Positions 1 through 64,000 of a stretch of 64,000 bases of DNA are shown piece after piece (within the stretch, counting starts at the first letter, position 1; the number at the start of each line of letters is the position of its first letter). The notes beneath the pieces were generated by a model. The model was given only the letters and a program-made list of their open reading frames with translations. It made no database searches and was not told the origin of the DNA. The position numbers and the translations under genes were made by a program. Where the stretch lies: assembly GCF_030814215.1 (NCBI RefSeq), contig NZ_JAUSUT010000001.1, forward strand, positions 7,130,001 to 7,194,000, written 5' to 3'. Source of the stretch: Amycolatopsis thermophila (GTDB taxonomy: Bacteria; Actinomycetota; Actinomycetes; Mycobacteriales; Pseudonocardiaceae).

Positions 1-2478
1 GCGGCAATACTCCTCCCGCCCGGAGTCGCGGGCCAGGACCAGCAGAGCCGCGGCCCGGAGGCGGGGTTCGGTGGCGAGGTCGAGTGCCTCCCGCGCCGCC
101 GCCACGACCGTCGGATCGTCCTCGCCCACCAGCTCGTCGGCGTACGCGGTGAGCAGGCGGGACCGCACGTCGGGGGCGAGGTCGGTCCGCTTGAGCAGGC
201 GGCGCAGCCGGTCGACGATGGGACGGTCGACCGTGCCGTACGTGCGGGCCTGCCAGGAGGTGGGCTCGGTCCAGGCGGTGAACGCGGCGATCATCAGGTC
301 GTCGCGGCCGATCGACTCGGCGTACTCCACGGCCTGTGCGCGCGTCTCCCTGGCCGCGGCGACGGCCCCCGCCCTGATCTGCGCGCGCAGCAGCCTGCCG
401 AACAGGTCGATGCGTTCGTCCGGCTCGCTGGAGATGGTGACGGCGTCGGTGAGCAGCGCGGCCGCCACGTCGTGGGCGTAGCGCGCCTCGGCCAGCTGGG
501 CGGCCCGGACGCAATAACCGACAGCCTTGGGTGATCCCGCTCGCGCGTGGTGATGGGCGAGCGCCGCGACGTCGCCGGTGCCCTCCAGGGCGGCGGCGAT
601 CCGGGCGTGCATCCTGGTGGCCCGCAACCGGCTGACATCGGCGACCAGCGTGTCCCTGACGAGTGCGTGGACGAACCGGACGCGCCCGGGCCCAGGCTCG
701 TCGAGCAACCCGGCGATGACGCCCGCGTCCAGCGCGTCCAGCACGCCGTCCTCGTCGGAGTCCGCGGCCCGCACGAGCACGTCCACCGAGCTTTCCCGGC
801 CGGCCACCGCGGCCAGCCGCAGGACGGACACCACGCTCTCGGGGAGCCTTGCCAGCCGGCGCCGCAACACGTCCCGGACGCCCTCGGGGACCTCGGACAG
901 CGCGACCAGTGCGCCCTCTCCGCTCAGCAGCCGCGCACTCTCGCGCACGTAGAACGGATTGCCGCCGGTCCGCTCGGCGATCCCGGCCACCGTCGCGTCG
1001 TCAGCCTCGCACTCGGCGCGGACGAGCTCCGCGACGGCGTCGCCGTTCAGCCCCGGCAGGTCCAGCCGGAGAGGCGCGGTGCGGGCGAGGGACCCGAGCG
1101 CGTCGGTGAGGCGCTCGCCCTCGTCCACGCGGTACGCCGCGACGACCAAGATCCGGGCCCGCGCGCCGGCGCCGCCACCGAGCAATTGCAGCGTCGCGGC
1201 GTCCGCCCAGTGGAGGTCGTCCAGGATGACGGCGACCGGCCGGTCGGCCGCGGCCGCGGCAAGCCAGTTCCACACGGCCTGCCGCAGCCGGAACCGCCCG
1301 GCCGTCGCGTCGCCGGCCACCGGCGCGGAGTCGGAGAGCAGCGGCGCCAGGTCGTCCGCGAACTTCCCGGGAGGAACGCTCGCGGCCACCTTCCGCAGCG
1401 CCTCGACCCACGCCCACGCAGGCGGCGCGCTGTCCGTCTCGGGACAGCGCCCGGCGGCCACGAGCCACCCGTCCTGTTCGAGTCGCGCGCCGAAGTGCTC
1501 CAGCAGCGTCGACTTGCCCAGCCCCGCCTCCCCGGTGACGAGCGCGACCCGCGCCCCACCGGCGGCGGCCTCCCCGGCGGCCGTCACCAGCGCCGCAAGC
1601 TCGCCCTCCCGCCCCACCAACGCGGGCGCGCCGATCCCGTTGTCCACAGGCGTCGGCGCGGTTGCCCGGGGCCGGGGCACGTCTGCGGGGAGCGGAGGGA
1701 CGGCCGCGCGGAGGACGTCCGTGCGCTGGGTGAGGATCGCCTCTTCCACGGCGACCAGGCCCGGGCCGGGGTCGAGGCCCAGCTCGTCGGCGAAGGTGGC
1801 CCGGGCGCGGCGCAGCGTGTCCAGGGCGTCGGCCTGGCGGCCGCTGCTCCACAGCGCGAGGGCGTGCAGACGCCAGCCCTCCTCGCGCAGGGGATCGTCA
1901 CGGGTGAGGCGCTCCGCCTCGGGTACCACCGCTGCGGGGTCGCCGAGCCGCAGTCCCGCCGCGACGTGCAATTCGCGGGCGACCCGGCGCAGCTCGCTCA
2001 GCCGGGCGGTCTCGGCGGCGGCCCACGGCTCGTCGGCCACCTCGGCGAACGCCGGTCCCCGCCACAACGCCAGCGCCTCGTCCAGCCGGGCGTGGGCAAG
2101 ACGGGGATCGGCGAGCGTACGGGCCTCGTCGAGCAGCTCCTCGAAGCGCCAGGCGTCCACCGCCCCCGGCGGCAGCCGCAGTGCGTAGCCGGGCGCCGCG
2201 CTCACCAGCAAGCGAGCCGGGGTCCGCGGTGGGCGGCCGGGCTCCAGCAAGCGGCGCAGGTTGGACACGTACGCCTGCAACGACACCAGAGCGCGCGACG
2301 GCGGTTCGCCGCGCCACAGGTCCTCGACCAACCGATCGACCGGCACGACCTGCCCGCGTGCGGCCACCAGCAGCGCCAGCACGCCACGCTGCCGCGGCCC
2401 GCCGAGGGGAACGGGCTCGCCGCCCACCTCGGCCGCGAACGAGCCCAACACCCGGATCAAGACCATGACGTGGCACAT
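1..2478 (-). CDS. SARP/BTAD-type transcriptional regulator with AAA ATPase domain (3' end outside window)
   Basis: The frame is open from 2478 to the left edge (826 codons), so the gene runs off the window. It begins with a winged-helix DNA-binding domain (about residues 1-90), then a bacterial transcriptional activation domain (about 95-240), then an NTPase module with Walker A GEAGLGKST and Walker B VAVILDDLHWAD, followed by a helical TPR-like region. This order is that of AfsR/SARP activators, which bind direct repeats near promoters and switch on secondary metabolism or development. Two start codons lie in frame (ATG at 2478 and at 2466); neither has a clear ribosome site, so the mRNA may be leaderless. 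It is divergent from the hemerythrin gene at 2584. The target genes cannot be told from this window. Confidence 0.85.
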   Translation of the reverse strand, partial: MCHVMVLIRVLGSFAAEVGGEPVPLGGPRQRGVLALLVAARGQVVPVDRLVEDLWRGEPPSRALVSLQAYVSNLRRLLEPGRPPRTPARLLVSAAPGYALRLPPGAVDAWRFEELLDEARTLADPRLAHARLDEALALWRGPAFAEVADEPWAAAETARLSELRRVARELHVAAGLRLGDPAAVVPEAERLTRDDPLREEGWRLHALALWSSGRQADALDTLRRARATFADELGLDPGPGLVAVEEAILTQRTDVLRAAVPPLPADVPRPRATAPTPVDNGIGAPALVGREGELAALVTAAGEAAAGGARVALVTGEAGLGKSTLLEHFGARLEQDGWLVAAGRCPETDSAPPAWAWVEALRKVAASVPPGKFADDLAPLLSDSAPVAGDATAGRFRLRQAVWNWLAAAAADRPVAVILDDLHWADAATLQLLGGGAGARARILVVAAYRVDEGERLTDALGSLARTAPLRLDLPGLNGDAVAELVRAECEADDATVAGIAERTGGNPFYVRESARLLSGEGALVALSEVPEGVRDVLRRRLARLPESVVSVLRLAAVAGRESSVDVLVRAADSDEDGVLDALDAGVIAGLLDEPGPGRVRFVHALVRDTLVADVSRLRATRMHARIAAALEGTGDVAALAHHHARAGSPKAVGYCVRAAQLAEARYAHDVAAALLTDAVTISSEPDERIDLFGRLLRAQIRAGAVAAARETRAQAVEYAESIGRDDLMIAAFTAWTEPTSWQARTYGTVDRPIVDRLRRLLKRTDLAPDVRSRLLTAYADELVGEDDPTVVAAAREALDLATEPRLRAAALLVLARDSGREEYCR

Positions 2479-2583
2479 CGTAATGCGCGGCCGCGTCACG
2501 CGTGCCAAGTCGGCTCCAAGTGCCCGCCAAGCCCCCGAAGCCAGTCTTGAACACGTCGAACCGACGAAGGGCAGGAGCCGAAG

Positions 2584-3225
2584 ATGAGCATCAACACCCA
2601 GGACATGGAGATCGTCCACCGCGCGTTCCGCCGCGAGTCGCGGCTGCTGATCGAGCTGGTCGCGGCGGTCACTCCGGGGGACACCGCACGCGCCAAGGTG
2701 ATCGCCGACCACTTCCGCGACTACCGGCTGGGGCTGAAGAACCACCACGAGGGCGAGGACGAGCTGCTGTGGCCGCCGCTGCTGTCCCGAGTGGACCTGG
2801 AGGCGGAGATCGTGCTGCGGATGGAGGCCCAGCACGAGCGGGTCGCCGCCACGCTGACCCGGCTGGACGCCGCAGTCCCGGCGTGGGAGGCCACCGCCGG
2901 CGCCGACGAGCGGGACACCCTCGTGGCGGCCCTCACCGACCACCGCGCGGTGCTGCTGGAACACCTCGACGACGAGGAGGCCACGCTGCTGCCGCTGGCC
3001 GCCGACCACATCACCGAACAGGAGTGGGCGTCCCAGGGCGAACACCTGGTGGCCCACACCCCCAAGCTCACCCTGCTCACGCTCTTCGGCCTCGTCCTGG
3101 AGGACGCGAACCCGGCCGAGCGCGCCACGCTGCTGTCCGTGCTTCCCGCACCCGTACGCGCCGTCTGGCACCTCATCGGCCGCCCCCGCTACGCGCGCCA
3201 CATCCGCCGCGTCCGCGCGGCCTGA
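2584..3225 (+). CDS. Hemerythrin HHE-domain protein
   Basis: This 213-aa soluble protein has the helical, histidine/acid-rich layout of HHE cation-binding proteins: an early H in the first helix, HHEGEDE near residue 55, QHERV near residue 83 and HLDDEEATLLPLA near residue 125. In the family these side chains hold a di-iron centre that senses or binds O2, NO or reactive species. The start ATG is preceded by AGGAG. A small membrane protein follows 36 bp downstream on the same strand, so the two are probably co-transcribed. The specific ligand is not predictable from sequence. Confidence 0.85.
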   Translation: MSINTQDMEIVHRAFRRESRLLIELVAAVTPGDTARAKVIADHFRDYRLGLKNHHEGEDELLWPPLLSRVDLEAEIVLRMEAQHERVAATLTRLDAAVPAWEATAGADERDTLVAALTDHRAVLLEHLDDEEATLLPLAADHITEQEWASQGEHLVAHTPKLTLLTLFGLVLEDANPAERATLLSVLPAPVRAVWHLIGRPRYARHIRRVRAA

Positions 3226-3261
3226 CCCACCACCTCACCCCCACACCCGCAGGAGACCGCG

Positions 3262-3678
3262 ATGTCGCTCAAGACCGTCACCACCACCCTGGCCGCCCTC
3301 GGCGCCCTGTTCATCATCTACGTGGGGTTGTCCTACGTGCTGACCCCGCAGACCACCGCGCCGGGCTTCGGCCTGCCGACCTGGCCGGCCGGCGACGGCG
3401 GCGGCTTCCTGATCCTCAAGGGCATCCGGGACATCGTGTCCGGCCTGGTGCTCGGCATCCTGCTGGTCACCCGTCAGCGGCGCGCCCTGGGCTGGGTCCT
3501 GGTGATGGAGAGCCTGACCGCGTTCGGCGACATGACCACCGTGCTCGCCCACCACGGCTCCGCGCTCGTCGCGTTCAGCGTGCACGGCTTGACCGCCACC
3601 CTGGTGCTGCTGACCGGCCTGCTGACCCTGCGCGAGACCCGCGAGGTCACCACCGCCCGGGTCCCGGCCCTGCGTTGA
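3262..3678 (+). CDS. DUF4267-type small integral membrane protein
   Basis: The 138-aa product has four hydrophobic segments (about residues 5-27, 50-68, 74-92 and 98-120), with short loops and no catalytic motif. Length, segment spacing and the GIRDIVSGL stretch near the second helix match DUF4267 proteins, whose function is unknown. The ATG has a clear GGAGA ribosome site. It sits just after the hemerythrin-like gene, so a shared stress-related role is possible, but this is inference from position only. Confidence 0.7.
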   Translation: MSLKTVTTTLAALGALFIIYVGLSYVLTPQTTAPGFGLPTWPAGDGGGFLILKGIRDIVSGLVLGILLVTRQRRALGWVLVMESLTAFGDMTTVLAHHGSALVAFSVHGLTATLVLLTGLLTLRETREVTTARVPALR

Positions 3679-3684
3679 GATCGG

Positions 3685-3771
3685 GTGTCCGGCGTCGGGG
3701 AACGCCGCGTCACCGACAAGCCTGATCTGTCGGCCTGGCCGGAGGGTGCGAAGGTCATCGTTCACCGAGGT
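3685..3771 (+). pseudogene. Possible IS1380-family transposase fragment
   Basis: In one frame the stretch 3709-3771 reads VTDKPDLSAWPEGAKVIV followed by HR. IS1380-family transposases carry a similar segment (VTD..DLSxWPxG.RVIVR) before a conserved region on PHPGAQL. The resemblance stops after about 25 residues and neither terminal repeats nor the rest of the enzyme can be seen. I read it as a short, decayed fragment. The similarity is from memory of the family and short, so this is tentative. Confidence 0.35.
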
Positions 3772-3841
3772 GGACGGGTAACGGACCGCCGTGATTCCCG
3801 GCCAGGCCGCGGGTCTGGAGTTGCACCACCGTCCAGTACAC

Positions 3842-3881
3842 CCCGGGATTCACCGGCACACCCGTGCTGGTGAATCCCGGG
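3842..3881. repeat. Perfect 13-bp inverted repeat with 14-nt loop
   Basis: CCCGGGATTCACC at 3842-3854 is exactly complementary to GGTGAATCCCGGG at 3869-3881, with a 14-nt loop between. There is no T-run after it, so it is not a classical terminator, although it could still block read-through between the converging DUF4267 and bioF transcripts. It could also be the end of an old mobile element. Confidence 0.6.
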
Positions 3882-4352
3882 ATTGCCCCGTTCCGCACCA
3901 TGGCGCTGCATGTCGATGGCGGACCACCCGTGGCGCCTGGCAAGTCCGGGTAGCGCTGCCACCTGGACGACCTGGTATCCCCATACTCCGGGCTCCAGGC
4001 GAAGAAGGCCAAGCAGGCCCCCGCCTGGCTCGGCACACGCTCGACGCGACACAGCGGGGATTGGGCAGACAACGGGCGCCTGCCGTGCAGATGTCGGCGT
4101 TCTCCGAATCAGCCAGATCGCCGGCGCGAAGACAAGCGATGGCACTTGCACGCTCAGCAGAACGTGACCCACTCGTGCGCGCCGGTCATGGCGAGCTACC
4201 TCAGTCAGCGTGAGCGGAAGCGCCCGCCACATTCCCCGCGGCACTCCCCCACAATCGAAGGCACCTTGTGCACTCCGTCCCACCACCGAGCGCGCCGAAT
4301 CCAGCTGTTTTCCCGCTACCGCAACCATATCGCTACGAGAGACCCGGGTCGC

Positions 4353-5492
4353 TCAGGTGAGTGCCAGGTGGTTCTCGACGACCCGCGCCAGGACGTCGAC
4401 GGCGTGGGCCCAGCGTGCGTCGTCGAGGCCGGCGTGCGTGGTGATTCGCAGGCGGGACACTCCGTCCGGCACGGACGGTGGCCGGAAGCAGCCGACCCGC
4501 ACTCCCGCGGCGAGGGCCGCCGCTTGCGTGGCGACGGCCGTCTGCGGGGAGGGCATCGGTACCGACAGCACCGCGCCCGCCGTGCGGGGCACGCCCAGCC
4601 GGTCGGCCAGCGCGGCGCTCCGCTCGTGGATGCGCTCGGGGAGTTGGGGCTCGCCGCGCAGGGTGCGCAACGCCGCCAGCGCTCCCGCCGCGGGAGCGGG
4701 CGCCAGTCCGGTGTCGAAGATGAACGGGCGCGCCCGGTTGACGAGGTGGTCGACCAGCGCGGCGGAACCGAGGACCACACCGCCCATGGCGCCGAGCGAT
4801 TTGGACAGCGTCGCGGTCATGACGACGTTCGGGTGAGCGCTCAGGCCGAGGTGGTGCACCAGGCCCCGCCCGCCGTGGCCGATCACGCCGAGCCCGTGCG
4901 CCTCGTCGACGACGAGCAGTGCGTCGTGGTCGGCGCACGCCTCGGCGAGGTCGTCCAGCGGGGCGGCATCACCCAGGACGGAGAAGACCGACTCGGTCAG
5001 GACGAGCGCCCGGCGTCCACCGGCCGCGGCCAGCGCTTCCCGCATGGCGGCGACGTCGTTGTGGGCGGTCACCCGGATGGTCGCCCGGGACAGGCGTGCG
5101 GCGTCGATCAGGGAGGCGTGGACGTGGGCGTCCGAGACGATCAGCGCGTCCCGGTCCGCCAGCGCGGTCACCACGGACAGGTTGGCGTGGTAGCCGGTGG
5201 AGAACACCAGCGCCGCCTCGCGGCCGGTGAACTCGGCCAGTTCGCGTTCCAGTTCGGTGTGCAGGGTCGTCGTGCCGGTCACCAGGCGGGAGGCACCGGC
5301 ACCGGCACCCCACCACAGGGCCGCGTCGGCCGCCGCTCTGCGGACGTCGGGGTGGCCGCTCAAGCCCAGGTAGTCGTTGTTGGCCAGGTCGAGGAGGTCG
5401 TCACCGGCCGCCCGCGGCCGGAGCGCGCGCTGCAGGCCGGCCTCCTCGCGCGCTGTTCGCTGTGCGGCGAACCAGTCCGCCCAGGTGTTCAT
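4353..5492 (-). CDS. bioF: 8-amino-7-oxononanoate synthase
   Basis: This PLP enzyme joins pimeloyl-ACP (or pimeloyl-CoA) and L-alanine to give 8-amino-7-oxononanoate, the first ring-forming step of biotin synthesis. The 379-aa product has the alpha-oxoamine synthase pattern: LANNDYLGL at about 36, [30 protein letters not shown], and the PLP-lysine loop [13 protein letters not shown] near residue 230. The ATG at 5492 overlaps the bioA stop by 4 bp (ATGA) and has GGAGG upstream, so it is translationally coupled to bioA. It is the last gene of a bioB-bioA-bioF operon. Confidence 0.95.
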
Positions 5493-6748
5493 GCGACCTC
5501 CGCCGCGGCCGCGATGCCCGCGCAGATCCGGGCGATGTCGTCGTCGCTGCACACGTAGGGCGGCATCGTGTAGATCAGGTCGCGGAACGGGCGCAGCCAC
5601 ACCCCTTCGGCCAGCGCCGCCTCGGTCGCCTTGGCCACGTCGACGTCGTGGTCGAGCTGGACCACGCCGACCGCGCCGAGCACCCGCACGTCGAGGGCGT
5701 CGATCCGGTGCAGCGCCTGCAATCCCGCGTTGATCCGGCGCACGTCCCCGGCCCAGTCCCCAGTGGACAGCAGGTCGAGGCTGGCCGAGGCGACCGCGCA
5801 GGCCAGCGGGTTTCCCATGAAGGTCGGGCCGTGCATGAGGACGCCGGAGTCGCTGGCGGACAGTCCACGAGCGACTTCGCCGGTGCACAAGGTCGCGGCC
5901 AGCGACAGGTACCCGCCGGTGAGGGCCTTGCCGACGCACATCACGTCCGGGGTCACGCCGGCGGCGTCGGCGGCGAAGAGGGTACCGGTGCGGCCGAAGC
6001 CGGTGGCGATCTCGTCGAAGATCAGCACCAGGCCGTGTTCGTCGGCGACCTCGCGGAACACCGGCAGGCAGCGCGCCGGGTACGGGTGCATGCCGCCGGC
6101 GCCCTGCAGCAGGGGCTCCACGATCAGCCCGGCGAGACGGCCGGCGTGCTCGGCGGCGAGTGCGCGGAAACCCGCGGCCCAGGCGTCGACGCCGGTGTCG
6201 AGGCGGGGTGGGCGCTCGCCGAACACCTGCTCCGGCAGGACGGCCGACCACATGGTGTGCATGCCGCCGTCGGGATCGCACACGCTCATGCAGTCGAAGG
6301 TGTCGCCGTGGTAGCCGCCGCGCACGGTGAGGAACCGGGTCCGTTCGGGACGGCCGGTGCCGCGCTGGTACTGCAGCGCCATCTTCATCGCGACCTCAAC
6401 GCTCACCGATCCGGAGTCGGCGAGGAAGACGTGCTCCAGGCCGGCGGGCGTGAGGTCGACCAGCCGCGCGGCCAGCTCGACGGCGGGCTCGTGGGTGAGG
6501 CCCCCGAACATCACGTGAGCCATCGTCTCGAGCTGGCGGCGCACCGCGTCGTCGAGCGCCGGGTGGCGGTAGCCGTGGATGGCCGACCACCACGAGGCCA
6601 TGCCGTCGACGACGTCGCCGACGCCGTCGAGGGTGATCCGGCTGCCGGACGCGCCGGTGACCAGCCGCGTCGGTGCCGGGGCGGTCATCGAGGTGTACGG
6701 GTGCCACAGGTGCTCGCGGTCGAAGGCGAGCAGGTGTTCGGGGGACAT
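5489..6748 (-). CDS. bioA: Adenosylmethionine-8-amino-7-oxononanoate aminotransferase
   Basis: This PLP-dependent aminotransferase moves the amino group of S-adenosylmethionine to 8-amino-7-oxononanoate to form 7,8-diaminononanoate. I chose the ATG at 6748 because the product then begins [20 protein letters not shown], the conserved N-terminus (HLWHPYT) of BioA; longer versions add a low-complexity Ala/Pro/Arg tail that overlaps bioB. It has [25 protein letters not shown], and [14 protein letters not shown] with the PLP lysine in VGKALTGG. It begins 4 bp after the bioB stop and overlaps bioF by 4 bp. Confidence 0.95.
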
Positions 6749-6752
6749 CGGC

Positions 6753-7814
6753 TCAGGCGTTGGGAACCAGGCCGGTGCCGGCGCCGCGCCGCCGGATCGC
6801 CGGATCGACGGGTTCGGTCCGGGCCCGGTCCTCATCGGATCCCAGGACGACGAAGCCGTTGTCCCGGATCATCTCCAGGTCGGCCTCGGCGGCCTGGCCT
6901 TCGGAGGTGAGGTAGTCGCCGAGGAACAGCGAGTTGGCGACGTGCAGCGCGAGCGGCTGCAGCGATCGCAGGTGCAGCTCGCGGCCGCCGGCGATCCGGA
7001 TTTCCTTGTCCGGGCACACGAACCGCGCCATCGCGAGGATCTTCAGGCAGCGCAGGGGTGTCAGCTCCCAGGTGTCCTCGAGCGGGGTGCCGTCGAAGGG
7101 CATCAGGAAGTTGACCGGGATCGAGTCCGCGTTCAGGTCCTTGAGCGCGAACAGCGCCTCGACGAGCTGGTCGTCGGTTTCGCCGAGACCGGCGATGAGA
7201 CCCGAGCACGGGGAGAGCCCGCCGTTCTTCGCCTTTTCGACGGTGTCCACCCGGTCGGCGTAGGTGTGGGTCTGGACGATGGTGTGGTGGTTGCTCTCGG
7301 CGGTGTTGATGTTGTGGTTGTAGGCGTCCACGCCGGCGGCCTTCAGGCGCTCGGCCTGCCCGTCGGAGAGCAGGCCGAGGCAGGCGCAGACCTCGACGCC
7401 GGGGTGTTCTTCCTTGAGCGCACCCACCATCGAGGCGACCCGGTCGATGTCCCGGTTGGACGGTCCGCGTCCGGAGGCGACCAGGCACACCCGGCCGGCA
7501 CCGCCGGCGATTCCGGCTTCGGCCTGCTTCAGCGCCTCGTCGGTGGACAGCCAGGAGTACTTGAGGATGGGCGCCGCGGAGCCGAGGGCCTGGGAGCAGT
7601 AGCTGCAGTTCTCCGGGCAGAGGCCGGATTTCAGGTTCACCAGGTAGTTCACCTTCACGGTGCGGCCGAAGTGCGCGCGGCGCAGCCTGCCCGCCGCGGC
7701 GACGACGGACAGCACCTCGGTGTCGTCGGCGCGCAGCACGGCGAGGGCGTCCTCGGGGGTGGCGGCGCCCCCGGCGAGGACCGCGTCGGCGAGCTGCTCG
7801 AACGTGGAGCTCAT
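6753..7814 (-). CDS. bioB: Biotin synthase (radical SAM)
   Basis: BioB inserts sulfur into dethiobiotin, the last step of biotin synthesis. The 353-aa product has the radical-SAM cluster motif CPENCSYC near residue 70 and the [2Fe-2S]-ligand region with [10 protein letters not shown] and RIAGGRE near the C-terminus. The ATG has a good AGGAG site. It is the first gene of the leftward biotin operon and faces bioQ across a short intergenic region containing a BioQ-type operator. No bioD (dethiobiotin synthetase) is present in this cluster or elsewhere in the window. Confidence 0.96.
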
Positions 7815-7855
7815 CCCTACTACTCCTGACTCGGTGTGATGACACGACTACAACC

Positions 7856-7868
7856 TGAACGGTGTTCG
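7856..7868. promoter_or_regulatory. BioQ-type operator between bioB and bioQ
   Basis: TGAAC-GGT-GTTCG at 7856-7868 is an inverted repeat in the 112-bp gap between bioB and bioQ. It closely matches the TGAAC-N3-GTTAC motif described for corynebacterial BioQ. A TTG start at 7870 would place the bioQ start right against it, so the operator probably covers both promoters and lets BioQ control itself and the biotin operon. Confidence 0.75.
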
Positions 7869-7926
7869 GTTGAGCGGGGCTGACGCTACACTGGGCCGGT
7901 CAGGCCGGTCAACGGGAGGAGTCGGG

Positions 7927-8481
7927 GTGCGCTACCACCGGCGCGACGTCGTGGAGCGCGCGATCGCGGTCCTCGACGAGTACGGGCTGGAATCGCTGTC
8001 CATGCGCAGGCTGGCCGCCGAGCTGGGCCTGCAGCCGAGCGCGCTCTACCACCACGTGCCGAACAAGCAGACCCTGCTGGCCGCGATCGCCGACGAGATC
8101 CTGGCCCGCGGCAGGCGCGAGCGCCAGGCCGTGGAGTGGGACCGGCGGGTGGTCGAGATCTGCTGCGAACTGCGCGACGCGATGCTGGCCTACCGCGACG
8201 GCTGCGACGTCGTCGCCACCGCCCACACCTTCGGCCTCGGCGCGAGCGAACCGGCGACCGCGCTGCGGGCCGCCCTGCGGGACAGCGGGCTGCCCGACGA
8301 CCTCGTCGAGGTCGGCACCCGTGCCCTGCTGCACCTCGTCTTCGGCCACACCGCCGAGGAACAGGCGGCGCTGCAGGCCGCCAGCGCGGGCGCGATCGAC
8401 TGGGAGCCCGGCGGAACCGGCGATTTCGAAGCGGGCATCGGCCTGCTGCTCGACGGCCTGAGGTCCAAAGTGCACCGATGA
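7927..8481 (+). CDS. bioQ: TetR-family repressor of biotin synthesis
   Basis: This 184-aa protein has an N-terminal TetR helix-turn-helix (YHRRDVVERAI, then SMRRLAAELGLQPSALYHHV) and a helical C-terminal ligand/dimer domain. Divergence from bioB with a BioQ-like operator identifies it as BioQ, which in actinobacteria represses bio genes; in mycobacteria and corynebacteria its activity follows biotin status indirectly. I chose the GTG at 7927 because GGAGGA lies 8 bp upstream; an in-frame TTG at 7870 would add 19 residues and touch the operator. Confidence 0.85.
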   Translation: MRYHRRDVVERAIAVLDEYGLESLSMRRLAAELGLQPSALYHHVPNKQTLLAAIADEILARGRRERQAVEWDRRVVEICCELRDAMLAYRDGCDVVATAHTFGLGASEPATALRAALRDSGLPDDLVEVGTRALLHLVFGHTAEEQAALQAASAGAIDWEPGGTGDFEAGIGLLLDGLRSKVHR

Positions 8482-8618
8482 TCTCGGTCTGCCGCTTGTC
8501 GAGCAGGGATTCACCCGCACGTGTTGCCCGCCCTGACCTGACCTGCCGTCCGGTGCCGATTCAGCCGGATCGCCGGCGGTTCGGGACGGATTTTCCTGCC
8601 GCCGGCGCGGGCCGCTGG

Positions 8619-8624
8619 TATAGC
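8619..8624 (+). promoter_or_regulatory. Probable -10 element for a leaderless LAL regulator transcript
   Basis: TATAGC at 8619-8624 ends 8 bp before the GTG at 8633, the spacing expected for a -10 box followed by transcription starting at or next to the start codon. No ribosome site precedes 8633, which fits a leaderless mRNA. The -35 region is not clear. Confidence 0.4.
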
Positions 8625-8632
8625 GTCGGTTG

Positions 8633-11389
8633 GTGCCGACACGGGTCGAAGCGCTGGGCGGCAGGCGACGGCCGATGTTCGCCGGTCGCCGGGTCGAGTG
8701 CGCCGCCCTCGACCGGCTGGTCGGGGCGTTGCGGGCGGGCGAGAGCCGTGTCCTGGTCGTGCGCGGCGAGCCGGGTGCCGGCAAGACCGCCCTGCTCGAG
8801 CAGGTGGCCGAGCGGGCGACCGGCTGCCGCGTCGTGCGCGTGTCCGGCGTCCAGTCGGAGGTGGAGCTGGTGTTCGCCGGCCTGCACCAGCTGTGCGCGC
8901 CGCTGCTGGGGCGGGCGGGGCGGTTACCGGTGCCGCAGCGGGAGGCGTTGCGGACGGCGTTCGGGCTGAGCTCGGGGCCGGCGCCCGACCGGTTCCTGAT
9001 CGGTCTGGGCGTGCTGGGCCTGCTGTCGGACGCGGCCGAGGAACGGCCGCTGCTGTGCCTGGTCGACGACCAGCAGTGGCTCGACCGCGCCTCCAAGCAG
9101 GTGCTGGCGTTCGTCGCGCGCCGTCTGGGCGCGGAGTCGGTCGGGCTGGTCTTCGGCGTGCGCCGGCCCGGGGACGAGCTGGCCGGGTTGCCGGAGCTGG
9201 TGGTCGGCGGCCTGCCGGACGCGGACGCGCGTGCGCTGCTGGCCGCGGTGCTGCCCGCGCCGCTGGACAGCCGGGTCCGGGACCAGATCGTGGCGGAGAC
9301 GCGCGGCAACCCGCTGGCGCTGCTGGAGGTGCCGCGCGGGTTGACCCCGGTGGAGCTGGCCGGCGGGTTCGGACTGCCGGATCTGGTGTTGCCCTCGGGC
9401 GGTGTCGAAGGCAGCCTGCGCCGCCGGATCGCCGACCTGCCGGAGGACACCCGGCGCCTGCTGGTGGTCGCGGCGGCCGATCCGACCGGTGACCCGGCGT
9501 TGGTGTGGCGGGCGGCGGCCCGCCTGGGCATCGCCGCGGACGCGGCGGGCCCGGCGGCCGAGGCCGATCTGGCCGAGTTCGGCGTGCGCGTGCGGTTCCG
9601 GCATCCCCTGGTGCGGTCGGTCGCCTACCGGTCGGCGTCGCACTCCCAGCGCCGGGACGTGCACCGCGCGCTGGCGGCGGCGACCGACGCCGCGGCGGAT
9701 CCGGACCGCCGGGCCTGGCACCGGGCCAAGGCCGCCGCCGGGCCGGACGAGGACGTCGCCGGCGAGCTGGAACGCTCCGCCGACCGGGCCAGGGCGCGGG
9801 GCGGTGCGGCCGCCGCGGCCGCGTTCCTCGGGCGGGCCGCGACCCTGACGGTCGATCCGGTGCGCCGGGCCGGCCGGGCGCTGGCCGCCGCGGAGGCCGA
9901 GACGCAGGCCGGCGCGTTCGGCGTCGCGCTGGATCGGCTGACGCTGGCCGAGTCGGGTCCGCTCGACGAACTGCAGCAGGCCCGGGCCGAGCTGCTGCGG
10001 GCCCAGCTCGCGTTCGTCGCCAACCGCGGCCGCGACGCGCCGCCGCTGCTGTTGACCGCGGCCAGGCGGCTCGAGCCGATCGACGCCGGCAGGTCCGCCG
10101 CGACCTACCTGGAGGCGCTGTCGGCGGCCATGTTCTCCGGTCGCCTGGCCGAGCCCGGCGGGGATTCGGCGGCGGTGGCCGGCGCGGCCGGGATGGCGTC
10201 ACGGCCGGTGCAGGCGCCGACCGTGCGCGACCGTCTCCTGGCGGGCCTGGCCGGCCTGTTCACCGACGGATACGTGGCGAGCCTGCCGGCGCTGCGTCGC
10301 GCCCTGGCGGCGTTCGGTGCCGGGGTGCCGGCCGACGAGCAGCTGCCGTGCCTCTGGCTCGCGAACGCGGTGGCGCTCCAGGTGTGGGACGACGAACTCT
10401 GGGACACGCTGTCCGGCCGCTACGTCGACCTCGCCCGGCAGTCCGGTGCGCTCCGCGAGCTCCCGCTCGCCCTCAGCATGCGCGCCCACTTCCTGCTGTT
10501 CGCCGGGGAGCTGCCCGCCGCGGCGTCGATGGTCGACGAGGTCGCGGCCGCCGCCGAGGCCACGGGGTGCCGGCTCGCGCCGTACGGGGCGATGAGCCTG
10601 GCCGCGTTGCGCGGCTGTGCGGCGGAGGCGCAGGTCCTGATCGAGACCGCCGCGGCCGACTCGCAGGCGCGCGGGGAAGGCATCGGCCTCTCCTCCGCCG
10701 AGCTGGCGACCGCCCTGCTTGGCAACGGGCTCGGCCGCTACCCCGAGGCGATGGCCGCCGCCGGGCAGGCGGCCGCGCACACCCACGACCTCGGCACGGC
10801 GAACTGGGCCACCGTGGAGCTGGTCGAAGCGGCCGAACGCGCGGGCAGGCGTGACGTGGCGGTGGACGCGCATCGCGGGCTGGCCGGGGTCACCGGCGCC
10901 ACCGGCACGGAGTGGGCGCTCGGGGTGGCGGCCAGGGCGGGCGCGCTGCTCGCGGGAGCGGACGCCGAACGGCTGCACCAGGAGTCGATCACGCGGCTGG
11001 GCCGGACCCGGATGCGCACCGAGCTCGCCCGGGCCCACCTGCTCTACGGCGAGTGGCTGCGCCGGGAACGCCGCCGCACCGACGCCCGCGAACAGCTGCG
11101 CACCGCGCACGACATGCTGGAGGCGATGGGCATGGCGGCGTTCGCCGAGCGGGCCGGGCGGGAGCTGGCGGCGACCGGCGGGACCGCGCCCAAGCGCACC
11201 GCACCGCGCGCGAACGGGCTGACGGCCCAGGAGACCCAGATCGCCCGCCTGGCCCGCGACGGGCTGTCGAACCCGGAGATCGGCTCCCGGCTCTACCTCA
11301 GTTCCCGCACCGTCCAGTACCACCTGCACAAGGTGTTCACCAAGCTCGGCATCAGCTCGCGCCGCCAGCTCGGCCACGTCCTGCCCTGA
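8633..11389 (+). CDS. LAL-type LuxR family transcriptional regulator
   Basis: This is a large ATP-binding LuxR (LAL/MalT-like) regulator of about 918 aa. It has an N-terminal NTPase with Walker A GEPGAGKTALLEQV near residue 45 and Walker B LCLVDDQQW, a long alanine-rich helical (TPR-like) middle, and a C-terminal LuxR helix-turn-helix (LTAQETQIARLARDGLSN, then SRTVQYHLHKVFTKLGI). Such proteins are signal-dependent activators. A TTG at 8630 and an ATG at 8675 (MFAGRRVECAALDRLV) are alternative starts; the ATG fits the family N-terminus, the GTG at 8633 fits leaderless transcription. The hydrolase gene 98 bp downstream on the same strand may be its target or operon partner. Confidence 0.9.
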   Translation: MPTRVEALGGRRRPMFAGRRVECAALDRLVGALRAGESRVLVVRGEPGAGKTALLEQVAERATGCRVVRVSGVQSEVELVFAGLHQLCAPLLGRAGRLPVPQREALRTAFGLSSGPAPDRFLIGLGVLGLLSDAAEERPLLCLVDDQQWLDRASKQVLAFVARRLGAESVGLVFGVRRPGDELAGLPELVVGGLPDADARALLAAVLPAPLDSRVRDQIVAETRGNPLALLEVPRGLTPVELAGGFGLPDLVLPSGGVEGSLRRRIADLPEDTRRLLVVAAADPTGDPALVWRAAARLGIAADAAGPAAEADLAEFGVRVRFRHPLVRSVAYRSASHSQRRDVHRALAAATDAAADPDRRAWHRAKAAAGPDEDVAGELERSADRARARGGAAAAAAFLGRAATLTVDPVRRAGRALAAAEAETQAGAFGVALDRLTLAESGPLDELQQARAELLRAQLAFVANRGRDAPPLLLTAARRLEPIDAGRSAATYLEALSAAMFSGRLAEPGGDSAAVAGAAGMASRPVQAPTVRDRLLAGLAGLFTDGYVASLPALRRALAAFGAGVPADEQLPCLWLANAVALQVWDDELWDTLSGRYVDLARQSGALRELPLALSMRAHFLLFAGELPAAASMVDEVAAAAEATGCRLAPYGAMSLAALRGCAAEAQVLIETAAADSQARGEGIGLSSAELATALLGNGLGRYPEAMAAAGQAAAHTHDLGTANWATVELVEAAERAGRRDVAVDAHRGLAGVTGATGTEWALGVAARAGALLAGADAERLHQESITRLGRTRMRTELARAHLLYGEWLRRERRRTDAREQLRTAHDMLEAMGMAAFAERAGRELAATGGTAPKRTAPRANGLTAQETQIARLARDGLSNPEIGSRLYLSSRTVQYHLHKVFTKLGISSRRQLGHVLP

Positions 11390-11487
11390 CAACCGGCCGG
11401 TCCGCCTGTGCGGTGGCGGATGCGACGGCCCCCGGCCCGGCCCGACACTGGCCGTCCGCCTGCAACGACGACTGCGAGGAGAGGGTC

Positions 11488-12321
11488 ATGCCGTTCGTCA
11501 CCGTCGGCCGGGAGAACAGCGCCGACATCCGGATCCACTACAACGACCACGGCAGCGGGCAGCCGGTGGTGCTGATCCACGGCTACCCGCTGGACGGGAA
11601 CTCGTGGGAGCGGCAGGAACGGGCGCTGCTGGCGGCCGGCTACCGCGTCATCACCTACGACCGGCGCGGGTTCGGCAAGTCCAGCCAGCCCACCACCGGC
11701 TACGACTACGACACCTTCGCCGCCGACCTGCACACGCTGCTCGAGCAGCTCGAGCTGACCGGCATCGTGCTGGGCGGGTTCTCGATGGGCACCGGCGAGG
11801 TCACCCGTTACCTGGGCCGGTACGGCTCGGCGCGGGTCAGCAAGGCGGCGATGTTCGGTGTGATCCCGCCGTTCCTGCTCAAGACCCCGGACAACCCCGA
11901 GGGCGTGGACGGGTCGGTGTTCGACGGCATCAAGGAGATGGTCGTCCGGGACCGCTACACGTGGTTCGAGAACTTCCTGAACGACTTCTACAACGTCGAC
12001 AAGCTCGGCCCGGACCGGATCAGCAAGTACGCCTGGCAGGCCTCGTTCAACGTGGCCGCGGGTGCCTCCCCGTACGCCAGCTACGTGTGCGTGGACACGT
12101 GGCTGACCGACTTCCGGGACGACCTGCCCAAGATCGACGTGCCGACCCTGGTGGTGCACGGCACGGAGGACCGGATCCTGCCCTACGAGGCGACCGCGAA
12201 ACGGCTGCCCGGGCTGATCGGGGACCTCACGCTCGTCTCCGTCGAGGGCGGGCCGCACAACATCGGCTGGACCCATCCCGACGAGGTCAACACCGCGCTG
12301 CTGGACTTCCTCACCAGCTGA
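11488..12321 (+). CDS. Alpha/beta hydrolase, non-heme chloroperoxidase/arylesterase type
   Basis: The 277-aa product has the alpha/beta hydrolase core of the cofactor-free haloperoxidase/esterase group: oxyanion region IHGYPLDG, YDRRGFGKS, nucleophile elbow GFSMGTGE (Ser near residue 98), acid in VHGTEDRILP and catalytic His in GGPHNIGW. Typical substrates are aryl esters or lactones; perhydrolysis gives the haloperoxidase side activity. The ATG is preceded by GAGGAGAG. A strong hairpin follows 5 bp after the stop. Confidence 0.88.
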   Translation: MPFVTVGRENSADIRIHYNDHGSGQPVVLIHGYPLDGNSWERQERALLAAGYRVITYDRRGFGKSSQPTTGYDYDTFAADLHTLLEQLELTGIVLGGFSMGTGEVTRYLGRYGSARVSKAAMFGVIPPFLLKTPDNPEGVDGSVFDGIKEMVVRDRYTWFENFLNDFYNVDKLGPDRISKYAWQASFNVAAGASPYASYVCVDTWLTDFRDDLPKIDVPTLVVHGTEDRILPYEATAKRLPGLIGDLTLVSVEGGPHNIGWTHPDEVNTALLDFLTS

Positions 12322-12326
12322 CCCCG

Positions 12327-12359
12327 CCGGCACGACCACGGTCACCGAGGTCGTGCCGG
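12327..12359 (+). terminator. Hairpin after the alpha/beta hydrolase gene
   Basis: CCGGCACGACC at 12327-12337 pairs perfectly with GGTCGTGCCGG at 12349-12359 around an 11-nt loop. There is no U-tract, as is common for actinobacterial terminators. The position, directly after the hydrolase stop and before the converging amidohydrolase operon, supports a transcription-ending role. Confidence 0.6.
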
Positions 12360-12539
12360 GACGGCGTGCGGCGCACCTCGCCGTGGCTGAAGACGTCGAG
12401 GCGCGCCGCGCGCAGACCACGGCCCGCCCTCAGCGGGCGGGCTGCGGGTCGGACCGGTTGCCGGAGATCCTCGCCGGTCGTGTGACAGCCGTGCCCGCGC
12501 CGCCCACGCCGCCGCCACTGAGCGCCGCGAGTGGCGGGC

Positions 12540-13334
12540 TCAGGCCGGGAAGTCGTAGAGCGTGGCCGGGTTGGTGTCGAGCACCAGGCGCTCGTGCTCG
12601 CCCGCCCACTCGCGGACCAGATCGAGCGTGCGCGCGTCGTCCTCCTGGCGGAAGGGTTCGACCGAGAACCGGGCCTCCGCACGGCGCGGGCGGCCGCCGG
12701 TGTGCGGCCAGTCGCTGCCCCACACCACCCGCCGGGGGTTGGCGGCTATCAGCGTGCGGGCCAGCGCGGCCACATCCACCGACCGGGACAGCCGGTACGG
12801 CGCCGACAACTTCACGTAGGCGGCGCCCGTCTCCACGGCCCGCAGCAGCGAGCGCGACGGTCCGAGGCCGTAGTGGTCGATCACCACCGGCACGGGCACT
12901 GCGGTGAGGTCCAGTGCGGCGATGACCGCGGGGCCGGCGAAGAGCTGCACGTGCCAGCCCAGGCCGGCGACCCGTTCCGCCGCCTGCGTCAGCGAACGCC
13001 GGGCGGCGGCGACATCGGCACCGCCCGAGCTGGCCACGTTCACCCGCACCCCGCGGACCCCGGCGCGGTGCCAGTCGGCCAGCTCCTCGTCCGTCTCGTG
13101 CCCGCCGAGCACCGCGACCCCGCGCGCGCCCAGCACGGGCAGCGCCTCGAGCAGGCACCGGTTGTCCGCGCCGTAGGGGCTGGGCTGCACCAGGACCGTG
13201 CGCCGGACCCCGAGCGAGGCGTGGAAGGCGCGCAGATCGGCGACCGTCGCGGCGCCCGGGGTGTAGACGCGGTCGGCCGCCCACGGGTAGTGGTCCGGGT
13301 CGAAGACGTGGACGTGGCAGTCGCAGATCCGCAT
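12540..13334 (-). CDS. TIM-barrel amidohydrolase (lactonase type)
   Basis: This 264-aa protein starts MRICDCHVHVFD, giving the metal-binding HxH, and ends with WGSDWPHTGG carrying the catalytic Asp. This fits the COG3618 branch of amidohydrolase 2, which contains 2-pyrone-4,6-dicarboxylate and sulfomuconolactone hydrolases. It probably opens a small lactone. The ATG at 13334 overlaps the upstream dehydrogenase stop by one base (TGATG), so it is the last gene of the five-gene operon read leftwards from 17503. Longer reading frames upstream lie inside the neighbouring gene and are not real. Confidence 0.85.
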   Translation of the reverse strand: MRICDCHVHVFDPDHYPWAADRVYTPGAATVADLRAFHASLGVRRTVLVQPSPYGADNRCLLEALPVLGARGVAVLGGHETDEELADWHRAGVRGVRVNVASSGGADVAAARRSLTQAAERVAGLGWHVQLFAGPAVIAALDLTAVPVPVVIDHYGLGPSRSLLRAVETGAAYVKLSAPYRLSRSVDVAALARTLIAANPRRVVWGSDWPHTGGRPRRAEARFSVEPFRQEDDARTLDLVREWAGEHERLVLDTNPATLYDFPA

Positions 13335-14356
13335 CAGCCCTCCGCGAGTTCGCGCAGCAGACGCAGGTCGTCCTCGGCCACCTCGACACCGTCCCGCCGC
13401 TGCCGGTGGTAGTTGGCCAGCTCGCGCTCCCCGGGGACCTGCACGGGCCGGGCGGGGTCGGCCGGCGGGGTGTCGTGCAGGATGCCGGTGAAGTCGTCGA
13501 CCCGCCCGGCGAGCGCGTCCGCGGGGAGCAGGCGTGTCGCGTCGATCAGGATGAACACGTGCCCGAGGTCCTGGGGCCGGTCGGGGTTGTCGTTCCACGA
13601 GCTCACCCGCGTCAGGTACCCGGCGCCGGACAGCAGGCCGGCGAACATGTCGACCATCAGCGCGAGCCCGTACCCCTTGTGCCCGCCGGCCGGCTGCAGG
13701 AACCCGTCCAGGGCGGCGTGCGGGTCGGTGGTCGGCACGCCGGCTCGGTCGGTCGCCCAGGTGTCCGGAATGGACTCCCCCGCCTTAGCCGCCGCCCGGA
13801 TCTTCGCCCTCGCCACCACGCTCATCGCGATGTCGAGCAGCACCGGGTCACCGCCGGGGCGGGGCACGCCCCAGCCGAGCGGGTTGTTGCCCAGCCGCGC
13901 CTCCCGCCCGCCCCACGGGGCGATGGTCGTGGTGGCGTTGCTGGCGATGATGGACGCGAAACCCTGCGCGGCGGCCTGGAACAGGTAGGGCATCACGGGC
14001 CCGAAGTGGTTGCTGCCGCGGGCGAACGCCGCGCCGATCCCGGTCGCCCGCGCACCGTCGAGCGCGGCTTCCAGGGCGTGGCTGCCGACCAGCGGGCCGA
14101 GTCCGTTGGCGCCGTCGACCCGGGCCAGTGCGGGCGCCACGCGCTCCACGGTCACCTCGGCGGTCACGTCCACCCCGCCGACCAGCGCCCGGTCGAGGTA
14201 CTGGGGGATGCGGCTCACGCCGTGGGTGTGGATCCCGAACAGGTCGGCCAGCACCAGCACGTCCGCGACCCGTGCGGCGTCCGGTCCGGACAGTCCCGCC
14301 GCGCGCAGCGCCCGGTTGGTGAGCTCGGTCAGGTGGGCGGCGCGGATGGCGCTCAT
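13334..14356 (-). CDS. Malate/L-lactate dehydrogenase family oxidoreductase (Ldh2/ComC type)
   Basis: This NAD(P)-dependent 2-hydroxyacid dehydrogenase is of the malate/lactate/sulfolactate/ureidoglycolate family, unrelated to Rossmann-fold lactate dehydrogenases. Marks are DLFGIHTHGVSRIP near residue 38, the substrate/cofactor region GSNHFGPV with the catalytic His, NATTTIAPWGG, NNPLGWGVP and the GGHKGYGLALMVD segment near 220. The 340-aa length is normal. It overlaps the upstream MBL gene by 4 bp (ATGA) and the downstream amidohydrolase by 1 bp. Its substrate is probably a small 2-hydroxy di- or tricarboxylate, inferred from the operon. Confidence 0.88.
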   Translation of the reverse strand: MSAIRAAHLTELTNRALRAAGLSGPDAARVADVLVLADLFGIHTHGVSRIPQYLDRALVGGVDVTAEVTVERVAPALARVDGANGLGPLVGSHALEAALDGARATGIGAAFARGSNHFGPVMPYLFQAAAQGFASIIASNATTTIAPWGGREARLGNNPLGWGVPRPGGDPVLLDIAMSVVARAKIRAAAKAGESIPDTWATDRAGVPTTDPHAALDGFLQPAGGHKGYGLALMVDMFAGLLSGAGYLTRVSSWNDNPDRPQDLGHVFILIDATRLLPADALAGRVDDFTGILHDTPPADPARPVQVPGERELANYHRQRRDGVEVAEDDLRLLRELAEG

Positions 14357-15114
14357 CGGGTCCCTTCCGTGGTGAGGTCGAAGAACGTGGTGTCGGACAG
14401 GCCGGTGCCGAACCAGGCGCGGATCCCGGCGCGGCGCTCGCCGTCGTAGTGCGGCTGCTCACCGCTCCAGCGCAGGGGCACGTCGTGGCCGGGCACGAGC
14501 AGCGTCGACGGCGACTCGCGCCAGAGCGCGCGGATGCGCCGGATCGAGGCGCCGCTGGCTGCCGGGTCGAGCGACATGTCGGCTTCGGTGCTGAGCAGTT
14601 CGGCGCGGTTCTTCGCGGCGTCGCCGCTGAACAGGATCGGCCCGTGCTCGCCGGCCGCACGGAACACCAGGCTGCCCGGGGTGTGGCCGGGCACGGCGAA
14701 CGCTTCGATCCCGGGCAGGAACTCGCCGTCGGCGGTGATGCGCCGGGTGCGCTGGCTGGTGGCCAGGTCCGCCGCGTACAGCTCGGGCAACGGCATGAAC
14801 GTCGCGCCGACGCTGGTCGCCCAGTCGAGTTCGACCGCGCTGATCCACACCGCGGCCCGCGGGAACAACGGGTAGTTGGCCGCGTGGTCGTAGTGGGCGT
14901 GGCTCAGCAGGACGTCGGTGACGTCCGCGGGCGCGATGCCGTGCGCGTCCAGCCGCGACTCCAGCAGTGACCGCATCCCGAACCCGCCGCTGTCGACGAG
15001 GACCAGCCGCCCGCCGCCGTCGAGCAGGGTCACGCTGCTCCAGCCGAGCCCGCCGTGCTCGGTGCTCTTGCCGGGAAACCCTTGCACCAGCGGGAGGAAC
15101 CGGTACCGGGTCAC
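14353..15114 (-). CDS. MBL-fold metallohydrolase, lactonase-like
   Basis: The 253-aa product has the metallo-beta-lactamase signature SHAHYDHAANYP (HxHxDH) near residue 73, a GHTPGSLVF segment with a further metal His, and SGDAA with the bridging Asp. Overall length and order resemble quorum-quenching or other lactonases. The GTG at 15114 overlaps the MFS stop (GTGA), so the gene is translationally coupled. A second potential ring-opening hydrolase in the operon, beside the amidohydrolase, suggests two lactone or ester steps or two isomers. Confidence 0.85.
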   Translation of the reverse strand: MTRYRFLPLVQGFPGKSTEHGGLGWSSVTLLDGGGRLVLVDSGGFGMRSLLESRLDAHGIAPADVTDVLLSHAHYDHAANYPLFPRAAVWISAVELDWATSVGATFMPLPELYAADLATSQRTRRITADGEFLPGIEAFAVPGHTPGSLVFRAAGEHGPILFSGDAAKNRAELLSTEADMSLDPAASGASIRRIRALWRESPSTLLVPGHDVPLRWSGEQPHYDGERRAGIRAWFGTGLSDTTFFDLTTEGTR

Positions 15115-16442
15115 CGCGTCTCCACGGCGAGAGTGCCGGCCTGGGACTGCTCGGCGTGGCCTCCGTCGAACACCTTGCGCGCGAGCCCGCCGGCGACGGC
15201 GGTGACCACCGCGAGCGCGGCGAGGTAGATGGCCAGACCGTAGGGCCCGCCGGTCCGGTCGTTGAGCCAGACGCCGATGATCGGGCCGGTGCCGCCGAAC
15301 ACGGACTGCGCGACGTTGTAGGCCAGCGCGCCGGCGGTGACACGCACGGCGGTGGGGAAGATCTGGCTGATCGCCAGCAGTGCCGGCAACGCGAGCAGGC
15401 CCTTGCACAGCCCGATGGCGGCGGCGCCGGCGAACGCGCCCCCGACGCCGGTCGCGGCCAGCGCGAGCGCCGGGACGGCGAGCACGGCGGTGACGATCCC
15501 GGCGGTCACCAGGGTGCGGCGCAGGCCGAACCGGTCGCAGACCACGCCCATCACGAGCGTGCCGACGATGACCAGCACGTTGCTGACGATGGTGACGTTG
15601 TAGGCGTCGTTCTTCGTCAGGTGCGCCACGCTGGTCAGGAACGTGGTCAGGTACGAGGTGACCGTGGTGCTGATCAGCGCGTAGCTCGCCGTGCAGATCA
15701 CGAACACCAGCATCGCGATCCAGTGCCAGCGGAACGCGTCGCGCACCGGGGTCGCGGCGGTGGCGGCCTCCTCGCGGGCTTGCGTGAGCTGCTGGAACTC
15801 CGGGCTTTCCTCGACGCGGGACCGCAGGTAGACGCCGAACGCGGCGAACGGGAGACCGAGGAGGAACAGGATCCGCCAGCCGTAGGCGTCGTAGGCCGAG
15901 GCGGACATGACGCTCGACAGCAGCCGGGCGAGCACCGAGCCGACCATGATGCCGATGAACGTGGTCGCCACGAGGGTCGCGACGTTCCGGGCCCGCCGCC
16001 GCGCCGGGCTGTGCTCGAACACGAAGCTGATCGCGCTGGCGTACTCGCCGCCCGCGCCCATCGACTGCGCCAGCCGGCACACCAGCAGCAGCACCGGCGC
16101 CACGAACCCGATCTGGGCGTAGGTGGGCAGCACGCCCATCAGGGCGGTGCCGAAGCAGGTGAACAGGATCGTCAGCGACAGCGCGCGGCGGCGGCCGAGG
16201 CGGTCGCCGATGCGCCCGAACACGATCCCGCCGAAGGGCCGGGCGAGGTAGCCGAGCGCGAACACGGCGTAGGTGTTGAGCAGCGCCAGCGCCGAGTTCC
16301 CGCCGGGGAAGAACTTCTGCGCGATGATGGTGGCGACGACGCCGTAGACTCCCCAGTCGTACCACTCGGCGAAGTTGCCCGCGGACGCCGCGGTGATGAT
16401 CCGCAGACGGCGGCGTCCGGTGAAGTCGAAGTCTCTGTTCAT
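15111..16442 (-). CDS. MFS transporter, metabolite:H+ symporter (MHS) family
   Basis: This 443-aa, 12-helix permease shows the MHS pattern: NFAEWYDWGVYG in helix 1, RPFGGIVFGRIGDRLGRRRAL in loop 2-3, LAQSMGAGGEY in helix 4 and GWRILFLLGLP. MHS carriers import carboxylates such as citrate, 2-oxoglutarate, tricarballylate and shikimate with protons. The ATG at 16442 overlaps the dehydrogenase stop (ATGA). It is presumably the uptake system for the operon's substrate, a di- or tricarboxylate being most likely. Confidence 0.9.
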   Translation of the reverse strand: MNRDFDFTGRRRLRIITAASAGNFAEWYDWGVYGVVATIIAQKFFPGGNSALALLNTYAVFALGYLARPFGGIVFGRIGDRLGRRRALSLTILFTCFGTALMGVLPTYAQIGFVAPVLLLVCRLAQSMGAGGEYASAISFVFEHSPARRRARNVATLVATTFIGIMVGSVLARLLSSVMSASAYDAYGWRILFLLGLPFAAFGVYLRSRVEESPEFQQLTQAREEAATAATPVRDAFRWHWIAMLVFVICTASYALISTTVTSYLTTFLTSVAHLTKNDAYNVTIVSNVLVIVGTLVMGVVCDRFGLRRTLVTAGIVTAVLAVPALALAATGVGGAFAGAAAIGLCKGLLALPALLAISQIFPTAVRVTAGALAYNVAQSVFGGTGPIIGVWLNDRTGGPYGLAIYLAALAVVTAVAGGLARKVFDGGHAEQSQAGTLAVETR

Positions 16443-17503
16443 CGGTTTTCCTTGTCCAGGTGGGAAACGATCGCCTCGGCGACGGCGACGGGCCCGCCTT
16501 CGGCGGCGCCCTGCGGGGTGATGCGCACGTGCCCGGCGGCCAGGGCGCCCGCGACGGCGCGGCGGATCCGCTCGCCGTCGCCTGCGTGGCCGAGGTGGTC
16601 GAGCATGAGCGCGGCCGCGAGGATCTGGCCGACCGGGTTGGCCAGTCCCCGTCCCGCGATGCCCGGCGCGCTGCCGTGGATCGGCTCGAAGTAGGCGGTG
16701 TGGTCGCCGATGTTGCCCGAAGGGCACACCGAGATGCCGCCGACCGTGGCGCCGCCGAGGTCGCTGAGCACGTCGCCGAGGAAGTTCTCCATGACCAGCA
16801 CGTCGAACTCCTCCGGCCGCAGCACGAGCGCCTGGGCGGCGGCGTCGGCGTAGAGGAATTCGGTGGTGACGTCCGGGAAACCGGCGGCGACCTCTGTGCA
16901 GACCTCGCGGAACAGCGCGTGGCTGCGCAGCACGTTGCTCTTGTCGACGCAGGTGACCTTGCGGCCCCGGTCCCGGCTGCGGGCGAGTTCGAACGCCCTG
17001 CGGCAGACGCGGAGGGTGCCCTCGCGGGTGGTCATCAGGGTGTCCGACACCGCCCAGCGGTTGCCGACCCCCTTGCCGCGTGAGGCGTAGAGGCCTTCGG
17101 TGTTCTCGCGGACGATCACGTAGTCGATGTCGCCGGGTTCGTGGCCGGCGAGCGCGGAGGTCACGCCGGGCAGCAGGAACACCGGGCGGATGTTGGCGTA
17201 GAGGTCGAGGCCGACGCGCAGGATCCCGCCAAGCAGCCCGGCCTCGGTGCCGTCGGGCAGGCGGACGTCGGGCAGGCCGACCGGTCCCTTGAGGGTCGCG
17301 TCGACCCCGGTGCGCAGCAGCTCGACGTCCTCCGCGGAGCACGCCGTCCCGGTGCGGCGATAGGTGTCCGCGCCCGCGTCCACCTCGACGTAGTCGAGCG
17401 TGTAGCCGTCGCCGGTCACCGCGCCGAGCACGGTGAGAGCGGCGTCCACCAGCTCGGGGCCGATGCCGTCACCCCGGATGAGGGCGATCTTGTGGGCTCG
17501 CAC
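16439..17503 (-). CDS. Isocitrate/isopropylmalate dehydrogenase family protein
   Basis: This NAD-dependent beta-decarboxylating dehydrogenase has ALIRGDGIGPELV at the N-terminus, LDLYANIRPV, VRENTEGLYASRG (Arg and Tyr of the active site), VTCVDKSNVL with the catalytic Lys, the metal-binding DVLSDLGG and EPIHGSAPGIAG. The ENTEGLY form is closer to NAD isocitrate/homoisocitrate and tartrate dehydrogenases than to LeuB. I favour the GTG at 17503 because a perfect GGAGGT lies 4 bp upstream; an ATG at 17515 sits just before that site and has none of its own. It is first in the five-gene operon and divergent from the HTH-citrate synthase regulator. Confidence 0.88.
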   Translation of the reverse strand: MRAHKIALIRGDGIGPELVDAALTVLGAVTGDGYTLDYVEVDAGADTYRRTGTACSAEDVELLRTGVDATLKGPVGLPDVRLPDGTEAGLLGGILRVGLDLYANIRPVFLLPGVTSALAGHEPGDIDYVIVRENTEGLYASRGKGVGNRWAVSDTLMTTREGTLRVCRRAFELARSRDRGRKVTCVDKSNVLRSHALFREVCTEVAAGFPDVTTEFLYADAAAQALVLRPEEFDVLVMENFLGDVLSDLGGATVGGISVCPSGNIGDHTAYFEPIHGSAPGIAGRGLANPVGQILAAALMLDHLGHAGDGERIRRAVAGALAAGHVRITPQGAAEGGPVAVAEAIVSHLDKENR

Positions 17504-17651
17504 CCAGACCTCCATCTTGATAAATCATCATTGATTGTCATCAACATTGACGATATGAAGGACCCTAAGAGGCGCTCTCCGGCGCTGTCAAGACTGATCG
17601 AGCGGACCTCTACACTTGATTCAACATGGATTCGCGACCTGGAGGCGCCCT
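17504..17651. promoter_or_regulatory. Divergent promoter region with TTGAT/ATCAA half-sites
   Basis: The gap between the dehydrogenase operon and the HTH-citrate synthase gene is markedly AT-rich from 17515 to 17560. It contains TTGAT at 17517-17521, an inverted repeat TTGAT-N4-ATCAA at 17531-17544, and another TTGAT at 17616-17620 overlapping a TACACT (-10 like, 17611-17616) in front of the regulator gene. Repeated half-sites at both promoters are what one expects for autoregulation and operon control by the divergent regulator. The binding assignment is inference. Confidence 0.5.
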
Positions 17652-18845
17652 GTGACCGTCGATGCCGACCCGGCCGACGTCGTGTCGATCAGCGAGGCGG
17701 CCACCATGCTCGGCGTCAAGCCCAGCACCGTCTACGCCTACATCAGCCGCAACCAGCTGACCAGCCGGCGGCTTCCGCACGACCGGCGCAGCTGGCTCAC
17801 CCGGAGCGAGGTCGAGCAGTTCGTCCAGCGCAAGGGTGCCCGCGGGGCCGCCGCGACCGAGGCCGCCGACTCCGCGGAGCACGACACCGCCATCGCGCAC
17901 ATCGTCGAGGACCAGCTGCGCTACCGCGGCCGGGACGCCACCGAACTGGCGGTCACCGAGTCCTTCGAGTCGGTGTCGGAACTGCTCTGGCGCGACCGCG
18001 ACGACCAGGGCCGGGCGTGGTCGCTCGACCCCGGTCTCGCCGCGACCATCCACCGGCTGCAGGACACGATGCCGCCGGGCAGCATGCCGCTGGATCGGCT
18101 GAAGGTGACGGCGATGCTGCTCGGCGCGGCGGACCCGCTGCGGTACGACCTGTCGGTCCCGTCGGTGATCTCGGCGGCGCGGCGGCTCGCGCCCGCCTAC
18201 ATCGAATCGCTCCCCCGTCGCGTGTCGGCCGAGGGCTCGATCGCGGCGCGCCTGTGGCGGGGACTGTGCGCGCACGAGCCCGGCGAGGAGCACCTCGGAC
18301 TTCTGTCGGCGGCGCTGGTGGTGCTCGCCGACCACGGGCTGGGCCCGTCGACCCGTGCCGTGCGCGAGGCGGCGGCGACCGCGGCGGACCCCTACTCCGC
18401 GGTGCTGGCCGGCATGAGTGTCGCGAGTGGACTGCTGCTCGGCGGCGGTTCGTCGCTGGCGGTGCAGTCGTGGCTCGCCGACATCGACTCGCCCGCCTCG
18501 GTGCCGGCGATGCTCGGTCAGCGCCTGCGGCGCGGCGACCGCCTGTCCGGGTTCGGCCAGCCCCGGTACCGCCGGGCCGACCCGCGCGCCGCCCTGCTGC
18601 TGGACCTGCTCCACCGGGCCCCGGGCGACGACTGCCGCAAGGCGATCGTCCGCGCGGCCGTCGACCTCGTACGCGAACGGCGCGAGCTGGAACCGAACGT
18701 CGAATTCGCCCTCGGCGCGCTGTGCTTCGTCCACGAGATGGACTACGGCGCCGGGGAAGCCATCTTCGTCACCGCCCGCACCACCGGGTGGATCGCGCAC
18801 GCGATCGAGGTCTACGAGACCAACCCCGCCGCCGGGCGGCTGTGA
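17652..18845 (+). CDS. HTH domain fused to a catalytically altered citrate synthase fold; probable metabolite-sensing regulator
   Basis: Residues 8-60 form a MerR/excisionase-type helix-turn-helix (VVSISEAATMLGVKPSTVYAYI, then RSEVEQFV). Residues about 80-397 follow the citrate synthase fold, including ADHGLGPST (His228, an oxaloacetate ligand in real enzymes), the GGG loop at 260-266, GFGQPRY at 301-306, PNVEF at 348-352 and ARTTGWIAHAIE with Arg376. The three catalytic residues of citrate synthase are all replaced: the His of LHGGA by Leu263, the His of GFGHR by Gln303 and the Asp of NVDFYS by Glu351. The protein therefore likely binds a citrate-like or acyl-CoA ligand without turnover and controls the divergent operon. 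The GTG at 17652 has GGAGG upstream; an in-frame ATG lies 12 codons earlier. Confidence 0.85.
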   Translation: MTVDADPADVVSISEAATMLGVKPSTVYAYISRNQLTSRRLPHDRRSWLTRSEVEQFVQRKGARGAAATEAADSAEHDTAIAHIVEDQLRYRGRDATELAVTESFESVSELLWRDRDDQGRAWSLDPGLAATIHRLQDTMPPGSMPLDRLKVTAMLLGAADPLRYDLSVPSVISAARRLAPAYIESLPRRVSAEGSIAARLWRGLCAHEPGEEHLGLLSAALVVLADHGLGPSTRAVREAAATAADPYSAVLAGMSVASGLLLGGGSSLAVQSWLADIDSPASVPAMLGQRLRRGDRLSGFGQPRYRRADPRAALLLDLLHRAPGDDCRKAIVRAAVDLVRERRELEPNVEFALGALCFVHEMDYGAGEAIFVTARTTGWIAHAIEVYETNPAAGRL

Positions 18846-18870
18846 CCGTCAGGCGGTTCGCTGTTCGGCG

Positions 18871-20058
18871 TCAGAGCCCGAAGACCTTGCGGGCGTTGCC
18901 GCCGAGGATGTTGCGCTTGGCGGTGTCGTCCAGGAACGGGATGCTCATCACCCGTCCCGGCACGTCGAAGTCCCAGTGCGGCCAGTCCGACGAGTACAGC
19001 AGGGTGTTCTCGGCGTCCATCGCGTGGAAGGTGGCCTCGAGGAGCTTCAGGTCGGTGATCTCCATCGGCTGGGAGGTGTAGTACATCTGTCGCATGTAGT
19101 CGCTGGGCAGCTGCTTGAGCAGCGGCGCTTCGGACTGGCGCATCAGGTACTCGTGGTCCAGCCGCTGCATCATGAACGGGATCCAGGCCAGACCGCTTTC
19201 GATCCAGATGGTGCGCAGGCCCGGGAACCGTTCGGGCAAGCCGTTGACGATCCAGTTGGTCAGGTGCGTCATGTTGCAGGTGACGAAGGACATCGCGTGC
19301 ACCGACAGGAACCGGTTCATGGTGGCGGTCATGCTGTCCTGCCAGGACGGTCCGGCGTGGAATCCCAGGGGCAGACCGCGTTCCTCCAGTTCGGCGTAGA
19401 TGCGCAGGTATTCGTTGCGGTGCACGCCGGCGTGGCGCTGGCTGGTGACCAGGAAGCCGATCACGTCCGGGTGGTCGCCGAACTCCCGGATGGTCTCCAC
19501 GCACGCGGCGGGGTCCTCGAACGGCAGGCCGAGCATGGTCTTGATGCGCGGGTCACCGGGCAGGATCTGCTCGACGAACCACCGGTTGTAGGCCTTCATC
19601 AGCTGCACGGCGATCCCGGGTTCGGGGTGCAGCCCGATCTCGAGCATCGGCTGGGGGAACACGACCTGGACGTCGATGCTCATGGCGTCCATCGCCCGGC
19701 GCACCAGTTCGACGTCGCGGGGGTTGCCGTCGACGGGGACCGGCTCGGCGAGGCCCGACTGGTGCGGGATGCGGGACCCGGCGTCCTGGAAGGCCAGGCC
19801 GGCCTTGTAGTTGCTGAGCGCGAGCTGCCCGGCCTGCGGGCGGTGCACCATCATCTGTTCGGCCGTGTCGCGCAGCACCGGGTCCTCGACGTAGCCGATG
19901 ATGTCGCGCCACGAGTTGAGCTCGGCGTGGTGGGAGTCCACGTCGACGATGAAGATCTCGTCGAGACCGTACCGCTCGGTGTCCCGGCGCGCGTTCGCGA
20001 GGATCTCCGCGGTGTGGGTCCTGGTGGTGATCTCCTGCGACGGCAGTGGTTCAGGCAT
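18871..20058 (-). CDS. Amidohydrolase 2 family protein (ACMSD-like hydrolase/decarboxylase)
   Basis: The 395-aa product has an N-terminal metal site region (FIVDVDSHHAEL near residue 35), a mid-barrel His in LGFHAGPS and a C-terminal YSSDWPHWDFD with the metal Asp. This layout belongs to the aminocarboxymuconate-semialdehyde decarboxylase-like branch, which contains decarboxylases (resorcylate, orsellinate) and hydrolases of ring-cleavage products. The ATG has AAGGAG. It is the third gene of the operon starting at the Rieske ferredoxin (20763), so it probably acts on a product of the oxygenase system. Confidence 0.85.
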   Translation of the reverse strand: MPEPLPSQEITTRTHTAEILANARRDTERYGLDEIFIVDVDSHHAELNSWRDIIGYVEDPVLRDTAEQMMVHRPQAGQLALSNYKAGLAFQDAGSRIPHQSGLAEPVPVDGNPRDVELVRRAMDAMSIDVQVVFPQPMLEIGLHPEPGIAVQLMKAYNRWFVEQILPGDPRIKTMLGLPFEDPAACVETIREFGDHPDVIGFLVTSQRHAGVHRNEYLRIYAELEERGLPLGFHAGPSWQDSMTATMNRFLSVHAMSFVTCNMTHLTNWIVNGLPERFPGLRTIWIESGLAWIPFMMQRLDHEYLMRQSEAPLLKQLPSDYMRQMYYTSQPMEITDLKLLEATFHAMDAENTLLYSSDWPHWDFDVPGRVMSIPFLDDTAKRNILGGNARKVFGL

Positions 20059-20084
20059 GGTGGCTCCTTGTTCTTCGTGGTGGG

Positions 20085-20387
20085 TCAGGCGGGACGGGAG
20101 AACCACAGCGCGAGGTCGAACGGGTTGAGGTCTCGGGCGCGCAGCAGACCGCAGGCCAGGTCGACCGCCTCGGTCGGGCTCACGTCCGCGCGGAGCGGAT
20201 CGACGGCGCCGCTCGCCTCGGCGAACCGGGCGTGCAGCCGCGCGGCGGCGGTGACGACGGAGCGCAGCGTCTCGGCGCTGATGTCCTGCGGTGCGGTCTC
20301 GGCGGCGTGGATGACCCGGTCGACGTGCGCCTCCAGCGTGGCGGCGACGTCGGCGAGCGCGTCGGTGCGGGTCTCAGAGGGCGACAC
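20085..20387 (-). CDS. Small alpha-helical protein of unknown function
   Basis: I do not recognise this 100-aa protein. It is acidic, predicted mostly helical, has no cysteine besides one near residue 80, no signal peptide and no membrane segment. The GTG at 20387 is preceded by GGAGAG and overlaps the 3' end of the Rieske ferredoxin gene by 14 bp; the amidohydrolase starts 26 bp downstream. Tight placement between two enzyme genes of a degradation operon argues that it is real and serves the same pathway, perhaps as a small subunit or stabiliser. That role is inference only. Confidence 0.7.
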   Translation of the reverse strand: MSPSETRTDALADVAATLEAHVDRVIHAAETAPQDISAETLRSVVTAAARLHARFAEASGAVDPLRADVSPTEAVDLACGLLRARDLNPFDLALWFSRPA

Positions 20388-20763
20388 TGATCTCTCCGTT
20401 CTCCTCGGTCACGGCGAAGGAGCGCAGCCGGAACCGCGGCGCACCGGGGTGCTCGCCGGTGGTGATCCGGTATTCGAAGCCGTGCCAGGGGCAGACGATG
20501 TGCGGATCGTCCTCGTCGAAGGCGAGCCCGAGGCTGTGGCGGTGCGCGTCGAGGCGTTCGCGCACGCCGTCGACCAGCCGGCCCTGGCAGACCGGGCCGC
20601 CCTGGTGCGGGCAGGTGTTCTCGTAGGCGTAGAGCCGGCCGCGGAACCGGAAGAGGCCGATGTGCAGGTCGTCGCGGACGGCGACGACGTACCGGCCGCC
20701 TTCGGCGACGTCGCTGCTGCGGGCGACGACGGAACTCGTCGGCCGTGGGGCGCTGAGGGTCAC
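20374..20763 (-). CDS. Rieske [2Fe-2S] ferredoxin-like protein
   Basis: This 129-aa protein carries the Rieske cluster motif CPHQGGPVC ... CPWHGFEY (CxH and CxxH in the middle third and C-terminal half). Size and lack of other domains fit a Rieske ferredoxin feeding electrons to a ring-hydroxylating oxygenase, or a small Rieske subunit. I chose the GTG at 20763, with GGGAGA upstream; the frame stays open further but only through the promoter region. It is first in the leftward operon with the 100-aa orphan and the ACMSD-like protein and lies behind a conserved operator shared with the alcohol dehydrogenase operon. Confidence 0.88.
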   Translation of the reverse strand: MTLSAPRPTSSVVARSSDVAEGGRYVVAVRDDLHIGLFRFRGRLYAYENTCPHQGGPVCQGRLVDGVRERLDAHRHSLGLAFDEDDPHIVCPWHGFEYRITTGEHPGAPRFRLRSFAVTEENGEISVAL

Positions 20764-20778
20764 AGCAATCTCCCTTCG

Positions 20779-20815
20779 GCTATCACTATGTGATAGCGTT
20801 GAATCGTCCAGTGAT
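20779..20815. promoter_or_regulatory. Two-part operator between the Rieske ferredoxin operon and the IclR gene
   Basis: GCTATCAC-TAT-GTGATAGC at 20779-20797 is a perfect 8-3-8 palindrome. A second weaker box ATCGTCCAGTGAT follows at 20803-20815. The same two boxes with the same spacing occur at 28259-28294 in front of the alcohol dehydrogenase gene; the two 36-bp blocks agree at 29 positions. The adjacent IclR protein is the obvious candidate binder. Confidence 0.8.
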
Positions 20816-20842
20816 CGATCAATGGCAGTGGGGGAATCTCGG

Positions 20843-21619
20843 GTGACAGGCACGAAATCCGGAGCGGACAGCGCTCGCCGCGCGTTGGACATGTTGTTCG
20901 CCTTCACCGAGCAGAAGCCGTCGGCGTCGGTGCGCGAGCTGGCCGAGACCTTGGACATCCCGGCGCCGTCGGCACACCGCTATGTCGCGATGCTGCGCGA
21001 CATGGGCCTGATCGAGGAGGGCAAGCGGGGGCGCTACCACCTCACGATGCGGGTGAACGCGCTGGCCCGGGCCGCCCGGCAGGCCACGCCGCTCGTCGAC
21101 CTCGCCGAGCCGCACATGCGGCGCCTCGCCGAACAGATCGGTGAGGCGGTCCTGCTCATCCGCCTCATCGGCGGTCAGCCGGTGTGCTTCCACCGGGTGG
21201 AGACCCCGAGCCGGTTCCGGTTGTCGTTCGAGCCCGGCCAGCCCCTGCCGATGTTGCGCGGTGCCAGTGTCCGGCTGCTGCTCGGTTCGATGAGCACGGC
21301 CGAGCGGGAGCGCTACCTCGACTCCGCACTCGAGTCCGGGGCTCAGCCACCCGCCCACGGCCGCGAGGAGTTCCTGCGCGAGGTCGAGCGGGACCGCGAA
21401 CGCGGCTGGTCCATCAGCAACGAGGAGATAGACCAGGGTGTCTGGGCCGCCTCCGCCGCCGTCTACGAGGGCGGGCAGGTGGTCGCCGCGATGTCCGCGC
21501 CGTGCCCGGCCTTCCGCATGGACGACGAACGGCGTGAGCTGGTCATCGAGCTGGTGCGCAAGGCCGCGGGCGATCTCTCGCACACCCTCGACCCGGCCTT
21601 CACCGCGCCCGGCGGGTAG
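20843..21619 (+). CDS. IclR-family transcriptional regulator of the degradation regulon
   Basis: The product (about 258 aa) has an N-terminal winged helix (ALDMLFAFTEQKP, VRELAETLDIPAPSAHRYVAML, IEEGKRGRYHL) and a C-terminal IclR effector domain (EAVLLIRLIGGQPVCFHRV, PMLRGASVRLLLG, GWSISNEEIDQGVWAASAAV). The GTG at 20843 has GGGGGA at proper distance; an ATG at 20822 is in frame but lacks a ribosome site. It is divergent from the Rieske ferredoxin operon, convergent with the aldehyde dehydrogenase end of the larger operon, and lies beside the operator repeated at both promoters. It probably represses or activates both in response to a pathway compound. Confidence 0.88.
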   Translation: MTGTKSGADSARRALDMLFAFTEQKPSASVRELAETLDIPAPSAHRYVAMLRDMGLIEEGKRGRYHLTMRVNALARAARQATPLVDLAEPHMRRLAEQIGEAVLLIRLIGGQPVCFHRVETPSRFRLSFEPGQPLPMLRGASVRLLLGSMSTAERERYLDSALESGAQPPAHGREEFLREVERDRERGWSISNEEIDQGVWAASAAVYEGGQVVAAMSAPCPAFRMDDERRELVIELVRKAAGDLSHTLDPAFTAPGG

Positions 21620-21627
21620 GAGCGCGG

Positions 21628-23025
21628 TCATGACCGGTGGATGTGCTTGATCTCGGTGAACTGGTGCACGCCCGCGACACCCCGGGTGCGTCCCAGTCCG
21701 GAGCTCTTGTACCCGCCCGCGGGGATCTCCGGGTACGACGCTCCCCAGCCGTTGATCCACACGGTGCCGGCCTGGACGGCGTCGGCGATCTGGTGCCCGA
21801 GCCGGCCGTCGCCCGTCCAGACGCCGGCCACCAGGCCGTAGGGCGTCGCGTTGGCGAGGTCCGCGGCCTCCCCGGCGTCGTCGAACGGTTCGATCGTCAC
21901 CACCGGTCCGAACACGTCCGTGGTGACGATGCCGGCCCCGCGCGGTGGGGACTCGACGACCGCAGGGGTCACGACGTGGCCGGCGATGCCGCCGGGGTGG
22001 GCCAGTTCGCCGCCGGTCACGTCGCTGTGTTCGCGGGCCCGGTCGATGTGCCCGAGCACGGACGCGGCGTGCGCCGGCGAGATCAACGGGCCGAGCTCGG
22101 TGCGCGGATCCACCGGGTCACCGCCGCGCAGTCCGCGCAGCACCTCGGTGATCACCGCTGTCGTCTCGGCGTGGATCGACCGGTGGACCAGGATCCGCGA
22201 GCACGCCATGCACATCTGTCCGGCGGTGATGACGACCGAACGGGCCAGCAGCGGGAGCGCGGTGTCCAGGTCGGCGTCGGGCAGCAGGATCGCCGGGTTC
22301 TTGCCGCCGAGCTCGAGCAACGGGCGGGTCATCGTCGCCGCGGCCGCGGTGAGCACGCGTTCACCGACCCGGGTGGAGCCGGTGAACGCGACCGCCCGCA
22401 CGAGCGGGTGCCGGATGAGGTGCTGGGCCACCGCCACGTCCCCGTACACGATGGACAGCACGTCGGCCGGGACACCGGCGCGGTGCCCGAGTTCCACGAC
22501 CCGTGTCGTGATGTGCACCGTCTGCGGGGACGGTTTCACGATCGCGGTCACGCCGGCGGCGAACGCCGGTGAGAGGTCGCGCAACAGCAGGAGGACCGGC
22601 CAGTTCCACGGCACGAGCAGCGCCGTGACGCCGGCCGGTTCGCGGACGAGCCGGCTGGTCGTGCCGTCCGGCAGCGTGGTGGTCGCAGCGCCCGCGAGCC
22701 GGGTCAGGCCGGCGTTGTAGTCGAGCGCGCCGGCGGCCCCCGCGACCTCGCGGCGGGCTTCGGCGATCGGCTTGCCGGTCTCGTGCACGATGTCCGCGGC
22801 GAGGCTGCCGGCCTCGGCCCGCAGTGCTTCGGCCCAGGTGCGCAGGACGTGGGCGCGGCGGGTGCTGTCCCGGCTCCAGGAGGGCATGGCGGCGTGAGCG
22901 CGGGCCACGACGTCGTCGAGGTGGTCCCTGCTGGTCGCCGGTACTTCCGGGAGCGCCGCCAGCGAGGTGGGATCGACGGGTGCCGCCGGCGGGTCCCAGG
23001 CCGTGGTCGTGCCGGTGGCCGTCAC
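21628..23025 (-). CDS. NAD(P)-dependent aldehyde dehydrogenase
   Basis: The 465-aa product shows the ALDH superfamily layout: VPWNWPV near residue 139, cofactor loop FTGSTRVGE, catalytic Glu in LELGGKNPAI, catalytic Cys in AGQMCMACSRI, and EVFGP-like DVFGPVV plus the C-terminal PAGGYKSSGLGR. It oxidises an aldehyde to a carboxylate. It starts with GTG at 23025 overlapping the MFS stop (GTGA), and is the last gene of the operon whose first gene is the alcohol dehydrogenase at 28236; alcohol then aldehyde oxidation of the same substrate is likely. Confidence 0.92.
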   Translation of the reverse strand: MTATGTTTAWDPPAAPVDPTSLAALPEVPATSRDHLDDVVARAHAAMPSWSRDSTRRAHVLRTWAEALRAEAGSLAADIVHETGKPIAEARREVAGAAGALDYNAGLTRLAGAATTTLPDGTTSRLVREPAGVTALLVPWNWPVLLLLRDLSPAFAAGVTAIVKPSPQTVHITTRVVELGHRAGVPADVLSIVYGDVAVAQHLIRHPLVRAVAFTGSTRVGERVLTAAAATMTRPLLELGGKNPAILLPDADLDTALPLLARSVVITAGQMCMACSRILVHRSIHAETTAVITEVLRGLRGGDPVDPRTELGPLISPAHAASVLGHIDRAREHSDVTGGELAHPGGIAGHVVTPAVVESPPRGAGIVTTDVFGPVVTIEPFDDAGEAADLANATPYGLVAGVWTGDGRLGHQIADAVQAGTVWINGWGASYPEIPAGGYKSSGLGRTRGVAGVHQFTEIKHIHRS

Positions 23026-24290
23026 TGCTTCCCGTCCACGAGCGCGGCGGCACGGGGGGTGCTCGGTGTGCCCCGGCGGGGTTCGGAGATGCCGAACATC
23101 AGCAGCATGCCGACGAGCGGTCCGGCGGCCAGCGTGCTGAAGGCCGCGAGGAACGAACCGGTACCGGCGAACACCGCACCCACGACGACCGGGACGATGG
23201 TGCTGCCGAGCTGCCAGAACGCGTTGGTCGCCCCGGCGGCGGTCCCGGTGACGGTCGCCGGGACGAGCGTGGGCACCAGCGCGACCATCAGGGTCGTCGC
23301 GGCGTAGGCGACCAGGCCGAGCAGGGCACCGACCCAGAAGAACGACGCGGTCGTGCCGAGACTGCCGAACGCGACGAGCCCGAGTCCGTAGACGCCCAGC
23401 AGCACGATGATGAGCAGTTTGCGGCGCCGCGGGAAGAACTTGTCGGCGATGAAGCCCAGGAGTGGCTTCGACACCGCCGCCATGATCGAGAAGATCACGA
23501 TGACCAGCCCGGCGGTCTTCGACGGGATGTGGTGCCCCTTGATCATCAGGGCGTTGGCCCAGGTGACGAAACCGTAGACACCCCAGAACCCGCCGAAGCC
23601 CGCGACGCTGACCACCAGAAGGTTGCGGTTGCGCAGGATGAGGCTGAAGTCCGGGAGGAAGCGGCGGCGGGTGGAGCTGTTGCGGACCACCGGCGGAGCG
23701 CCGAGCGGGCCGGGCTTGAGGACGAAGAACAGCACCACCGAGAAGCCGATCGAGATCGCGCCGAACAGGTGGTAGCTGGTCTCCCAGCTGTGCCAGGCGA
23801 TCAGGCTCGGTACCACCGCGTTGGCGATACCGAGGCCGATCGAGGTGGCGGTGAGGAAGACGCCCATCACCAGGCCCAGCTCGTTCGGCCGGAACCAGCT
23901 GGTGATCAGCCGGATGCCGGCGGCGTAGTCCGCGCCGGCGAACAGGCCGACCAGAGCCTGGACCGCGATGCCCACGGCCGCGGAGGAGGTCGATCCGAAC
24001 ACCACCATGAGGACCCCGGCGCCGAACAGCGACGCGGTGAGGGTCCGGCGGCTGCCGATGGCATCCGACAGGACACCACCGACAGCGTTGGAGATGACGT
24101 AACCGATGTAGTAGGCCGTCGCGAAGGCCCCGAGACTGGCCAGCGGGACACCGAGCCCTTCGCCGACGAAGACCGACGCCGGACCCCAGGTCGAACGGTC
24201 GATGGAGGTGAGCGTGAACGACGCCCAGCAGGCGAACAGGACGATCCAGCGGTACTTGGAGACGGCGACGTGCGCCGGTGTCGTGCTCAT
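23022..24290 (-). CDS. MFS transporter (anion:cation symporter-like)
   Basis: This is a 422-aa, 12-helix permease. It has DRSTWGPASVFV in helix 1-2, SDAIGSRRTL in loop 2-3, GADYAAGIRLITSWFRPNE near helix 4-5 and a charged central loop. This pattern is closer to hexuronate/phthalate/organic-anion carriers than to the MHS group. The ATG at 24290 begins 32 bp after the reductase stop. Inside a degradation operon, uptake of the aromatic or cyclic acid substrate is the likely job. Confidence 0.88.
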   Translation of the reverse strand: MSTTPAHVAVSKYRWIVLFACWASFTLTSIDRSTWGPASVFVGEGLGVPLASLGAFATAYYIGYVISNAVGGVLSDAIGSRRTLTASLFGAGVLMVVFGSTSSAAVGIAVQALVGLFAGADYAAGIRLITSWFRPNELGLVMGVFLTATSIGLGIANAVVPSLIAWHSWETSYHLFGAISIGFSVVLFFVLKPGPLGAPPVVRNSSTRRRFLPDFSLILRNRNLLVVSVAGFGGFWGVYGFVTWANALMIKGHHIPSKTAGLVIVIFSIMAAVSKPLLGFIADKFFPRRRKLLIIVLLGVYGLGLVAFGSLGTTASFFWVGALLGLVAYAATTLMVALVPTLVPATVTGTAAGATNAFWQLGSTIVPVVVGAVFAGTGSFLAAFSTLAAGPLVGMLLMFGISEPRRGTPSTPRAAALVDGKQ

Positions 24291-24322
24291 CGTTGAGCCT
24301 TCCGTGGTGGGGGTGGTGGGTG

Positions 24323-25288
24323 TCAGAGGTCGAGAACGAGCCGGGCCGAAGCGCACCCGCCGACGCAGATCATCATCGTGGTGTTCTTCTCGCGTTCCTT
24401 GTCGCTGAGAATCGTGTCCTTGTGGATGGGAACGCCCTCGAGCACCTTGGTCTCGCAGGTGCCGCAGAACCCCTCTTCGCACGAGTACAGGACGTCGGGC
24501 TGCTCGGCGCGCACCGCTTCGAGAATCGACTGCCCGGGTTGCACCGTCACGGTCGCCCCGGTCCGGGCCAGCTCGACCTCGAACGGTGCCCCTCCCTGGT
24601 CCGGGGCCGGTTCCGCGAGAGCGGCGGTGAACCGCTCGAACCGCAACGGCAGCCGCGGTCGTTCCCGTTGGACGGTGTCGGCGAGCGCGGTGAGCATCCC
24701 ACCGGGACCGCACGCGTAGAGCATCGCGCCGTCCGGTGCCCCGGCGACGATCCGGGGCAACGGCAACGGGCCCTCGGCATCATCGCTGTAGAGGTGGACT
24801 CCTCCGCCGCGGCGTTCCGCGAGCTCGGCCAGCTCATGGGTGAACGCGAGCGTGTCCCGGCGCCGGCCGCCGTAGTGCAGTTCCCACGGCACGCCGCGCC
24901 CGGCGACCTTCCGGATCATGGCCAGCAGCGGGGTGATGCCGATGCCCCCGGCGACGAACACGTAGGCCGGGGCGGGTTCCAGGTCGAACCGGTTGCGGGG
25001 TCCCCGGATGGACAGCTCACGGCCGACCAGCGCGGTGTCGTGCACCTCGGCCGACCCGCCGCGGCCGTTCTCCTCGCGCAGGACGGCGATGGTGTATTCG
25101 TCTGAATCGGACGGACCGCAGAGGGAGTACTGCCGGACCAGCCCCGAGGGAAGGACGAGGTCGACGTGCGCCCCGGGTTCCCACCGCGGCAGCGGTTCGC
25201 CGTCCGAGGCGCGCAGGCGGAGCGAGACGACACCGTCGGATTCCCACCGCGCCTGCACCACGCGGACCGCGCGCGGCTGCCCGGTCAT
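24323..25288 (-). CDS. Phthalate dioxygenase reductase-type flavin/[2Fe-2S] oxidoreductase
   Basis: The 321-aa protein has three modules in order: a flavin-binding barrel (RQYSLCG near residue 52, IRGPRNRF), an NAD-binding domain (FVAGGIGITPLLAMI, YACGPGGML) and a C-terminal plant-type ferredoxin with CEEGFCGTC and a later Cys. This is the class IA oxygenase reductase (VanB/PDR group), which passes electrons from NAD(P)H to a Rieske oxygenase. The ATG overlaps the stop of the small protein gene by 4 bp. Its partner is the oxygenase encoded at 25821-27104. Confidence 0.93.
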   Translation of the reverse strand: MTGQPRAVRVVQARWESDGVVSLRLRASDGEPLPRWEPGAHVDLVLPSGLVRQYSLCGPSDSDEYTIAVLREENGRGGSAEVHDTALVGRELSIRGPRNRFDLEPAPAYVFVAGGIGITPLLAMIRKVAGRGVPWELHYGGRRRDTLAFTHELAELAERRGGGVHLYSDDAEGPLPLPRIVAGAPDGAMLYACGPGGMLTALADTVQRERPRLPLRFERFTAALAEPAPDQGGAPFEVELARTGATVTVQPGQSILEAVRAEQPDVLYSCEEGFCGTCETKVLEGVPIHKDTILSDKEREKNTTMMICVGGCASARLVLDL

Positions 25289-25791
25289 GCGCCGGCTCCG
25301 GCCGGCTCGCGGGTACCGCCGCGCAGGACCTGCAGGAAGGCGAGGACGAAGCCGTCGTCCTTGAGGATCACGACGTTGTCGGCGGACTCCCGGATGGCGG
25401 CCACCGCCCGGTGCGCATCGGGGTCTTCCCACCGGGCGCCAGGGCTGATGATCACCGCACCCAGCAGCTGTCCGGACAACCGCGCGGCGTCCCCGATCTG
25501 CGCCACCGCGTCCCGGTCGGCCGCTGCCAGGTCGCGGGTGAACAGCACGACGACGTCGGCGTCGTGCATGGCGTGCTCCAGCGGGCTGCTGACCGCCCTG
25601 CCCTCGCCGGTGCACGGCACCGGCTCTGGCGCGAACCGCTGCTGCGCGGGCAGCAGACCGTCATCGGCGATCGTGATGCCCTCGAGTGCGCGACCGGCGC
25701 GGGCACCCACCCACGCCCGGGCACCGGGATCGAGCGGGATCAGCAGGACACGGGCCTCGTACGATCGCCGGGTCCAGGAGATCTGGGCCAT
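25285..25791 (-). CDS. Small protein with degenerate FtsZ/tubulin-like fold signature, no GTP-binding loop
   Basis: This 168-aa protein has no catalytic motif that I recognise. Its pattern of strands and helices follows the N-domain of FtsZ: ARVLLIPLDPGARAWV near residue 13, GITIADD near 38, HDADVVVLF (76-84), DAARLSGQLLGAVIISP (101-117) and IRESADNVVILKDDGFV (133-149). From the Asp-Val of 78-80 to Pro117 the spacing equals that of FtsZ, yet the GGGTGTG nucleotide loop is replaced by RDLAAAD. It overlaps the reductase start by 4 bp and follows the Rieske oxygenase by 29 bp, so it is translated with the oxygenase system. Gene reality is well supported; the fold assignment is inference. Confidence 0.75.
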   Translation of the reverse strand: MAQISWTRRSYEARVLLIPLDPGARAWVGARAGRALEGITIADDGLLPAQQRFAPEPVPCTGEGRAVSSPLEHAMHDADVVVLFTRDLAAADRDAVAQIGDAARLSGQLLGAVIISPGARWEDPDAHRAVAAIRESADNVVILKDDGFVLAFLQVLRGGTREPAGAGA

Positions 25792-25820
25792 GACGCGGAG
25801 TCCCTCCTTCCGGGTGGGTT

Positions 25821-27104
25821 TCAGATGGAGACGAACTCTTCGCCCGGCCGGACGACGAGCGCGTCGCGAGCGCCTTCGTTGAAGGGCACCGATTTCGGCA
25901 GCAGCACCGAGGCGGAACGGACGCGGTGGTGTTCGGTCCGGGTACCGGGCAGCTCGCCGTCGGCGGCCTCCTCGGCCGCCGCGAGCAACCGGCGCCGCGC
26001 GAGGATGATCGCCGCGTCACTGGTGCCGAGCCGTTCCTTGGTGCGGTCGACGATCGGCCCCATGCTCTCCTGCAGGGAGAAGTCCTGGGCGGCGATGCCC
26101 TCGACACCGCTGAAGGTGCGCTTCTCCCGCTGCGCCACGCGGTCGATGAGGTAGTCGTTGTCCTTGTTGGCCAGAGTGCGGTAGGTGCCGGGGATGTACT
26201 TGGCGTGGATGCCCTCGCCCCGGCGCATCGACTCGAGCTCGTCGTCGCGGAGGTCGCGGGTGGGGTGGTAGTTCCAGCTCCACGCCCAGCAGGTCTCGTC
26301 GTCGATGGGAACCCAGGCGTGGCCGCCGAGCGGGTTGTGCGTGCCGAACGGGGGGATGATCGTGTACCACGGCATGATCCACTGGGTGATGCGCCAGTAG
26401 TACCGCTCGTCGTCGACGTTGCGCCGGGCTCCGATCAGCAGCCCGCCGTCGGACTCGATGACCTCGAACTTCGGCCGGGTGTCGGCCTTGAGGTAGGCCA
26501 GGCCCGCGGTGCCGGCGTGCATCGGGTCGTCGTCCATGTTGAAGCGGTGGGCGAACGAGACGTGGCTGGAGTCGATACCGCCCTCCATCGCCTGCATGAA
26601 GTTGGTTTCCTGCAGCCGCTTGGAGACGAACCGCTGCTCGGGCCGCAGGGTCATCCACTCCAGCTCCGGCACCTCCGGTTCGAGCTCCGGTGGCCCCATG
26701 TAGGTCCAGATCACGCCACCGCGTTCCACGCACGGGTACGCGGTTTGCTTGATCTTCTCCCGGAAGCGGGACTCCGGCGGCTCGGAGGGCATGTCCACGC
26801 AGTTGCCGTCCACGTCGTACTTCCAGCCGTGGTAGGCGCACCGCAGGCCGCACTCCTCGTTGCGGCCGAAGAACAACGACGCGGTCCGGTGGCTGCAGAA
26901 CTCGTCGATGAGACCGATGCGGCCCTGGGTGTCCCGGAACGCGATCAGCTTCTCCCCCAGGAGCTGCACACGCACCGGCGGGCAGTCCGGCTCGGGGATT
27001 TCCTCGGCCAGCAGCGCCGGGATCCAGTAGCGGCGCAGCAGGGTGCCCATCTCGGTGCCCTTGTTCGTGCGGACCAGCCGCTCGTTCTGCTCACGGGTCA
27101 GCAA
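25821..27104 (-). CDS. Rieske non-heme iron oxygenase, large subunit
   Basis: The 427-aa product is the catalytic subunit of a ring-hydroxylating or O-demethylating oxygenase of the phthalate 4,5-dioxygenase (class IA) type. The Rieske centre is DEFCSHR ... CGLRCAYHGWKYD (about residues 70-100) and the mononuclear iron ligands are in GGIDSSHVSFAHRF near residue 185. It starts with TTG at 27104, 6 bp after AAGGAG; no nearer ATG or GTG suits. It is second in the operon and has its reductase two genes downstream. The Rieske ferredoxin of the other operon (20374) may be an alternative electron donor. Confidence 0.93.
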   Translation of the reverse strand: MLTREQNERLVRTNKGTEMGTLLRRYWIPALLAEEIPEPDCPPVRVQLLGEKLIAFRDTQGRIGLIDEFCSHRTASLFFGRNEECGLRCAYHGWKYDVDGNCVDMPSEPPESRFREKIKQTAYPCVERGGVIWTYMGPPELEPEVPELEWMTLRPEQRFVSKRLQETNFMQAMEGGIDSSHVSFAHRFNMDDDPMHAGTAGLAYLKADTRPKFEVIESDGGLLIGARRNVDDERYYWRITQWIMPWYTIIPPFGTHNPLGGHAWVPIDDETCWAWSWNYHPTRDLRDDELESMRRGEGIHAKYIPGTYRTLANKDNDYLIDRVAQREKRTFSGVEGIAAQDFSLQESMGPIVDRTKERLGTSDAAIILARRRLLAAAEEAADGELPGTRTEHHRVRSASVLLPKSVPFNEGARDALVVRPGEEFVSI

Positions 27105-27138
27105 GGAGAACTCCTTCTCGTGGTGGGATGTTCGGGGT

Positions 27139-28236
27139 TCAGGGGCGGACGACCACGTGCGGCGACTCCGGCCCCGTCCCGGCGGCGAGCCGGGAGAGCA
27201 TGTCGGCGGCACCTTCGAGATCGACCTCGACGGTCGGGACCGCGCCCAGTCCGGCGGATCCGTCGGCCAGCGACGCGATCGCGGCGGAGATCGCCTCGGG
27301 CGACCGCCCCCGGACGCCCGTGACCCGCAGACCGCGCCGGATCAGCAGGCCCGAATCGAGGGGGATCGCCCCGGGCCGTTTCGGGTGGGTCAGGACCAGG
27401 CGGCCGCCGTGCCCGAGGGTGTCGAGCGCCGGCCCGAGCACGGACGGGTCGGTGCCGACGGTGTCGACGACGACATCGGCCGGCCGGTGCGTCAGGGCAC
27501 CGATCCGTTCCGCGGTTGCGGCCGGGTCGTCGACGACGACCGGGAGGGCGCCGAGCGCTTCGGCCATGGCCAGCCGCTCGCGGTCGCGGGGAAGTCCGGT
27601 GACGACCACCCGGCTCGCGCCCGCCCATCGCGCCGCCGCCGCGACGGCCAGCCCGTGGTAGCCGGGCCCCATCACGACGACGGTCTCGTCCGGCCGCAGA
27701 CCACCGGCCCCGGTGACCCAGTCGATCGCGTTCGCGTAGGGCAGCACCCAGGCGGCGAGCTCGTCCGTCAGGCCGGCGGGCAGGCGGTGGGTCACGGCAT
27801 TGGCCGGCAGGAAGACGAATTCCCCGTTTCCCCCGGTCAGGCCCGGCCGTTCGGCCGCCGGGATCATCCCGATCCGCCGGCCGCCGCCCCAGATGTCGGT
27901 CTCCGGGCACAACCGGTACGGGCCGCGGGCGCACACCGCGCACCTCCCGCACGGCAGGTACTCCTCGAGCACGACCCGGTCCCCGGCAGCCAGCCCGCGA
28001 CGCTGCGCCGTCCCCTCCCCCAGCGCCGCGACCCGGCCCACCACGTGGTGACCCAGAACGGTGGGCTCGGAGACCCCGCGCGCGAACAGCCCGACGTCGG
28101 TTCCGCAGATCCCGGACGCGGTGACCTCGAGCCAGCCCTCGCCGGCACCGGGCGGTGCCAGTTCGAACTCGCGCACCTCGCCTGTCGCGCCGGGAAGCGC
28201 CACGCTCGCCCGCGCGGTCCGAGGCAAGTCCGCCAT
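27139..28236 (-). CDS. Zinc-dependent medium-chain alcohol dehydrogenase
   Basis: The 365-aa MDR protein has catalytic zinc ligands in SGICGTDVG and LGHHVVGRV, structural zinc Cys in YLPCGRCAVCARGPYRLC near residues 95-110, and a Rossmann nucleotide site VVVMGPGYHGLAVAAAA. It oxidises a secondary or primary alcohol with NAD(P). The start has AAGGGG upstream. It is the first gene of the six-gene leftward operon and lies right behind a copy of the two-part operator. Confidence 0.9.
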   Translation of the reverse strand: MADLPRTARASVALPGATGEVREFELAPPGAGEGWLEVTASGICGTDVGLFARGVSEPTVLGHHVVGRVAALGEGTAQRRGLAAGDRVVLEEYLPCGRCAVCARGPYRLCPETDIWGGGRRIGMIPAAERPGLTGGNGEFVFLPANAVTHRLPAGLTDELAAWVLPYANAIDWVTGAGGLRPDETVVVMGPGYHGLAVAAAARWAGASRVVVTGLPRDRERLAMAEALGALPVVVDDPAATAERIGALTHRPADVVVDTVGTDPSVLGPALDTLGHGGRLVLTHPKRPGAIPLDSGLLIRRGLRVTGVRGRSPEAISAAIASLADGSAGLGAVPTVEVDLEGAADMLSRLAAGTGPESPHVVVRP

Positions 28237-28258
28237 CCGCCCACCCCTTCGCTATGTT

Positions 28259-28294
28259 CTATCACTGTGCGATAGCTATAAATCGTTGAGTGAT
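28259..28294. promoter_or_regulatory. Second copy of the two-part operator, upstream of the alcohol dehydrogenase operon
   Basis: CTATCACTGTGCGATAG at 28259-28275 and ATCGTTGAGTGAT at 28282-28294 repeat the boxes seen at 20780-20796 and 20803-20815, in the same orientation relative to the leftward genes and with the same 23-bp offset. It lies 23 bp upstream of the alcohol dehydrogenase start and is therefore placed to control that promoter. Confidence 0.8.
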
Positions 28295-28500
28295 AGGAGA
28301 CTAGGTCGCGGCGGGAGAAGACGTCAAGGGGTACCGGGAATTGCCCGCAGGCAGGCGTGCCTTGCCGGATGGACGCGCCGAGCCCTGGGACGCGCGCGGG
28401 GCTTGGCGATCGAGGCCGTCCGCACGAGGTCCGGCCACCCGGGCCGGGCATGCCCGTCCCGGCCGTCCATTGTGGACGCTCCCGGTTCTCCGCAGCCGGG

Positions 28501-29163
28501 TCAGGCGGTGAGCAGCTGCTCGATCCTGCGCGCGGTGGCCATCACTTCGGTGGCGGCGAGGTCGGTGTCGAGGCCGTCGATGGCGACGACGCCGACGCTG
28601 CGCTCCAGGGTGCCCGCGCGAATGCCGGCGGCGAGCCCGACCGCGCCGCGCTCCAGTTGCCCTCGCGTGAGGCTGTACCCGTCCCGCCGGGCCTGGCGCA
28701 CCGCCTCCGGCTCGCCGGGTCCTTCCGGCCGCGCGGCCAGGATCGCGATGCCCGCCGCACCCAGCGTCAGCGGGTGCCTGCTGCCGACCCGGTAGCCGAC
28801 GGTCAGCACCGTGCCTTCCGGTTCGGCGACCATCGCCACCACGCATTCGCTGCCTTCCACCGCCGACAGGAACGCCGTCGCGGAGGTGCGGTTGGCCAGG
28901 TCCTGCAGCAGCGGCAGCACGTCCTGGTGGAAGTGCGGCTCGAACTTCGACGCGAGCCTCGCCAGGCCGGACGCCAGCCGGACCCGGCCGTCGTCGGTGC
29001 GCGACACCAGGCGGTGCGACTCGAGCGTGGCCACGATCCGGTAGCAGATCGCCCGGTGCACGTCGAGTTCGCGCGCCAGGTCGGCGACCGAGATCCCGGC
29101 GGGCGACTCCGCGACCACTTCCAGCGCTCGCAGACCGCGGTCGAGCGTCTGCAACGTGCTCAT
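28501..29163 (-). CDS. IclR-family transcriptional regulator (P450 locus)
   Basis: This 220-aa protein has a winged-helix N-terminus (LDRGLRALEVVAESP, VADLARELDVHRAICYRIVATL) and an IclR effector domain (TSATAFLSAVEGSECVVAMV, HPLTLGAAGIAIL, LERGAVGLAAGI). It differs clearly from the other IclR protein of the window. It is divergent from the P450 gene with 150 bp between starts and probably controls it. The operator boxes of the other IclR regulon are not present here. Confidence 0.88.
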   Translation of the reverse strand: MSTLQTLDRGLRALEVVAESPAGISVADLARELDVHRAICYRIVATLESHRLVSRTDDGRVRLASGLARLASKFEPHFHQDVLPLLQDLANRTSATAFLSAVEGSECVVAMVAEPEGTVLTVGYRVGSRHPLTLGAAGIAILAARPEGPGEPEAVRQARRDGYSLTRGQLERGAVGLAAGIRAGTLERSVGVVAIDGLDTDLAATEVMATARRIEQLLTA

Positions 29164-29212
29164 GCCGCCCCTCCGCTCTCGATCAGCCGAACCCCGACTC
29201 TACCGACGGGCC

Positions 29213-29240
29213 TTGACGCCTCCCGCTCCCCCACTTACGC
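29213..29240 (+). promoter_or_regulatory. Putative sigma-70 type promoter of the P450 operon
   Basis: TTGACG at 29213-29218 and TTACGC at 29235-29240 are separated by 16 bp and point toward the P450 start at 29314. A short inverted repeat GCGGT-N6-ACCGC follows just downstream, where an IclR repressor could sit. The promoter call is by eye. Confidence 0.4.
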
Positions 29241-29313
29241 TCACTGCGGTTCGCTCACCGCGACACATTGTGCGTTATCAGTAAAAGCGCAGGTCATCGA
29301 GAGGCAAAGTAGC

Positions 29314-31626
29314 ATGAGCACAGGGGCGTGCCCGATCGATCACGGAGCAGCGGCGGCCGGAGGTTGCCCGGTCTCGCCCCGGGCGAGCGCCTTCGACCCG
29401 TTCGGCGCCGAGTACCAGGCGGACCCGCCGGCCGCGGTGCGCTGGTCCCGCGACGAGGAGCCGGTCTTCTACAGCCCGTCCCTGGGCTACTGGGTGGTCA
29501 CGCGGTACGACGACGTCAAGGCCGTCTTCCGCGACAACATCACGTTCTCGCCCTCGATCGCGCTGGAGAAGATCACGCCCGTCTCCGCGGAGGCCACCGC
29601 CACCCTCGAGCGGTACGGCTACGCGATGAACCGGACGCTGGTCAACGAGGACGAGCCCGAGCACATGCCGCGCAGGCGGCTGCTCATGGACCCGTTCACC
29701 CCGCAGCGGCTCGTCCACCACGAGCCGATGGTCCGCCGCCTGGCGCGCGAGTACGTCGACCGCTTCGTCGACGCCGGCAAGGCCGACCTCGTCGACGAGA
29801 TGCTGTGGGAGGTCCCGCTCACCGTCGCCCTGCACTTCCTCGGCGTCCCCGAGGAGGACATGGCGACGCTGCGCAAGTACTCCATCGCCCACACCGTCAA
29901 CACCTGGGGCCGGCCCTCACCCGAGGAGCAGGTCACCGTCGCCGAGAACGTCGGCAAGTTCTGGCAGTACGCCGGCACGGTGCTGGACAAGCTGCGCAAG
30001 GACCCGTCCGGGCACGGCTGGATCCCCTACAGCATCCGCGCCCAGCGCGAGCACCCCGAGGTCATCACCGACTCCTACCTGCACTCGATCATGATGGCCG
30101 GCATCGTCGCCGCCCACGAGACGACGGCCAACGCGGCCGCCAACGCCATCAAGCTCCTCCTGGAGAACCGCGAGGTGTGGGAGGAGATCTGCGCCGATCC
30201 GGGCCTGATCCCCCACGCGGTGGAGGAATGCCTGCGGCACTCGGGTTCGGTCGCGGCGTGGCGCCGGCTGGTCACCCGCGACACCACCGTCGGCGGCGTC
30301 CCGGTCCCGCGCGGTGCGAAGCTGCTCATCGTGAACTCGTCGGCCAACCGCGACGAGCGGCACTTCGACAACGCCGACGAGGTCGACATCCGCCGGGACA
30401 ACGCCACCGACCACCTGACCTTCGGCTACGGCAGCCACCAGTGCATGGGCAAGAACCTGGCCCGCATGGAGCTGCAGGTGTTCCTCGAGGAGCTCACCCG
30501 CCGGCTGCCGCACCTGGAGCTCGTGCCGGACCAGGAGTTCACCTACGTCCCCAACACCTCCTTCCGCGGCCCGGAACACCTGTGGGTGCAGTGGGATCCG
30601 GCCGCCAACCCGGAGCGGGCCGACCCCACGATCCGGGAGGCGCAGCGGCCGGTGCGCATCGGCGAGCCCTCGAAGAAGGGGATCAGCCGGACCGTGACCG
30701 TCGTGTCGGTCGACCGCGCCGCCGACGACGTGGTCGAGGTGACGCTGGCCGCGGCCAACGGCAAGCCCCTGCCGAGGTGGACCCCCGGCGCGCACGTCGA
30801 CCTCGAACTCGGCGACGTGTCCCGGCAGTACTCGCTGTGCGGCGATCCGTCCACTCCGGACACCTACCGCATCGCGGTGCTGAGGGACCCGGACAGCCGC
30901 GGCGGTTCCCGTTACGTGCACGAGAACCTGCGTCCGGGCACCACCCTCCCGCTGCGCGGCCCGCGCAACCACTTCCGGCTCGACCCGACGGCCCGCCACT
31001 ACGTGTTCGTGGCCGGCGGGATCGGCATCACGCCGATCATCGCCATGGCCGACGACGTCAGGGCCTCCGGCGGCAGCTACGAGCTGCACTACTGCGGCCG
31101 GGACACCTCCGCGATGGCTCTGCTCGACCGGTGCCGGCGCGACCACGGCGAGCGGCTGCACGTCCACTCCAGCGCGGCGGGGACGCGGCTCGACGTCACC
31201 GCACTGCTCGCGAACCCCGCCGAGGGCACGCAGATCTACGCGTGCGGCCCGGAACGCCTGCTCGACGCCCTGGCCGGGGCGAGCGCGCACTGGCCCGAGG
31301 ACGCGCTGCACGTCGAGCACTTCACCACCACGCGGCAGGTCCTCGATCCGGCCGTCGAGCACGCCTTCGACGTCGACCTCACCGACTCCGGCCTCACGGT
31401 GCGCGTCGCCGCGGACCAGACCGTGCTCGCCGCGCTGCGCGCGGCGGGGATCGACGTGCCGAGCGACTGCGAGGAAGGCCTGTGCGGGACGTGTGAGGCC
31501 GCGGTCGCCGACGGCGAGGTGGACCACCGCGACGTGGTGCTGACCCGGTCCGAGCGGGCCGCGAACACGAAGATGATGACCTGCTGCTCACGCGCCTGCG
31601 GCGACCGGATCAGCCTCCGGCTCTGA
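29314..31626 (+). CDS. Self-sufficient cytochrome P450 fused to FMN/[2Fe-2S] reductase (CYP116B type)
   Basis: One 770-aa chain holds a P450 heme domain (residues 1 to about 445) and a phthalate-dioxygenase-reductase-like part. The I-helix motif AAHETTAN is near residue 267, an ExxR in EECLR near 308, and the heme loop FGYGSHQCMGKN has its Cys at about 377. The reductase has RQYSLCG, GPRNHF, FVAGGIGITPII, YACGPERLL, and a C-terminal ferredoxin with CEEGLCGTC. This architecture is that of P450RhF/CYP116B enzymes, which hydroxylate or dealkylate small aromatics and thiocarbamates using NADPH alone. It has a GAGAGG site. The downstream MHS carrier is on the same strand 37 bp away. Confidence 0.95.
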   Translation: MSTGACPIDHGAAAAGGCPVSPRASAFDPFGAEYQADPPAAVRWSRDEEPVFYSPSLGYWVVTRYDDVKAVFRDNITFSPSIALEKITPVSAEATATLERYGYAMNRTLVNEDEPEHMPRRRLLMDPFTPQRLVHHEPMVRRLAREYVDRFVDAGKADLVDEMLWEVPLTVALHFLGVPEEDMATLRKYSIAHTVNTWGRPSPEEQVTVAENVGKFWQYAGTVLDKLRKDPSGHGWIPYSIRAQREHPEVITDSYLHSIMMAGIVAAHETTANAAANAIKLLLENREVWEEICADPGLIPHAVEECLRHSGSVAAWRRLVTRDTTVGGVPVPRGAKLLIVNSSANRDERHFDNADEVDIRRDNATDHLTFGYGSHQCMGKNLARMELQVFLEELTRRLPHLELVPDQEFTYVPNTSFRGPEHLWVQWDPAANPERADPTIREAQRPVRIGEPSKKGISRTVTVVSVDRAADDVVEVTLAAANGKPLPRWTPGAHVDLELGDVSRQYSLCGDPSTPDTYRIAVLRDPDSRGGSRYVHENLRPGTTLPLRGPRNHFRLDPTARHYVFVAGGIGITPIIAMADDVRASGGSYELHYCGRDTSAMALLDRCRRDHGERLHVHSSAAGTRLDVTALLANPAEGTQIYACGPERLLDALAGASAHWPEDALHVEHFTTTRQVLDPAVEHAFDVDLTDSGLTVRVAADQTVLAALRAAGIDVPSDCEEGLCGTCEAAVADGEVDHRDVVLTRSERAANTKMMTCCSRACGDRISLRL

Positions 31627-31663
31627 GCTTCACTCCTCTGTGGACACTGGAAAGGAACTGACA

Positions 31664-32977
31664 ATGACGTCAACGGTGGATCACCGCGCCCGGCCCGCCA
31701 CCAGCTTCCGGCGCGTGCTCGCCGGCGGCATGGCCGGGTCGGTGCTGGAGTGGTACGACTTCGCGATCTACGGCGTGCTCGCCGCGACCGTGCTCGGCCC
31801 GCTGTTCTTCCCGGGCGGCAGCGGGGTCGTGCAGCTGCTCCTCGCGCTGGCCACCCAGGGCCTGGGCTTCGTCGCCCGGCCCCTCGGCGGGGTGGTGTTC
31901 GGGCACCTGGGCGACAAGTTCGGCCGCAAGCCCATGCTGGTGACGACGTTCCTGCTGCTGGGCACCTCCACCGCGGCGATCGGCCTGCTGCCGACCTACC
32001 ACCAGGCCGGCCTGTGGGCGACCGTGCTGCTGGTCGTGCTGCGCATGATCCAGGGGTTCGCGCTCGGTGGCGAGTTCGGCGCCGCCGTGCTCATGGTCAG
32101 CGAGTACGGCGAGCCCAAGCGACGCGGCTTCTGGGCCTCCTGGCCCCAGGCGGGTGCGCCCCTGGGCACGGTGCTGGCGACCGTCGTGGTCACCGTCATC
32201 GGGGTCGTCTTCCCGGGTGACGCGTTCGACACGTGGGGCTGGCGGGTGGCGTTCCTGGTCGCGATCCCCCTGCTGGTGATCGGGTTCTGGATCCGGCGCA
32301 GCGTCGAGGAGTCGCCGGTGTTCCAGGCCGCGCAGGCCGGCGCCGGGCAGCGGGCCGCCCGGGAGAAGTCGAGCGTGCTCGAAGCGCTGGCCCGGCCCCG
32401 CGCGGTCCTGCACGGCCTGGGCATGCGGCTCGGCGAGAACATCGCCTTCTACATCTACACCGTCTTCGTCATCGCCTACGCGACGAGGTACTTCGGCTAC
32501 GAGCGCGGTGACGTCGTGCTGGCCGTGACGTTCGCGTCGGTGTGCCAGTTCGCCGGCATGATCGGCGGCGGCGCCTGGTCCGACCGCGTCGGCCGCAAGA
32601 TCGCGATGCTCGTGCCCGCCGTCGCGCTCGTGGTCTGGGCCCCGGTGTTCTTCTGGATGGTGCAGACCTCGAGCGTGCCGGTGCTGTGGCTCGGCGTCTG
32701 CGTGGGCGCGTTCTTCCACGGCATGCTCGCCGGGCCGGAAGCCGCCTGGATCACCGAACTGTTCCCCACCCGCTACCGCTACGCGGGCTCGTCGCTGGTG
32801 TTCCAGGGCTCGTCGATCATCGCCGGTGCGCCCGCGCCGCTCATCGCGGTGTGGCTCATCGACAGCTTCGGCGTCGGTGCGGTGGTCGGCTACCTGGTGG
32901 TCACGATGGCGATCACGGTGATCGCGGTGGCGACCAGCCGCGAGACGAAGGCCGTCGACCTCGACCGCGTCGGGTGA
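31664..32977 (+). CDS. MFS transporter, metabolite:H+ symporter (MHS) family
   Basis: The 437-aa permease has SVLEWYDFAIYGVLAA in helix 1, RPLGGVVFGHLGDKFGRKPML in loop 2-3, IQGFALGGEFGAAVLMV in helix 4 and GWRVAFLVAIPLL. This is the shikimate/citrate/proline-betaine-type MHS pattern. I chose the ATG at 31664, preceded by AAAGGAA; an upstream in-frame ATG at 31640 has no ribosome site. Co-transcription with the P450 suggests it imports the P450 substrate. Confidence 0.9.
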   Translation: MTSTVDHRARPATSFRRVLAGGMAGSVLEWYDFAIYGVLAATVLGPLFFPGGSGVVQLLLALATQGLGFVARPLGGVVFGHLGDKFGRKPMLVTTFLLLGTSTAAIGLLPTYHQAGLWATVLLVVLRMIQGFALGGEFGAAVLMVSEYGEPKRRGFWASWPQAGAPLGTVLATVVVTVIGVVFPGDAFDTWGWRVAFLVAIPLLVIGFWIRRSVEESPVFQAAQAGAGQRAAREKSSVLEALARPRAVLHGLGMRLGENIAFYIYTVFVIAYATRYFGYERGDVVLAVTFASVCQFAGMIGGGAWSDRVGRKIAMLVPAVALVVWAPVFFWMVQTSSVPVLWLGVCVGAFFHGMLAGPEAAWITELFPTRYRYAGSSLVFQGSSIIAGAPAPLIAVWLIDSFGVGAVVGYLVVTMAITVIAVATSRETKAVDLDRVG

Positions 32978-32996
32978 GCGCCCGCTGGTGCGCCGG

Positions 32997-33031
32997 CCCC
33001 GCCCAAAGGGGGTGAACCCACGCCGGCGGGG
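32997..33031 (+). terminator. Weak hairpin after the MHS transporter gene
   Basis: CCCCGCC at 32997-33003 pairs with GGCGGGG at 33025-33031, with short Ts after it and a second C/G-rich pairing possible in the loop. It lies 20 bp after the transporter stop and before the next gene's promoter region, so it may end the P450 operon transcript. Confidence 0.35.
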
Positions 33032-33096
33032 TTTGCCTGCGTCGCCTCAGCAGCGATGATCGGGGTGCGACGGACGCCTCGACGAGGAGGGGACGC

Positions 33097-34212
33097 ATGA
33101 CGCTCTACACCGACATCCCGACCCGCTCCGAGATCGATTCGCTGTGGCAGGACGTGGCTCCGGCCGCGGTGTCGATCTACCTCGAGACCACGCCCGCGTC
33201 GTCGGGTGAGGCGGAGCGGATCGCCTACAAGAACGCGGTCCGGGAGGCGCTGGCGCAGCTCGGGGAGGTCGGCAAGGAGGACCTCGCGGGGCTGACCGAG
33301 GAGCTGGCCGTCCTGGACGACGAGGGTTCCGAGGAGTTCTGGCGGCACCAGGCCCGCAGCCTCGCCGTGTTCGCCGGGCCCTCGTCGCTGCGCAGTTACC
33401 GGCTGCCGAACCGGCTCAAGCCGGCCGTCGTCACCGGGACGCGGTTCTTCGTCAAGCCGCTGATGCGGGCGCTGACCTTCCCGCAGGCGGCGTTCGTGCT
33501 CGCGCTCGCGCAGGGGTCGGTCCGGCTGCTGGAGGCCGTGCCGGACGCGCCCCCGCGCGAGGTGCGGGTGCCGGACATGCCCTCCGACGTGGCCAGCGCC
33601 GTCGGCAAGTCGTCGATCAAGGACCGCGCCCCGGTCCGCCGCGTGCAGGGCACCGAAGGGCAGAAGCTGCGCATGGCGCAGTTCTGCCGCCAGGTCGACA
33701 GCGCGCTGCGCGATGTGCTGCCCGGGGGCGGGGTCCCGCTGGTGCTCGCGGCGACCGAGCCGCTGGAGGGCATCTTCCGCGCGCACTGCCGGTATCCGGA
33801 CCTGGTGCCGTACGGCGTGCCCGGGAACCCGGAGGGCCGCGGCGACGGCGAGCTGGTCGCCGAAGCCCGCGAGGTCCTCGACCGCTGGCACGCCGACCGG
33901 CTGGCGGAGGAGAAGCGCACCTTCGCCGACCGCTCCGAACAGGGCCGCACTTCGGTCGATGTCGCCGAGCTGGCCCTGTTCGCCACCCGCGGTGCCGTGG
34001 ACACGCTGTTCGTCGACATCGACGCCGCCGTCCCCGGCTCGGTGGACGAGTTCGGCGAGGTCACCTTCGCCGGCGACGGCCCGGGCAGCGTGGTGGACGA
34101 GATCGCGCGGCGCGCGTGGCTCTCCGGCGCCCGGATCCTGGCGGTCCGGCACGAGGACGTGCCCGGCGGTGGAGACGTCGCCGGAACGTTGCGCTACGCG
34201 CCGACCGCCTGA
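33097..34212 (+). CDS. Bacterial archaeo-eukaryotic release factor-like (baeRF) protein
   Basis: This 371-aa soluble protein resembles the baeRF families (bacterial relatives of the archaeo-eukaryotic release factor eRF1/pelota). It has the N-terminal VSIYLETTPAS segment, a mid-region with RSLAVFAGPSSLRSYRLP, the LALAQGSVRLLEA strand and a C-terminal eL30/eRF1-3-like fold near TRGAVDTLFVDIDAAV and GARILAVRHEDVPGG. Known relatives are proposed to act on stalled or idle ribosomes; the recently described hibernation factor Balon belongs to the same superfamily. The ATG is preceded by GAGGAGG. It stands alone, with no ribosome gene near it. Subfamily and function are not certain. Confidence 0.65.
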   Translation: MTLYTDIPTRSEIDSLWQDVAPAAVSIYLETTPASSGEAERIAYKNAVREALAQLGEVGKEDLAGLTEELAVLDDEGSEEFWRHQARSLAVFAGPSSLRSYRLPNRLKPAVVTGTRFFVKPLMRALTFPQAAFVLALAQGSVRLLEAVPDAPPREVRVPDMPSDVASAVGKSSIKDRAPVRRVQGTEGQKLRMAQFCRQVDSALRDVLPGGGVPLVLAATEPLEGIFRAHCRYPDLVPYGVPGNPEGRGDGELVAEAREVLDRWHADRLAEEKRTFADRSEQGRTSVDVAELALFATRGAVDTLFVDIDAAVPGSVDEFGEVTFAGDGPGSVVDEIARRAWLSGARILAVRHEDVPGGGDVAGTLRYAPTA

Positions 34213-34261
34213 GCGGCGCCCCCTGGGTCGGTGACCACGCGGTGCGCCGCCGTCTGGAAGC

Positions 34262-34295
34262 ACGCGGCCGAGCGGCTCGGGGCGCGCATCCTAGG
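34262..34295. repeat. Left copy of an imperfect 34-bp direct repeat flanking a transposase scar
   Basis: The block reads CGCGGCCGAGCGGCTCGGGG followed by CGCGCATCCTAGG. A second copy at 34548-34582 differs by one substitution and one small insertion next to CCTAGG. The left copy ends in CTAG immediately before the likely left end of an IS5-family element. The arrangement is described under the transposase scar. Confidence 0.75.
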
Positions 34296-34545
34296 GCGTG
34301 TCTGACAAGAATTTCAGTTGCTTTCGGATGCTCAGGCGCGCGAGCGATGGTCGAAGGGATCACCGACCGGTGTCGCTGCGGCATCGCCTGACGGGGATGT
34401 GCCGGCGGTGTTCGGTCCGTGGCAGACGATCGGGACCTGGCATCGCCGGACGCCGGCGACGGCACCCGGGACACCGTCCTGCAGCGCCTGCGCACTGCCG
34501 CAGACGTGCCCCCGCCTGATGCGGCATCCGCACATCGATCGCCGC
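34291..34545 (+). pseudogene. Degenerate IS5-family transposase remnant
   Basis: Translation in shifting frames recovers the N-terminal transposase landmarks in order: MVEGITDRCRCGIA (34347-34388), a stop, DVPAVFGPWQTIGTWHRR in another frame (34397-34450) and DAGDGTRDTVLQRLRTAADV (34452-34508). IS5-group enzymes carry the matching series VVEGI.YRYR.GIPWRDLP..FGPWQTV..RHRR...DGTWDRVL..L. The left end GGGCGTGTCTGACAA lies directly after a CTAG, a usual target of this group. At least one stop and one frameshift, and loss of the catalytic DDE region, show the element is dead and truncated. Confidence 0.75.
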
Positions 34546-34547
34546 GG

Positions 34548-34582
34548 ACGCGGCCGAGCGTCTCGGGGCGCGCATACCTAGG
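34548..34582. repeat. Right copy of the imperfect direct repeat
   Basis: This copy matches 34262-34295 except for G to T at one place and AC for C before CTAGG. It includes the stop codon of the small membrane protein gene on the minus strand (34578-34580). Two copies of about 34 bp are far longer than an IS target duplication, so they reflect a separate duplication or recombination around the insertion site. Confidence 0.7.
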
Positions 34583-34877
34583 CGGCCGGGTACGCCCGGC
34601 CGCCCTCGGCCGGTGCGGGCATGAGCAGCCGCGCGTAGATCAGCCCCAGCAGGCCGAATCCCGCCAGGGCGGCGCCGAGTGGCCGGCCGGAGGGTTCGAC
34701 CGGGGCGCAGTCCTGGTGGTCCGAGCTCCCCAGCAGCTCGGCGGGGTCGCACGGGGTTCCGGCCGGGGTGACGAACGCGGGTCCGGCAGAGAGCTCGACC
34801 ACCGAGCGGAACAGGACGAACGCCCCGATCGCGATGGCCGCGACGCTGATGATCGCGACAACGGTGCGTGGGGCCAC
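34578..34877 (-). CDS. Small two-helix membrane protein
   Basis: This protein has an N-terminal membrane helix (TVVAIISVAAIAIGAFVLF), a short extracytoplasmic loop with two cysteines that could pair, and a second helix near the C-terminus (GAALAGFGLLGLIYARLL). I do not recognise a family. I favour the GTG at 34877 because GAGGAG lies 6 bp upstream; an ATG at 34910 adds 11 residues but has no ribosome site. Its last codons overlap one copy of the direct repeat, so its 3' end may have been reshaped by the nearby insertion event. Confidence 0.55.
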   Translation of the reverse strand: MAPRTVVAIISVAAIAIGAFVLFRSVVELSAGPAFVTPAGTPCDPAELLGSSDHQDCAPVEPSGRPLGAALAGFGLLGLIYARLLMPAPAEGGRAYPAA

Positions 34878-35100
34878 GGGCTGCTCCTCGGCTGGTGTGG
34901 AGTCGATCATTCGTCGCGCACGCCGGGGCGTTCGTTACCGCCGGCCGGCACCGTCGCCGCCGGGCCCGAAATGTCCATGATCGACGTTACCGATCCGCCG
35001 GTCAGCACGCGTTCCGCCGCCGTTCACCCGGCGGGCCGGGCGGAGTCACTTGCCGTACCTAAGTTTCTGAGGCCGACCTGTGAAGGAGCTGAGGAAACCC

Positions 35101-36021
35101 ATGCAGACCGTCCGGGCTCGCGGGATCAGCAAGTACTTCGGTGACGTCGTCGCGCTCGACGGGGTCGACCTGGACGTGGCCCCGGGACAGATCCACGGCC
35201 TCGTGGGCCCCAACGGGGCGGGCAAGACGACCTTGCTCGGCCTGCTGCTGGGCCTCGCCGCCGCCGACGAGGGCACCCTCGAGATCCTGGGCGCGCCGGC
35301 CCCGGCCGCGCCCGGCGGTGTCGCCGGGTTCGTCGACGGGCCCGGCCTCTACCCCTCGCTGACCGCGCGCCAGAACCTGGCCGCGCTGGCCCGTCTCCGC
35401 GGTCGCGACGCGCGCACGGCCGGCATCGACGACGTGCTCGGCCAGGTCGGGCTCACCGACGTCGCCGACGACCGGGTGCGCGGGTTCTCCCTCGGCATGC
35501 GCCAGCGGCTGGGCCTCGCCGCGGCGCTGCTCACCGCGCCCCGGCTGCTGGTGCTCGACGAGCCGTCGAACGGCCTCGACCCCGCCGGCAAGAAGCACGT
35601 CCACACCGTCCTGCACCGGCTGGCGGACGAGGGCACCACCGTGGTCCTGTCCAGCCACCGCATGGACGACCTCGAGGCGTTGTGCGCCGAGGTCACCATC
35701 CTCGCCACCGGGCGGGTCGTCTTCTCCGGCCCGCTGGGCAAACTCGCGGCCGAGAGCCGGGAACTGGAGTACCGGCTGCGCACCCCCGACCCGGACGCGG
35801 CGCGCGGGATCGCCGCCGGCACCCCCGGCCTCCACCTCTGCGACGACGCGGCACGGCACGCCGGCGACGCGCTCGTGGTGCGCGCCCCGGTGCCCGCCCT
35901 CGACGACCTGGTGGCCCGGCTCGTCCGCGCGGGCATCGCGGTGCGCGAGCTCGCCCCGGTCGTCTCGCCGCTGGAAGCCGCGTTCCTCGCCCTCACCGAG
36001 CACCAGGAGTCCAGCCGATGA
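35101..36021 (+). CDS. ABC transporter ATP-binding protein (ABC-2 exporter type)
   Basis: This 306-aa ATPase has Walker A GPNGAGKTT near residue 40, the ABC signature FSLGMRQRLGLA, Walker B LLVLDEPSNGLDP and the switch His in LSSHRMDD. The C-terminal extension of about 80 residues is usual for CcmA/DrrA-like or bacteriocin-immunity ATPases. The ATG at 35101 has GAGGAA upstream; an in-frame GTG lies 7 codons earlier. The permease follows with a 4-bp overlap (ATGA), so the two form an exporter. Confidence 0.93.
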   Translation: MQTVRARGISKYFGDVVALDGVDLDVAPGQIHGLVGPNGAGKTTLLGLLLGLAAADEGTLEILGAPAPAAPGGVAGFVDGPGLYPSLTARQNLAALARLRGRDARTAGIDDVLGQVGLTDVADDRVRGFSLGMRQRLGLAAALLTAPRLLVLDEPSNGLDPAGKKHVHTVLHRLADEGTTVVLSSHRMDDLEALCAEVTILATGRVVFSGPLGKLAAESRELEYRLRTPDPDAARGIAAGTPGLHLCDDAARHAGDALVVRAPVPALDDLVARLVRAGIAVRELAPVVSPLEAAFLALTEHQESSR

Positions 36022-37370
36022 CCGCGACCCTCCCCGCCGGCGCATCCGCCGCGCGCCCCGTCCCGGTCGCCCGCGGGTACCGCTTCGAGCTGGTCAAGCT
36101 GACCTCCCAGTGGCGGATCCGGCTGCTGGTCCTGGCGTGCTGGATCGCGCCCGCGGTGTTCGTCGCCGCGGTGAGCGTGCAGAGCTCGCTGCCGGTGGAC
36201 ACCCTCTTCGGCCGGTGGATGAACGCCACCGGCTGGGCGGGACCGCTGGTGGTGCTCGGGTTCGCGGGCACCTACGCGCTTCCCCTGCTGACCTCGGTGG
36301 TCGCCGGTGACGTGTTCGCCTCCGAGGACCGCCTCGGCACGTGGCGCCACCTGCTGGTGGCGGTGCGGTCGCCGGGGCGGATCTTCGCCGCCAAGGCGCT
36401 GGCCAGCCTCACGGTCATCCTCGTGCTGGTCGCCGGCATGGCCGTCTCCAGCGCCGTCGGCGGGGTTCTGGCCGTCGGCAGCCGCGGGCTGGTCGGGCTC
36501 GACGGGCACCTGCTCGCCCCGGCGGACGCGGCCGGGAAGGTGTTCCTCGCCTGGGTCTGCGTGCTCGCCCCGACCCTGGCGCTGGCCGCGATCGGCCTGC
36601 TCGGGTCCGTCGCGCTGGGACGGTCGCCGATGGGACTGCTGCTGCCCGCCGTGGTCGCGCTGGTGCTGGCGCTCACCCAGATGCTGCCGCTGCCGGTCGC
36701 GGTGCGCCTGGCCCTCCCGAGCTACGCCTTCATCGCCTGGAACGGCCTGTTCACCGCTCCCGCACAGGCCGGCCCGCTGCTGATCAGCGTCGCCACCGGT
36801 CTGGTGTGGACGGTGGTCGCGACCGCGCTGGCCTACCTGGTGTTCCGGCGCCGGGACTTCACCAACCTCACCGACGACGGCTCCGCCCGTCGCGCGCTCA
36901 CCCTCGGCGCACTCCCGCTGGCCGGGCTCCTCGCCGTCACCATCGGGATCGTCGCGATCGCCGTGCCGGCCGCGGGCTCCGGGATCGGGCAGGACAAGCT
37001 CGAGCGGTCGGTCGCCACCGCGTTCGCCCACCTCTACCGCCTGCAGACCGCGCAGCTCAACCGGCCGGACGTCACCGAGGAGCAACTGGGCGCCACGGCG
37101 GCCTGCACCAAGGGGGACGGCCTGGTCGCCCCCGACGGCCCGGGCAACGACTGGCGCTGCGTCGTCTCCTGGCACCTCCCCGGCATCGAGGCCACCGGTA
37201 CCGCGATCTACCAGCTCGACGTCACCCCGGACGGCCGGTTCGTGGCCGACGGCGACGGGCCGAAGGAAGTCAACGGCTACTTCCAGGTGCACACCCCCAC
37301 CGGGGACACCCCGAACCCCCTCTGGCAGTTCGACGGCAGTGTCGGACTCCTCCCCACCACGAAGGGATAG
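36018..37370 (+). CDS. ABC-2 type permease with large extracytoplasmic C-terminal domain
   Basis: The 450-aa product has six membrane segments between residues 30 and 330, with a cytoplasmic loop containing FASEDRLGTWRHLLVAVRSPGRIFAAKAL. After the last helix (LLAVTIGIVAIAVPAAGSG) comes an approximately 125-residue polar domain outside the cell with two cysteines (in TAACTKGD and DWRCVVSW) that may pair. That domain is unusual for ABC-2 permeases. The gene is coupled to the ATPase by ATGA and is followed after 3 bp by the secreted phosphoesterase gene, so all three are one operon. Confidence 0.88.
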   Translation: MTATLPAGASAARPVPVARGYRFELVKLTSQWRIRLLVLACWIAPAVFVAAVSVQSSLPVDTLFGRWMNATGWAGPLVVLGFAGTYALPLLTSVVAGDVFASEDRLGTWRHLLVAVRSPGRIFAAKALASLTVILVLVAGMAVSSAVGGVLAVGSRGLVGLDGHLLAPADAAGKVFLAWVCVLAPTLALAAIGLLGSVALGRSPMGLLLPAVVALVLALTQMLPLPVAVRLALPSYAFIAWNGLFTAPAQAGPLLISVATGLVWTVVATALAYLVFRRRDFTNLTDDGSARRALTLGALPLAGLLAVTIGIVAIAVPAAGSGIGQDKLERSVATAFAHLYRLQTAQLNRPDVTEEQLGATAACTKGDGLVAPDGPGNDWRCVVSWHLPGIEATGTAIYQLDVTPDGRFVADGDGPKEVNGYFQVHTPTGDTPNPLWQFDGSVGLLPTTKG

Positions 37371-37373
37371 TCA

Positions 37374-40133
37374 ATGCAGGTAACACGCCGCAGACGGCGT
37401 GCCGGGACGGGCCGGCCGGGCATCCTCGGCCGGACCGGTCGCCGCACCCGGCTCGCCACGGCGGGCACGACCACGCTGGCGCTCGTCGTCACCGGCACCG
37501 GCATCGGTGTCGCCCAGACCCAGCAGTTCGGCGACGACCAGGTCGGCCAGGTCACCGACCGGGGTCAGGTCGTCTCCGCCGACCAGTACGTCGACCCGAT
37601 CGGCGACCGGCTCGTCCTGAACAACGGCAAGATCATGTCGTCCACGGTCAGCCCGGACGGCACCCACCTCGCCGCCTCGATCACCGACGGCGGCCTGGCC
37701 CTGTCCATCGTGGACCTCAAGAGCTGGAAGGTGCAGCAGCTCGTCGGCAACTCCGCGTCGGCGAACCTGCGCATCCCGGGCAACGACGTGGGGCAGGAAG
37801 GCCCCACCTACTCCCCCGACGGCAAGCAGCTGTGGCTCGGCCAGACCGACGGCTACCGCAGGTTCACCGTGAACCCGGACGGCAGCGTCGCGAACCCCAC
37901 CTTCGTCGCCATCCCGGCGGACGGCCCGCGCCACGCGCTCGTCGGCGAGGCCGTGTTCTCCCCCGACGGGTCCACTGTGTACTCCGCGGTCAACGGCCAG
38001 AACCGGGTGGTCGCCATCAACGCGGCGACCGGCGCGATCCAGCAGAGCTGGGCCGTGGGCAACGCGCCGCGGGACCTGGTGCAGGTCGGCACCAAGCTCT
38101 ACGTCAGCAACGAGGGCGGCCGCCCGGCCCAGCCGGGTGAGTCCACGCTGAACTCCTACAACACGCAGGTCCCGGCCGACCCGGCCACCGGTGCCACCAC
38201 CACCGGCACGGTCAGCGTCCTCGACCTGGCGAACCCGGCCGCCGCGCCGCGCAGCATCGACGTCGGCCTGCACCCGACGGCCCTGTACGCCAAGAACGGC
38301 GCGGTGTTCGTCACCAACACCGCCACCAACGACGTCTCGGTCATCGACACCGGCAGCGACAAGGTCGTCCAGACCATCGCCACCCAGCCGTGGCCGGAGT
38401 CGTCCGTGGGCTACGAGCCCGACGGGGTGACCCTCACCGACGACGGGCACCTGCTGGTGACGCTCGGCCGCGCCAACGCGGTCGCCGTGTACCGCTACAC
38501 CAGCCCGCTCGAGCCGGTCAGCTACGTCGGCCTGCTCCCGGCCGACTACTTCCCCGCCGAGATCACCACGGTCGGCAACGACGTCCTGGTGTCCAACACC
38601 CGCGGCATCGACGCCCGCCGCCCCACCACCGCGGCCGGGCACGCCACCCACGACACGACCGCCAGCCTGCAGAAGTTCCAGCTGCCCAGCGACGCGGCCA
38701 TCCACGGCTACACCGCGAAGGTCTTCCAGCAGAACGGGTGGATCGGCAACTCGGTGCAGCTCGCCAAGGACAACGGCAACAAGACGCCGGTGCCGGTGCC
38801 GCAGAAGCTCGGCGAGCCCTCGACGATCAACCACGTGTTCCTCATCGTCAAGGAGAACCGGACCTACGACCAGGTCTTCGGTGACATGCCGGAGGGCAAC
38901 GGCGCCCCGGCGCTGGCGCAGTTCGGCGAGAACGTGACGCCGAACCAGCACGCGCTGGCCCGCCAGTTCGGGCTGTACGACAACACCTACGACATCGGCA
39001 CGAACTCCGCCGAGGGCCACAACTGGCTGATGCAGGCCGACAACCCGGAGTACACCGAGTCCTCGGCGGGCGAGTACACCCGCAGCTACGACACCGAGGA
39101 CGACGCGCTCGGCCACCAGCGGACGGGCTTCATCTGGTCCGGCGCCCAGGCGGCGGGCAAGTCGGTGCGCGACTTCGGCGAGTTCCAGCAGTTCCTGACC
39201 AAGCCGGCGGGCGCGACCTGGCAGAACCTGTACTGCGACACGAAGAACATGCAGGCGACCGGCCAGAACACCGCGTACCCGATGGTGTCGTCCTCGCCGA
39301 TCCCGTCGCTCAACGACGTGTCGGTGCACGGGTTCCCGAAGTTCGACACCAGCGTGCCGGACATCTACCGGGCCGAGATCTGGAAGCGTGACTTCGCGCA
39401 GAACGGGCCGGCGAACCTGAACATGTTCTGGCTCTCCAGCGACCACACCGGTGGTCCGCCGAGCGGTGCCGCCCAGGTCGCGGACAACGACGCCGCGGTC
39501 GGCGAGATCGTCGACACGATCTCGCACAGCCCGTACTGGAAGGACTCGGCGATCTTCGTCGTGGAGGACGACTCGCAGGCCGGCCTCGACCACATCGACG
39601 GCCACCGGGCCCCGATCCAGATCATCAGCCCGTGGGCCCAGCACGGGGTCGTGGACAGCCGCTACTACTCGCAGATCACGATGATCCGGACGATCGAGCA
39701 GATCCTCGGGATCCACCCGATGAACCAGAAGGACAGCGCGGCGACCCCGATGACCGCGGCGTTCACCCAGACGCCGGACTTCACGCCGTTCACCGCGCTG
39801 CCCAACCGGACGTCGCTGACGGCGGGCCTGAAGACGCTGCCGCCGTGCGGCGCGGACGTCCCCGCGCCGCAGAACCCCACCGCCGCGGCCGTCGCGGCGG
39901 ACACGGTGCCGGCGGACAAGCAGCAGGTGGCGGCCCAGTGGGCGGAGTGGCAGACTTACCAGCGGCTGACCGGTCCGGACGCGGTGCCGGACTTCGCCAA
40001 CCCGGCGCAGATGGACCACTTCACGTGGTACCAGACGCACGGATGGGCCCAGCCCTACCCCGGCGAGGACCGGATCTACGCCCCGGAGCAGGTCCCGGGC
40101 GCCTACATCCCGTCGTCGGAGTCCGACGGCTGA
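37374..40133 (+). CDS. Secreted beta-propeller/phosphoesterase (alkaline phosphatase superfamily) protein
   Basis: The 919-aa protein starts with an Arg-rich signal peptide (core TLALVVTGTGIGVAQ). Residues 60-470 form a YncE-like beta-propeller with repeated SPDG and VVAIN/VSVID blades. Residues about 480-830 are a phosphoesterase domain (NHVFLIVKENRTYDQVFGD, EGHNWLMQ, FWLSSDHTGG, FVVEDDSQAGLDHIDGHRAPIQIISPW) of the acid phosphatase/phospholipase C family, with metal ligands in the ENRTYD and DDxxxxxDHxDGHR motifs. It is third in the ABC exporter operon. A role in envelope phosphate metabolism or modifying an exported compound is possible; the substrate is unknown. Confidence 0.88.
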   Translation: MQVTRRRRRAGTGRPGILGRTGRRTRLATAGTTTLALVVTGTGIGVAQTQQFGDDQVGQVTDRGQVVSADQYVDPIGDRLVLNNGKIMSSTVSPDGTHLAASITDGGLALSIVDLKSWKVQQLVGNSASANLRIPGNDVGQEGPTYSPDGKQLWLGQTDGYRRFTVNPDGSVANPTFVAIPADGPRHALVGEAVFSPDGSTVYSAVNGQNRVVAINAATGAIQQSWAVGNAPRDLVQVGTKLYVSNEGGRPAQPGESTLNSYNTQVPADPATGATTTGTVSVLDLANPAAAPRSIDVGLHPTALYAKNGAVFVTNTATNDVSVIDTGSDKVVQTIATQPWPESSVGYEPDGVTLTDDGHLLVTLGRANAVAVYRYTSPLEPVSYVGLLPADYFPAEITTVGNDVLVSNTRGIDARRPTTAAGHATHDTTASLQKFQLPSDAAIHGYTAKVFQQNGWIGNSVQLAKDNGNKTPVPVPQKLGEPSTINHVFLIVKENRTYDQVFGDMPEGNGAPALAQFGENVTPNQHALARQFGLYDNTYDIGTNSAEGHNWLMQADNPEYTESSAGEYTRSYDTEDDALGHQRTGFIWSGAQAAGKSVRDFGEFQQFLTKPAGATWQNLYCDTKNMQATGQNTAYPMVSSSPIPSLNDVSVHGFPKFDTSVPDIYRAEIWKRDFAQNGPANLNMFWLSSDHTGGPPSGAAQVADNDAAVGEIVDTISHSPYWKDSAIFVVEDDSQAGLDHIDGHRAPIQIISPWAQHGVVDSRYYSQITMIRTIEQILGIHPMNQKDSAATPMTAAFTQTPDFTPFTALPNRTSLTAGLKTLPPCGADVPAPQNPTAAAVAADTVPADKQQVAAQWAEWQTYQRLTGPDAVPDFANPAQMDHFTWYQTHGWAQPYPGEDRIYAPEQVPGAYIPSSESDG

Positions 40134-40150
40134 TCCACCCCGCGAGGTGA

Positions 40151-40181
40151 CCCCTGGCCGGCCCCGCCGGCCAGGGGTTTT
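40151..40181 (+). terminator. Strong intrinsic terminator after the phosphoesterase operon
   Basis: CCCCTGGCCGGC at 40151-40162 pairs perfectly with GCCGGCCAGGGG at 40166-40177 around a 3-nt loop and is followed by TTTT. It lies 17 bp after the phosphoesterase stop and is the clearest intrinsic terminator in the window. Confidence 0.9.
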
Positions 40182-40374
40182 CCACGTCCGGGCGGTGGTG
40201 GCTGGTGGGCCGGTTCCGGCACGGGACCTCGTTCACGCCGGATCGCCGATCGCGAGGACCGGCGCCCGTGGCCGCCGCGGGTTCCGGGGACCCCCGCCCG
40301 TGATCGGGGCCGGTCGCGGATTTTGACGAAATCTTGAGCACCGTCCACCCGGGACTCCGGGGCCGGTTCGTGCC

Positions 40375-40380
40375 GACAAT
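40375..40380 (+). promoter_or_regulatory. Possible -10 element for a leaderless KimA-like transcript
   Basis: GACAAT at 40375-40380 lies 5 bp before the ATG at 40386, and no ribosome site precedes that ATG. Close spacing suggests leaderless transcription. No well-placed -35 box is visible. Confidence 0.3.
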
Positions 40381-40385
40381 GACCC

Positions 40386-42716
40386 ATGGTCCTCGCACGG
40401 GAACGGGACGCCGCCACACCGGCCCTGCCGGAGGAGTCGCTCGGCTATGTGCTCAAACGGATCCTGCTCGGGCGGCCGCTGATCACCAGCCGCCTGCACG
40501 CCGAGCGGCTGTCCAATCCGGTAGCGCTGGGCGTGCTGTCGCCGGACGCGATCTCCTCCTCCGCTTACGGCACCGAGGAGATCCTGCTCGAACTGCTGCC
40601 CTACGCCGGGTTGGCGGCATTCGCCCTGGTTATCCCGATCACCGGGATCATCCTGTTCATCCTGGTGCTGGTGACCCTGTCCTATCGGCAGGTCGTGGTG
40701 GCCTACACGCGCGCGGGCGGCTCCTACATCGTCGCGCGGGACAACTTCGGGCCACGGTTCGCGCAGGTCGCCGCCGCGGCGCTGCTGATCGACTACGTGG
40801 TCACCGTCGCCGTGCAGACCGCCGCCGGCACGGTCGCGGTGGCGTCGGCCGTCCCGGCGCTCGGCCCCTACCACCTGGAGATCACGATCGGGATCGTGGC
40901 GCTGCTGTGCTACGTCAACCTGCGCGGTCTGCGCGAGGCCGGCCGGCCGTTCGCGATCCCCACGTACTTCTTCGCCGGCATGGTCGGGCTGATGATCGTG
41001 GTGGGCGTGGTGCGCGCGGCGCTGGGAAGCCTGTCCCGCTACGACCCGGCCCAGCTGCCCGGCACGGTCGCCGTGCACCAGGGCAACGGTCTGGTGATGG
41101 GCGCGACGGTCCTGGTGGTGCTGCGGGCGTTCGCCAACGGCGGGTCGTCGCTGACCGGTGTCGAGGCGATCTCCAACACGGTGAGCGCGTTCCGCAAGCC
41201 GCAGGGCCGCAACGCGCGGCTCGTGCTGACCGTGATGGCGTCGATCCTCGGGTTTCTCGTCGCCGGGGTGTCCTTCCTGGCATTCGTCACCCACGCGACC
41301 CCGTACGCGGACGGGTATCCTTCGGTGCTGTCGCAGGAGGCCCGGCTGGTGTTCGGCCACGGCGCGGTGGGCACCGTGCTGTACGGCGCCCTGCAGGCCG
41401 CCTCCGCCCTGATCCTCTACACCGGCGCGAACACCAGCTTCAACGGGTTCCCGTTCCTGGCGAGTTTCGTCGCCGAGGACCGGTTCCTGCCGCGGCAGCT
41501 GACCCGGCGCGGGCACCGGCTGGTGTTCTCCAACGGCATCCTGGTGCTGGCGGCACTGTCGATCGCGCTGCTGCTGGTCACCGGGGGGTCGGTCAACGGC
41601 CTGGTGCCGTTCTACGCGATCGGGGTGTTCACCGGGTTCGCGGTCGCCGGGTTCGGCATGACCCGCCACCACCTGCGGCTCCGCGAACCGGGCTGGCGAC
41701 GCCGGCTCGCGATCAACCTCTCGGCCGGCGTGCTCGCCACGGTCGTCGTCGGCATCTTCGCGGTCGCGAAGTTCACCGAGGGCGCGTGGCTCATCGTCGT
41801 GGTGTTCCCGGTGCTGGTGTTCGTGCTCATCCGGCTCAACCGCGAGTACCGGCTGGAGGAAGCGGTGCTGGACCGGGTCCGGGACGACCCCGCCCGTGCG
41901 ACGAACTACGCGCGGCACCAGGTCTTCATCCTCGTCAACACCGCCGACCTCGCGGTGACGGAAACCGTGCGGTACGCGCGCAACCTGCGCGGATCGGAGC
42001 AGACGGCGGTGCACTTCATGCTGGACCGGGTGCACGCCGAACGCCTGCAGCAGCGGTGGCAGCGGCTCGGCCTGGACCTGCCACTGCGCATTGTGGACTG
42101 CCCGGACCGGCGGCTCAGCCGCGCCGCGCAGAAACTGGTCGCCGAGGCCGCCCGCGAGCACGACACGGGTGTCACCGTGCTGCTGCCGCGGCGCACGTAC
42201 TCCCCCGTGCTGGGCCGCTTGCTGCACGACCGCACCGCCGACCGGATCGCCAAGGGCGTCAGCCAGGTCGACCACGCCGCGGCCACCATCGTGCCGTTCG
42301 ACGTGCAGCGGCGGATCCGGCGCTTCTTCCCGGAGCTACCGGAGGAACGCGTCACCGCCGCGGTCGAGCGGCTCGCCGACCGCATCGCCGGCACCCCGGC
42401 CGCCGCCGACCTCGCGGAAACGCCGCCGCCCCCGCCCGATGTGGTGCCCATCGCCGCGCTGCGCGAGGGCCGGGCGGCCACGATCGCCGGGCGTCTGCAC
42501 GAGCTGCGGCTCGTCCACACCGACCACGAACCCCGGCTGGTCGGCCGGCTCGTCGACGCCACCGGCGAGGTCACCGTCGAGTTCGCGCCCTCCGCCCGCG
42601 GCCTGGAGGTCGGGCGCCTGCTGCGCGTCACCGGCGAGGTCGGCGCCGGGGACGACGGTCTGGTGGTGCACGAGGCGCGGCACCGCATCCAGCCCGAACC
42701 CGGCGACGAGACGTGA
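40386..42716 (+). CDS. KimA-like APC-superfamily potassium importer with C-terminal OB-fold domain
   Basis: The first 500 residues form a 12-helix APC-superfamily transporter whose N-terminal LSNPVALGVLSPDAISSSAYGTEEIL matches KimA (YdaO)-type proton/potassium symporters. A cytoplasmic domain of about 190 residues follows (RHQVFILVNTADLAVTETV, then a universal-stress-like alternation), as in KimA, where it binds c-di-AMP. The last 80 residues (after DVVPIAALREGRAATIAGRLHEL) look like an OB fold, not found in KimA itself. In mycobacteria an APC permease (Rv2690c) and a separate OB-fold protein lie in the ceoBC potassium locus, so this may be a fusion of those two. The potassium role is inference from family. 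Confidence 0.75.
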   Translation: MVLARERDAATPALPEESLGYVLKRILLGRPLITSRLHAERLSNPVALGVLSPDAISSSAYGTEEILLELLPYAGLAAFALVIPITGIILFILVLVTLSYRQVVVAYTRAGGSYIVARDNFGPRFAQVAAAALLIDYVVTVAVQTAAGTVAVASAVPALGPYHLEITIGIVALLCYVNLRGLREAGRPFAIPTYFFAGMVGLMIVVGVVRAALGSLSRYDPAQLPGTVAVHQGNGLVMGATVLVVLRAFANGGSSLTGVEAISNTVSAFRKPQGRNARLVLTVMASILGFLVAGVSFLAFVTHATPYADGYPSVLSQEARLVFGHGAVGTVLYGALQAASALILYTGANTSFNGFPFLASFVAEDRFLPRQLTRRGHRLVFSNGILVLAALSIALLLVTGGSVNGLVPFYAIGVFTGFAVAGFGMTRHHLRLREPGWRRRLAINLSAGVLATVVVGIFAVAKFTEGAWLIVVVFPVLVFVLIRLNREYRLEEAVLDRVRDDPARATNYARHQVFILVNTADLAVTETVRYARNLRGSEQTAVHFMLDRVHAERLQQRWQRLGLDLPLRIVDCPDRRLSRAAQKLVAEAAREHDTGVTVLLPRRTYSPVLGRLLHDRTADRIAKGVSQVDHAAATIVPFDVQRRIRRFFPELPEERVTAAVERLADRIAGTPAAADLAETPPPPPDVVPIAALREGRAATIAGRLHELRLVHTDHEPRLVGRLVDATGEVTVEFAPSARGLEVGRLLRVTGEVGAGDDGLVVHEARHRIQPEPGDET

Positions 42717-42792
42717 CCGGGGTCGCGGACTCACAGCGAATTTTCCACGGACGTGCTGGGCTGGACCGCGGGAGCGGACGAACGAGGGAGCG

Positions 42793-44277
42793 ATGGCGGG
42801 CGGCAACAGGAAGCGGGGCGGGGTGCGGCGCCGCGGCGTGACGACGGCGAAGGTCGCGGTGGGCCTGGTCGCCGCGCTCGTGCTGGCCGCGGCCGGGTAC
42901 GGGTGGGCGTCGCTCCACGGCCTGGTGTCCGGGCTGCGCGTCTCGCAGGCGCTGGCCGGTGAGGCGACCTCGTCCAATGGCGACACCAACATCCTCGTCA
43001 TGGGCCTGGACTCCCGGCTGGACGAGAACGGCAACCCGCTGCCGCGCAGCATCTACGACGCACTGCACGCCGGGGACCAGCAGGACGGCGGCTACAACGC
43101 CAACGTGCTGATGCTGTTGCACGTCCCCGGCGACGGCAGCAAGGCCACCTCGATCTCCATCCCCCGCGACGACTACGTCGACCTGGCCGGCTGCCCGGAC
43201 GAGCAGTGCAAGGGCAAGATCAAACAGGCCTACGGCCTGGCGTTCGACGCCCGCGCCAGGCAGCTGGCCGCCCAGGGCGTGACCGATCCCGCCCAGCGCG
43301 AACAGCAGGCGCGGGAGGCCGGCCGCAAGGCGGAGATCGACACCGTGCGCCAGTTCCTCGGCGGCGTCCCGATCGACCACTTCGTCGAGGTCACCCTGGT
43401 CGCGTTCTTCCAGATCGCCCAGGTCGTGCAACCCATCACGGTGTGCGTCGACGAGGACACCCAGGACAGCTACTCCGGGGCCGACTTCCACCGGGGACCG
43501 CAGCAGATCGACGCCCAGCAGGCGGTGGCGTTCGTCCGGCAGCGCCGCGACTACGTCCACCCGTCGCTGAACTTCACCGATCTGGACCGGGAACGCCGCC
43601 AGCAGGCGTTCATCGCCTCCCTGGCCTACCAGCTCAAACAGGCCGGCACCTTCGCCGACCCCGCCAAACTCCAGGGCATCCTGAACGTCGCCGAGCAGAA
43701 CACCGCGGTGGACCAGGGCCTCGACCTGCTCGGCCTGGCGCGGCAGGCGTCCAGCCTCACCAGCGGGAACGTGACGTTCGTGACCCTGCCGATCGACCAC
43801 TTCGGCAAGGACCCGGCCGGTGAGGACGTCAACATCGTCGACCTCGCCCGGGTCCGGGCCACGGTCGCACACCTGCTGGGCACCCCGGTCGCCCCGGCCG
43901 CGTACCGCAGCGCACCGGTGACCGTCGACGTGGTCGACGCCGCCGGCCGCGACGGGCTCGCGCGGCAGGTGGAGCAGGCGCTGTCCGGGCGCGGCTACAA
44001 CACCGGCAGCACCACCACCGACACCCGCCACCTCGCTCGGTCGGTGATCTACTACGGCAGCGGCGAATCGGCGGCCGCCGCCGCGATCGCCGCCGCCCTC
44101 GGCGGGCTCCCGGCCGAGCCGGACGCCGATGTGCCCGCCGGGCACGTGCGGGTGGTGCTCGGCACCGCGTTCGCCCTGCCGGCCACGCCCTCGCCGTCGT
44201 CCACGGCACCGGCCCCGGGGGACTCCGCCGACCCCCTGCCGGCGCTCACCGGTGGCGGCATCCCGTGCGTCAAGTGA
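42793..44277 (+). CDS. LytR-CpsA-Psr (LCP) family cell-wall glycopolymer ligase with LytR_C domain
   Basis: The 494-aa protein has a short Arg-rich cytoplasmic start, one membrane helix (VAVGLVAALVLAAAGYGWA) and an LCP domain containing NILVMGLDSR, ISIPRDDYVDL, GKIKQAYG, DHFVEV, and the RQRR region with Arg residues that bind the lipid pyrophosphate. A C-terminal LytR_C domain spans about residues 375-465. LCP enzymes attach arabinogalactan or other polymers to peptidoglycan. The usual RSDT segment reads YNAN here, a variant seen in some mycobacterial paralogues. The ATG has GAGGGAG. Confidence 0.9.
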   Translation: MAGGNRKRGGVRRRGVTTAKVAVGLVAALVLAAAGYGWASLHGLVSGLRVSQALAGEATSSNGDTNILVMGLDSRLDENGNPLPRSIYDALHAGDQQDGGYNANVLMLLHVPGDGSKATSISIPRDDYVDLAGCPDEQCKGKIKQAYGLAFDARARQLAAQGVTDPAQREQQAREAGRKAEIDTVRQFLGGVPIDHFVEVTLVAFFQIAQVVQPITVCVDEDTQDSYSGADFHRGPQQIDAQQAVAFVRQRRDYVHPSLNFTDLDRERRQQAFIASLAYQLKQAGTFADPAKLQGILNVAEQNTAVDQGLDLLGLARQASSLTSGNVTFVTLPIDHFGKDPAGEDVNIVDLARVRATVAHLLGTPVAPAAYRSAPVTVDVVDAAGRDGLARQVEQALSGRGYNTGSTTTDTRHLARSVIYYGSGESAAAAAIAAALGGLPAEPDADVPAGHVRVVLGTAFALPATPSPSSTAPAPGDSADPLPALTGGGIPCVK

Positions 44278-44379
44278 ATGACCACAATGGTCCCAGCCGG
44301 ACGGTCGCTGAGGGGACGCTGAGAACGCCGCCCGCCGGGGTCCACCGACCACGACGCGGCGATCATTAGAGTCGGCGCC

Positions 44380-45186
44380 ATGCGCGAACCCCGGAACCCG
44401 ATGGAACGCCGCGCCTTCTTCGGGATGCTGGCGCTGGGCGCGGCCACGGTCATCACCGGGTGTTCCAGCGACACCACCACACCCACGCCAGCGTCGGCCA
44501 CCCCGCCGGCACCACCCAGCGGTACCGACCCGGACGTGCCGGCCGACACCGGCACCGGCGGTCCGACCCGCGTGCTGAGCAAGGGACCGGCCGCGGGACA
44601 CCAGATCGCCCTCACCGTGGACGACGGCTACGACAACGCGGTGGTCGCCGGGTACGTCGCGTTCGCGCAGCGCACCGGGATCCACCTGACGTTCAGCCCC
44701 AACGGCCTGTACGCGCATGCCTGGGCACCGCACGCCGCCACGCTCAAACCGCTGATCGAGGCGGGCCAGGTGCAGATCATCAACCACACCTACAGCCACC
44801 ACGACCTGCGCGCGATGACTGACGCCCAGATCCGCGCCGAGCTCGACCGCAACGACGAGTGGGTCAGCACCACCTTCGGCACCCGCACCACCCCCTACTA
44901 CCGGCCGCCGTTCGGGTTCCACAACGCCCACGTCGACGGGATCGCCGCCGAGCTGGGCTACCGCAACACGGTGATGTGGAACGGCTCCTACGGCGATTCG
45001 AAACCCGTCACACCGGACTACCTGATGTCGCAGGCCCGCAGGTACCTGCAGCCCGGGACCATCCTGCTCGGCCACGCCAACCACCCCACGGTGCTCGGGC
45101 TGCTCGACCAGATCGCCGACCTCATCCGGGAACGCCACCTCACCCCGGTGACGTTGCGGGAGATGTTCCCGGCAGCCGACCACTGA
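44380..45186 (+). CDS. Polysaccharide deacetylase lipoprotein (NodB/CE4 domain)
   Basis: The product has a lipoprotein signal with lipobox near ITGCSS (Cys28), a Thr/Pro-rich linker, and a NodB homology domain from about residue 68. Motifs are TVDDGYD (catalytic Asp and metal Asp), HTYSHHD (metal HxxxH), RPPFGFHN and the C-terminal LLGHANH. It deacetylates N-acetylated sugars of peptidoglycan or another surface polymer. Position after an LCP gene (102 bp) supports a wall role. Confidence 0.92.
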   Translation: MREPRNPMERRAFFGMLALGAATVITGCSSDTTTPTPASATPPAPPSGTDPDVPADTGTGGPTRVLSKGPAAGHQIALTVDDGYDNAVVAGYVAFAQRTGIHLTFSPNGLYAHAWAPHAATLKPLIEAGQVQIINHTYSHHDLRAMTDAQIRAELDRNDEWVSTTFGTRTTPYYRPPFGFHNAHVDGIAAELGYRNTVMWNGSYGDSKPVTPDYLMSQARRYLQPGTILLGHANHPTVLGLLDQIADLIRERHLTPVTLREMFPAADH

Positions 45187-45190
45187 AGCG

Positions 45191-45206
45191 GCCCGCTCGC
45201 GCGGGC
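45191..45206. terminator. Short GC hairpin after the deacetylase gene
   Basis: GCCCGC-TCGC-GCGGGC forms a 6-bp stem 5 bp after the deacetylase stop. No U-tract follows. It may reduce read-through into the transporter gene starting at 45249. Confidence 0.3.
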
Positions 45207-45248
45207 GAAGGGCGTTTCGCTGGGCGGTGGGGCGGGAAAGTCAGCGGC

Positions 45249-46169
45249 GTGCACGCACCTCATCTCGGCGGGGTCGGCGCCTACACCGCCGGCACCGTGC
45301 TCGCGGTCGCCGCGGCCGTGTTGTTCGCCGTGGGTTCCGTGCTGCAGCACGAGGCCCTGTCCGGCCGGGCGGTCGAGCTGCGGGTCATGCTGCGGCGCCC
45401 GATGTGGCTCGGCGGGCAGGCCGCGACCGCCTCGGGCAGCCTCGTCCAGGTGGCCGCGCTGGCGCTGGCGCCGGTGTCGATCGTGCAGCCGCTGCTCGCC
45501 GGTGCGATGGTGATCGCGCTCGTCGTGCGGGCCGTGTGGGACCGCTGCCTGCCCCGCCGCGGGGAGGTGCTCGGCGCGGCGTGCACCGTGGGCGGGCTGA
45601 CCGCGTTCCTGCTGACGGCGCGCCCGGCGCAGGGCCGCCCCGACCACCTGCCCAGCCCCGTCGCGGTGCTGGGTGTGGTCGCCGGGGTGGTGATCCTGAT
45701 CGGGGCCGCCGCCCGCACCCGCCGCGGCGCCGCTCCGGCCGCCGTCGTGTGCGGCGTGTGTGCCGGGATCGCGGCCGGGTGCGGAGCCGTGCTGATCTCG
45801 GCCGCGTTCAAGCAGGCCGGCCACGACGGCAATCCCCTCACCAGCGTCGCGTTCTGGTTCCTCGTGGTCGCGGCGGTGGTGGCGGCTGTGGCGGCACAGG
45901 TCGGCAGCCAGCAGGCGTATTCACGGGGCGCGCTCGCGTGGTCCCTGCCGGCGCTGACCGTGCTCGATCCACTCGCCGCGATCCCCGCCGCGCGGCTGCT
46001 GCTCGGCGAGCGGCTCGAGCCCGGGCACGCCGCGGCGTGGGGACCGGCCGCGCTGGTCGCCGTCGTCGGCGTAGTGCTGCTGGCGCGCACGGGCGAGACG
46101 TGCCGCCGCCCGCTCCTGCGGCCGGGGGCCGGGGCCGCGGGACGGGTCAGCGCGCGGCGGCCACCGTGA
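45249..46169 (+). CDS. DMT-superfamily transporter (NIPA-like)
   Basis: The 306-aa protein has nine to ten membrane helices with two internal halves. The first half carries FAVGSVLQHEAL and SGSLVQVAALALAPVSIVQPLLA, the second SQQAYSRGALAWSLPALTVLDPLAAIPAARLLLGE. The sequence style matches bacterial relatives of NIPA magnesium transporters within the drug/metabolite superfamily. It begins with GTG at 45249 after GGGAAAG. Its last 23 bp overlap the convergent NRAMP-like gene. Confidence 0.8.
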   Translation: MHAPHLGGVGAYTAGTVLAVAAAVLFAVGSVLQHEALSGRAVELRVMLRRPMWLGGQAATASGSLVQVAALALAPVSIVQPLLAGAMVIALVVRAVWDRCLPRRGEVLGAACTVGGLTAFLLTARPAQGRPDHLPSPVAVLGVVAGVVILIGAAARTRRGAAPAAVVCGVCAGIAAGCGAVLISAAFKQAGHDGNPLTSVAFWFLVVAAVVAAVAAQVGSQQAYSRGALAWSLPALTVLDPLAAIPAARLLLGERLEPGHAAAWGPAALVAVVGVVLLARTGETCRRPLLRPGAGAAGRVSARRPP

Positions 46170-47748
46170 CGATCTTCACCACGACCAGCACCGTCGCGAC
46201 CAGCAGGTAGCCGCGCAGCGCGGTCATCCCGGCGCGGCGCGCGGTGGACATGACCGGCCGCGGCAGGGTGTCCAGCGGCGGCATGCGCCAGCGGTCACGC
46301 CCGGTCCGGTCGACCACCGGCCCGCGCGTGCGGCGCAGCGCGGCGGCGCCGGCGGCGACCAGGCCGAGCGCGGCGCCGCCGGTCATGATCGCCTCGATCG
46401 TGCCCGCGGTGATGTCCGGGAACAGCACCGACACGGTGAGCACGAGCGACAGCACCACCAGCACCCCGGCCACCGCGGCGGTGAACAGGGTGGTGCGGCG
46501 GCTGTTCACCCACGGCCCGAGCACGGCCCGGTCGTTGCACAGCAGCAGCAGGAACACCGTCGCCGACGGCAGCAGCACCCCGGCCAGGGCTTGCACGCCT
46601 TCGGTGAGCAGCCCGAGCGGGGAGCCGGGGATCAGCACGATCACCGCGGCGGCGATCACGAGCCCGGCGTACACGGCGTAGAAGCCCCGGGCACCACGGA
46701 CTCCGCGGTGCAGCGAGTGGTTGACGCCGAACACGTCGCCGATGGCGTACGCGGTGGACAGCGACACCGCGAACGCCCCGATGACCGACGCGTCGAGCAG
46801 CGCGACGGCGAACAACACCCCGGCGAGGTGCCCGGCGTGCGCGGCCAGGCCGTGCGCGACGCCCGCGGCGTCGGTGAACCCCCCGGAGATCGTCGCCGCC
46901 GAGCCCGTGATCGCCGCCGCACCCACGACGACCACGACGATGCCGATCCACAGGTCGGCCTTCTCGTAGCGCAGGAACCGCGGGGTGATGCGCTTGTCGA
47001 TGACGTAGGACTGCTGGAAGAACAGCTGCCACGGGGCGACCGTGGTGCCGACGATCCCGATGATCAGCAGCATCACCGTGGACAGCCCGCCCGGGCCGCC
47101 CGGCAGCGCCGGAACCGCGAACCCGGTCAGCATGTCCGAAGGGGACGGATGCGCCAGCAGGTAGATCGGCACCAGCAGCAGCGACGCCGCGCACAGGGTG
47201 ATCGCGATCCGCTCGAACCGGCGGAACGACCCGGTGAACGCCGAGGCGATGATCACCGCGGCGGCGAGGAGGACGGACGCGACCCGCGGCAGGCCGAGGT
47301 AGCCGGTGGCGAGGGTGATGCCGATGAACTCGGTGACCAGGGTCAGCGCGTTGAGCAGGAACAGGTCGATCACGCTGAACGCGCCCCAGAACCTGCCGAA
47401 CCGGGCGAAGATCAGCCGGGCGTGCCCGACTCCGGTCACCGCGCCCAGGCGCAGCACCATTTCCTGGTTGACGTAGAGCACGGGAACGAGCAGCAACAGC
47501 GTCCACAGCAGGTGGGTGCCGTAGTCCTGGCCGGCCTGCCCGTAGGTGGCGAACGCACCGGCGTCGTTGTCGCCCACCATGACGATCAGGCCGGGACCGA
47601 CGATCGCCAGCAGGGTCTTCAGCTTCGCGGACAGGCCACGGCGGGCGCCGTCGTCACCGGCGCGGATGGTGCCCAGCGCGCCGCGGATGTCACCGACGTG
47701 GGCGTCGTCGAGCACGGACGGACGGACCGGGACAGTGGTGCCGGACAT
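46147..47748 (-). CDS. NRAMP-related transporter with altered metal-binding residues
   Basis: The 533-aa protein is an 11-12 helix LeuT-fold carrier of the NRAMP family: IVGPGLIVMVGDNDAGAFATY in helix 1, TLVTEFIGI in helix 3-4 and GTTVAPWQLFFQQSYVIDKR in helix 6. The hallmark DPGN is replaced by DNDAG at residues 60-64, and the MPHN of helix 6 by APWQ at 238-241, so the soft Met ligand that selects Mn/Fe is missing. Loss of the Met is a feature of NRAMP-related magnesium and aluminium carriers. Mg2+ transport is therefore plausible, as inference. The gene is convergent with the NIPA-like gene and preceded by a structured leader. Confidence 0.88.
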   Translation of the reverse strand: MSGTTVPVRPSVLDDAHVGDIRGALGTIRAGDDGARRGLSAKLKTLLAIVGPGLIVMVGDNDAGAFATYGQAGQDYGTHLLWTLLLLVPVLYVNQEMVLRLGAVTGVGHARLIFARFGRFWGAFSVIDLFLLNALTLVTEFIGITLATGYLGLPRVASVLLAAAVIIASAFTGSFRRFERIAITLCAASLLLVPIYLLAHPSPSDMLTGFAVPALPGGPGGLSTVMLLIIGIVGTTVAPWQLFFQQSYVIDKRITPRFLRYEKADLWIGIVVVVVGAAAITGSAATISGGFTDAAGVAHGLAAHAGHLAGVLFAVALLDASVIGAFAVSLSTAYAIGDVFGVNHSLHRGVRGARGFYAVYAGLVIAAAVIVLIPGSPLGLLTEGVQALAGVLLPSATVFLLLLCNDRAVLGPWVNSRRTTLFTAAVAGVLVVLSLVLTVSVLFPDITAGTIEAIMTGGAALGLVAAGAAALRRTRGPVVDRTGRDRWRMPPLDTLPRPVMSTARRAGMTALRGYLLVATVLVVVKIVTVAAAR

Positions 47749-47905
47749 GACGGGACCTCCTGACCCCCAGCACGTGGGGAGGTGGAGACACCCGGCGGAT
47801 CAGCCCCGCGCGCGGCGAGGGGTCACCGGATGCCGGAAGGGTGCGAGGACACGCGGGAACCGGGCCTGCGACGGCCCGGACTACTGCAACTGCAATCCAT
47901 GTCTC
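47749..47905 (-). promoter_or_regulatory. Structured leader of the NRAMP-like gene
   Basis: The leader contains a perfect hairpin CCGGGCC-GTCGCA-GGCCCGG (47861-47879) and a second CCCCACGTGCTGGGG-like stem close to the ribosome site AGGAGG (47756-47761). A tandem TTGCAGTTGCAG (47884-47895) lies further upstream and could be a repressor site. Folding potential and a sequestered ribosome site suggest control after transcription start, but no known riboswitch consensus fits. Confidence 0.4.
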
Positions 47906-48024
47906 TCGCCTCCCTCCGGCACATCCACGCGGCGCGATTCCGCCGCGGTCACAAAACCCGGACCGACTATACGCATCCACGCGCCGGCGACCATCCGCGT
48001 GGGACCGCGATCACACGGTCAGTT

Positions 48025-49992
48025 TTAGCCGACCTGGACTGAGCCGTTCGCGCTGTACCAGGTGATGGTGCCGTTCTGGAAGTCGTTGCGGCGGCCGCCC
48101 GGAACGCCGTATTCGTCGCTCGTGGGATACCGCAGCGGGCTGGTCTCCCACCCGAGGGAGGCCCATTTGTCCCGGATCGCGCCGTACAGCGACCACGCCC
48201 CGGTGGCGCCGGTCCAGTAGATCGAGGCGCTGTTGGTGAAATGGTTGTAGCGACCGATTCCGTCCGGGGTGGTGGATTCGTCCGTGGTCGGGTAGCCGAG
48301 CCCGGTCTCCCAGCCCCGCGCGGCCCATTTCGACCGGATCGCGCCCTGGATCGCATGCGCACCACTGTTCGGCGACCAATAGATCGACGCCCCCGCAGCC
48401 AGACTGAAATGGTTGTAGCGACCCACTCCGTCCGGGGTGGTGGATTCGTCCGTCGTCGGGTAGCCGAGCCCGGTCTCCCACCCCAGCGCCGCCCATTTCG
48501 ACCGAATCGCACCCTGGATCGCATGCGCACCACTGTTCGGCGACCAGTAGATCGACGCCCCCGCAGCCAGACTGAAATGGTTGTAGCGACCGACACCGTC
48601 CGGCGTGACCGATTCGTCCGTCGTCGGATAACCAAGCCCGGTCTCCCACCCCAGCGCCGCCCATTTCGACCGGATCGCACCCTGGATCGCATGCGCACCA
48701 CTGTTCGGCGACCAGTAGATCGACGCCCCCGCAGCCAGACTGAAATGGTTGTAGCGGCCCACTCCGTCCGGCGTGGCCGTTTCGTCCGTCGTGGGGTAGC
48801 CGAGCTTCTGCTCCGCGCCCAGCGCGAGCCACTTCGTGCGGATGTCGCCGCCGACGAGGTGCGCGCCCGTGTTCGGGGTGTAGTAGAGCGAGGAACCGCC
48901 GAACGCGCTGTACTGGCCGGCGCCGTCGGAGGTGGCGGTGGTGTCGCTCGTGGGGAACCCGATGGCCGCGGGGCCGCCGAGTTGCCGGTAGCGGTCGAGG
49001 ACCGGCCCGGTCACCGCGTGGGCACCGGTGCCCGGCGAGTAGAAGATCGTGCCGTGCTCGTAGTCCTGCCCCCACCCGGACGCGACGACGTACTCGCCGC
49101 CGACCGGTTGTCCCAGGCTGGAGCTGCTTCCGCCGAGCGCGGCGTAACGGGCCTGGATCTGGTCCGGGGTGTCCCCGGTGGTGAAGGTCGCGAGGTCGGT
49201 CGCCGAGCCGTTGAAGACGTCCTGGTCACCGGGGAAGGTGCCGGACGTCGCGTACTGGAAGAAGGTGTAGGCGCTCCACGAGGCGGGGATCGTCGGGGGG
49301 CCGCCGGCGTCGGAACTGCTCGGTGCGATCCACAGTGGATCGTTGCCGAACGCCGCCGAGTTCGCCGTGCAGGTGGACCACCACCCGTTGGTGGTGTAGA
49401 TGACCGGCCACCTGTTGGTGCGGTCGTGGACCGTGGTGGCGAAGTCGCTGATCCACGCGGCGACCTGGGCCGGGGTGAGGTTGTAGCACCAGCCGGCCCA
49501 GTCCGCCGTGCCGTACGGGTTGTACTCGATGTCCAGCACCGGCGGCAGGGTCCGGCCGTCGGCGACCCAGCCGCCGCCGTGCGCGAGGAAGAACGTGGCT
49601 TGCGCCGCCCCGCTGGAGTCGCTCGGCAGGGCGAAGTGGTAGGCGCCCCGGGCGAGTCCCGCGTTCGCCGAACCGCTGTAGTTGGCGGCGAACTGCGGAT
49701 CGGTGTAGCCGGTGCCCTCGGTCGCCTTCAGGTACGCGAACTTCGCCCCGTTCGCCGCCGCCGCGGCCCAGTCCACCGCGCCCTGGTAGTGCGAGACGTC
49801 CAGACCGGGCGTCCCGGCCGGCGCGGTGGTCGCCTGGGTGGCCGCGAAGGGCCGCGCCGCCGTCGGCGAATGTCCGGTGGATCCGGCGAAATCGGTGTCC
49901 GGGTGGGCCGGCCCCGTCGCACCGCTTGCCACGGCGGGCACCGGCCCGGCCACCACGAGGGCGAACACCACGAGCGCACGCGTCCAGCGCAC
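48025..49992 (-). CDS. Secreted GH25 muramidase with LGFP repeats
   Basis: After a signal peptide (core ALVVFALVVAGPVPAVASGA) comes a GH25 lysozyme domain: GLDVSHYQGAVDW with catalytic Asp, YLKATEG, GAYHFALP and VLDIEYNP with the catalytic pair. From about residue 275 to the end run seven LGFP repeats (GGEY, GFPTSD, GYPTTDE, and RYNHF blocks), which tie proteins to the mycolyl-arabinogalactan or wall. Start choice: GTG at 49992 has GGAGGT 4 bp upstream; an earlier GTG at 50004 has none. Three of the repeats are almost identical at DNA level. Confidence 0.92.
   Translation of the reverse strand: MRWTRALVVFALVVAGPVPAVASGATGPAHPDTDFAGSTGHSPTAARPFAATQATTAPAGTPGLDVSHYQGAVDWAAAAANGAKFAYLKATEGTGYTDPQFAANYSGSANAGLARGAYHFALPSDSSGAAQATFFLAHGGGWVADGRTLPPVLDIEYNPYGTADWAGWCYNLTPAQVAAWISDFATTVHDRTNRWPVIYTTNGWWSTCTANSAAFGNDPLWIAPSSSDAGGPPTIPASWSAYTFFQYATSGTFPGDQDVFNGSATDLATFTTGDTPDQIQARYAALGGSSSSLGQPVGGEYVVASGWGQDYEHGTIFYSPGTGAHAVTGPVLDRYRQLGGPAAIGFPTSDTTATSDGAGQYSAFGGSSLYYTPNTGAHLVGGDIRTKWLALGAEQKLGYPTTDETATPDGVGRYNHFSLAAGASIYWSPNSGAHAIQGAIRSKWAALGWETGLGYPTTDESVTPDGVGRYNHFSLAAGASIYWSPNSGAHAIQGAIRSKWAALGWETGLGYPTTDESTTPDGVGRYNHFSLAAGASIYWSPNSGAHAIQGAIRSKWAARGWETGLGYPTTDESTTPDGIGRYNHFTNSASIYWTGATGAWSLYGAIRDKWASLGWETSPLRYPTSDEYGVPGGRRNDFQNGTITWYSANGSVQVG
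48240..48775. repeat. Tandem 168-bp repeats within the muramidase gene
   Basis: The segment AGACTGAAATGGTTGTAGCG recurs at 48401, 48569 and 48737, exactly 168 bp apart, and the intervening sequences are nearly identical. Each unit encodes 56 residues, that is one LGFP repeat (RYNHF ... PTTDE). Near identity at synonymous positions shows recent duplication or gene conversion, so repeat number may vary between strains. Confidence 0.9.
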
Positions 49993-50301
49993 GGCGACCT
50001 CCACGAGGAACGGGAATCCGAGTTCGACCGAACGCGGCGATCGGAACCCTAAACCGTCCCCGGTCCACTGTGGAAATCGGACACCCCACGGCCGTCAGGG
50101 AAACACCGGACGGTCGGAAACTTCCCGACAGCGACGGCCGGAACCCTGCTCCGAACGGAGCAGTGGATCGTGGCATTCGGGGTCCTTTGAGGACCGCCCG
50201 CCGCGGATCGGTCCCGGTTCGCCCGCGGTGACCGGCGCGACGCCGCGCGTCCCGGCGTGGTTCGCTCTGCGCCGGGCGGCGACGCGAGGCAGGATGACGC
50301 G

Positions 50302-51210
50302 GTGAGCGAGCCGTCCTTCACCCTCGTCCAGCTGCGCTACTTCGAGGCGGCCGCGCGGCACCTGAGCATGACCGCCGCCTCGCGGGAGCTGCTGGTGTCG
50401 CAGTCGGCGGTCTCCACCGCGATCGCCCAGCTCGAGCGTGAGCTCGGGGTGCAGCTGCTGCTGCGCCACCACGCCCGCGGGCTCAGCCTCACCACCGCCG
50501 GGCAGGCGTTCCACCAGCGCGTCCTGGACTTCCTCGCGCACGGGGCCGAGCTGGTGGAAGCCGCCCGGCAGGCGGGCACCGAGCTGGTGGGCCCGCTGAC
50601 CATCGGCTGCTTCACCACCCTCGCGCCGTTCCGCCTGCCCGGCCTGCTCGCCGAGTTCGAGAACCGCCACCCGCAGGTGCGCGTGTCGTTGCGGGAGGGC
50701 GAGCACTCGGCCCTGAAGGCGGCGCTGCGCAGCGGCGAGTGCGAGGTCGCCCTGCTCTACGGCTACGACCTCGACGACGACATCGACCGCGAGGTGGTCG
50801 ACACCGCACCGCCCTACGTGCTGGTCTCCCCCGGCCACCGCCTGGCCGCGCGGAAGGAGGTCGCGCTCGCCGACCTGGCGGGCGAGCCGATGGTGCTGCT
50901 CGACCTGCCGCACAGCCGCGAGTACCTGCAGTCGGTGCTGCGCGGTGCCGGTGTGGAACCGCAGATCCGCCACCGCACCACCGGCTACGAGACCGTGCGG
51001 GCACTCGTCGCGCACGGCCACGGTTTCGCGTTGCTGAACCAGCGCCCGCCCGCCGAATCGACCTACGCGGGTGAGCGCGCCGTTCCGCTCGCCCTGACCG
51101 ACGACGTCGCGTCGCTCGAGATCGTCGTCGCCTGGATGCGCGGGGTGCGCCTGACCCGGCGGGCCCAGGAGTTCGTGACGCTGTGCCGGCAGCTGTACGC
51201 CCACCGGTAG
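50302..51210 (+). CDS. LysR-family transcriptional regulator
   Basis: This 302-aa protein has an N-terminal winged helix (LRYFEAAARHLSMTAASRELLVSQSAVSTAIAQLERELG) and a periplasmic-binding-like effector domain (GPLTIGCFTTLAPFRLPGLL, EVALLYGYDLDDDIDREVV). I chose the GTG at 50302 with AGGA upstream. It lies in the same direction as, and 74 bp before, the RidA operon, with a LysR-type palindrome between, so it likely activates that operon. Confidence 0.9.
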   Translation: MSEPSFTLVQLRYFEAAARHLSMTAASRELLVSQSAVSTAIAQLERELGVQLLLRHHARGLSLTTAGQAFHQRVLDFLAHGAELVEAARQAGTELVGPLTIGCFTTLAPFRLPGLLAEFENRHPQVRVSLREGEHSALKAALRSGECEVALLYGYDLDDDIDREVVDTAPPYVLVSPGHRLAARKEVALADLAGEPMVLLDLPHSREYLQSVLRGAGVEPQIRHRTTGYETVRALVAHGHGFALLNQRPPAESTYAGERAVPLALTDDVASLEIVVAWMRGVRLTRRAQEFVTLCRQLYAHR

Positions 51211-51225
51211 CATCGCCAAAACTGA

Positions 51226-51252
51226 TCCAATAGGGCAAAAACATCTGTTGGA
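51226..51252. promoter_or_regulatory. Candidate LysR operator before the RidA operon
   Basis: TCCAA at 51226-51230 and TTGGA at 51248-51252 form an inverted repeat with 17 bp between, in the 74-bp gap between the LysR gene and RidA. The A/T-rich centre and position fit a LysR activation site. The exact T-N11-A form is not clear. Confidence 0.4.
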
Positions 51253-51284
51253 CAGAACCTCGGGGTGAGCCGCACGCTGAACCG

Positions 51285-51707
51285 ATGACCGTCCACCAGC
51301 GAATCCGGCCGTTCAACACACGCGACACCTACCCGGAGCAGAACCTCGACAACGACCTGTGCCAGGCGGTCGTGGCCAACGGCACCGTCTACGTCCGCGG
51401 GCAGATCGGGCAGGACCTCGACACCAGCGAATCCGTCGGCATCGGCGACGCGGCGGCGCAGGCCGAGCAGGCGATGGCGAACATCAAGATGCTGCTCGAG
51501 GAAGCCGGCAGCCGGATGGAACACCTGGTCAAGCTGACGATCTACCTGATCGACCCGCGCTACCGCGAGGCCGTCTACCGGGTCGTCGGCGCGTGGACCC
51601 GGGGCGTGCACCCGATCTCGACCGGTGTCGTCGTCTCCGCGCTGGCCCGGCCGGAGTGGCTGTGCGAGATCGACGCCATCGCCGTCATCCCCGAGGGGGA
51701 ACGATGA
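51285..51707 (+). CDS. RidA-family enamine/imine deaminase
   Basis: This 140-aa protein has the YjgF/RidA chorismate-mutase-like fold: NGTVYVRGQIGQDLD near residue 33, AAAQAEQAMANIKMLLEEAGS and VKLTIYLIDPRYREAVY. RidA enzymes hydrolyse reactive enamines or imines; catabolic members act on specific intermediates. The usual conserved Arg for carboxylate binding is not in the standard place, so the substrate may differ. It is first in a LysR-controlled operon and overlaps the DUF1028 gene by 4 bp. Confidence 0.85.
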   Translation: MTVHQRIRPFNTRDTYPEQNLDNDLCQAVVANGTVYVRGQIGQDLDTSESVGIGDAAAQAEQAMANIKMLLEEAGSRMEHLVKLTIYLIDPRYREAVYRVVGAWTRGVHPISTGVVVSALARPEWLCEIDAIAVIPEGER

Positions 51708-52369
51708 CCTTCTCGCTGGTGGCCCGCGACGGCGACCGGTTCGGGATCGTCGCCAGCTCGTCCAGTCCGGCCGTCGTGGCCCGGGTCGCGCACCTGCGCC
51801 CGGGTGTCGGGGCGGCCGCCTCGCAGAACGTCACCGACCCCCGGCTCGGCACGAAGCTGCTCGACCGGCTCGCCGAGCACGGCGACGCCGGACGCGCACT
51901 GTCCGAAGTGACCGGTTCGGCCGAGAACATCGGCTACCGGCAGCTGACCGTCCTGGGCCGCACCGGTCCCGGGGTCGCCTACAGCGGCGCGAAGACGCTG
52001 GGCACCCACGCGACGGCGACCACCGACGGCGCCGTGGCGGCGGGCAACATGCTGTCCGGCGCGCACATCCCCGAGGTGATGCTCGACGCCTTCGCCGCCG
52101 CCACCGGCCAGCTGGAGGAGCGGCTCGTCGCCGCGCTGCGGGCGGCCGTCGCCGCCGGCGGCGAGGAGGGCCCGGTGCGCTCGGCGGGCCTGGTCGTCGT
52201 GGCCGATGTCGACTGGCCGGTCACCGACCTGCGGGTGGACTGGGCCGACGACCCGGCCGACCGCCTGGCCGAGGTGCTCGACGTGTGGTTGCCCCAGCGC
52301 GACGACTACGTCCGCCGCGGCCTCGACCCGGCCGCCGCGCCCTCCTACGGCGTGCCCGGGGACCGGTGA
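51704..52369 (+). CDS. DUF1028 family protein
   Basis: The 221-aa protein begins MTFSLVARDGDRFGIVASSSSPAVVARVAHLRPGVGAAASQN, the usual DUF1028 start with FSLVARD and an ASQ motif; SGAKTLGTHA and VAAGNMLSG are further family marks. The family has an Ntn-hydrolase-like appearance and often sits beside RidA and amidohydrolase genes. Function is unproven. It is coupled to RidA by ATGA and to the M20 gene by TGATG. Confidence 0.85.
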   Translation: MTFSLVARDGDRFGIVASSSSPAVVARVAHLRPGVGAAASQNVTDPRLGTKLLDRLAEHGDAGRALSEVTGSAENIGYRQLTVLGRTGPGVAYSGAKTLGTHATATTDGAVAAGNMLSGAHIPEVMLDAFAAATGQLEERLVAALRAAVAAGGEEGPVRSAGLVVVADVDWPVTDLRVDWADDPADRLAEVLDVWLPQRDDYVRRGLDPAAAPSYGVPGDR

Positions 52370-53508
52370 TGACGGCGCTGAAGGCCGCCGCCCGCGAGCG
52401 CATCGAACGGCACGCCGGCGAGCTGATCGGGTTGTCCGAACGGCTGCACGCCGATCCCGAGACGGCCTGGGAGGAGCACCGGGCCGCGGCGATGGTCCCG
52501 GAGCTGCTCGACCGGGCCGGGTTCGCGGTGACCTCGGCCTACCTCGGCCTGGCCACCGCGTTCCACGCCCGGTTCGGCAGCGGCCCGACCCGGATCGCGC
52601 TGTGCGCCGAGTACGACGCGCTCCCCGGTCTCGGGCACGCCTGCGGCCACAACCTCATCGCGGCGAGCAGCGTCGGCGCCGCGCTGGGCCTGGCCGCGGT
52701 CGCCGACGAAGCCGGGCTCACCGTCGAGGTGTACGGCACGCCCGCCGAGGAGGGCGGGGGCGGCAAGATCGAGATGCTCGACCGCGGCGCCTTCGCGGGC
52801 GTGGACCTCGCCATGATGGTCCACCCCGCGCCGGTCGACGTCGCCGAGGCGCGGCCGTTCGCGGTGAGCCATTCGAAGATCTCCTACACCGGCCGGTCCG
52901 CGCATGCCGCGGCGTACCCGGAGGCCGGGATCAACGCCGCTGACGCGTTCACCGTCGCGCAGGTCGCGATCGGGCTGCTCCGCCAGCAGCTGCCGTCCTC
53001 GGCGCGCGTGCACGGCGTCGTCACGCACGCGGGCGACGCGCCCAACGCGATCCCCGAGCGCGCCACCGGCCGCTGGTACGTGCGGGCGGAGACGCTGGCG
53101 GAACTGGCCGAACTCGAACCGCGCGTGATGCGCGCGTTCGAGGCGGGCGCACTGGCGACCGGCTGCGAGCTGGCGGTCGAGCCGGAGAGCAAGCCCTACG
53201 CCGAGTTCCGCGCGGACGAGACGGCACTGGCCGACTACCGCGCGAACGCCCTGGCGCTCGGCCGCGAGTTCGCCCCGCCGGGCACCGCCGCCCGGATGAA
53301 CCGCGCCTCGACCGACATGGGCAACGTCTCCCAGGTCGTCCCGGCGATCCACCCCTACATCGGCATCGGGTCCCTGCCCGCGACCAACCACCAGCGCGAG
53401 TTCGCCGCGTTCTGCGTCGGCGCCACCGCGCAGCGGGCCCTCCAGGACGGCGCCGTGGCACTCGCCTGGACCGGGCTCGACCGCGCGGCCCGGCGGGAGG
53501 CGCGCTGA
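52369..53508 (+). CDS. M20-family amidohydrolase (AbgB/aminoacylase-like)
   Basis: The 379-aa protein has the M20 dinuclear metal site: EYDALPGLGHACGHN near residue 85 with CGH, the catalytic EEGGGG region, and HPAP; the lid domain is KISYTGRSAHAAAYPEAGINAADA. It belongs to the branch that cleaves p-aminobenzoyl-glutamate, indole-3-acetyl-aspartate or other N-acyl amino acids. With aspartase directly downstream, an N-acyl-aspartate-like substrate is attractive, as inference. It shares one base with the genes on either side. Confidence 0.88.
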   Translation: MTALKAAARERIERHAGELIGLSERLHADPETAWEEHRAAAMVPELLDRAGFAVTSAYLGLATAFHARFGSGPTRIALCAEYDALPGLGHACGHNLIAASSVGAALGLAAVADEAGLTVEVYGTPAEEGGGGKIEMLDRGAFAGVDLAMMVHPAPVDVAEARPFAVSHSKISYTGRSAHAAAYPEAGINAADAFTVAQVAIGLLRQQLPSSARVHGVVTHAGDAPNAIPERATGRWYVRAETLAELAELEPRVMRAFEAGALATGCELAVEPESKPYAEFRADETALADYRANALALGREFAPPGTAARMNRASTDMGNVSQVVPAIHPYIGIGSLPATNHQREFAAFCVGATAQRALQDGAVALAWTGLDRAARREAR

Positions 53509-54914
53509 TGGGCCGGCCCTTCCGGACCGAGCACGACCTGCTCGGCGAGATCAGCGTGCCCGCCGGGGCCTACTACGGCGCCCACACCGCGCGAGCGCTG
53601 GTCAACTTCCCGATCACCGGCGAGACGCTGGCCGCCCGGCCGCACCTGATCGCCGCGCTCGCCACGGTGAAGCAGGCGGCGGCCGCGGCCAACGCCGAAC
53701 TCGGGGCGCTCGACCAGCGCCGGGCCGGCGCCATCCAGGCCGCCTGCGCCGAGATCCGCGCCGGGGCGCTGCGGGAGGAGTTCGTGGTCGACCTGATCCA
53801 GGGCGGCGCGGGCACCTCGACGAACATGAACGCCAACGAGGTGATCGCCAACCGGGCCCTCGAACTGCTCGGCCACGACCGCGGCGACTACGCCGTGGTG
53901 CACCCGCTCGACCACGTCAACCTGGGCCAGAGCACCAACGACGTCTACCCCACCGCGGTCAAGCTCGCCCTCGACCGCTACCTCGCCGGCTTGCTCGGCG
54001 CACTCGGCGATCTCCGCGGAGCCTTCGCCGCCAAGGCGTCGGAGTTCGCGGACGTGCTGAAGATGGGCCGCACGCAGCTGCAGGACGCGGTGCCGATGAC
54101 GCTCGGCCAGGAGTTCGCGGCCTTCGCCGCGACCCTCGCCGAGGACGAACAGCGCCTCGCGGAGGCACGGCTGCTGCTGCACGAGCTCAACCTCGGCGGC
54201 ACCGCGATCGGCACCGGGCTCAACGCCCGCCCCGGCTACCGCGACCTCGCGGTCGGGCACCTCCGGTCACTCACCGGCATCGCCACGCTGGTGTCCGCGC
54301 CGGACCTGGTCGAGGCCACCGCCGACGTCGGCGTGTTCGTGCAGCTGTCCGGTGTGCTCAAACGGGTCGCGGTGAAGCTGTCGAAGATCTGCAACGACCT
54401 GCGCCTGCTGTCCTCCGGTCCGCAGGCGGGGTTCGGTGAGATCACCCTGCCCGCGCGGCAGGCGGGTTCGTCGATCATGCCCGGCAAGGTCAACCCGGTG
54501 ATCTGTGAGGCGGTCAACCAGATCGCGTTCGAGATCATCGGTCACGACGTCACCGTCACCCTCGCGGCCGAGGGCGGGCAACTGCAGCTCAACGCCTTCG
54601 AACCGATCATCGCGCGCGCCCTGACCGCCGGGCTCGGCCACCTCACCGCGGGCCTGGGCGTCCTCACCGAGCACTGCGTGCGCGGCATCACCGCCCACCG
54701 CGAACACCTCGCCGCCACCGTCGCCGCCTCCACCGGGCTGGTGACCGCGCTCGGTCCCGCGCTCGGCTACGAGACCGCGAGCGCCCTCGCCCTGGAAGCG
54801 CACCGCACCGGCCGCCCGGCGCTGGAGCTGGTGCGCGAACGGGGACTGCTCACCGAAGACCGCCTGCGCGCCTTGACCACCCCCGAGGCGCTCACCGGCA
54901 GGCGCAGCGCCTGA
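53508..54914 (+). CDS. aspA: Aspartate ammonia-lyase
   Basis: The 468-aa enzyme of the fumarase/aspartase superfamily deaminates L-aspartate to fumarate and ammonia. It has the N-terminal LLGEISVPAGAYYGAHT, GAGTSTNMNANEVIANRA, HPLDHVNLGQSTNDVYPTA, the TRLQ-like GRTQLQDAVPMTLGQE, and the flexible catalytic loop GSSIMPGKVNPV. In this operon it would use aspartate freed by the M20 hydrolase. A related superfamily member with a changed substrate cannot be excluded from sequence alone. Confidence 0.9.
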   Translation: MGRPFRTEHDLLGEISVPAGAYYGAHTARALVNFPITGETLAARPHLIAALATVKQAAAAANAELGALDQRRAGAIQAACAEIRAGALREEFVVDLIQGGAGTSTNMNANEVIANRALELLGHDRGDYAVVHPLDHVNLGQSTNDVYPTAVKLALDRYLAGLLGALGDLRGAFAAKASEFADVLKMGRTQLQDAVPMTLGQEFAAFAATLAEDEQRLAEARLLLHELNLGGTAIGTGLNARPGYRDLAVGHLRSLTGIATLVSAPDLVEATADVGVFVQLSGVLKRVAVKLSKICNDLRLLSSGPQAGFGEITLPARQAGSSIMPGKVNPVICEAVNQIAFEIIGHDVTVTLAAEGGQLQLNAFEPIIARALTAGLGHLTAGLGVLTEHCVRGITAHREHLAATVAASTGLVTALGPALGYETASALALEAHRTGRPALELVRERGLLTEDRLRALTTPEALTGRRSA

Positions 54915-54946
54915 CCGTCCACACTCGACAGAACTGGAGTTGTCCG

Positions 54947-56188
54947 ATGCCGAGCGAAGAAGTCGACGTCCTCGTCGTGGGTGCCGGCCAGGCCGGCCTC
55001 GCCATGAGCGAGCACCTGAGCGACTGCGGTGTGCCGCACCTGGTCCTGGAACGGCACCGGATCGCCGAACGCTGGCGGTCGGAGCGGTGGGACTCGCTGG
55101 TCGCGAACGGGCCCGCGTGGCACGACCGCTTCCCCGGCCTGGAGTTCGGCGACCTGGCCCCGGACGCGTTCGCGTCGAAGGACCAGATCGCCGACTACTT
55201 CGAGGCCTACGCGGAGAAGATCGCCGCGCCCGTCCGGACCGGGGTCGAGGTGCGGTCCGTGCGCCGCCACGCCGGACGGCCCGGTTTCCACGTGCGGACC
55301 TCGCAGGGCTCGATCGACGCCCGGTTCGTCGTCGCCGCCACCGGGCCGTTCCAGCGGCCGGTGGTGCCACCGATCGTGCCCGGCGAGGCCGGGCCTGCGC
55401 AGATCCACTCCAGCTCCTACAAGAACCCGGAGCAGCTGCCGGACGGCGCCGTGCTCGTGGTCGGGGCCGGGTCGTCCGGGGTGCAGATCGCCGAGGAACT
55501 GCACCGGTCGGGACGGCGGGTCTACCTGTCCGTGGGCCCGCACGACCGGCCGCCGCGCCGGTACCGCGGGCGCGACTTCTGCTGGTGGCTCGGGGTGCTC
55601 GGCAAGTGGGACGCCGAAACCCCGCCGAGGGGCGCGGAACACGTGACCATCGCCGTCAGCGGCGCGCGCGGCGGCCACACCGTCGACTTCCGCGCCCTCG
55701 CCGCGCTCGGCATCACCCTCGTCGGCCGGACCGGCTCCTACGCGGACGGGACGATCCACTTCAGACCGGACCTGGGCGCCAACATCGCGGCCGGTGACGC
55801 GAACTACCTGTCGCTGCTGGACGAAGCCGACGCCTACGTCGAGCGCAACGGCCTGGACCTGCCGGAGGAACCCGAAGCGCGCGAGCTGGGACCCGACCCG
55901 GCGTGCGTGACCGACCCCCTGCTCGAACTCGACCTGGCCGCCGCCGGAGTCGGCTCGATCGTGTGGGCGACCGGGTTCGCCGTCGACTACGGCTGGCTGC
56001 AGGTCGACGCGTTCGACGAGAACGGCAAGCCGGAGCACCGGCGCGGGGTGTCCACCGAGCCGGGTGTGTACTTCCTGGGACTGCCGTGGCTGGCGCGCCG
56101 CGGATCGAGCTTCATCTGGGGGGTGTGGCACGACGCCAAGTTCGTCGCCGACCACATCACCACCCAGCGCAACTACCTGCGGTACTGA
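54947..56188 (+). CDS. FAD/NADPH-dependent flavoprotein monooxygenase (CzcO/YUCCA-like)
   Basis: The 413-aa product has an FAD site GAGQAGLAMSEHL near residue 12, a second nucleotide site VVGAGSSGVQIAEEL near residue 165, WxxRWDSL region (ERWRSERWDSLVAN) and an ATGF motif (VWATGFAVDYGWL). Class B flavin monooxygenases of this kind hydroxylate nitrogen or sulfur or insert oxygen; the group includes YUCCA auxin enzymes. It lies 32 bp after aspA with a GGAG site. Confidence 0.88.
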   Translation: MPSEEVDVLVVGAGQAGLAMSEHLSDCGVPHLVLERHRIAERWRSERWDSLVANGPAWHDRFPGLEFGDLAPDAFASKDQIADYFEAYAEKIAAPVRTGVEVRSVRRHAGRPGFHVRTSQGSIDARFVVAATGPFQRPVVPPIVPGEAGPAQIHSSSYKNPEQLPDGAVLVVGAGSSGVQIAEELHRSGRRVYLSVGPHDRPPRRYRGRDFCWWLGVLGKWDAETPPRGAEHVTIAVSGARGGHTVDFRALAALGITLVGRTGSYADGTIHFRPDLGANIAAGDANYLSLLDEADAYVERNGLDLPEEPEARELGPDPACVTDPLLELDLAAAGVGSIVWATGFAVDYGWLQVDAFDENGKPEHRRGVSTEPGVYFLGLPWLARRGSSFIWGVWHDAKFVADHITTQRNYLRY

Positions 56189-56262
56189 AAACCCGCGCCC
56201 CGGCGCGTGAATTCGCTGTTTCGCCCCTGTTGTCGCCGGACAACGCGGCAGATCCACCGCTT

Positions 56263-56283
56263 TGCATCACCGTTTCCGATGCA
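56263..56283. promoter_or_regulatory. Palindrome upstream of the MHS transporter
   Basis: TGCATC at 56263-56268 and GATGCA at 56278-56283 are perfect inverted arms with 9 bp between. They lie 79 bp upstream of the transporter start in a 173-bp gap, suggesting that the transporter has its own regulated promoter. Confidence 0.4.
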
Positions 56284-56361
56284 TTGTTTCGTCTATTTCT
56301 TCTTGTTCGATGCGGTGCCGGCTCCTAGCGTCATCGCGAGAACTGGCCCGAGGAGGCACCC

Positions 56362-57696
56362 ATGACCCGATCCGACTCACCTCCCGTCGAGGAGCTGACC
56401 GCGGCGCTCGCCGATCCGGCGACGCTGCGCCGCAGCGTCGCGGCCGGCGCCGTCGGGGTCTTTGTCCACTGGTTCGACTGGGCCGCCTACGCCTACCTCG
56501 CCAGCACCATCGCCGCGGTCTTCTTCCCGGCGGAGAACAGCACCGCCGGCCTGCTCGCGGTGTTCGGGGTGTTCGCGGTCTCCTTCGGCATCCGCCCGAT
56601 CGGCGCGCTGGTGTTCGGCCCGCTCGGCGACCGCGTCGGCCGCAAGCGGACGCTGTCGGTCGTCATCTTCATGATGTCCGGGGCGACGCTGGTGATCGGG
56701 CTGCTGCCCGGCTACTCGACGCTCGGGATCGCGGCGCCGGTGCTGCTGGTGGTCCTGCGCCTGTTGCAGGGCTTCGCGGCGGGCGGTGAGTTCGGCAGCG
56801 CGGCGAGCTTCCTCGCCGAGTACGCACCCCGCCGTCGCCGCGGGTTCGGGGTCAGCTGGCTGGAAGTCGGTTCCCTGCTGGGATTCCTCGCCGGGTCGTT
56901 CGTGTTCCTCCTGTTGTCGCTGGGACTGTCGGACGCGCAGCTCACCTCGTGGGGCTGGCGGATCCCGTTCCTCATCGCCGCACCGCTGGGCATCATCGGC
57001 TTCGTCATCCGCAACAAGATCGAGGACACCCCGGAGTACCGCGCCCTCGAGGCGACCGACAACGTGCCGCGCAGCCCGGTGCGGGAACTGTTCCGCCACA
57101 ACAAGAAGCAGCTGCTGCAGGCCGCCGGCCTGATGACGATGATGCACGTGCCGTTCTACGCGGTGCTGACCTACCTGGTCACCTACGAGACCGATCACCT
57201 GGGCCACTCCGCGGGCAGCGCCGCGTTGCTGTCCACGGTGATCTCGCTGGTGGGTCTCGTCCTGGTGCCCGGGTTCGGCCGGCTCTCCGACCGCGTGGGC
57301 CGGCGGCCGGTCCTCATCGGAGCGGGCGTGGCGCTGTTCGTCCTGGCGACGCCCGCGTTCCTGCTGATGCGCACGGGCCTGGCCGGCACCTGGGTGGCCG
57401 CGCTCGCGCTGGGCGTCATCCTCGCCGCGATCCTGGGGACCTACGCGGTGTGGTCGGCGGAGATCTTCCCGACCCGCACCCGCCAGGGCGGGCTCTCGAT
57501 CGCGTACAACCTGACGGCGGCGCTGTTCGCAGGCACCGTCCCGTACGTCATGACCGTCCTGATCTCCGCGACCGGCACCACACTGGTGCCCGGGCCCTAC
57601 CTCATGGTGGCGGCGGTCATCGGGCTGGTGGCGGCGTTCTCGATGCGCGAGACCGTGGGCACGCCCCTGCTGCGGGCCGAGGACCTCGACGGGTAG
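56362..57696 (+). CDS. MFS transporter, metabolite:H+ symporter (MHS) family
   Basis: This 444-aa, 12-helix permease has FVHWFDWAAYAYLA in helix 1, RPIGALVFGPLGDRVGRKRTL in loop 2-3, LLQGFAAGGEFGSAASFLAEYA in helix 4 and GWRIPFLIAAPLG. It is third of its family in the window. It has GAGGAGG before the ATG. It follows the aspartase/monooxygenase genes on the same strand and probably brings in their substrate. Confidence 0.9.
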   Translation: MTRSDSPPVEELTAALADPATLRRSVAAGAVGVFVHWFDWAAYAYLASTIAAVFFPAENSTAGLLAVFGVFAVSFGIRPIGALVFGPLGDRVGRKRTLSVVIFMMSGATLVIGLLPGYSTLGIAAPVLLVVLRLLQGFAAGGEFGSAASFLAEYAPRRRRGFGVSWLEVGSLLGFLAGSFVFLLLSLGLSDAQLTSWGWRIPFLIAAPLGIIGFVIRNKIEDTPEYRALEATDNVPRSPVRELFRHNKKQLLQAAGLMTMMHVPFYAVLTYLVTYETDHLGHSAGSAALLSTVISLVGLVLVPGFGRLSDRVGRRPVLIGAGVALFVLATPAFLLMRTGLAGTWVAALALGVILAAILGTYAVWSAEIFPTRTRQGGLSIAYNLTAALFAGTVPYVMTVLISATGTTLVPGPYLMVAAVIGLVAAFSMRETVGTPLLRAEDLDG

Positions 57697-57900
57697 CCGC
57701 CGGGATCACGCGGGGGGCGGCGTGGTCACCGCAGGGACGGATCGTCCGCCGGGAGCTGCGTGTCCTCGGGCTGGGTGTCGGTGGGGCGGTGCTGGTGCTC
57801 CGTGGACCTGCGATGCCGGCCACCGGAGCCGTCCGGGCGATCTTGCCGCAGTCGCGACGCCTCCCACCGGCCGTCACGGTCGCGGTCTTCGGCGTGGTGC

Positions 57901-58146
57901 CTACCCATGGGCGCCCGGCTCCGCACGCTGCGGGGTGCGGACGTCGACGACGGTGTCGGCGCGGACCCAGTCGGGGTCCTGGTCCCCGGGTTTTCCGTCG
58001 ACCTGAACCGGTACCCACGTGGTGTCGGTGCCGGGGTCGAACACGGGCGTGCCGGCGACCACGCCGCGCCGGCAGAGCCGCCGTGTGGTGTCGTCCGGCT
58101 CGCCGGGCAGGTAGATGACCTGGCAGCCGACGTCGAACTCCGGCAT
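57901..58146 (-). CDS. Small conserved-looking protein of unknown function
   Basis: The 81-aa product starts MPEFDVGCQVIYLPGEPDDTT and is rich in short beta-type segments (GVVAGTPVFDPGTDTTWVPVQV, WVRADTVVDV), suggesting a small barrel. No family comes to mind. The ATG at 58146 has GGAGGT 8 bp upstream, which decides the start over an upstream ATG at 58179. It is convergent with the transporter and divergent from the ECF gene. Confidence 0.6.
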   Translation of the reverse strand: MPEFDVGCQVIYLPGEPDDTTRRLCRRGVVAGTPVFDPGTDTTWVPVQVDGKPGDQDPDWVRADTVVDVRTPQRAEPGAHG

Positions 58147-58323
58147 CGCGCCCACCTCCGTCACAGTCTCGGCTTGCACCTTCGCTCACTGGTGGCAGTC
58201 CCGCCGGACCGTCCGATGACGGGGTCCGGCGGGATTCCCCCCACCCGGGGGAGGTTGCGGCCGCGTAATGAGCTCCTCGTCGCGGCGTCTCACCGCAAAC
58301 GCCCCGACCGAGGAGGAGGCCCA

Positions 58324-59493
58324 GTGGCGGGGGACGGCGACATCGACGCCGAGCTGATCGAGGCGGTCCGCGCCGGCGACGTGCTCGCCTACGACCGGCT
58401 GTTCCGGCGTCACCTGCCGGCGGCGCGCCGGGTGGCGTCGATGGTGTGGCGGGACCGGTCCGAGGTCGACGACCTCGTCGCCGAGTCGTTCCTGCGGGTC
58501 TTCGCGGCGATCCGGGACGGCAAGGGACCGGCCGGGCGGTTCCGGCCCTACCTGCTGGTCACGCTGCGGAACCTCGCCCTGGACTGGGGACGGCGCCGCG
58601 ACCGGTGCGACGCGGCGGCCGCCGACCGGGAGGACGGCGCGCCCGGCGTGGAGGAGATCGTGGTCGACCGGCTGACCGGCGAGGTCGCGCTGGCGGCCTT
58701 CCGGACTCTGCCCGCGCGCTGGCGCTACGTCCTGTGGCACATCGAACTGGCCGGCACCTGGCCCGGGCAACTGGCCGGCGAGCTCGGCCTGAGCCCCAAC
58801 GGTGTCGCGGCGCTGGCGGCGCGCGCCCGGGAGGGTCTGCGGCAGGCGTTCCTGCAGGCCCACGTCCCCGCGGCGAGCGCGCCGGAGTGCCGCGAGGTGC
58901 GACGGCGGCTGGCGGCGTGGACCCGTGCCGACGTCACCGACCGCCAGCGCCGGGTGATCGCCACGCACCTGGAGGGCTGCCCGGAGTGCCGCCGGGTCGC
59001 CGCGCTGCTGGACAACGTCAACAGCGGGTTGCCCGCACTGGCTCTGGTCCCCCTGCTCGGACGGCTGCCGCTCTCCGCCGTCGCGGGGGGAGGCGGGGTG
59101 ACCACACTGTCCAAGGTGGCCGCGGCGGTGACGCTCGCGGCGGTGACGGTCACCGCCGCGCCGGCCGTGCCCCTGGGAACGCCCTCCGCCAGGCCCGGGC
59201 CCCGGGTCGCGGCCGCGGCGCCGACGGTGCCGGTCTCCGCGCAGGCGGTGCCGGTCGCCGGGCAGCCCGTGCTGTCCCCCGGGCAGGTGCTGCCGGCCGA
59301 AGGCGGCGTGTCGCCGGCCGTTCCGGTGGCGGCCCAGCCCGACGACCAGGGCCGTCACCGGGGAGCGGAGGCCCGGTCGAAGACGGGCGGTTCCGCGCAC
59401 GCCCCGGGACGACCGAAGGCCGCGAACCCCGATCGACCGCGGAAGGCGTACCGGCCGCTTCCGGGCCGGGCCAAGGGCACGCCGAAGAGGTGA
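58324..59493 (+). CDS. ECF sigma factor fused to a zinc-binding anti-sigma-like domain and membrane helix
   Basis: Residues 15-90 match sigma region 2 (AYDRLFRRHLPAARRVASMVWRD, DDLVAESFLRVFAAI) and 115-175 region 4 (LPARWRYVLWHIELAG, AGELGLSPNGVAALAARAREGLRQAFL). Then comes Cys189 and the ZAS motif HLEGCPEC (His215, Cys219, Cys222), one membrane-type helix (TLSKVAAAVTLAAVTVTAAP, 261-280) and a Pro/Ala-rich tail of about 110 residues ending very basic. So sigma factor and anti-sigma-like parts share one chain, anchored in the membrane with the tail probably outside. The GTG at 58324 is preceded by GGAGGAGG. It has no separate anti-sigma gene beside it. Confidence 0.85.
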   Translation: MAGDGDIDAELIEAVRAGDVLAYDRLFRRHLPAARRVASMVWRDRSEVDDLVAESFLRVFAAIRDGKGPAGRFRPYLLVTLRNLALDWGRRRDRCDAAAADREDGAPGVEEIVVDRLTGEVALAAFRTLPARWRYVLWHIELAGTWPGQLAGELGLSPNGVAALAARAREGLRQAFLQAHVPAASAPECREVRRRLAAWTRADVTDRQRRVIATHLEGCPECRRVAALLDNVNSGLPALALVPLLGRLPLSAVAGGGGVTTLSKVAAAVTLAAVTVTAAPAVPLGTPSARPGPRVAAAAPTVPVSAQAVPVAGQPVLSPGQVLPAEGGVSPAVPVAAQPDDQGRHRGAEARSKTGGSAHAPGRPKAANPDRPRKAYRPLPGRAKGTPKR

Positions 59494-59590
59494 GGCCTCG
59501 CGCTGGTCCCTGCGCTCACAGGTCCCACCGCAATGCGGCGCGCCCAGGCGCCCGTTCCGCAGTGATCTGCTGTGCCGGGTACCGGTGGTG

Positions 59591-60775
59591 TCACACGGTG
59601 ATCGCGTGTGGCTCGTCGGCCCGCACGGTGCGACGACGGCGGGTCGGGAGCATCGACGTCGGGTGGGAGATGCTCCAGGCCGCGGTCCGGCAGATCATCT
59701 CCTTCAGGCGTGCGGCCGTCCGGCCGGTGACGGCGGACGGTTTGGGCTCATCGTCCGGGGTCACCCACTGCACGACGGCGTCCCGGCGGCCGAGGCTGAC
59801 GCACTGGGCGGTGTAGCCGATCTTGTTCGGGGGGACCCGACCTCCGGTCAGGCGGGCGGCGATGGCGTCGGCCGCCAGGTGGGCCATGGGGACCCCGGCG
59901 GCGCAGGACATGCGCAGTGGTGCGCCGCTCGCGCCCGGTGCGAGCGCGGCATCACCGACGGCGTAGACGTCGGGGTGCGAGACGGACCGCATCGTGTCGT
60001 CGACCACGATCTGCCCCGTCGGGGAAACCCGCAGGGTCGTGGCCGCGGCGATGGGGTGGACGGTGAAGCCGGCCGCCCAGACGGTCACCTGCGCCGGGAG
60101 CGTGCGCCCGTCGGCGGTGACCACGCCGGCCGGTTCGACGCGGGCGATGCCGGTGTGCTCGTGCAGGGTGATGCCGAGCCGGTCGAACACCGTGCGCAGG
60201 TGGCGCTGGGCCTTCTCGCTCAGCCAGTCGCCGGCGCCGCCGCGGGCGGCGAGTGCGACGGCGAGGTCCGGCCGGGCTTCGGCGATCTCGGTGGCGGCTT
60301 CGATGCTGGTCAGGCCACCCCCGACGACGAGCACGGTTCCGCCCGCGGCGAGGTCGGCCAGACGGGCGCGCAGGCGCAGCGCGGCGTGCTTCCCGGCGAG
60401 GTGGTGGGCGTTCTCGGCGACGCCGGGAACGCCGCAGTCGGCGGCGGTGCTGCCGAGGGCGTACACGAGCGTGTCGTAGGCGATCTCGCCGGGGCGGTCG
60501 GCGTCGACGACGGCGACGGTCCTGCGTTCGACGTCGACGGCGGTGACCTGCGCAATCCGCACCTGCACGCCGGTGCCCGCGAAGACGTCGGCCAGCGGGC
60601 GGGGCTTCAGGTCCTGGCCGGTCGCGAGCTGGTGCATGCGGACGCGCTCGACGAACTCGGGGTCGGCGTTGACGAGGGTGACCTCGGTGTCGGCGGGGTG
60701 CAGCCGCTTGGCCAGGCGCGCGGCGGCGTTGGCTCCGGCGTATCCGGCTCCGAGGACGACGATGCGGTGCTTCAT
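59591..60775 (-). CDS. NAD(P)/FAD-dependent oxidoreductase (type II NADH dehydrogenase-like)
   Basis: The 394-aa flavoprotein has GAGYAGANAAARL near residue 9, a second nucleotide site VVGGGLTSIEAATEIAE near 150, and VYAVGDAA near 265. No membrane helix is seen at the C-terminus. It lies 84 bp downstream of the ECF41 sigma gene on the same strand. ECF41 sigma factors typically control an adjacent COE-type gene (carboxymuconolactone decarboxylase, oxidoreductase or epimerase), so this is the expected target. Confidence 0.88.
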   Translation of the reverse strand: MKHRIVVLGAGYAGANAAARLAKRLHPADTEVTLVNADPEFVERVRMHQLATGQDLKPRPLADVFAGTGVQVRIAQVTAVDVERRTVAVVDADRPGEIAYDTLVYALGSTAADCGVPGVAENAHHLAGKHAALRLRARLADLAAGGTVLVVGGGLTSIEAATEIAEARPDLAVALAARGGAGDWLSEKAQRHLRTVFDRLGITLHEHTGIARVEPAGVVTADGRTLPAQVTVWAAGFTVHPIAAATTLRVSPTGQIVVDDTMRSVSHPDVYAVGDAALAPGASGAPLRMSCAAGVPMAHLAADAIAARLTGGRVPPNKIGYTAQCVSLGRRDAVVQWVTPDDEPKPSAVTGRTAARLKEMICRTAAWSISHPTSMLPTRRRRTVRADEPHAITV

Positions 60776-60859
60776 GGCTCCCTCACTCCTGTCTGGCGGG
60801 TGTCGCTCCCTGAACCGGACAGCGGGGCGGAACCTGACAGCAGCGGGGTATGACCTGGG

Positions 60860-61804
60860 TCACCAGTCGCCGGGGAGTGGTTCCCCGTGTTCGGACACCG
60901 CCCAGCGGCGGGTCGCGCGGTCGAGTTTGCCGGGGTTCGCCTGGGCGTGGACGGCCGCGATGCCATCGGCGGTCACGTCCAGCGAGAACACTCCGACGAC
61001 CCGGTCGCCGACCACCATCACCAGCGCGGGCACGCCGTTGGCGACCGCGGCGAACAGGTCGGGGCGGCCGCCGATCATCTCCCACTTGGCCTCGGTGGGT
61101 GTGAACAGCGTGCGCAGGAACCTCGCCACCCGCAGGGCACCGGTGATCGGCTGAGGCACCGAGAAGACCACGCCGCCACCGTCGCCGACGCTGATGGCGT
61201 CGTCGGTCAGCATCCTGATCAGGGAGTCGGTCTTGCCGCTGAGTGCCGCGGCGAGGAATTCCTGGACGATCTCGCGGGCCGCGGCCGCATCCACCGCGAC
61301 CCGGCGACGGCCGGCGGCCAGGTGCTGCTTGGCGCGCCGGTAGATCTGCTGGCAGTTCGGCTCGGTGAGGTCGAGCACCTCGGCGATCTCGCCGTGCGAG
61401 TAGCCGAACGCCTCGCGCAGCACGTACACGACCCGTTCCTTGGCCGAGAGCCGCTCCATCAGCGTGAGCATCGCGATCGAGACCGATTCCCGCTGCTCGA
61501 CGGTTTCGGACGGACCGAGCATCGGGTCCCCGGCGAAGACCGGCTCGGGCAGCCACTGGCCCACGTAGGTCTCCCGCCTGGCCCGCGCCGAGGTGAGCCG
61601 GTTCAGGCAGACGTTGGTGAGCACCTTGGTCAGCCACGCTTCGGGCGTCTCGACGCGCGCCCGGTCGGCGGACTGCCAGCGCAGGAACGTGTCCTGCACC
61701 GCGTCCTCGGCGTCGGTCGCCGAGCCCAGCAGGCGGTACGCGATCGCCTCCAACCGCGCCCTGGCCCGCTCGAACACCTCGACCTCGTGCGCAGCGACCG
61801 ACAT
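60860..61804 (-). CDS. ECF41-type RNA polymerase sigma factor with SnoaL-like C-terminal domain
   Basis: This 314-aa protein has sigma region 2 (ARARLEAIAYRLLGSATDAEDAVQDTFLRW), region 4 (LSAKERVVYVLREAFGYSHGEIAEVLDLTEPNCQQIYRRAKQHL) and a SnoaL/NTF2-like extension of about 110 residues containing VGDGGGVVFSVPQPI, the DGGG element that marks ECF41. In this group the extension replaces an anti-sigma factor and tunes activity. It starts with ATG at 61804. The partner oxidoreductase follows directly. Confidence 0.92.
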   Translation of the reverse strand: MSVAAHEVEVFERARARLEAIAYRLLGSATDAEDAVQDTFLRWQSADRARVETPEAWLTKVLTNVCLNRLTSARARRETYVGQWLPEPVFAGDPMLGPSETVEQRESVSIAMLTLMERLSAKERVVYVLREAFGYSHGEIAEVLDLTEPNCQQIYRRAKQHLAAGRRRVAVDAAAAREIVQEFLAAALSGKTDSLIRMLTDDAISVGDGGGVVFSVPQPITGALRVARFLRTLFTPTEAKWEMIGGRPDLFAAVANGVPALVMVVGDRVVGVFSLDVTADGIAAVHAQANPGKLDRATRRWAVSEHGEPLPGDW

Positions 61805-62204
61805 GGTGCGAACCTACCGTCCACGGTCCGGCGTGGTCAGCTACGGCCGGCCGGGCGTGGCCGGACTGCCACCACGCACCCGCCCAAGCCGGAGTGCGCC
61901 ACGCCGCCGGACCGCCCGCCGGTCGTCGCCCACCACGCTGTCGCCGGGCTGACACTGTGGACGGTTCCCGCGGCCGCGAAGCCTTGCACATTCGCACCAC
62001 GGGACCCCAGAATTGGTGAGCGGAGCAGGCACACCAGCGCGAGAAAACCGCGCCATACGGACAAAATCACGCCACAATGCCCGTTTCGCCGACATCGGGA
62101 AGAACATTTTCCTTCTGCCGCAACAAACAAACCACACCTCGGCGGAGAAGCGCAAGAACTGACGTCTTCGAAACCCCGGTCGGCACGGGAAACGGGAGGA
62201 CCGC
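61805..62204. other. Intergenic region between the ECF41 and methyltransferase genes
   Basis: These 400 bp separate divergent genes. The part from about 62040 to 62160 is noticeably lower in G+C, and probably holds the promoter of the methyltransferase gene. I see no gene, no strong hairpin and no clear ECF41-type promoter. Confidence 0.5.
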
Positions 62205-63101
62205 GTGGCACTCCTCGGGATCAAACACGCCGTCACGCGCATCGCGGGCAGGCGCGACCACCACGCCGCCGCGCAGTACGCCGACCCCGGCCTGGTCCGG
62301 GGCTACATCGCCGCCTACGAGTCGGGGCGCGCGACCCGGTACTTCCAGTCGCGGCTGCACGTGGTCGAGGCCGCGCTGCGACCGGTCTCGGGCGCGCTGC
62401 TGGACGTCGGGTGCGGTCCGGGCATGCTGGTGCGTCACCTGCTCGACACGCGGCCGGGCGATTTCCGCATCACCGCGTGCGACCGGTCGGCCGCGATGAT
62501 CGAGGCCGTCGCCGAACGCACCGAGCCCGGCGAGGTCGAACTCGCGGTGGCGCGCATCGAGGACATGCCCTTCCCGGAGGGCCGGTTCGACGTCGTGGTC
62601 GCCATGGGTGTCCTCGAGTACTCGGCCGCCCGGCCGGCCGTCGCGGAACTGGCCCGGGTCGTGCGGCCCGGCGGCCTGGCCGTGCTGAGCATGCTGAACC
62701 CGGCCAGTCCCTACCGGATCGTCGAATGGTTCCTGTACTGGCCGTTGCTGCGCCTGCTGGGGCGGCTCGAACGCCTGGCCGGGGTTCCGGCGTCCCGCCG
62801 CCACACCGTGCCGCGCAGCGGAATCCGGGCGCTGACGGCCGGACAGCTGCGCCGCACGCTGCGTCGCGCCGGGTTCGAGATCACCGACGTGGTCTACTAC
62901 GACACGACTCCCCTCGTGCCGCCACTGGACAAGGTTCTCCGGCGGTGGCGCCGGGAATGGCGCGGCCACCTCGAGCGGACCATCAGCCGCGGTGCCCGCC
63001 GGTGGCAGGGCACCGGCTACCTCATGACCGCGCGGCGCGCGGGGAAGCGGAGCGCGCCGGCCCTCAGGACAGTGTCGACGGCGGGCGCACCGCCAGCCTG
63101 A
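62205..63101 (+). CDS. Class I SAM-dependent methyltransferase
   Basis: The 298-aa product has motif I LLDVGCGPGMLVRHL near residue 66, an acidic residue after CDRSAAMIEAV and the ELARVVRPGGLAVLSML motif of the methyltransferase 11 group. The Arg-rich C-terminal third (RRWRREWRGHLERTISRGARRW) could contact a membrane or nucleic acid. The GTG has GGAGGA. Its 3' end overlaps the convergent SDR gene by 38 bp. The substrate is unknown. Confidence 0.88.
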   Translation: MALLGIKHAVTRIAGRRDHHAAAQYADPGLVRGYIAAYESGRATRYFQSRLHVVEAALRPVSGALLDVGCGPGMLVRHLLDTRPGDFRITACDRSAAMIEAVAERTEPGEVELAVARIEDMPFPEGRFDVVVAMGVLEYSAARPAVAELARVVRPGGLAVLSMLNPASPYRIVEWFLYWPLLRLLGRLERLAGVPASRRHTVPRSGIRALTAGQLRRTLRRAGFEITDVVYYDTTPLVPPLDKVLRRWRREWRGHLERTISRGARRWQGTGYLMTARRAGKRSAPALRTVSTAGAPPA

Positions 63102-63690
63102 TCGCCCGCGTCTGCGGTGGCAGCGTGACGAGCACCCGGACCGCGGTGCCGAGTTCCTCGAACCCCTCCCCCGCACCGGACTCCGCGTTCTCGGCCCACC
63201 CCGGATCGACGACGGACACCCGCACGCCGTGACGCTCTTCCTCGTCGCGCAACATGTCGGTCAGCACCGACAGGGCCGCCTTGCTCGCGGCGTAGGCCCC
63301 GCGCTCGCCGGGCGAATCGGCGACGCCGGGCGAGTTCACGACGATGACCAGGCCCCGCGACGCGCGCAGTGCCGGCAACAGCAGTGCGGTGAACCGCGCG
63401 AAGTCAAAGACGTTCGCCTCGAACAACTCGTGCCACGTGTGCGCCGGTGTCTCGACGAGAGTGCCCGACGCGTAGGCGTTGCCGCAGTGGACCAGGACGT
63501 CGATCCGCGGCGGCAGCGGGCCGGAACCCGGCAACGGCCGGGCGGGCGGGCAGTCCGCGGCCAGGTCCTCGGAGGTCCGGAAGCCCGTTCCGGCGACCCA
63601 GACCTCATGGCTGTCCGCCAGCGCCCGCACGACCGCCCCGGCGAGTGGCCCGGACTCGCCGGCGACGACGGCGACAGGACCGGATTCCAT
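63064..63690 (-). CDS. Short-chain dehydrogenase/reductase family protein
   Basis: This 208-aa protein keeps the SDR catalytic Ser (VIVVNSPG) and YxxxK (AYAASKAAL near residue 130), and the NAG-like CGNAY loop. The glycine-rich motif is atypical (GESGPLAGAVV instead of TGxxxGIG), so cofactor binding may be weak. The ATG at 63690 has GGAGGAG; an in-frame ATG lies 7 codons upstream without one. A dehydrogenase of alcohols or ketones is expected. Confidence 0.8.
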   Translation of the reverse strand: MESGPVAVVAGESGPLAGAVVRALADSHEVWVAGTGFRTSEDLAADCPPARPLPGSGPLPPRIDVLVHCGNAYASGTLVETPAHTWHELFEANVFDFARFTALLLPALRASRGLVIVVNSPGVADSPGERGAYAASKAALSVLTDMLRDEEERHGVRVSVVDPGWAENAESGAGEGFEELGTAVRVLVTLPPQTRAIRLAVRPPSTLS

Positions 63691-63833
63691 CGCTGCCTCC
63701 TCCCACGGCACGCGAACGCACGACCGTGCTTCCCGATCCTAGTTCGCCCGGCGGTCCGGCGCGGCCCGGAAGGAAGATTTCCCACCACGCCAAGGAGAAG
63801 TGGCCGATGCGGCCACCGCCTCCCTGGTCCCGC

Positions 63834-64000
<167 letters not shown>

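Follow-up and report, generated by a model that had tools for sequence, protein, structure and literature searches.

A helix-turn-helix–citrate synthase fusion protein of Amycolatopsis thermophila is probably a gene switch sensing citrate-like acids

The Locus and Its Neighbourhood

The window, i.e., the whole stretch of 64,000 nucleotides of Amycolatopsis thermophila DNA that was analysed here, holds a gene in which a helix-turn-helix domain is fused to a citrate synthase domain (HTH-citrate synthase, or HTH-CS), divergent from a series of genes for dehydrogenases, a carrier and hydrolases (Table 1). The translation of the open reading frame, with a GTG start at 17652 and a stop at 18845, bears out the coordinates and strand given by a model that had seen the letters and their reading frames (the sequence-only reading), and the motif GGAGG can be read upstream of the GTG, at 17641–17645. 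The divergent isocitrate/isopropylmalate-type dehydrogenase and the carrier that the same reading had described were also recovered, the best NCBIfam match of the carrier being the metabolite/H+ symporter model TIGR00883 (329 bits vs. a cut-off of 443).

Table 1. Genes and candidate regulatory sites around the HTH-citrate synthase gene (positions in the window).
Feature	Coordinates	Strand	Basis or remark
Amidohydro_2 family hydrolase, possible lactonase	12540..13334	-	about 50% identical in L042, L043
Ldh_2 family malate/lactate-type dehydrogenase	13334..14356	-	Pfam; conserved in L042, L043
Metallo-beta-lactamase fold hydrolase, possible lactonase	14353..15114	-	Pfam, NCBIfam; conserved in L042, L043
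MFS carrier, metabolite/H+ symporter type	15111..16442	-	Pfam, NCBIfam; conserved in L042, L043
Isocitrate/isopropylmalate dehydrogenase family gene (Iso_dh), divergent, presumed target	16439..17515	-	Pfam
Palindromic site 2, AATCATCATTGATT	17523..17536	.	18.3 bits; 16 bp from site 1
Palindromic site 1, CATCAACATTGACG	17539..17552	.	best of the window, 23.9 bits
Weaker site 3, TGTCAAGACTGATC	17586..17599	.	11.5 bits
Weaker site 4, ATTCAACATGGATT	17619..17632	.	11.2 bits; 20 bp before the regulator GTG
HTH-citrate synthase fusion gene	17652..18845	+	397 aa; HTH_17 and Citrate_synt Pfam matches

Four of the five other members of the clade of the window protein (L042, L043, L044 and L045) also have the divergent Iso_dh gene, which was not found in L051, while the series formed by Iso_dh, the carrier, the metallo-hydrolase, Ldh_2 and the amidohydrolase is shared by L042 and L043. 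At L051, an Ldh_2 gene is divergent from the regulator instead of Iso_dh and is followed, on the same strand, by genes for TctC and TctA of a tricarboxylate transporter; at L045, a CitMHS-like ORF lies nearby. Across the wider family, an upstream ORF could be called at 83 loci, of which 29 fall in a cluster with a citrate synthase representative and 23 in a cluster with a D-2-hydroxyacid dehydrogenase representative, these clusters resulting from rough ORF picking and being named after the one member of each that was scanned against Pfam. A citrate synthase gene is divergent from the HTH-CS gene in 14 of 21 further loci, and a member with Lys, His and Gly at the catalytic positions (K-H-G), at L047, adjoins MmgE/PrpD and MFS genes. 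From their predicted families, the neighbouring genes appear to fit carboxylate metabolism.

Several other observations were made on these neighbourhoods. The 23 genes of the D-2-hydroxyacid dehydrogenase cluster are divergent from the HTH-CS genes of L083–L123, i.e., in Burkholderiales and relatives. The citrate synthase partners divergent from the HTH-CS genes at L002, L064 and L066 have a Glu where Asp is usual (ANVEF), and an HMGL/homocitrate-synthase-like gene is divergent from the HTH-CS gene at L048:10299-11552. In the window itself, the region 18871–27212 resembles aromatic catabolism, with an Amidohydro_2 protein, an aldehyde dehydrogenase, an MFS carrier, an IclR regulator near the PcaR/PobR model (below its cut-off) and a LigXa_C-bearing Rieske protein; another Rieske protein and a ferredoxin reductase were recognised there by eye alone.

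Domain Architecture and Active-Site Residues

Two Pfam models exceed their cut-offs in the 397-aa protein: HTH_17 over residues 11–61 (31.2 bits vs. 27) and Citrate_synt (PF00285) over residues 78–391 (162 bits vs. 27), the latter alignment spanning positions 9–351 of the 357 of the profile. The fusion of a DNA-binding domain to a citrate synthase domain is thus confirmed. The label “MerR/excisionase-like” that had been attached to the first domain is right as far as the helix-turn-helix is concerned, but the Pfam profiles MerR (25.1 bits vs. 28.2) and MerR_1 (14.2 vs. 21.6) and the NCBIfam excisionase model TIGR01764 (21 vs. 28.8) all remain below their cut-offs. All NCBIfam citrate synthase scores are far below theirs (e.g., 116 bits vs. 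421 for TIGR01800).

In the alignment, the positions of the catalytic His, His and Asp are occupied by Leu263, Gln303 and Glu351, respectively, whereas H228, R312 and R376, presumably the residues of the same chain that grip oxaloacetate in citrate synthases, are retained; L263, Q303, E351, H228 and R376 all lie where the sequence-only reading had placed them. Its claim that all three catalytic residues are lost holds for Leu263 and Gln303, but Glu351 is weak evidence because other citrate synthases carry a Glu at that position. Two other predicted citrate synthases of the same genome (L002 and L003, motif NVEF) combine it with both histidines, and it is also found in PDB chain 2c6x (“citrate synthase 1”, which we take to be B. 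subtilis CitA); Glu351 alone was thus rejected as proof of lost activity.

Structure prediction, one of the checks that had been proposed for this gene, yielded a confident AlphaFold2 model (39 sequences, mean pLDDT 90.6, pTM 0.81), in which residues 65–75 form a loose linker. The model and the Citrate_synt match support the citrate synthase fold, but the latter is less complete than the earlier “nearly complete” implied, the C-terminal arm (R-P...Y-x-G in L001 and L003) being absent from the window protein and from the five other clade members. This arm is also shortened in some members with His-His-Asp (e.g., L004, L011 and L012). Known citrate synthase enzymes are dimers, and their C-terminal arm extends to the other subunit.

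Family Distribution and Evolution of the Catalytic Residues

The source genome has six PF00285 matches, including a second HTH-CS gene (L004), which keeps His-His-Asp and has a citrate synthase gene as its divergent neighbour. Also in this genome is a distant citrate synthase homologue, L006 (G000:C1:78597-79193), which scores 60 bits to PF00285, shows altered motifs (e.g., GLGHHVHK) and gives no tblastn match to the window query at 1e-10.

At a threshold of 1e-40, the window protein has 79 matches, spread over 77 of the 346 genomes sampled from the same family; 30 of these loci were fetched, and five others of the 79 had already been obtained in earlier searches. A plasmid collection held no match at 1e-40. 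A scan of named genomes, in which loci were chosen by patterns including part of the helix-turn-helix, returned 123 relatives (80 retained) from Actinomycetota, Chloroflexota and Burkholderiales. The set of 113 members used below consists of 35 proteins from the family-genome searches and 78 from the named-genome scan, after leaving out duplicates (L002, L005, L013, L050, L052 and L042–L049) and proteins without a helix-turn-helix (L001, L003 and L006). HTH_17 and Citrate_synt both match in 39 of the 39 members scanned (E of 0.001 or less). Close relatives of the window protein are few (G258, 68% identity; G003, 67%; Nonomuraea cypriaca, 60%; G070, 52%; G167, 46%), and in one of these five, L016, the search alignment flagged a stop. 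A search of 394 genomes of the class at 1e-64 added no close relative, the 11 other matches being 39–43% identical.

The catalytic triad His-His-Asp (HHD) is present in 100 of the 113 members, the altered ones carrying LQE (3), HQE (3), HED (2), KHG (2), HQD (2) or HAD (1); position by position, the expected residue is found in 108 (His), 102 (His) and 105 (Asp) members. H228, R312 and R376 are unchanged in 113 of 113 while the catalytic positions vary, which speaks for the sensor function proposed by the sequence-only reading. There are fifteen invariant positions, the catalytic three not among them: T26, Y28, Y30, S32 and R33 in the helix-turn-helix, whose constancy is partly selected because part of it served as a search pattern in the named-genome scan, and R92, L99, H228, R238, G302, D310, R312, R376, G379 and H383 in the remainder of the protein.

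In a careful tree of 51 rows, from which the three catalytic columns were excluded, parsimony counts five changes between kept and changed catalytic residues. The window clade is well supported (100/99), as are the LQE members within it (100/92), and parsimony suggests that Gln303 and Glu351 arose before Leu263. A single origin of all 13 altered rows was rejected by a tree test (p = 0.0039), while a tree uniting the window clade and the K-H-G pair was not (p = 0.227). In a quick tree, the starred branches force just two changes between kept and changed residues. The survey of homologues for co-loss of the catalytic residues, another of the proposed checks, thus reveals 13 altered members out of 113 and, by parsimony and the tree test, several independent changes.

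Palindromes Upstream of the HTH-CS Genes

Within 330 bp upstream of the HTH-CS genes, the palindrome TCAA-NN-TTGA has 88 matches in 82 of the 113 loci, vs. 0.16 expected from the rest of the loci, which is mostly coding DNA; a later control used the upstream regions of other ORFs. In the latter comparison, restricted to the loci of named genomes, the palindrome is found in 53 of 77 HTH-CS upstream regions vs. 4 of 1088 for other ORFs (as delimited by rough ORF picking), and in 0 of 492 other gaps. No other 4-base dyad with a spacer of 0–20 is as common (112 loci), and 20 dinucleotide shuffles of these 112 loci have the palindrome in 0 or 1 locus each. The loci behind these counts are not independent; when they are grouped by protein cluster, some member with the palindrome exists in 41 of 48 clusters at 80% identity and in 14 of 17 at 50%. 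Finally, it lies within 400 bp in all 11 of the loci fetched later, eight of which are from one genus.

An exact site within 330 bp is absent from 31 of the 113 loci. L091 has no upstream sequence, and L065 and L107 have little. When scored with a site matrix over 450 bp, eight loci have no good site (L010, L054, L020, L033, L055, L099, L125 and L129), and L065, L066 and L083 also score low, if less clearly. Broken down by residue class, the exact palindrome within 330 bp is found in 75 of 100 HHD members, 3 of 3 HQE, 2 of 2 HED and 2 of 3 LQE (the third, L014, has its site at -382 and was counted as a miss), and in 0 of 2 KHG, 0 of 2 HQD and 0 of 1 HAD, the last being without upstream sequence. 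With three quarters of the His-His-Asp members carrying the palindrome, the DNA-binding role looks older than the loss of catalysis, which would be a later step in a few lineages; the idea that catalytic loss had made the regulator, as the sequence-only reading had it, is not supported by this distribution.

In the window, the four best sites of the 64 kb all fall between the HTH-CS gene and the divergent dehydrogenase, at 17523–17632, according to the matrix, which was trained on sites outside the window's clade. The annotated start of the dehydrogenase is preceded, at 8–37 bp, by sites 1 and 2. A promoter/terminator scan of 17450–17720 found none, and none was expected either. The upstream palindrome, the four sites in the gene's own intergenic region and the divergent dehydrogenase shared by four of the five other clade members all give strong, if indirect, support to the earlier proposal of a regulator.

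Genome-wide, the exact palindrome is not enriched overall (7 sites vs. 9 for the reversed pattern), but two of the seven are at the two HTH-CS genes of the genome, one of them being the core of site 1 (17541–17550). The flanks of the other five were all inspected, and the surrounding ORFs for one of them. None of the five was counted as a target: the site at 1264209 is inside an ORF, the core is CC/GG at 1560116 and 7298753, and the two near 3126682 have a different one, AT. These last two belong to G000:C1:3126682-3126742 (L133 and L134), where two copies of GTCAAATTTGA(C/T) are 51 bp apart; this palindrome is perhaps the site of another regulator.

Discussion

In our view, the window gene quite probably encodes a citrate synthase-derived transcription factor that senses a ligand and regulates its own gene as well as a carboxylate operon. 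Its N-terminal helix-turn-helix would bind the palindromes between the regulator gene and the divergent Iso_dh operon, so that the bound regulator would control both its own gene and that operon, while the citrate synthase domain, as a dimer, would hold the two DNA-binding domains together. Judging from the conserved pocket residues H228, R312 and R376, the probable ligand of the latter domain is a carboxylate or 2-oxo acid of the pathway, whose binding would in turn alter that of DNA. Repression relieved by the ligand appears to be the likeliest mode because of the position of sites 1 and 2 just before the dehydrogenase start. As for enzyme activity, the window protein is presumably devoid of it.

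A palindrome does not prove its binder, and here the point is concrete because AotM, an unrelated regulator of M. bovis from the TetR family, binds the same palindrome, TGTCAATGTTGACA (PMC11351531, in the available part of the article, where a citrate synthase domain is not described). The sites could thus belong to some other regulator, e.g., a TetR protein, for which the HTH-CS gene would be just one regulated gene among others. This is unlikely, considering that the palindrome accompanies HTH-CS genes in Actinomycetota, Chloroflexota and Burkholderiales, with differing neighbours, and that the HTH-CS protein has a conserved helix-turn-helix itself.

Slightly less likely still, the window protein would combine DNA binding with an altered enzyme activity, such as that of a lyase or of a synthase acting on another substrate. 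The preserved H228, R312 and R376, the predominance of His-His-Asp in the family (100 of 113) and the Glu of other citrate synthases at the Asp position would be in line with it, but Leu and Gln have taken the place of the two histidines, there is no C-terminal arm, and the activity of Caulobacter CitA needs the active-site histidine: with H303 changed, CitA does not replace E. coli GltA, yet keeps its regulatory (cell-cycle) role (PMC7083601). The match of H303 to Q303 here rests on the GltA H306 given in that paper and on chain 6zu0 (GFGH histidine 306), rather than on a direct alignment. A decaying gene without function would account for the changed catalytic residues and the missing arm, but it is very improbable when five other genomes encode relatives with 46–68% identity, in four cases next to the divergent Iso_dh, when third codon positions are the most variable between orthologs and when the model of the protein is confident.

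The autoregulatory sensor that we favour has counterparts on several sides. With type II citrate synthases and 2-methylcitrate synthases (PF00285, TIGR01800), the window protein shares the domain and the oxaloacetate-holding His and two Arg, but it differs by its N-terminal helix-turn-helix, the three replacements (His to Leu, His to Gln and Asp to Glu) and the lack of a C-terminal arm. The His-His-Asp HTH-citrate synthases, such as L004, have the same two domains and the upstream palindrome, but their catalytic residues are intact, and the divergent neighbour of L004 is a citrate synthase gene rather than Iso_dh. Regulators derived from enzyme folds have precedents in GabR/PdxR (aminotransferase) and the ROK repressors; the likeness lies in a helix-turn-helix joined to a ligand-binding enzyme fold, on other folds, and we do not claim common ancestry. 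Caulobacter CitA is also a citrate synthase whose regulatory role survives a change of the active-site histidine, but it is an active enzyme, for which the part of PMC7083601 at hand describes an indirect action on CtrA rather than DNA binding.

In the open-licence literature, we recognised no study of an HTH-citrate synthase and none tying the palindrome to one, in agreement with the prior statement that no characterised member was known; as far as literature searches reach, the citrate synthase version of an enzyme-fold regulator, with its DNA site, is new. The adjacent S. coelicolor genes sco5831 and sco5832 bear the names citA3 and citA4 and are both described as putative citrate synthases (PMC12323332); one of them may be an HTH-citrate synthase, i.e., a regulator annotated as an enzyme.

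For the family as a whole, we lean, with less assurance than for the window gene, towards an unrecognised group of citrate synthase-based transcription factors, spread over Actinomycetota, Chloroflexota and Burkholderiales, which would bind TCAA-NN-TTGA and sense 2-oxo or tricarboxylic acids through the old active site, perhaps with acyl-CoA. Most of the proteins examined retain the catalytic residues and might act as trigger enzymes reading their own substrate, while several lineages, including that of the window, would have abandoned catalysis and been recruited to new carboxylate operons. If so, some genes annotated as extra citrate synthases would be regulators, as our finding suggests. 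It offers a regulator family, a likely DNA site and, within one fold, a gradation between members with intact and with altered catalytic residues, which makes the step from enzyme to sensor directly testable.
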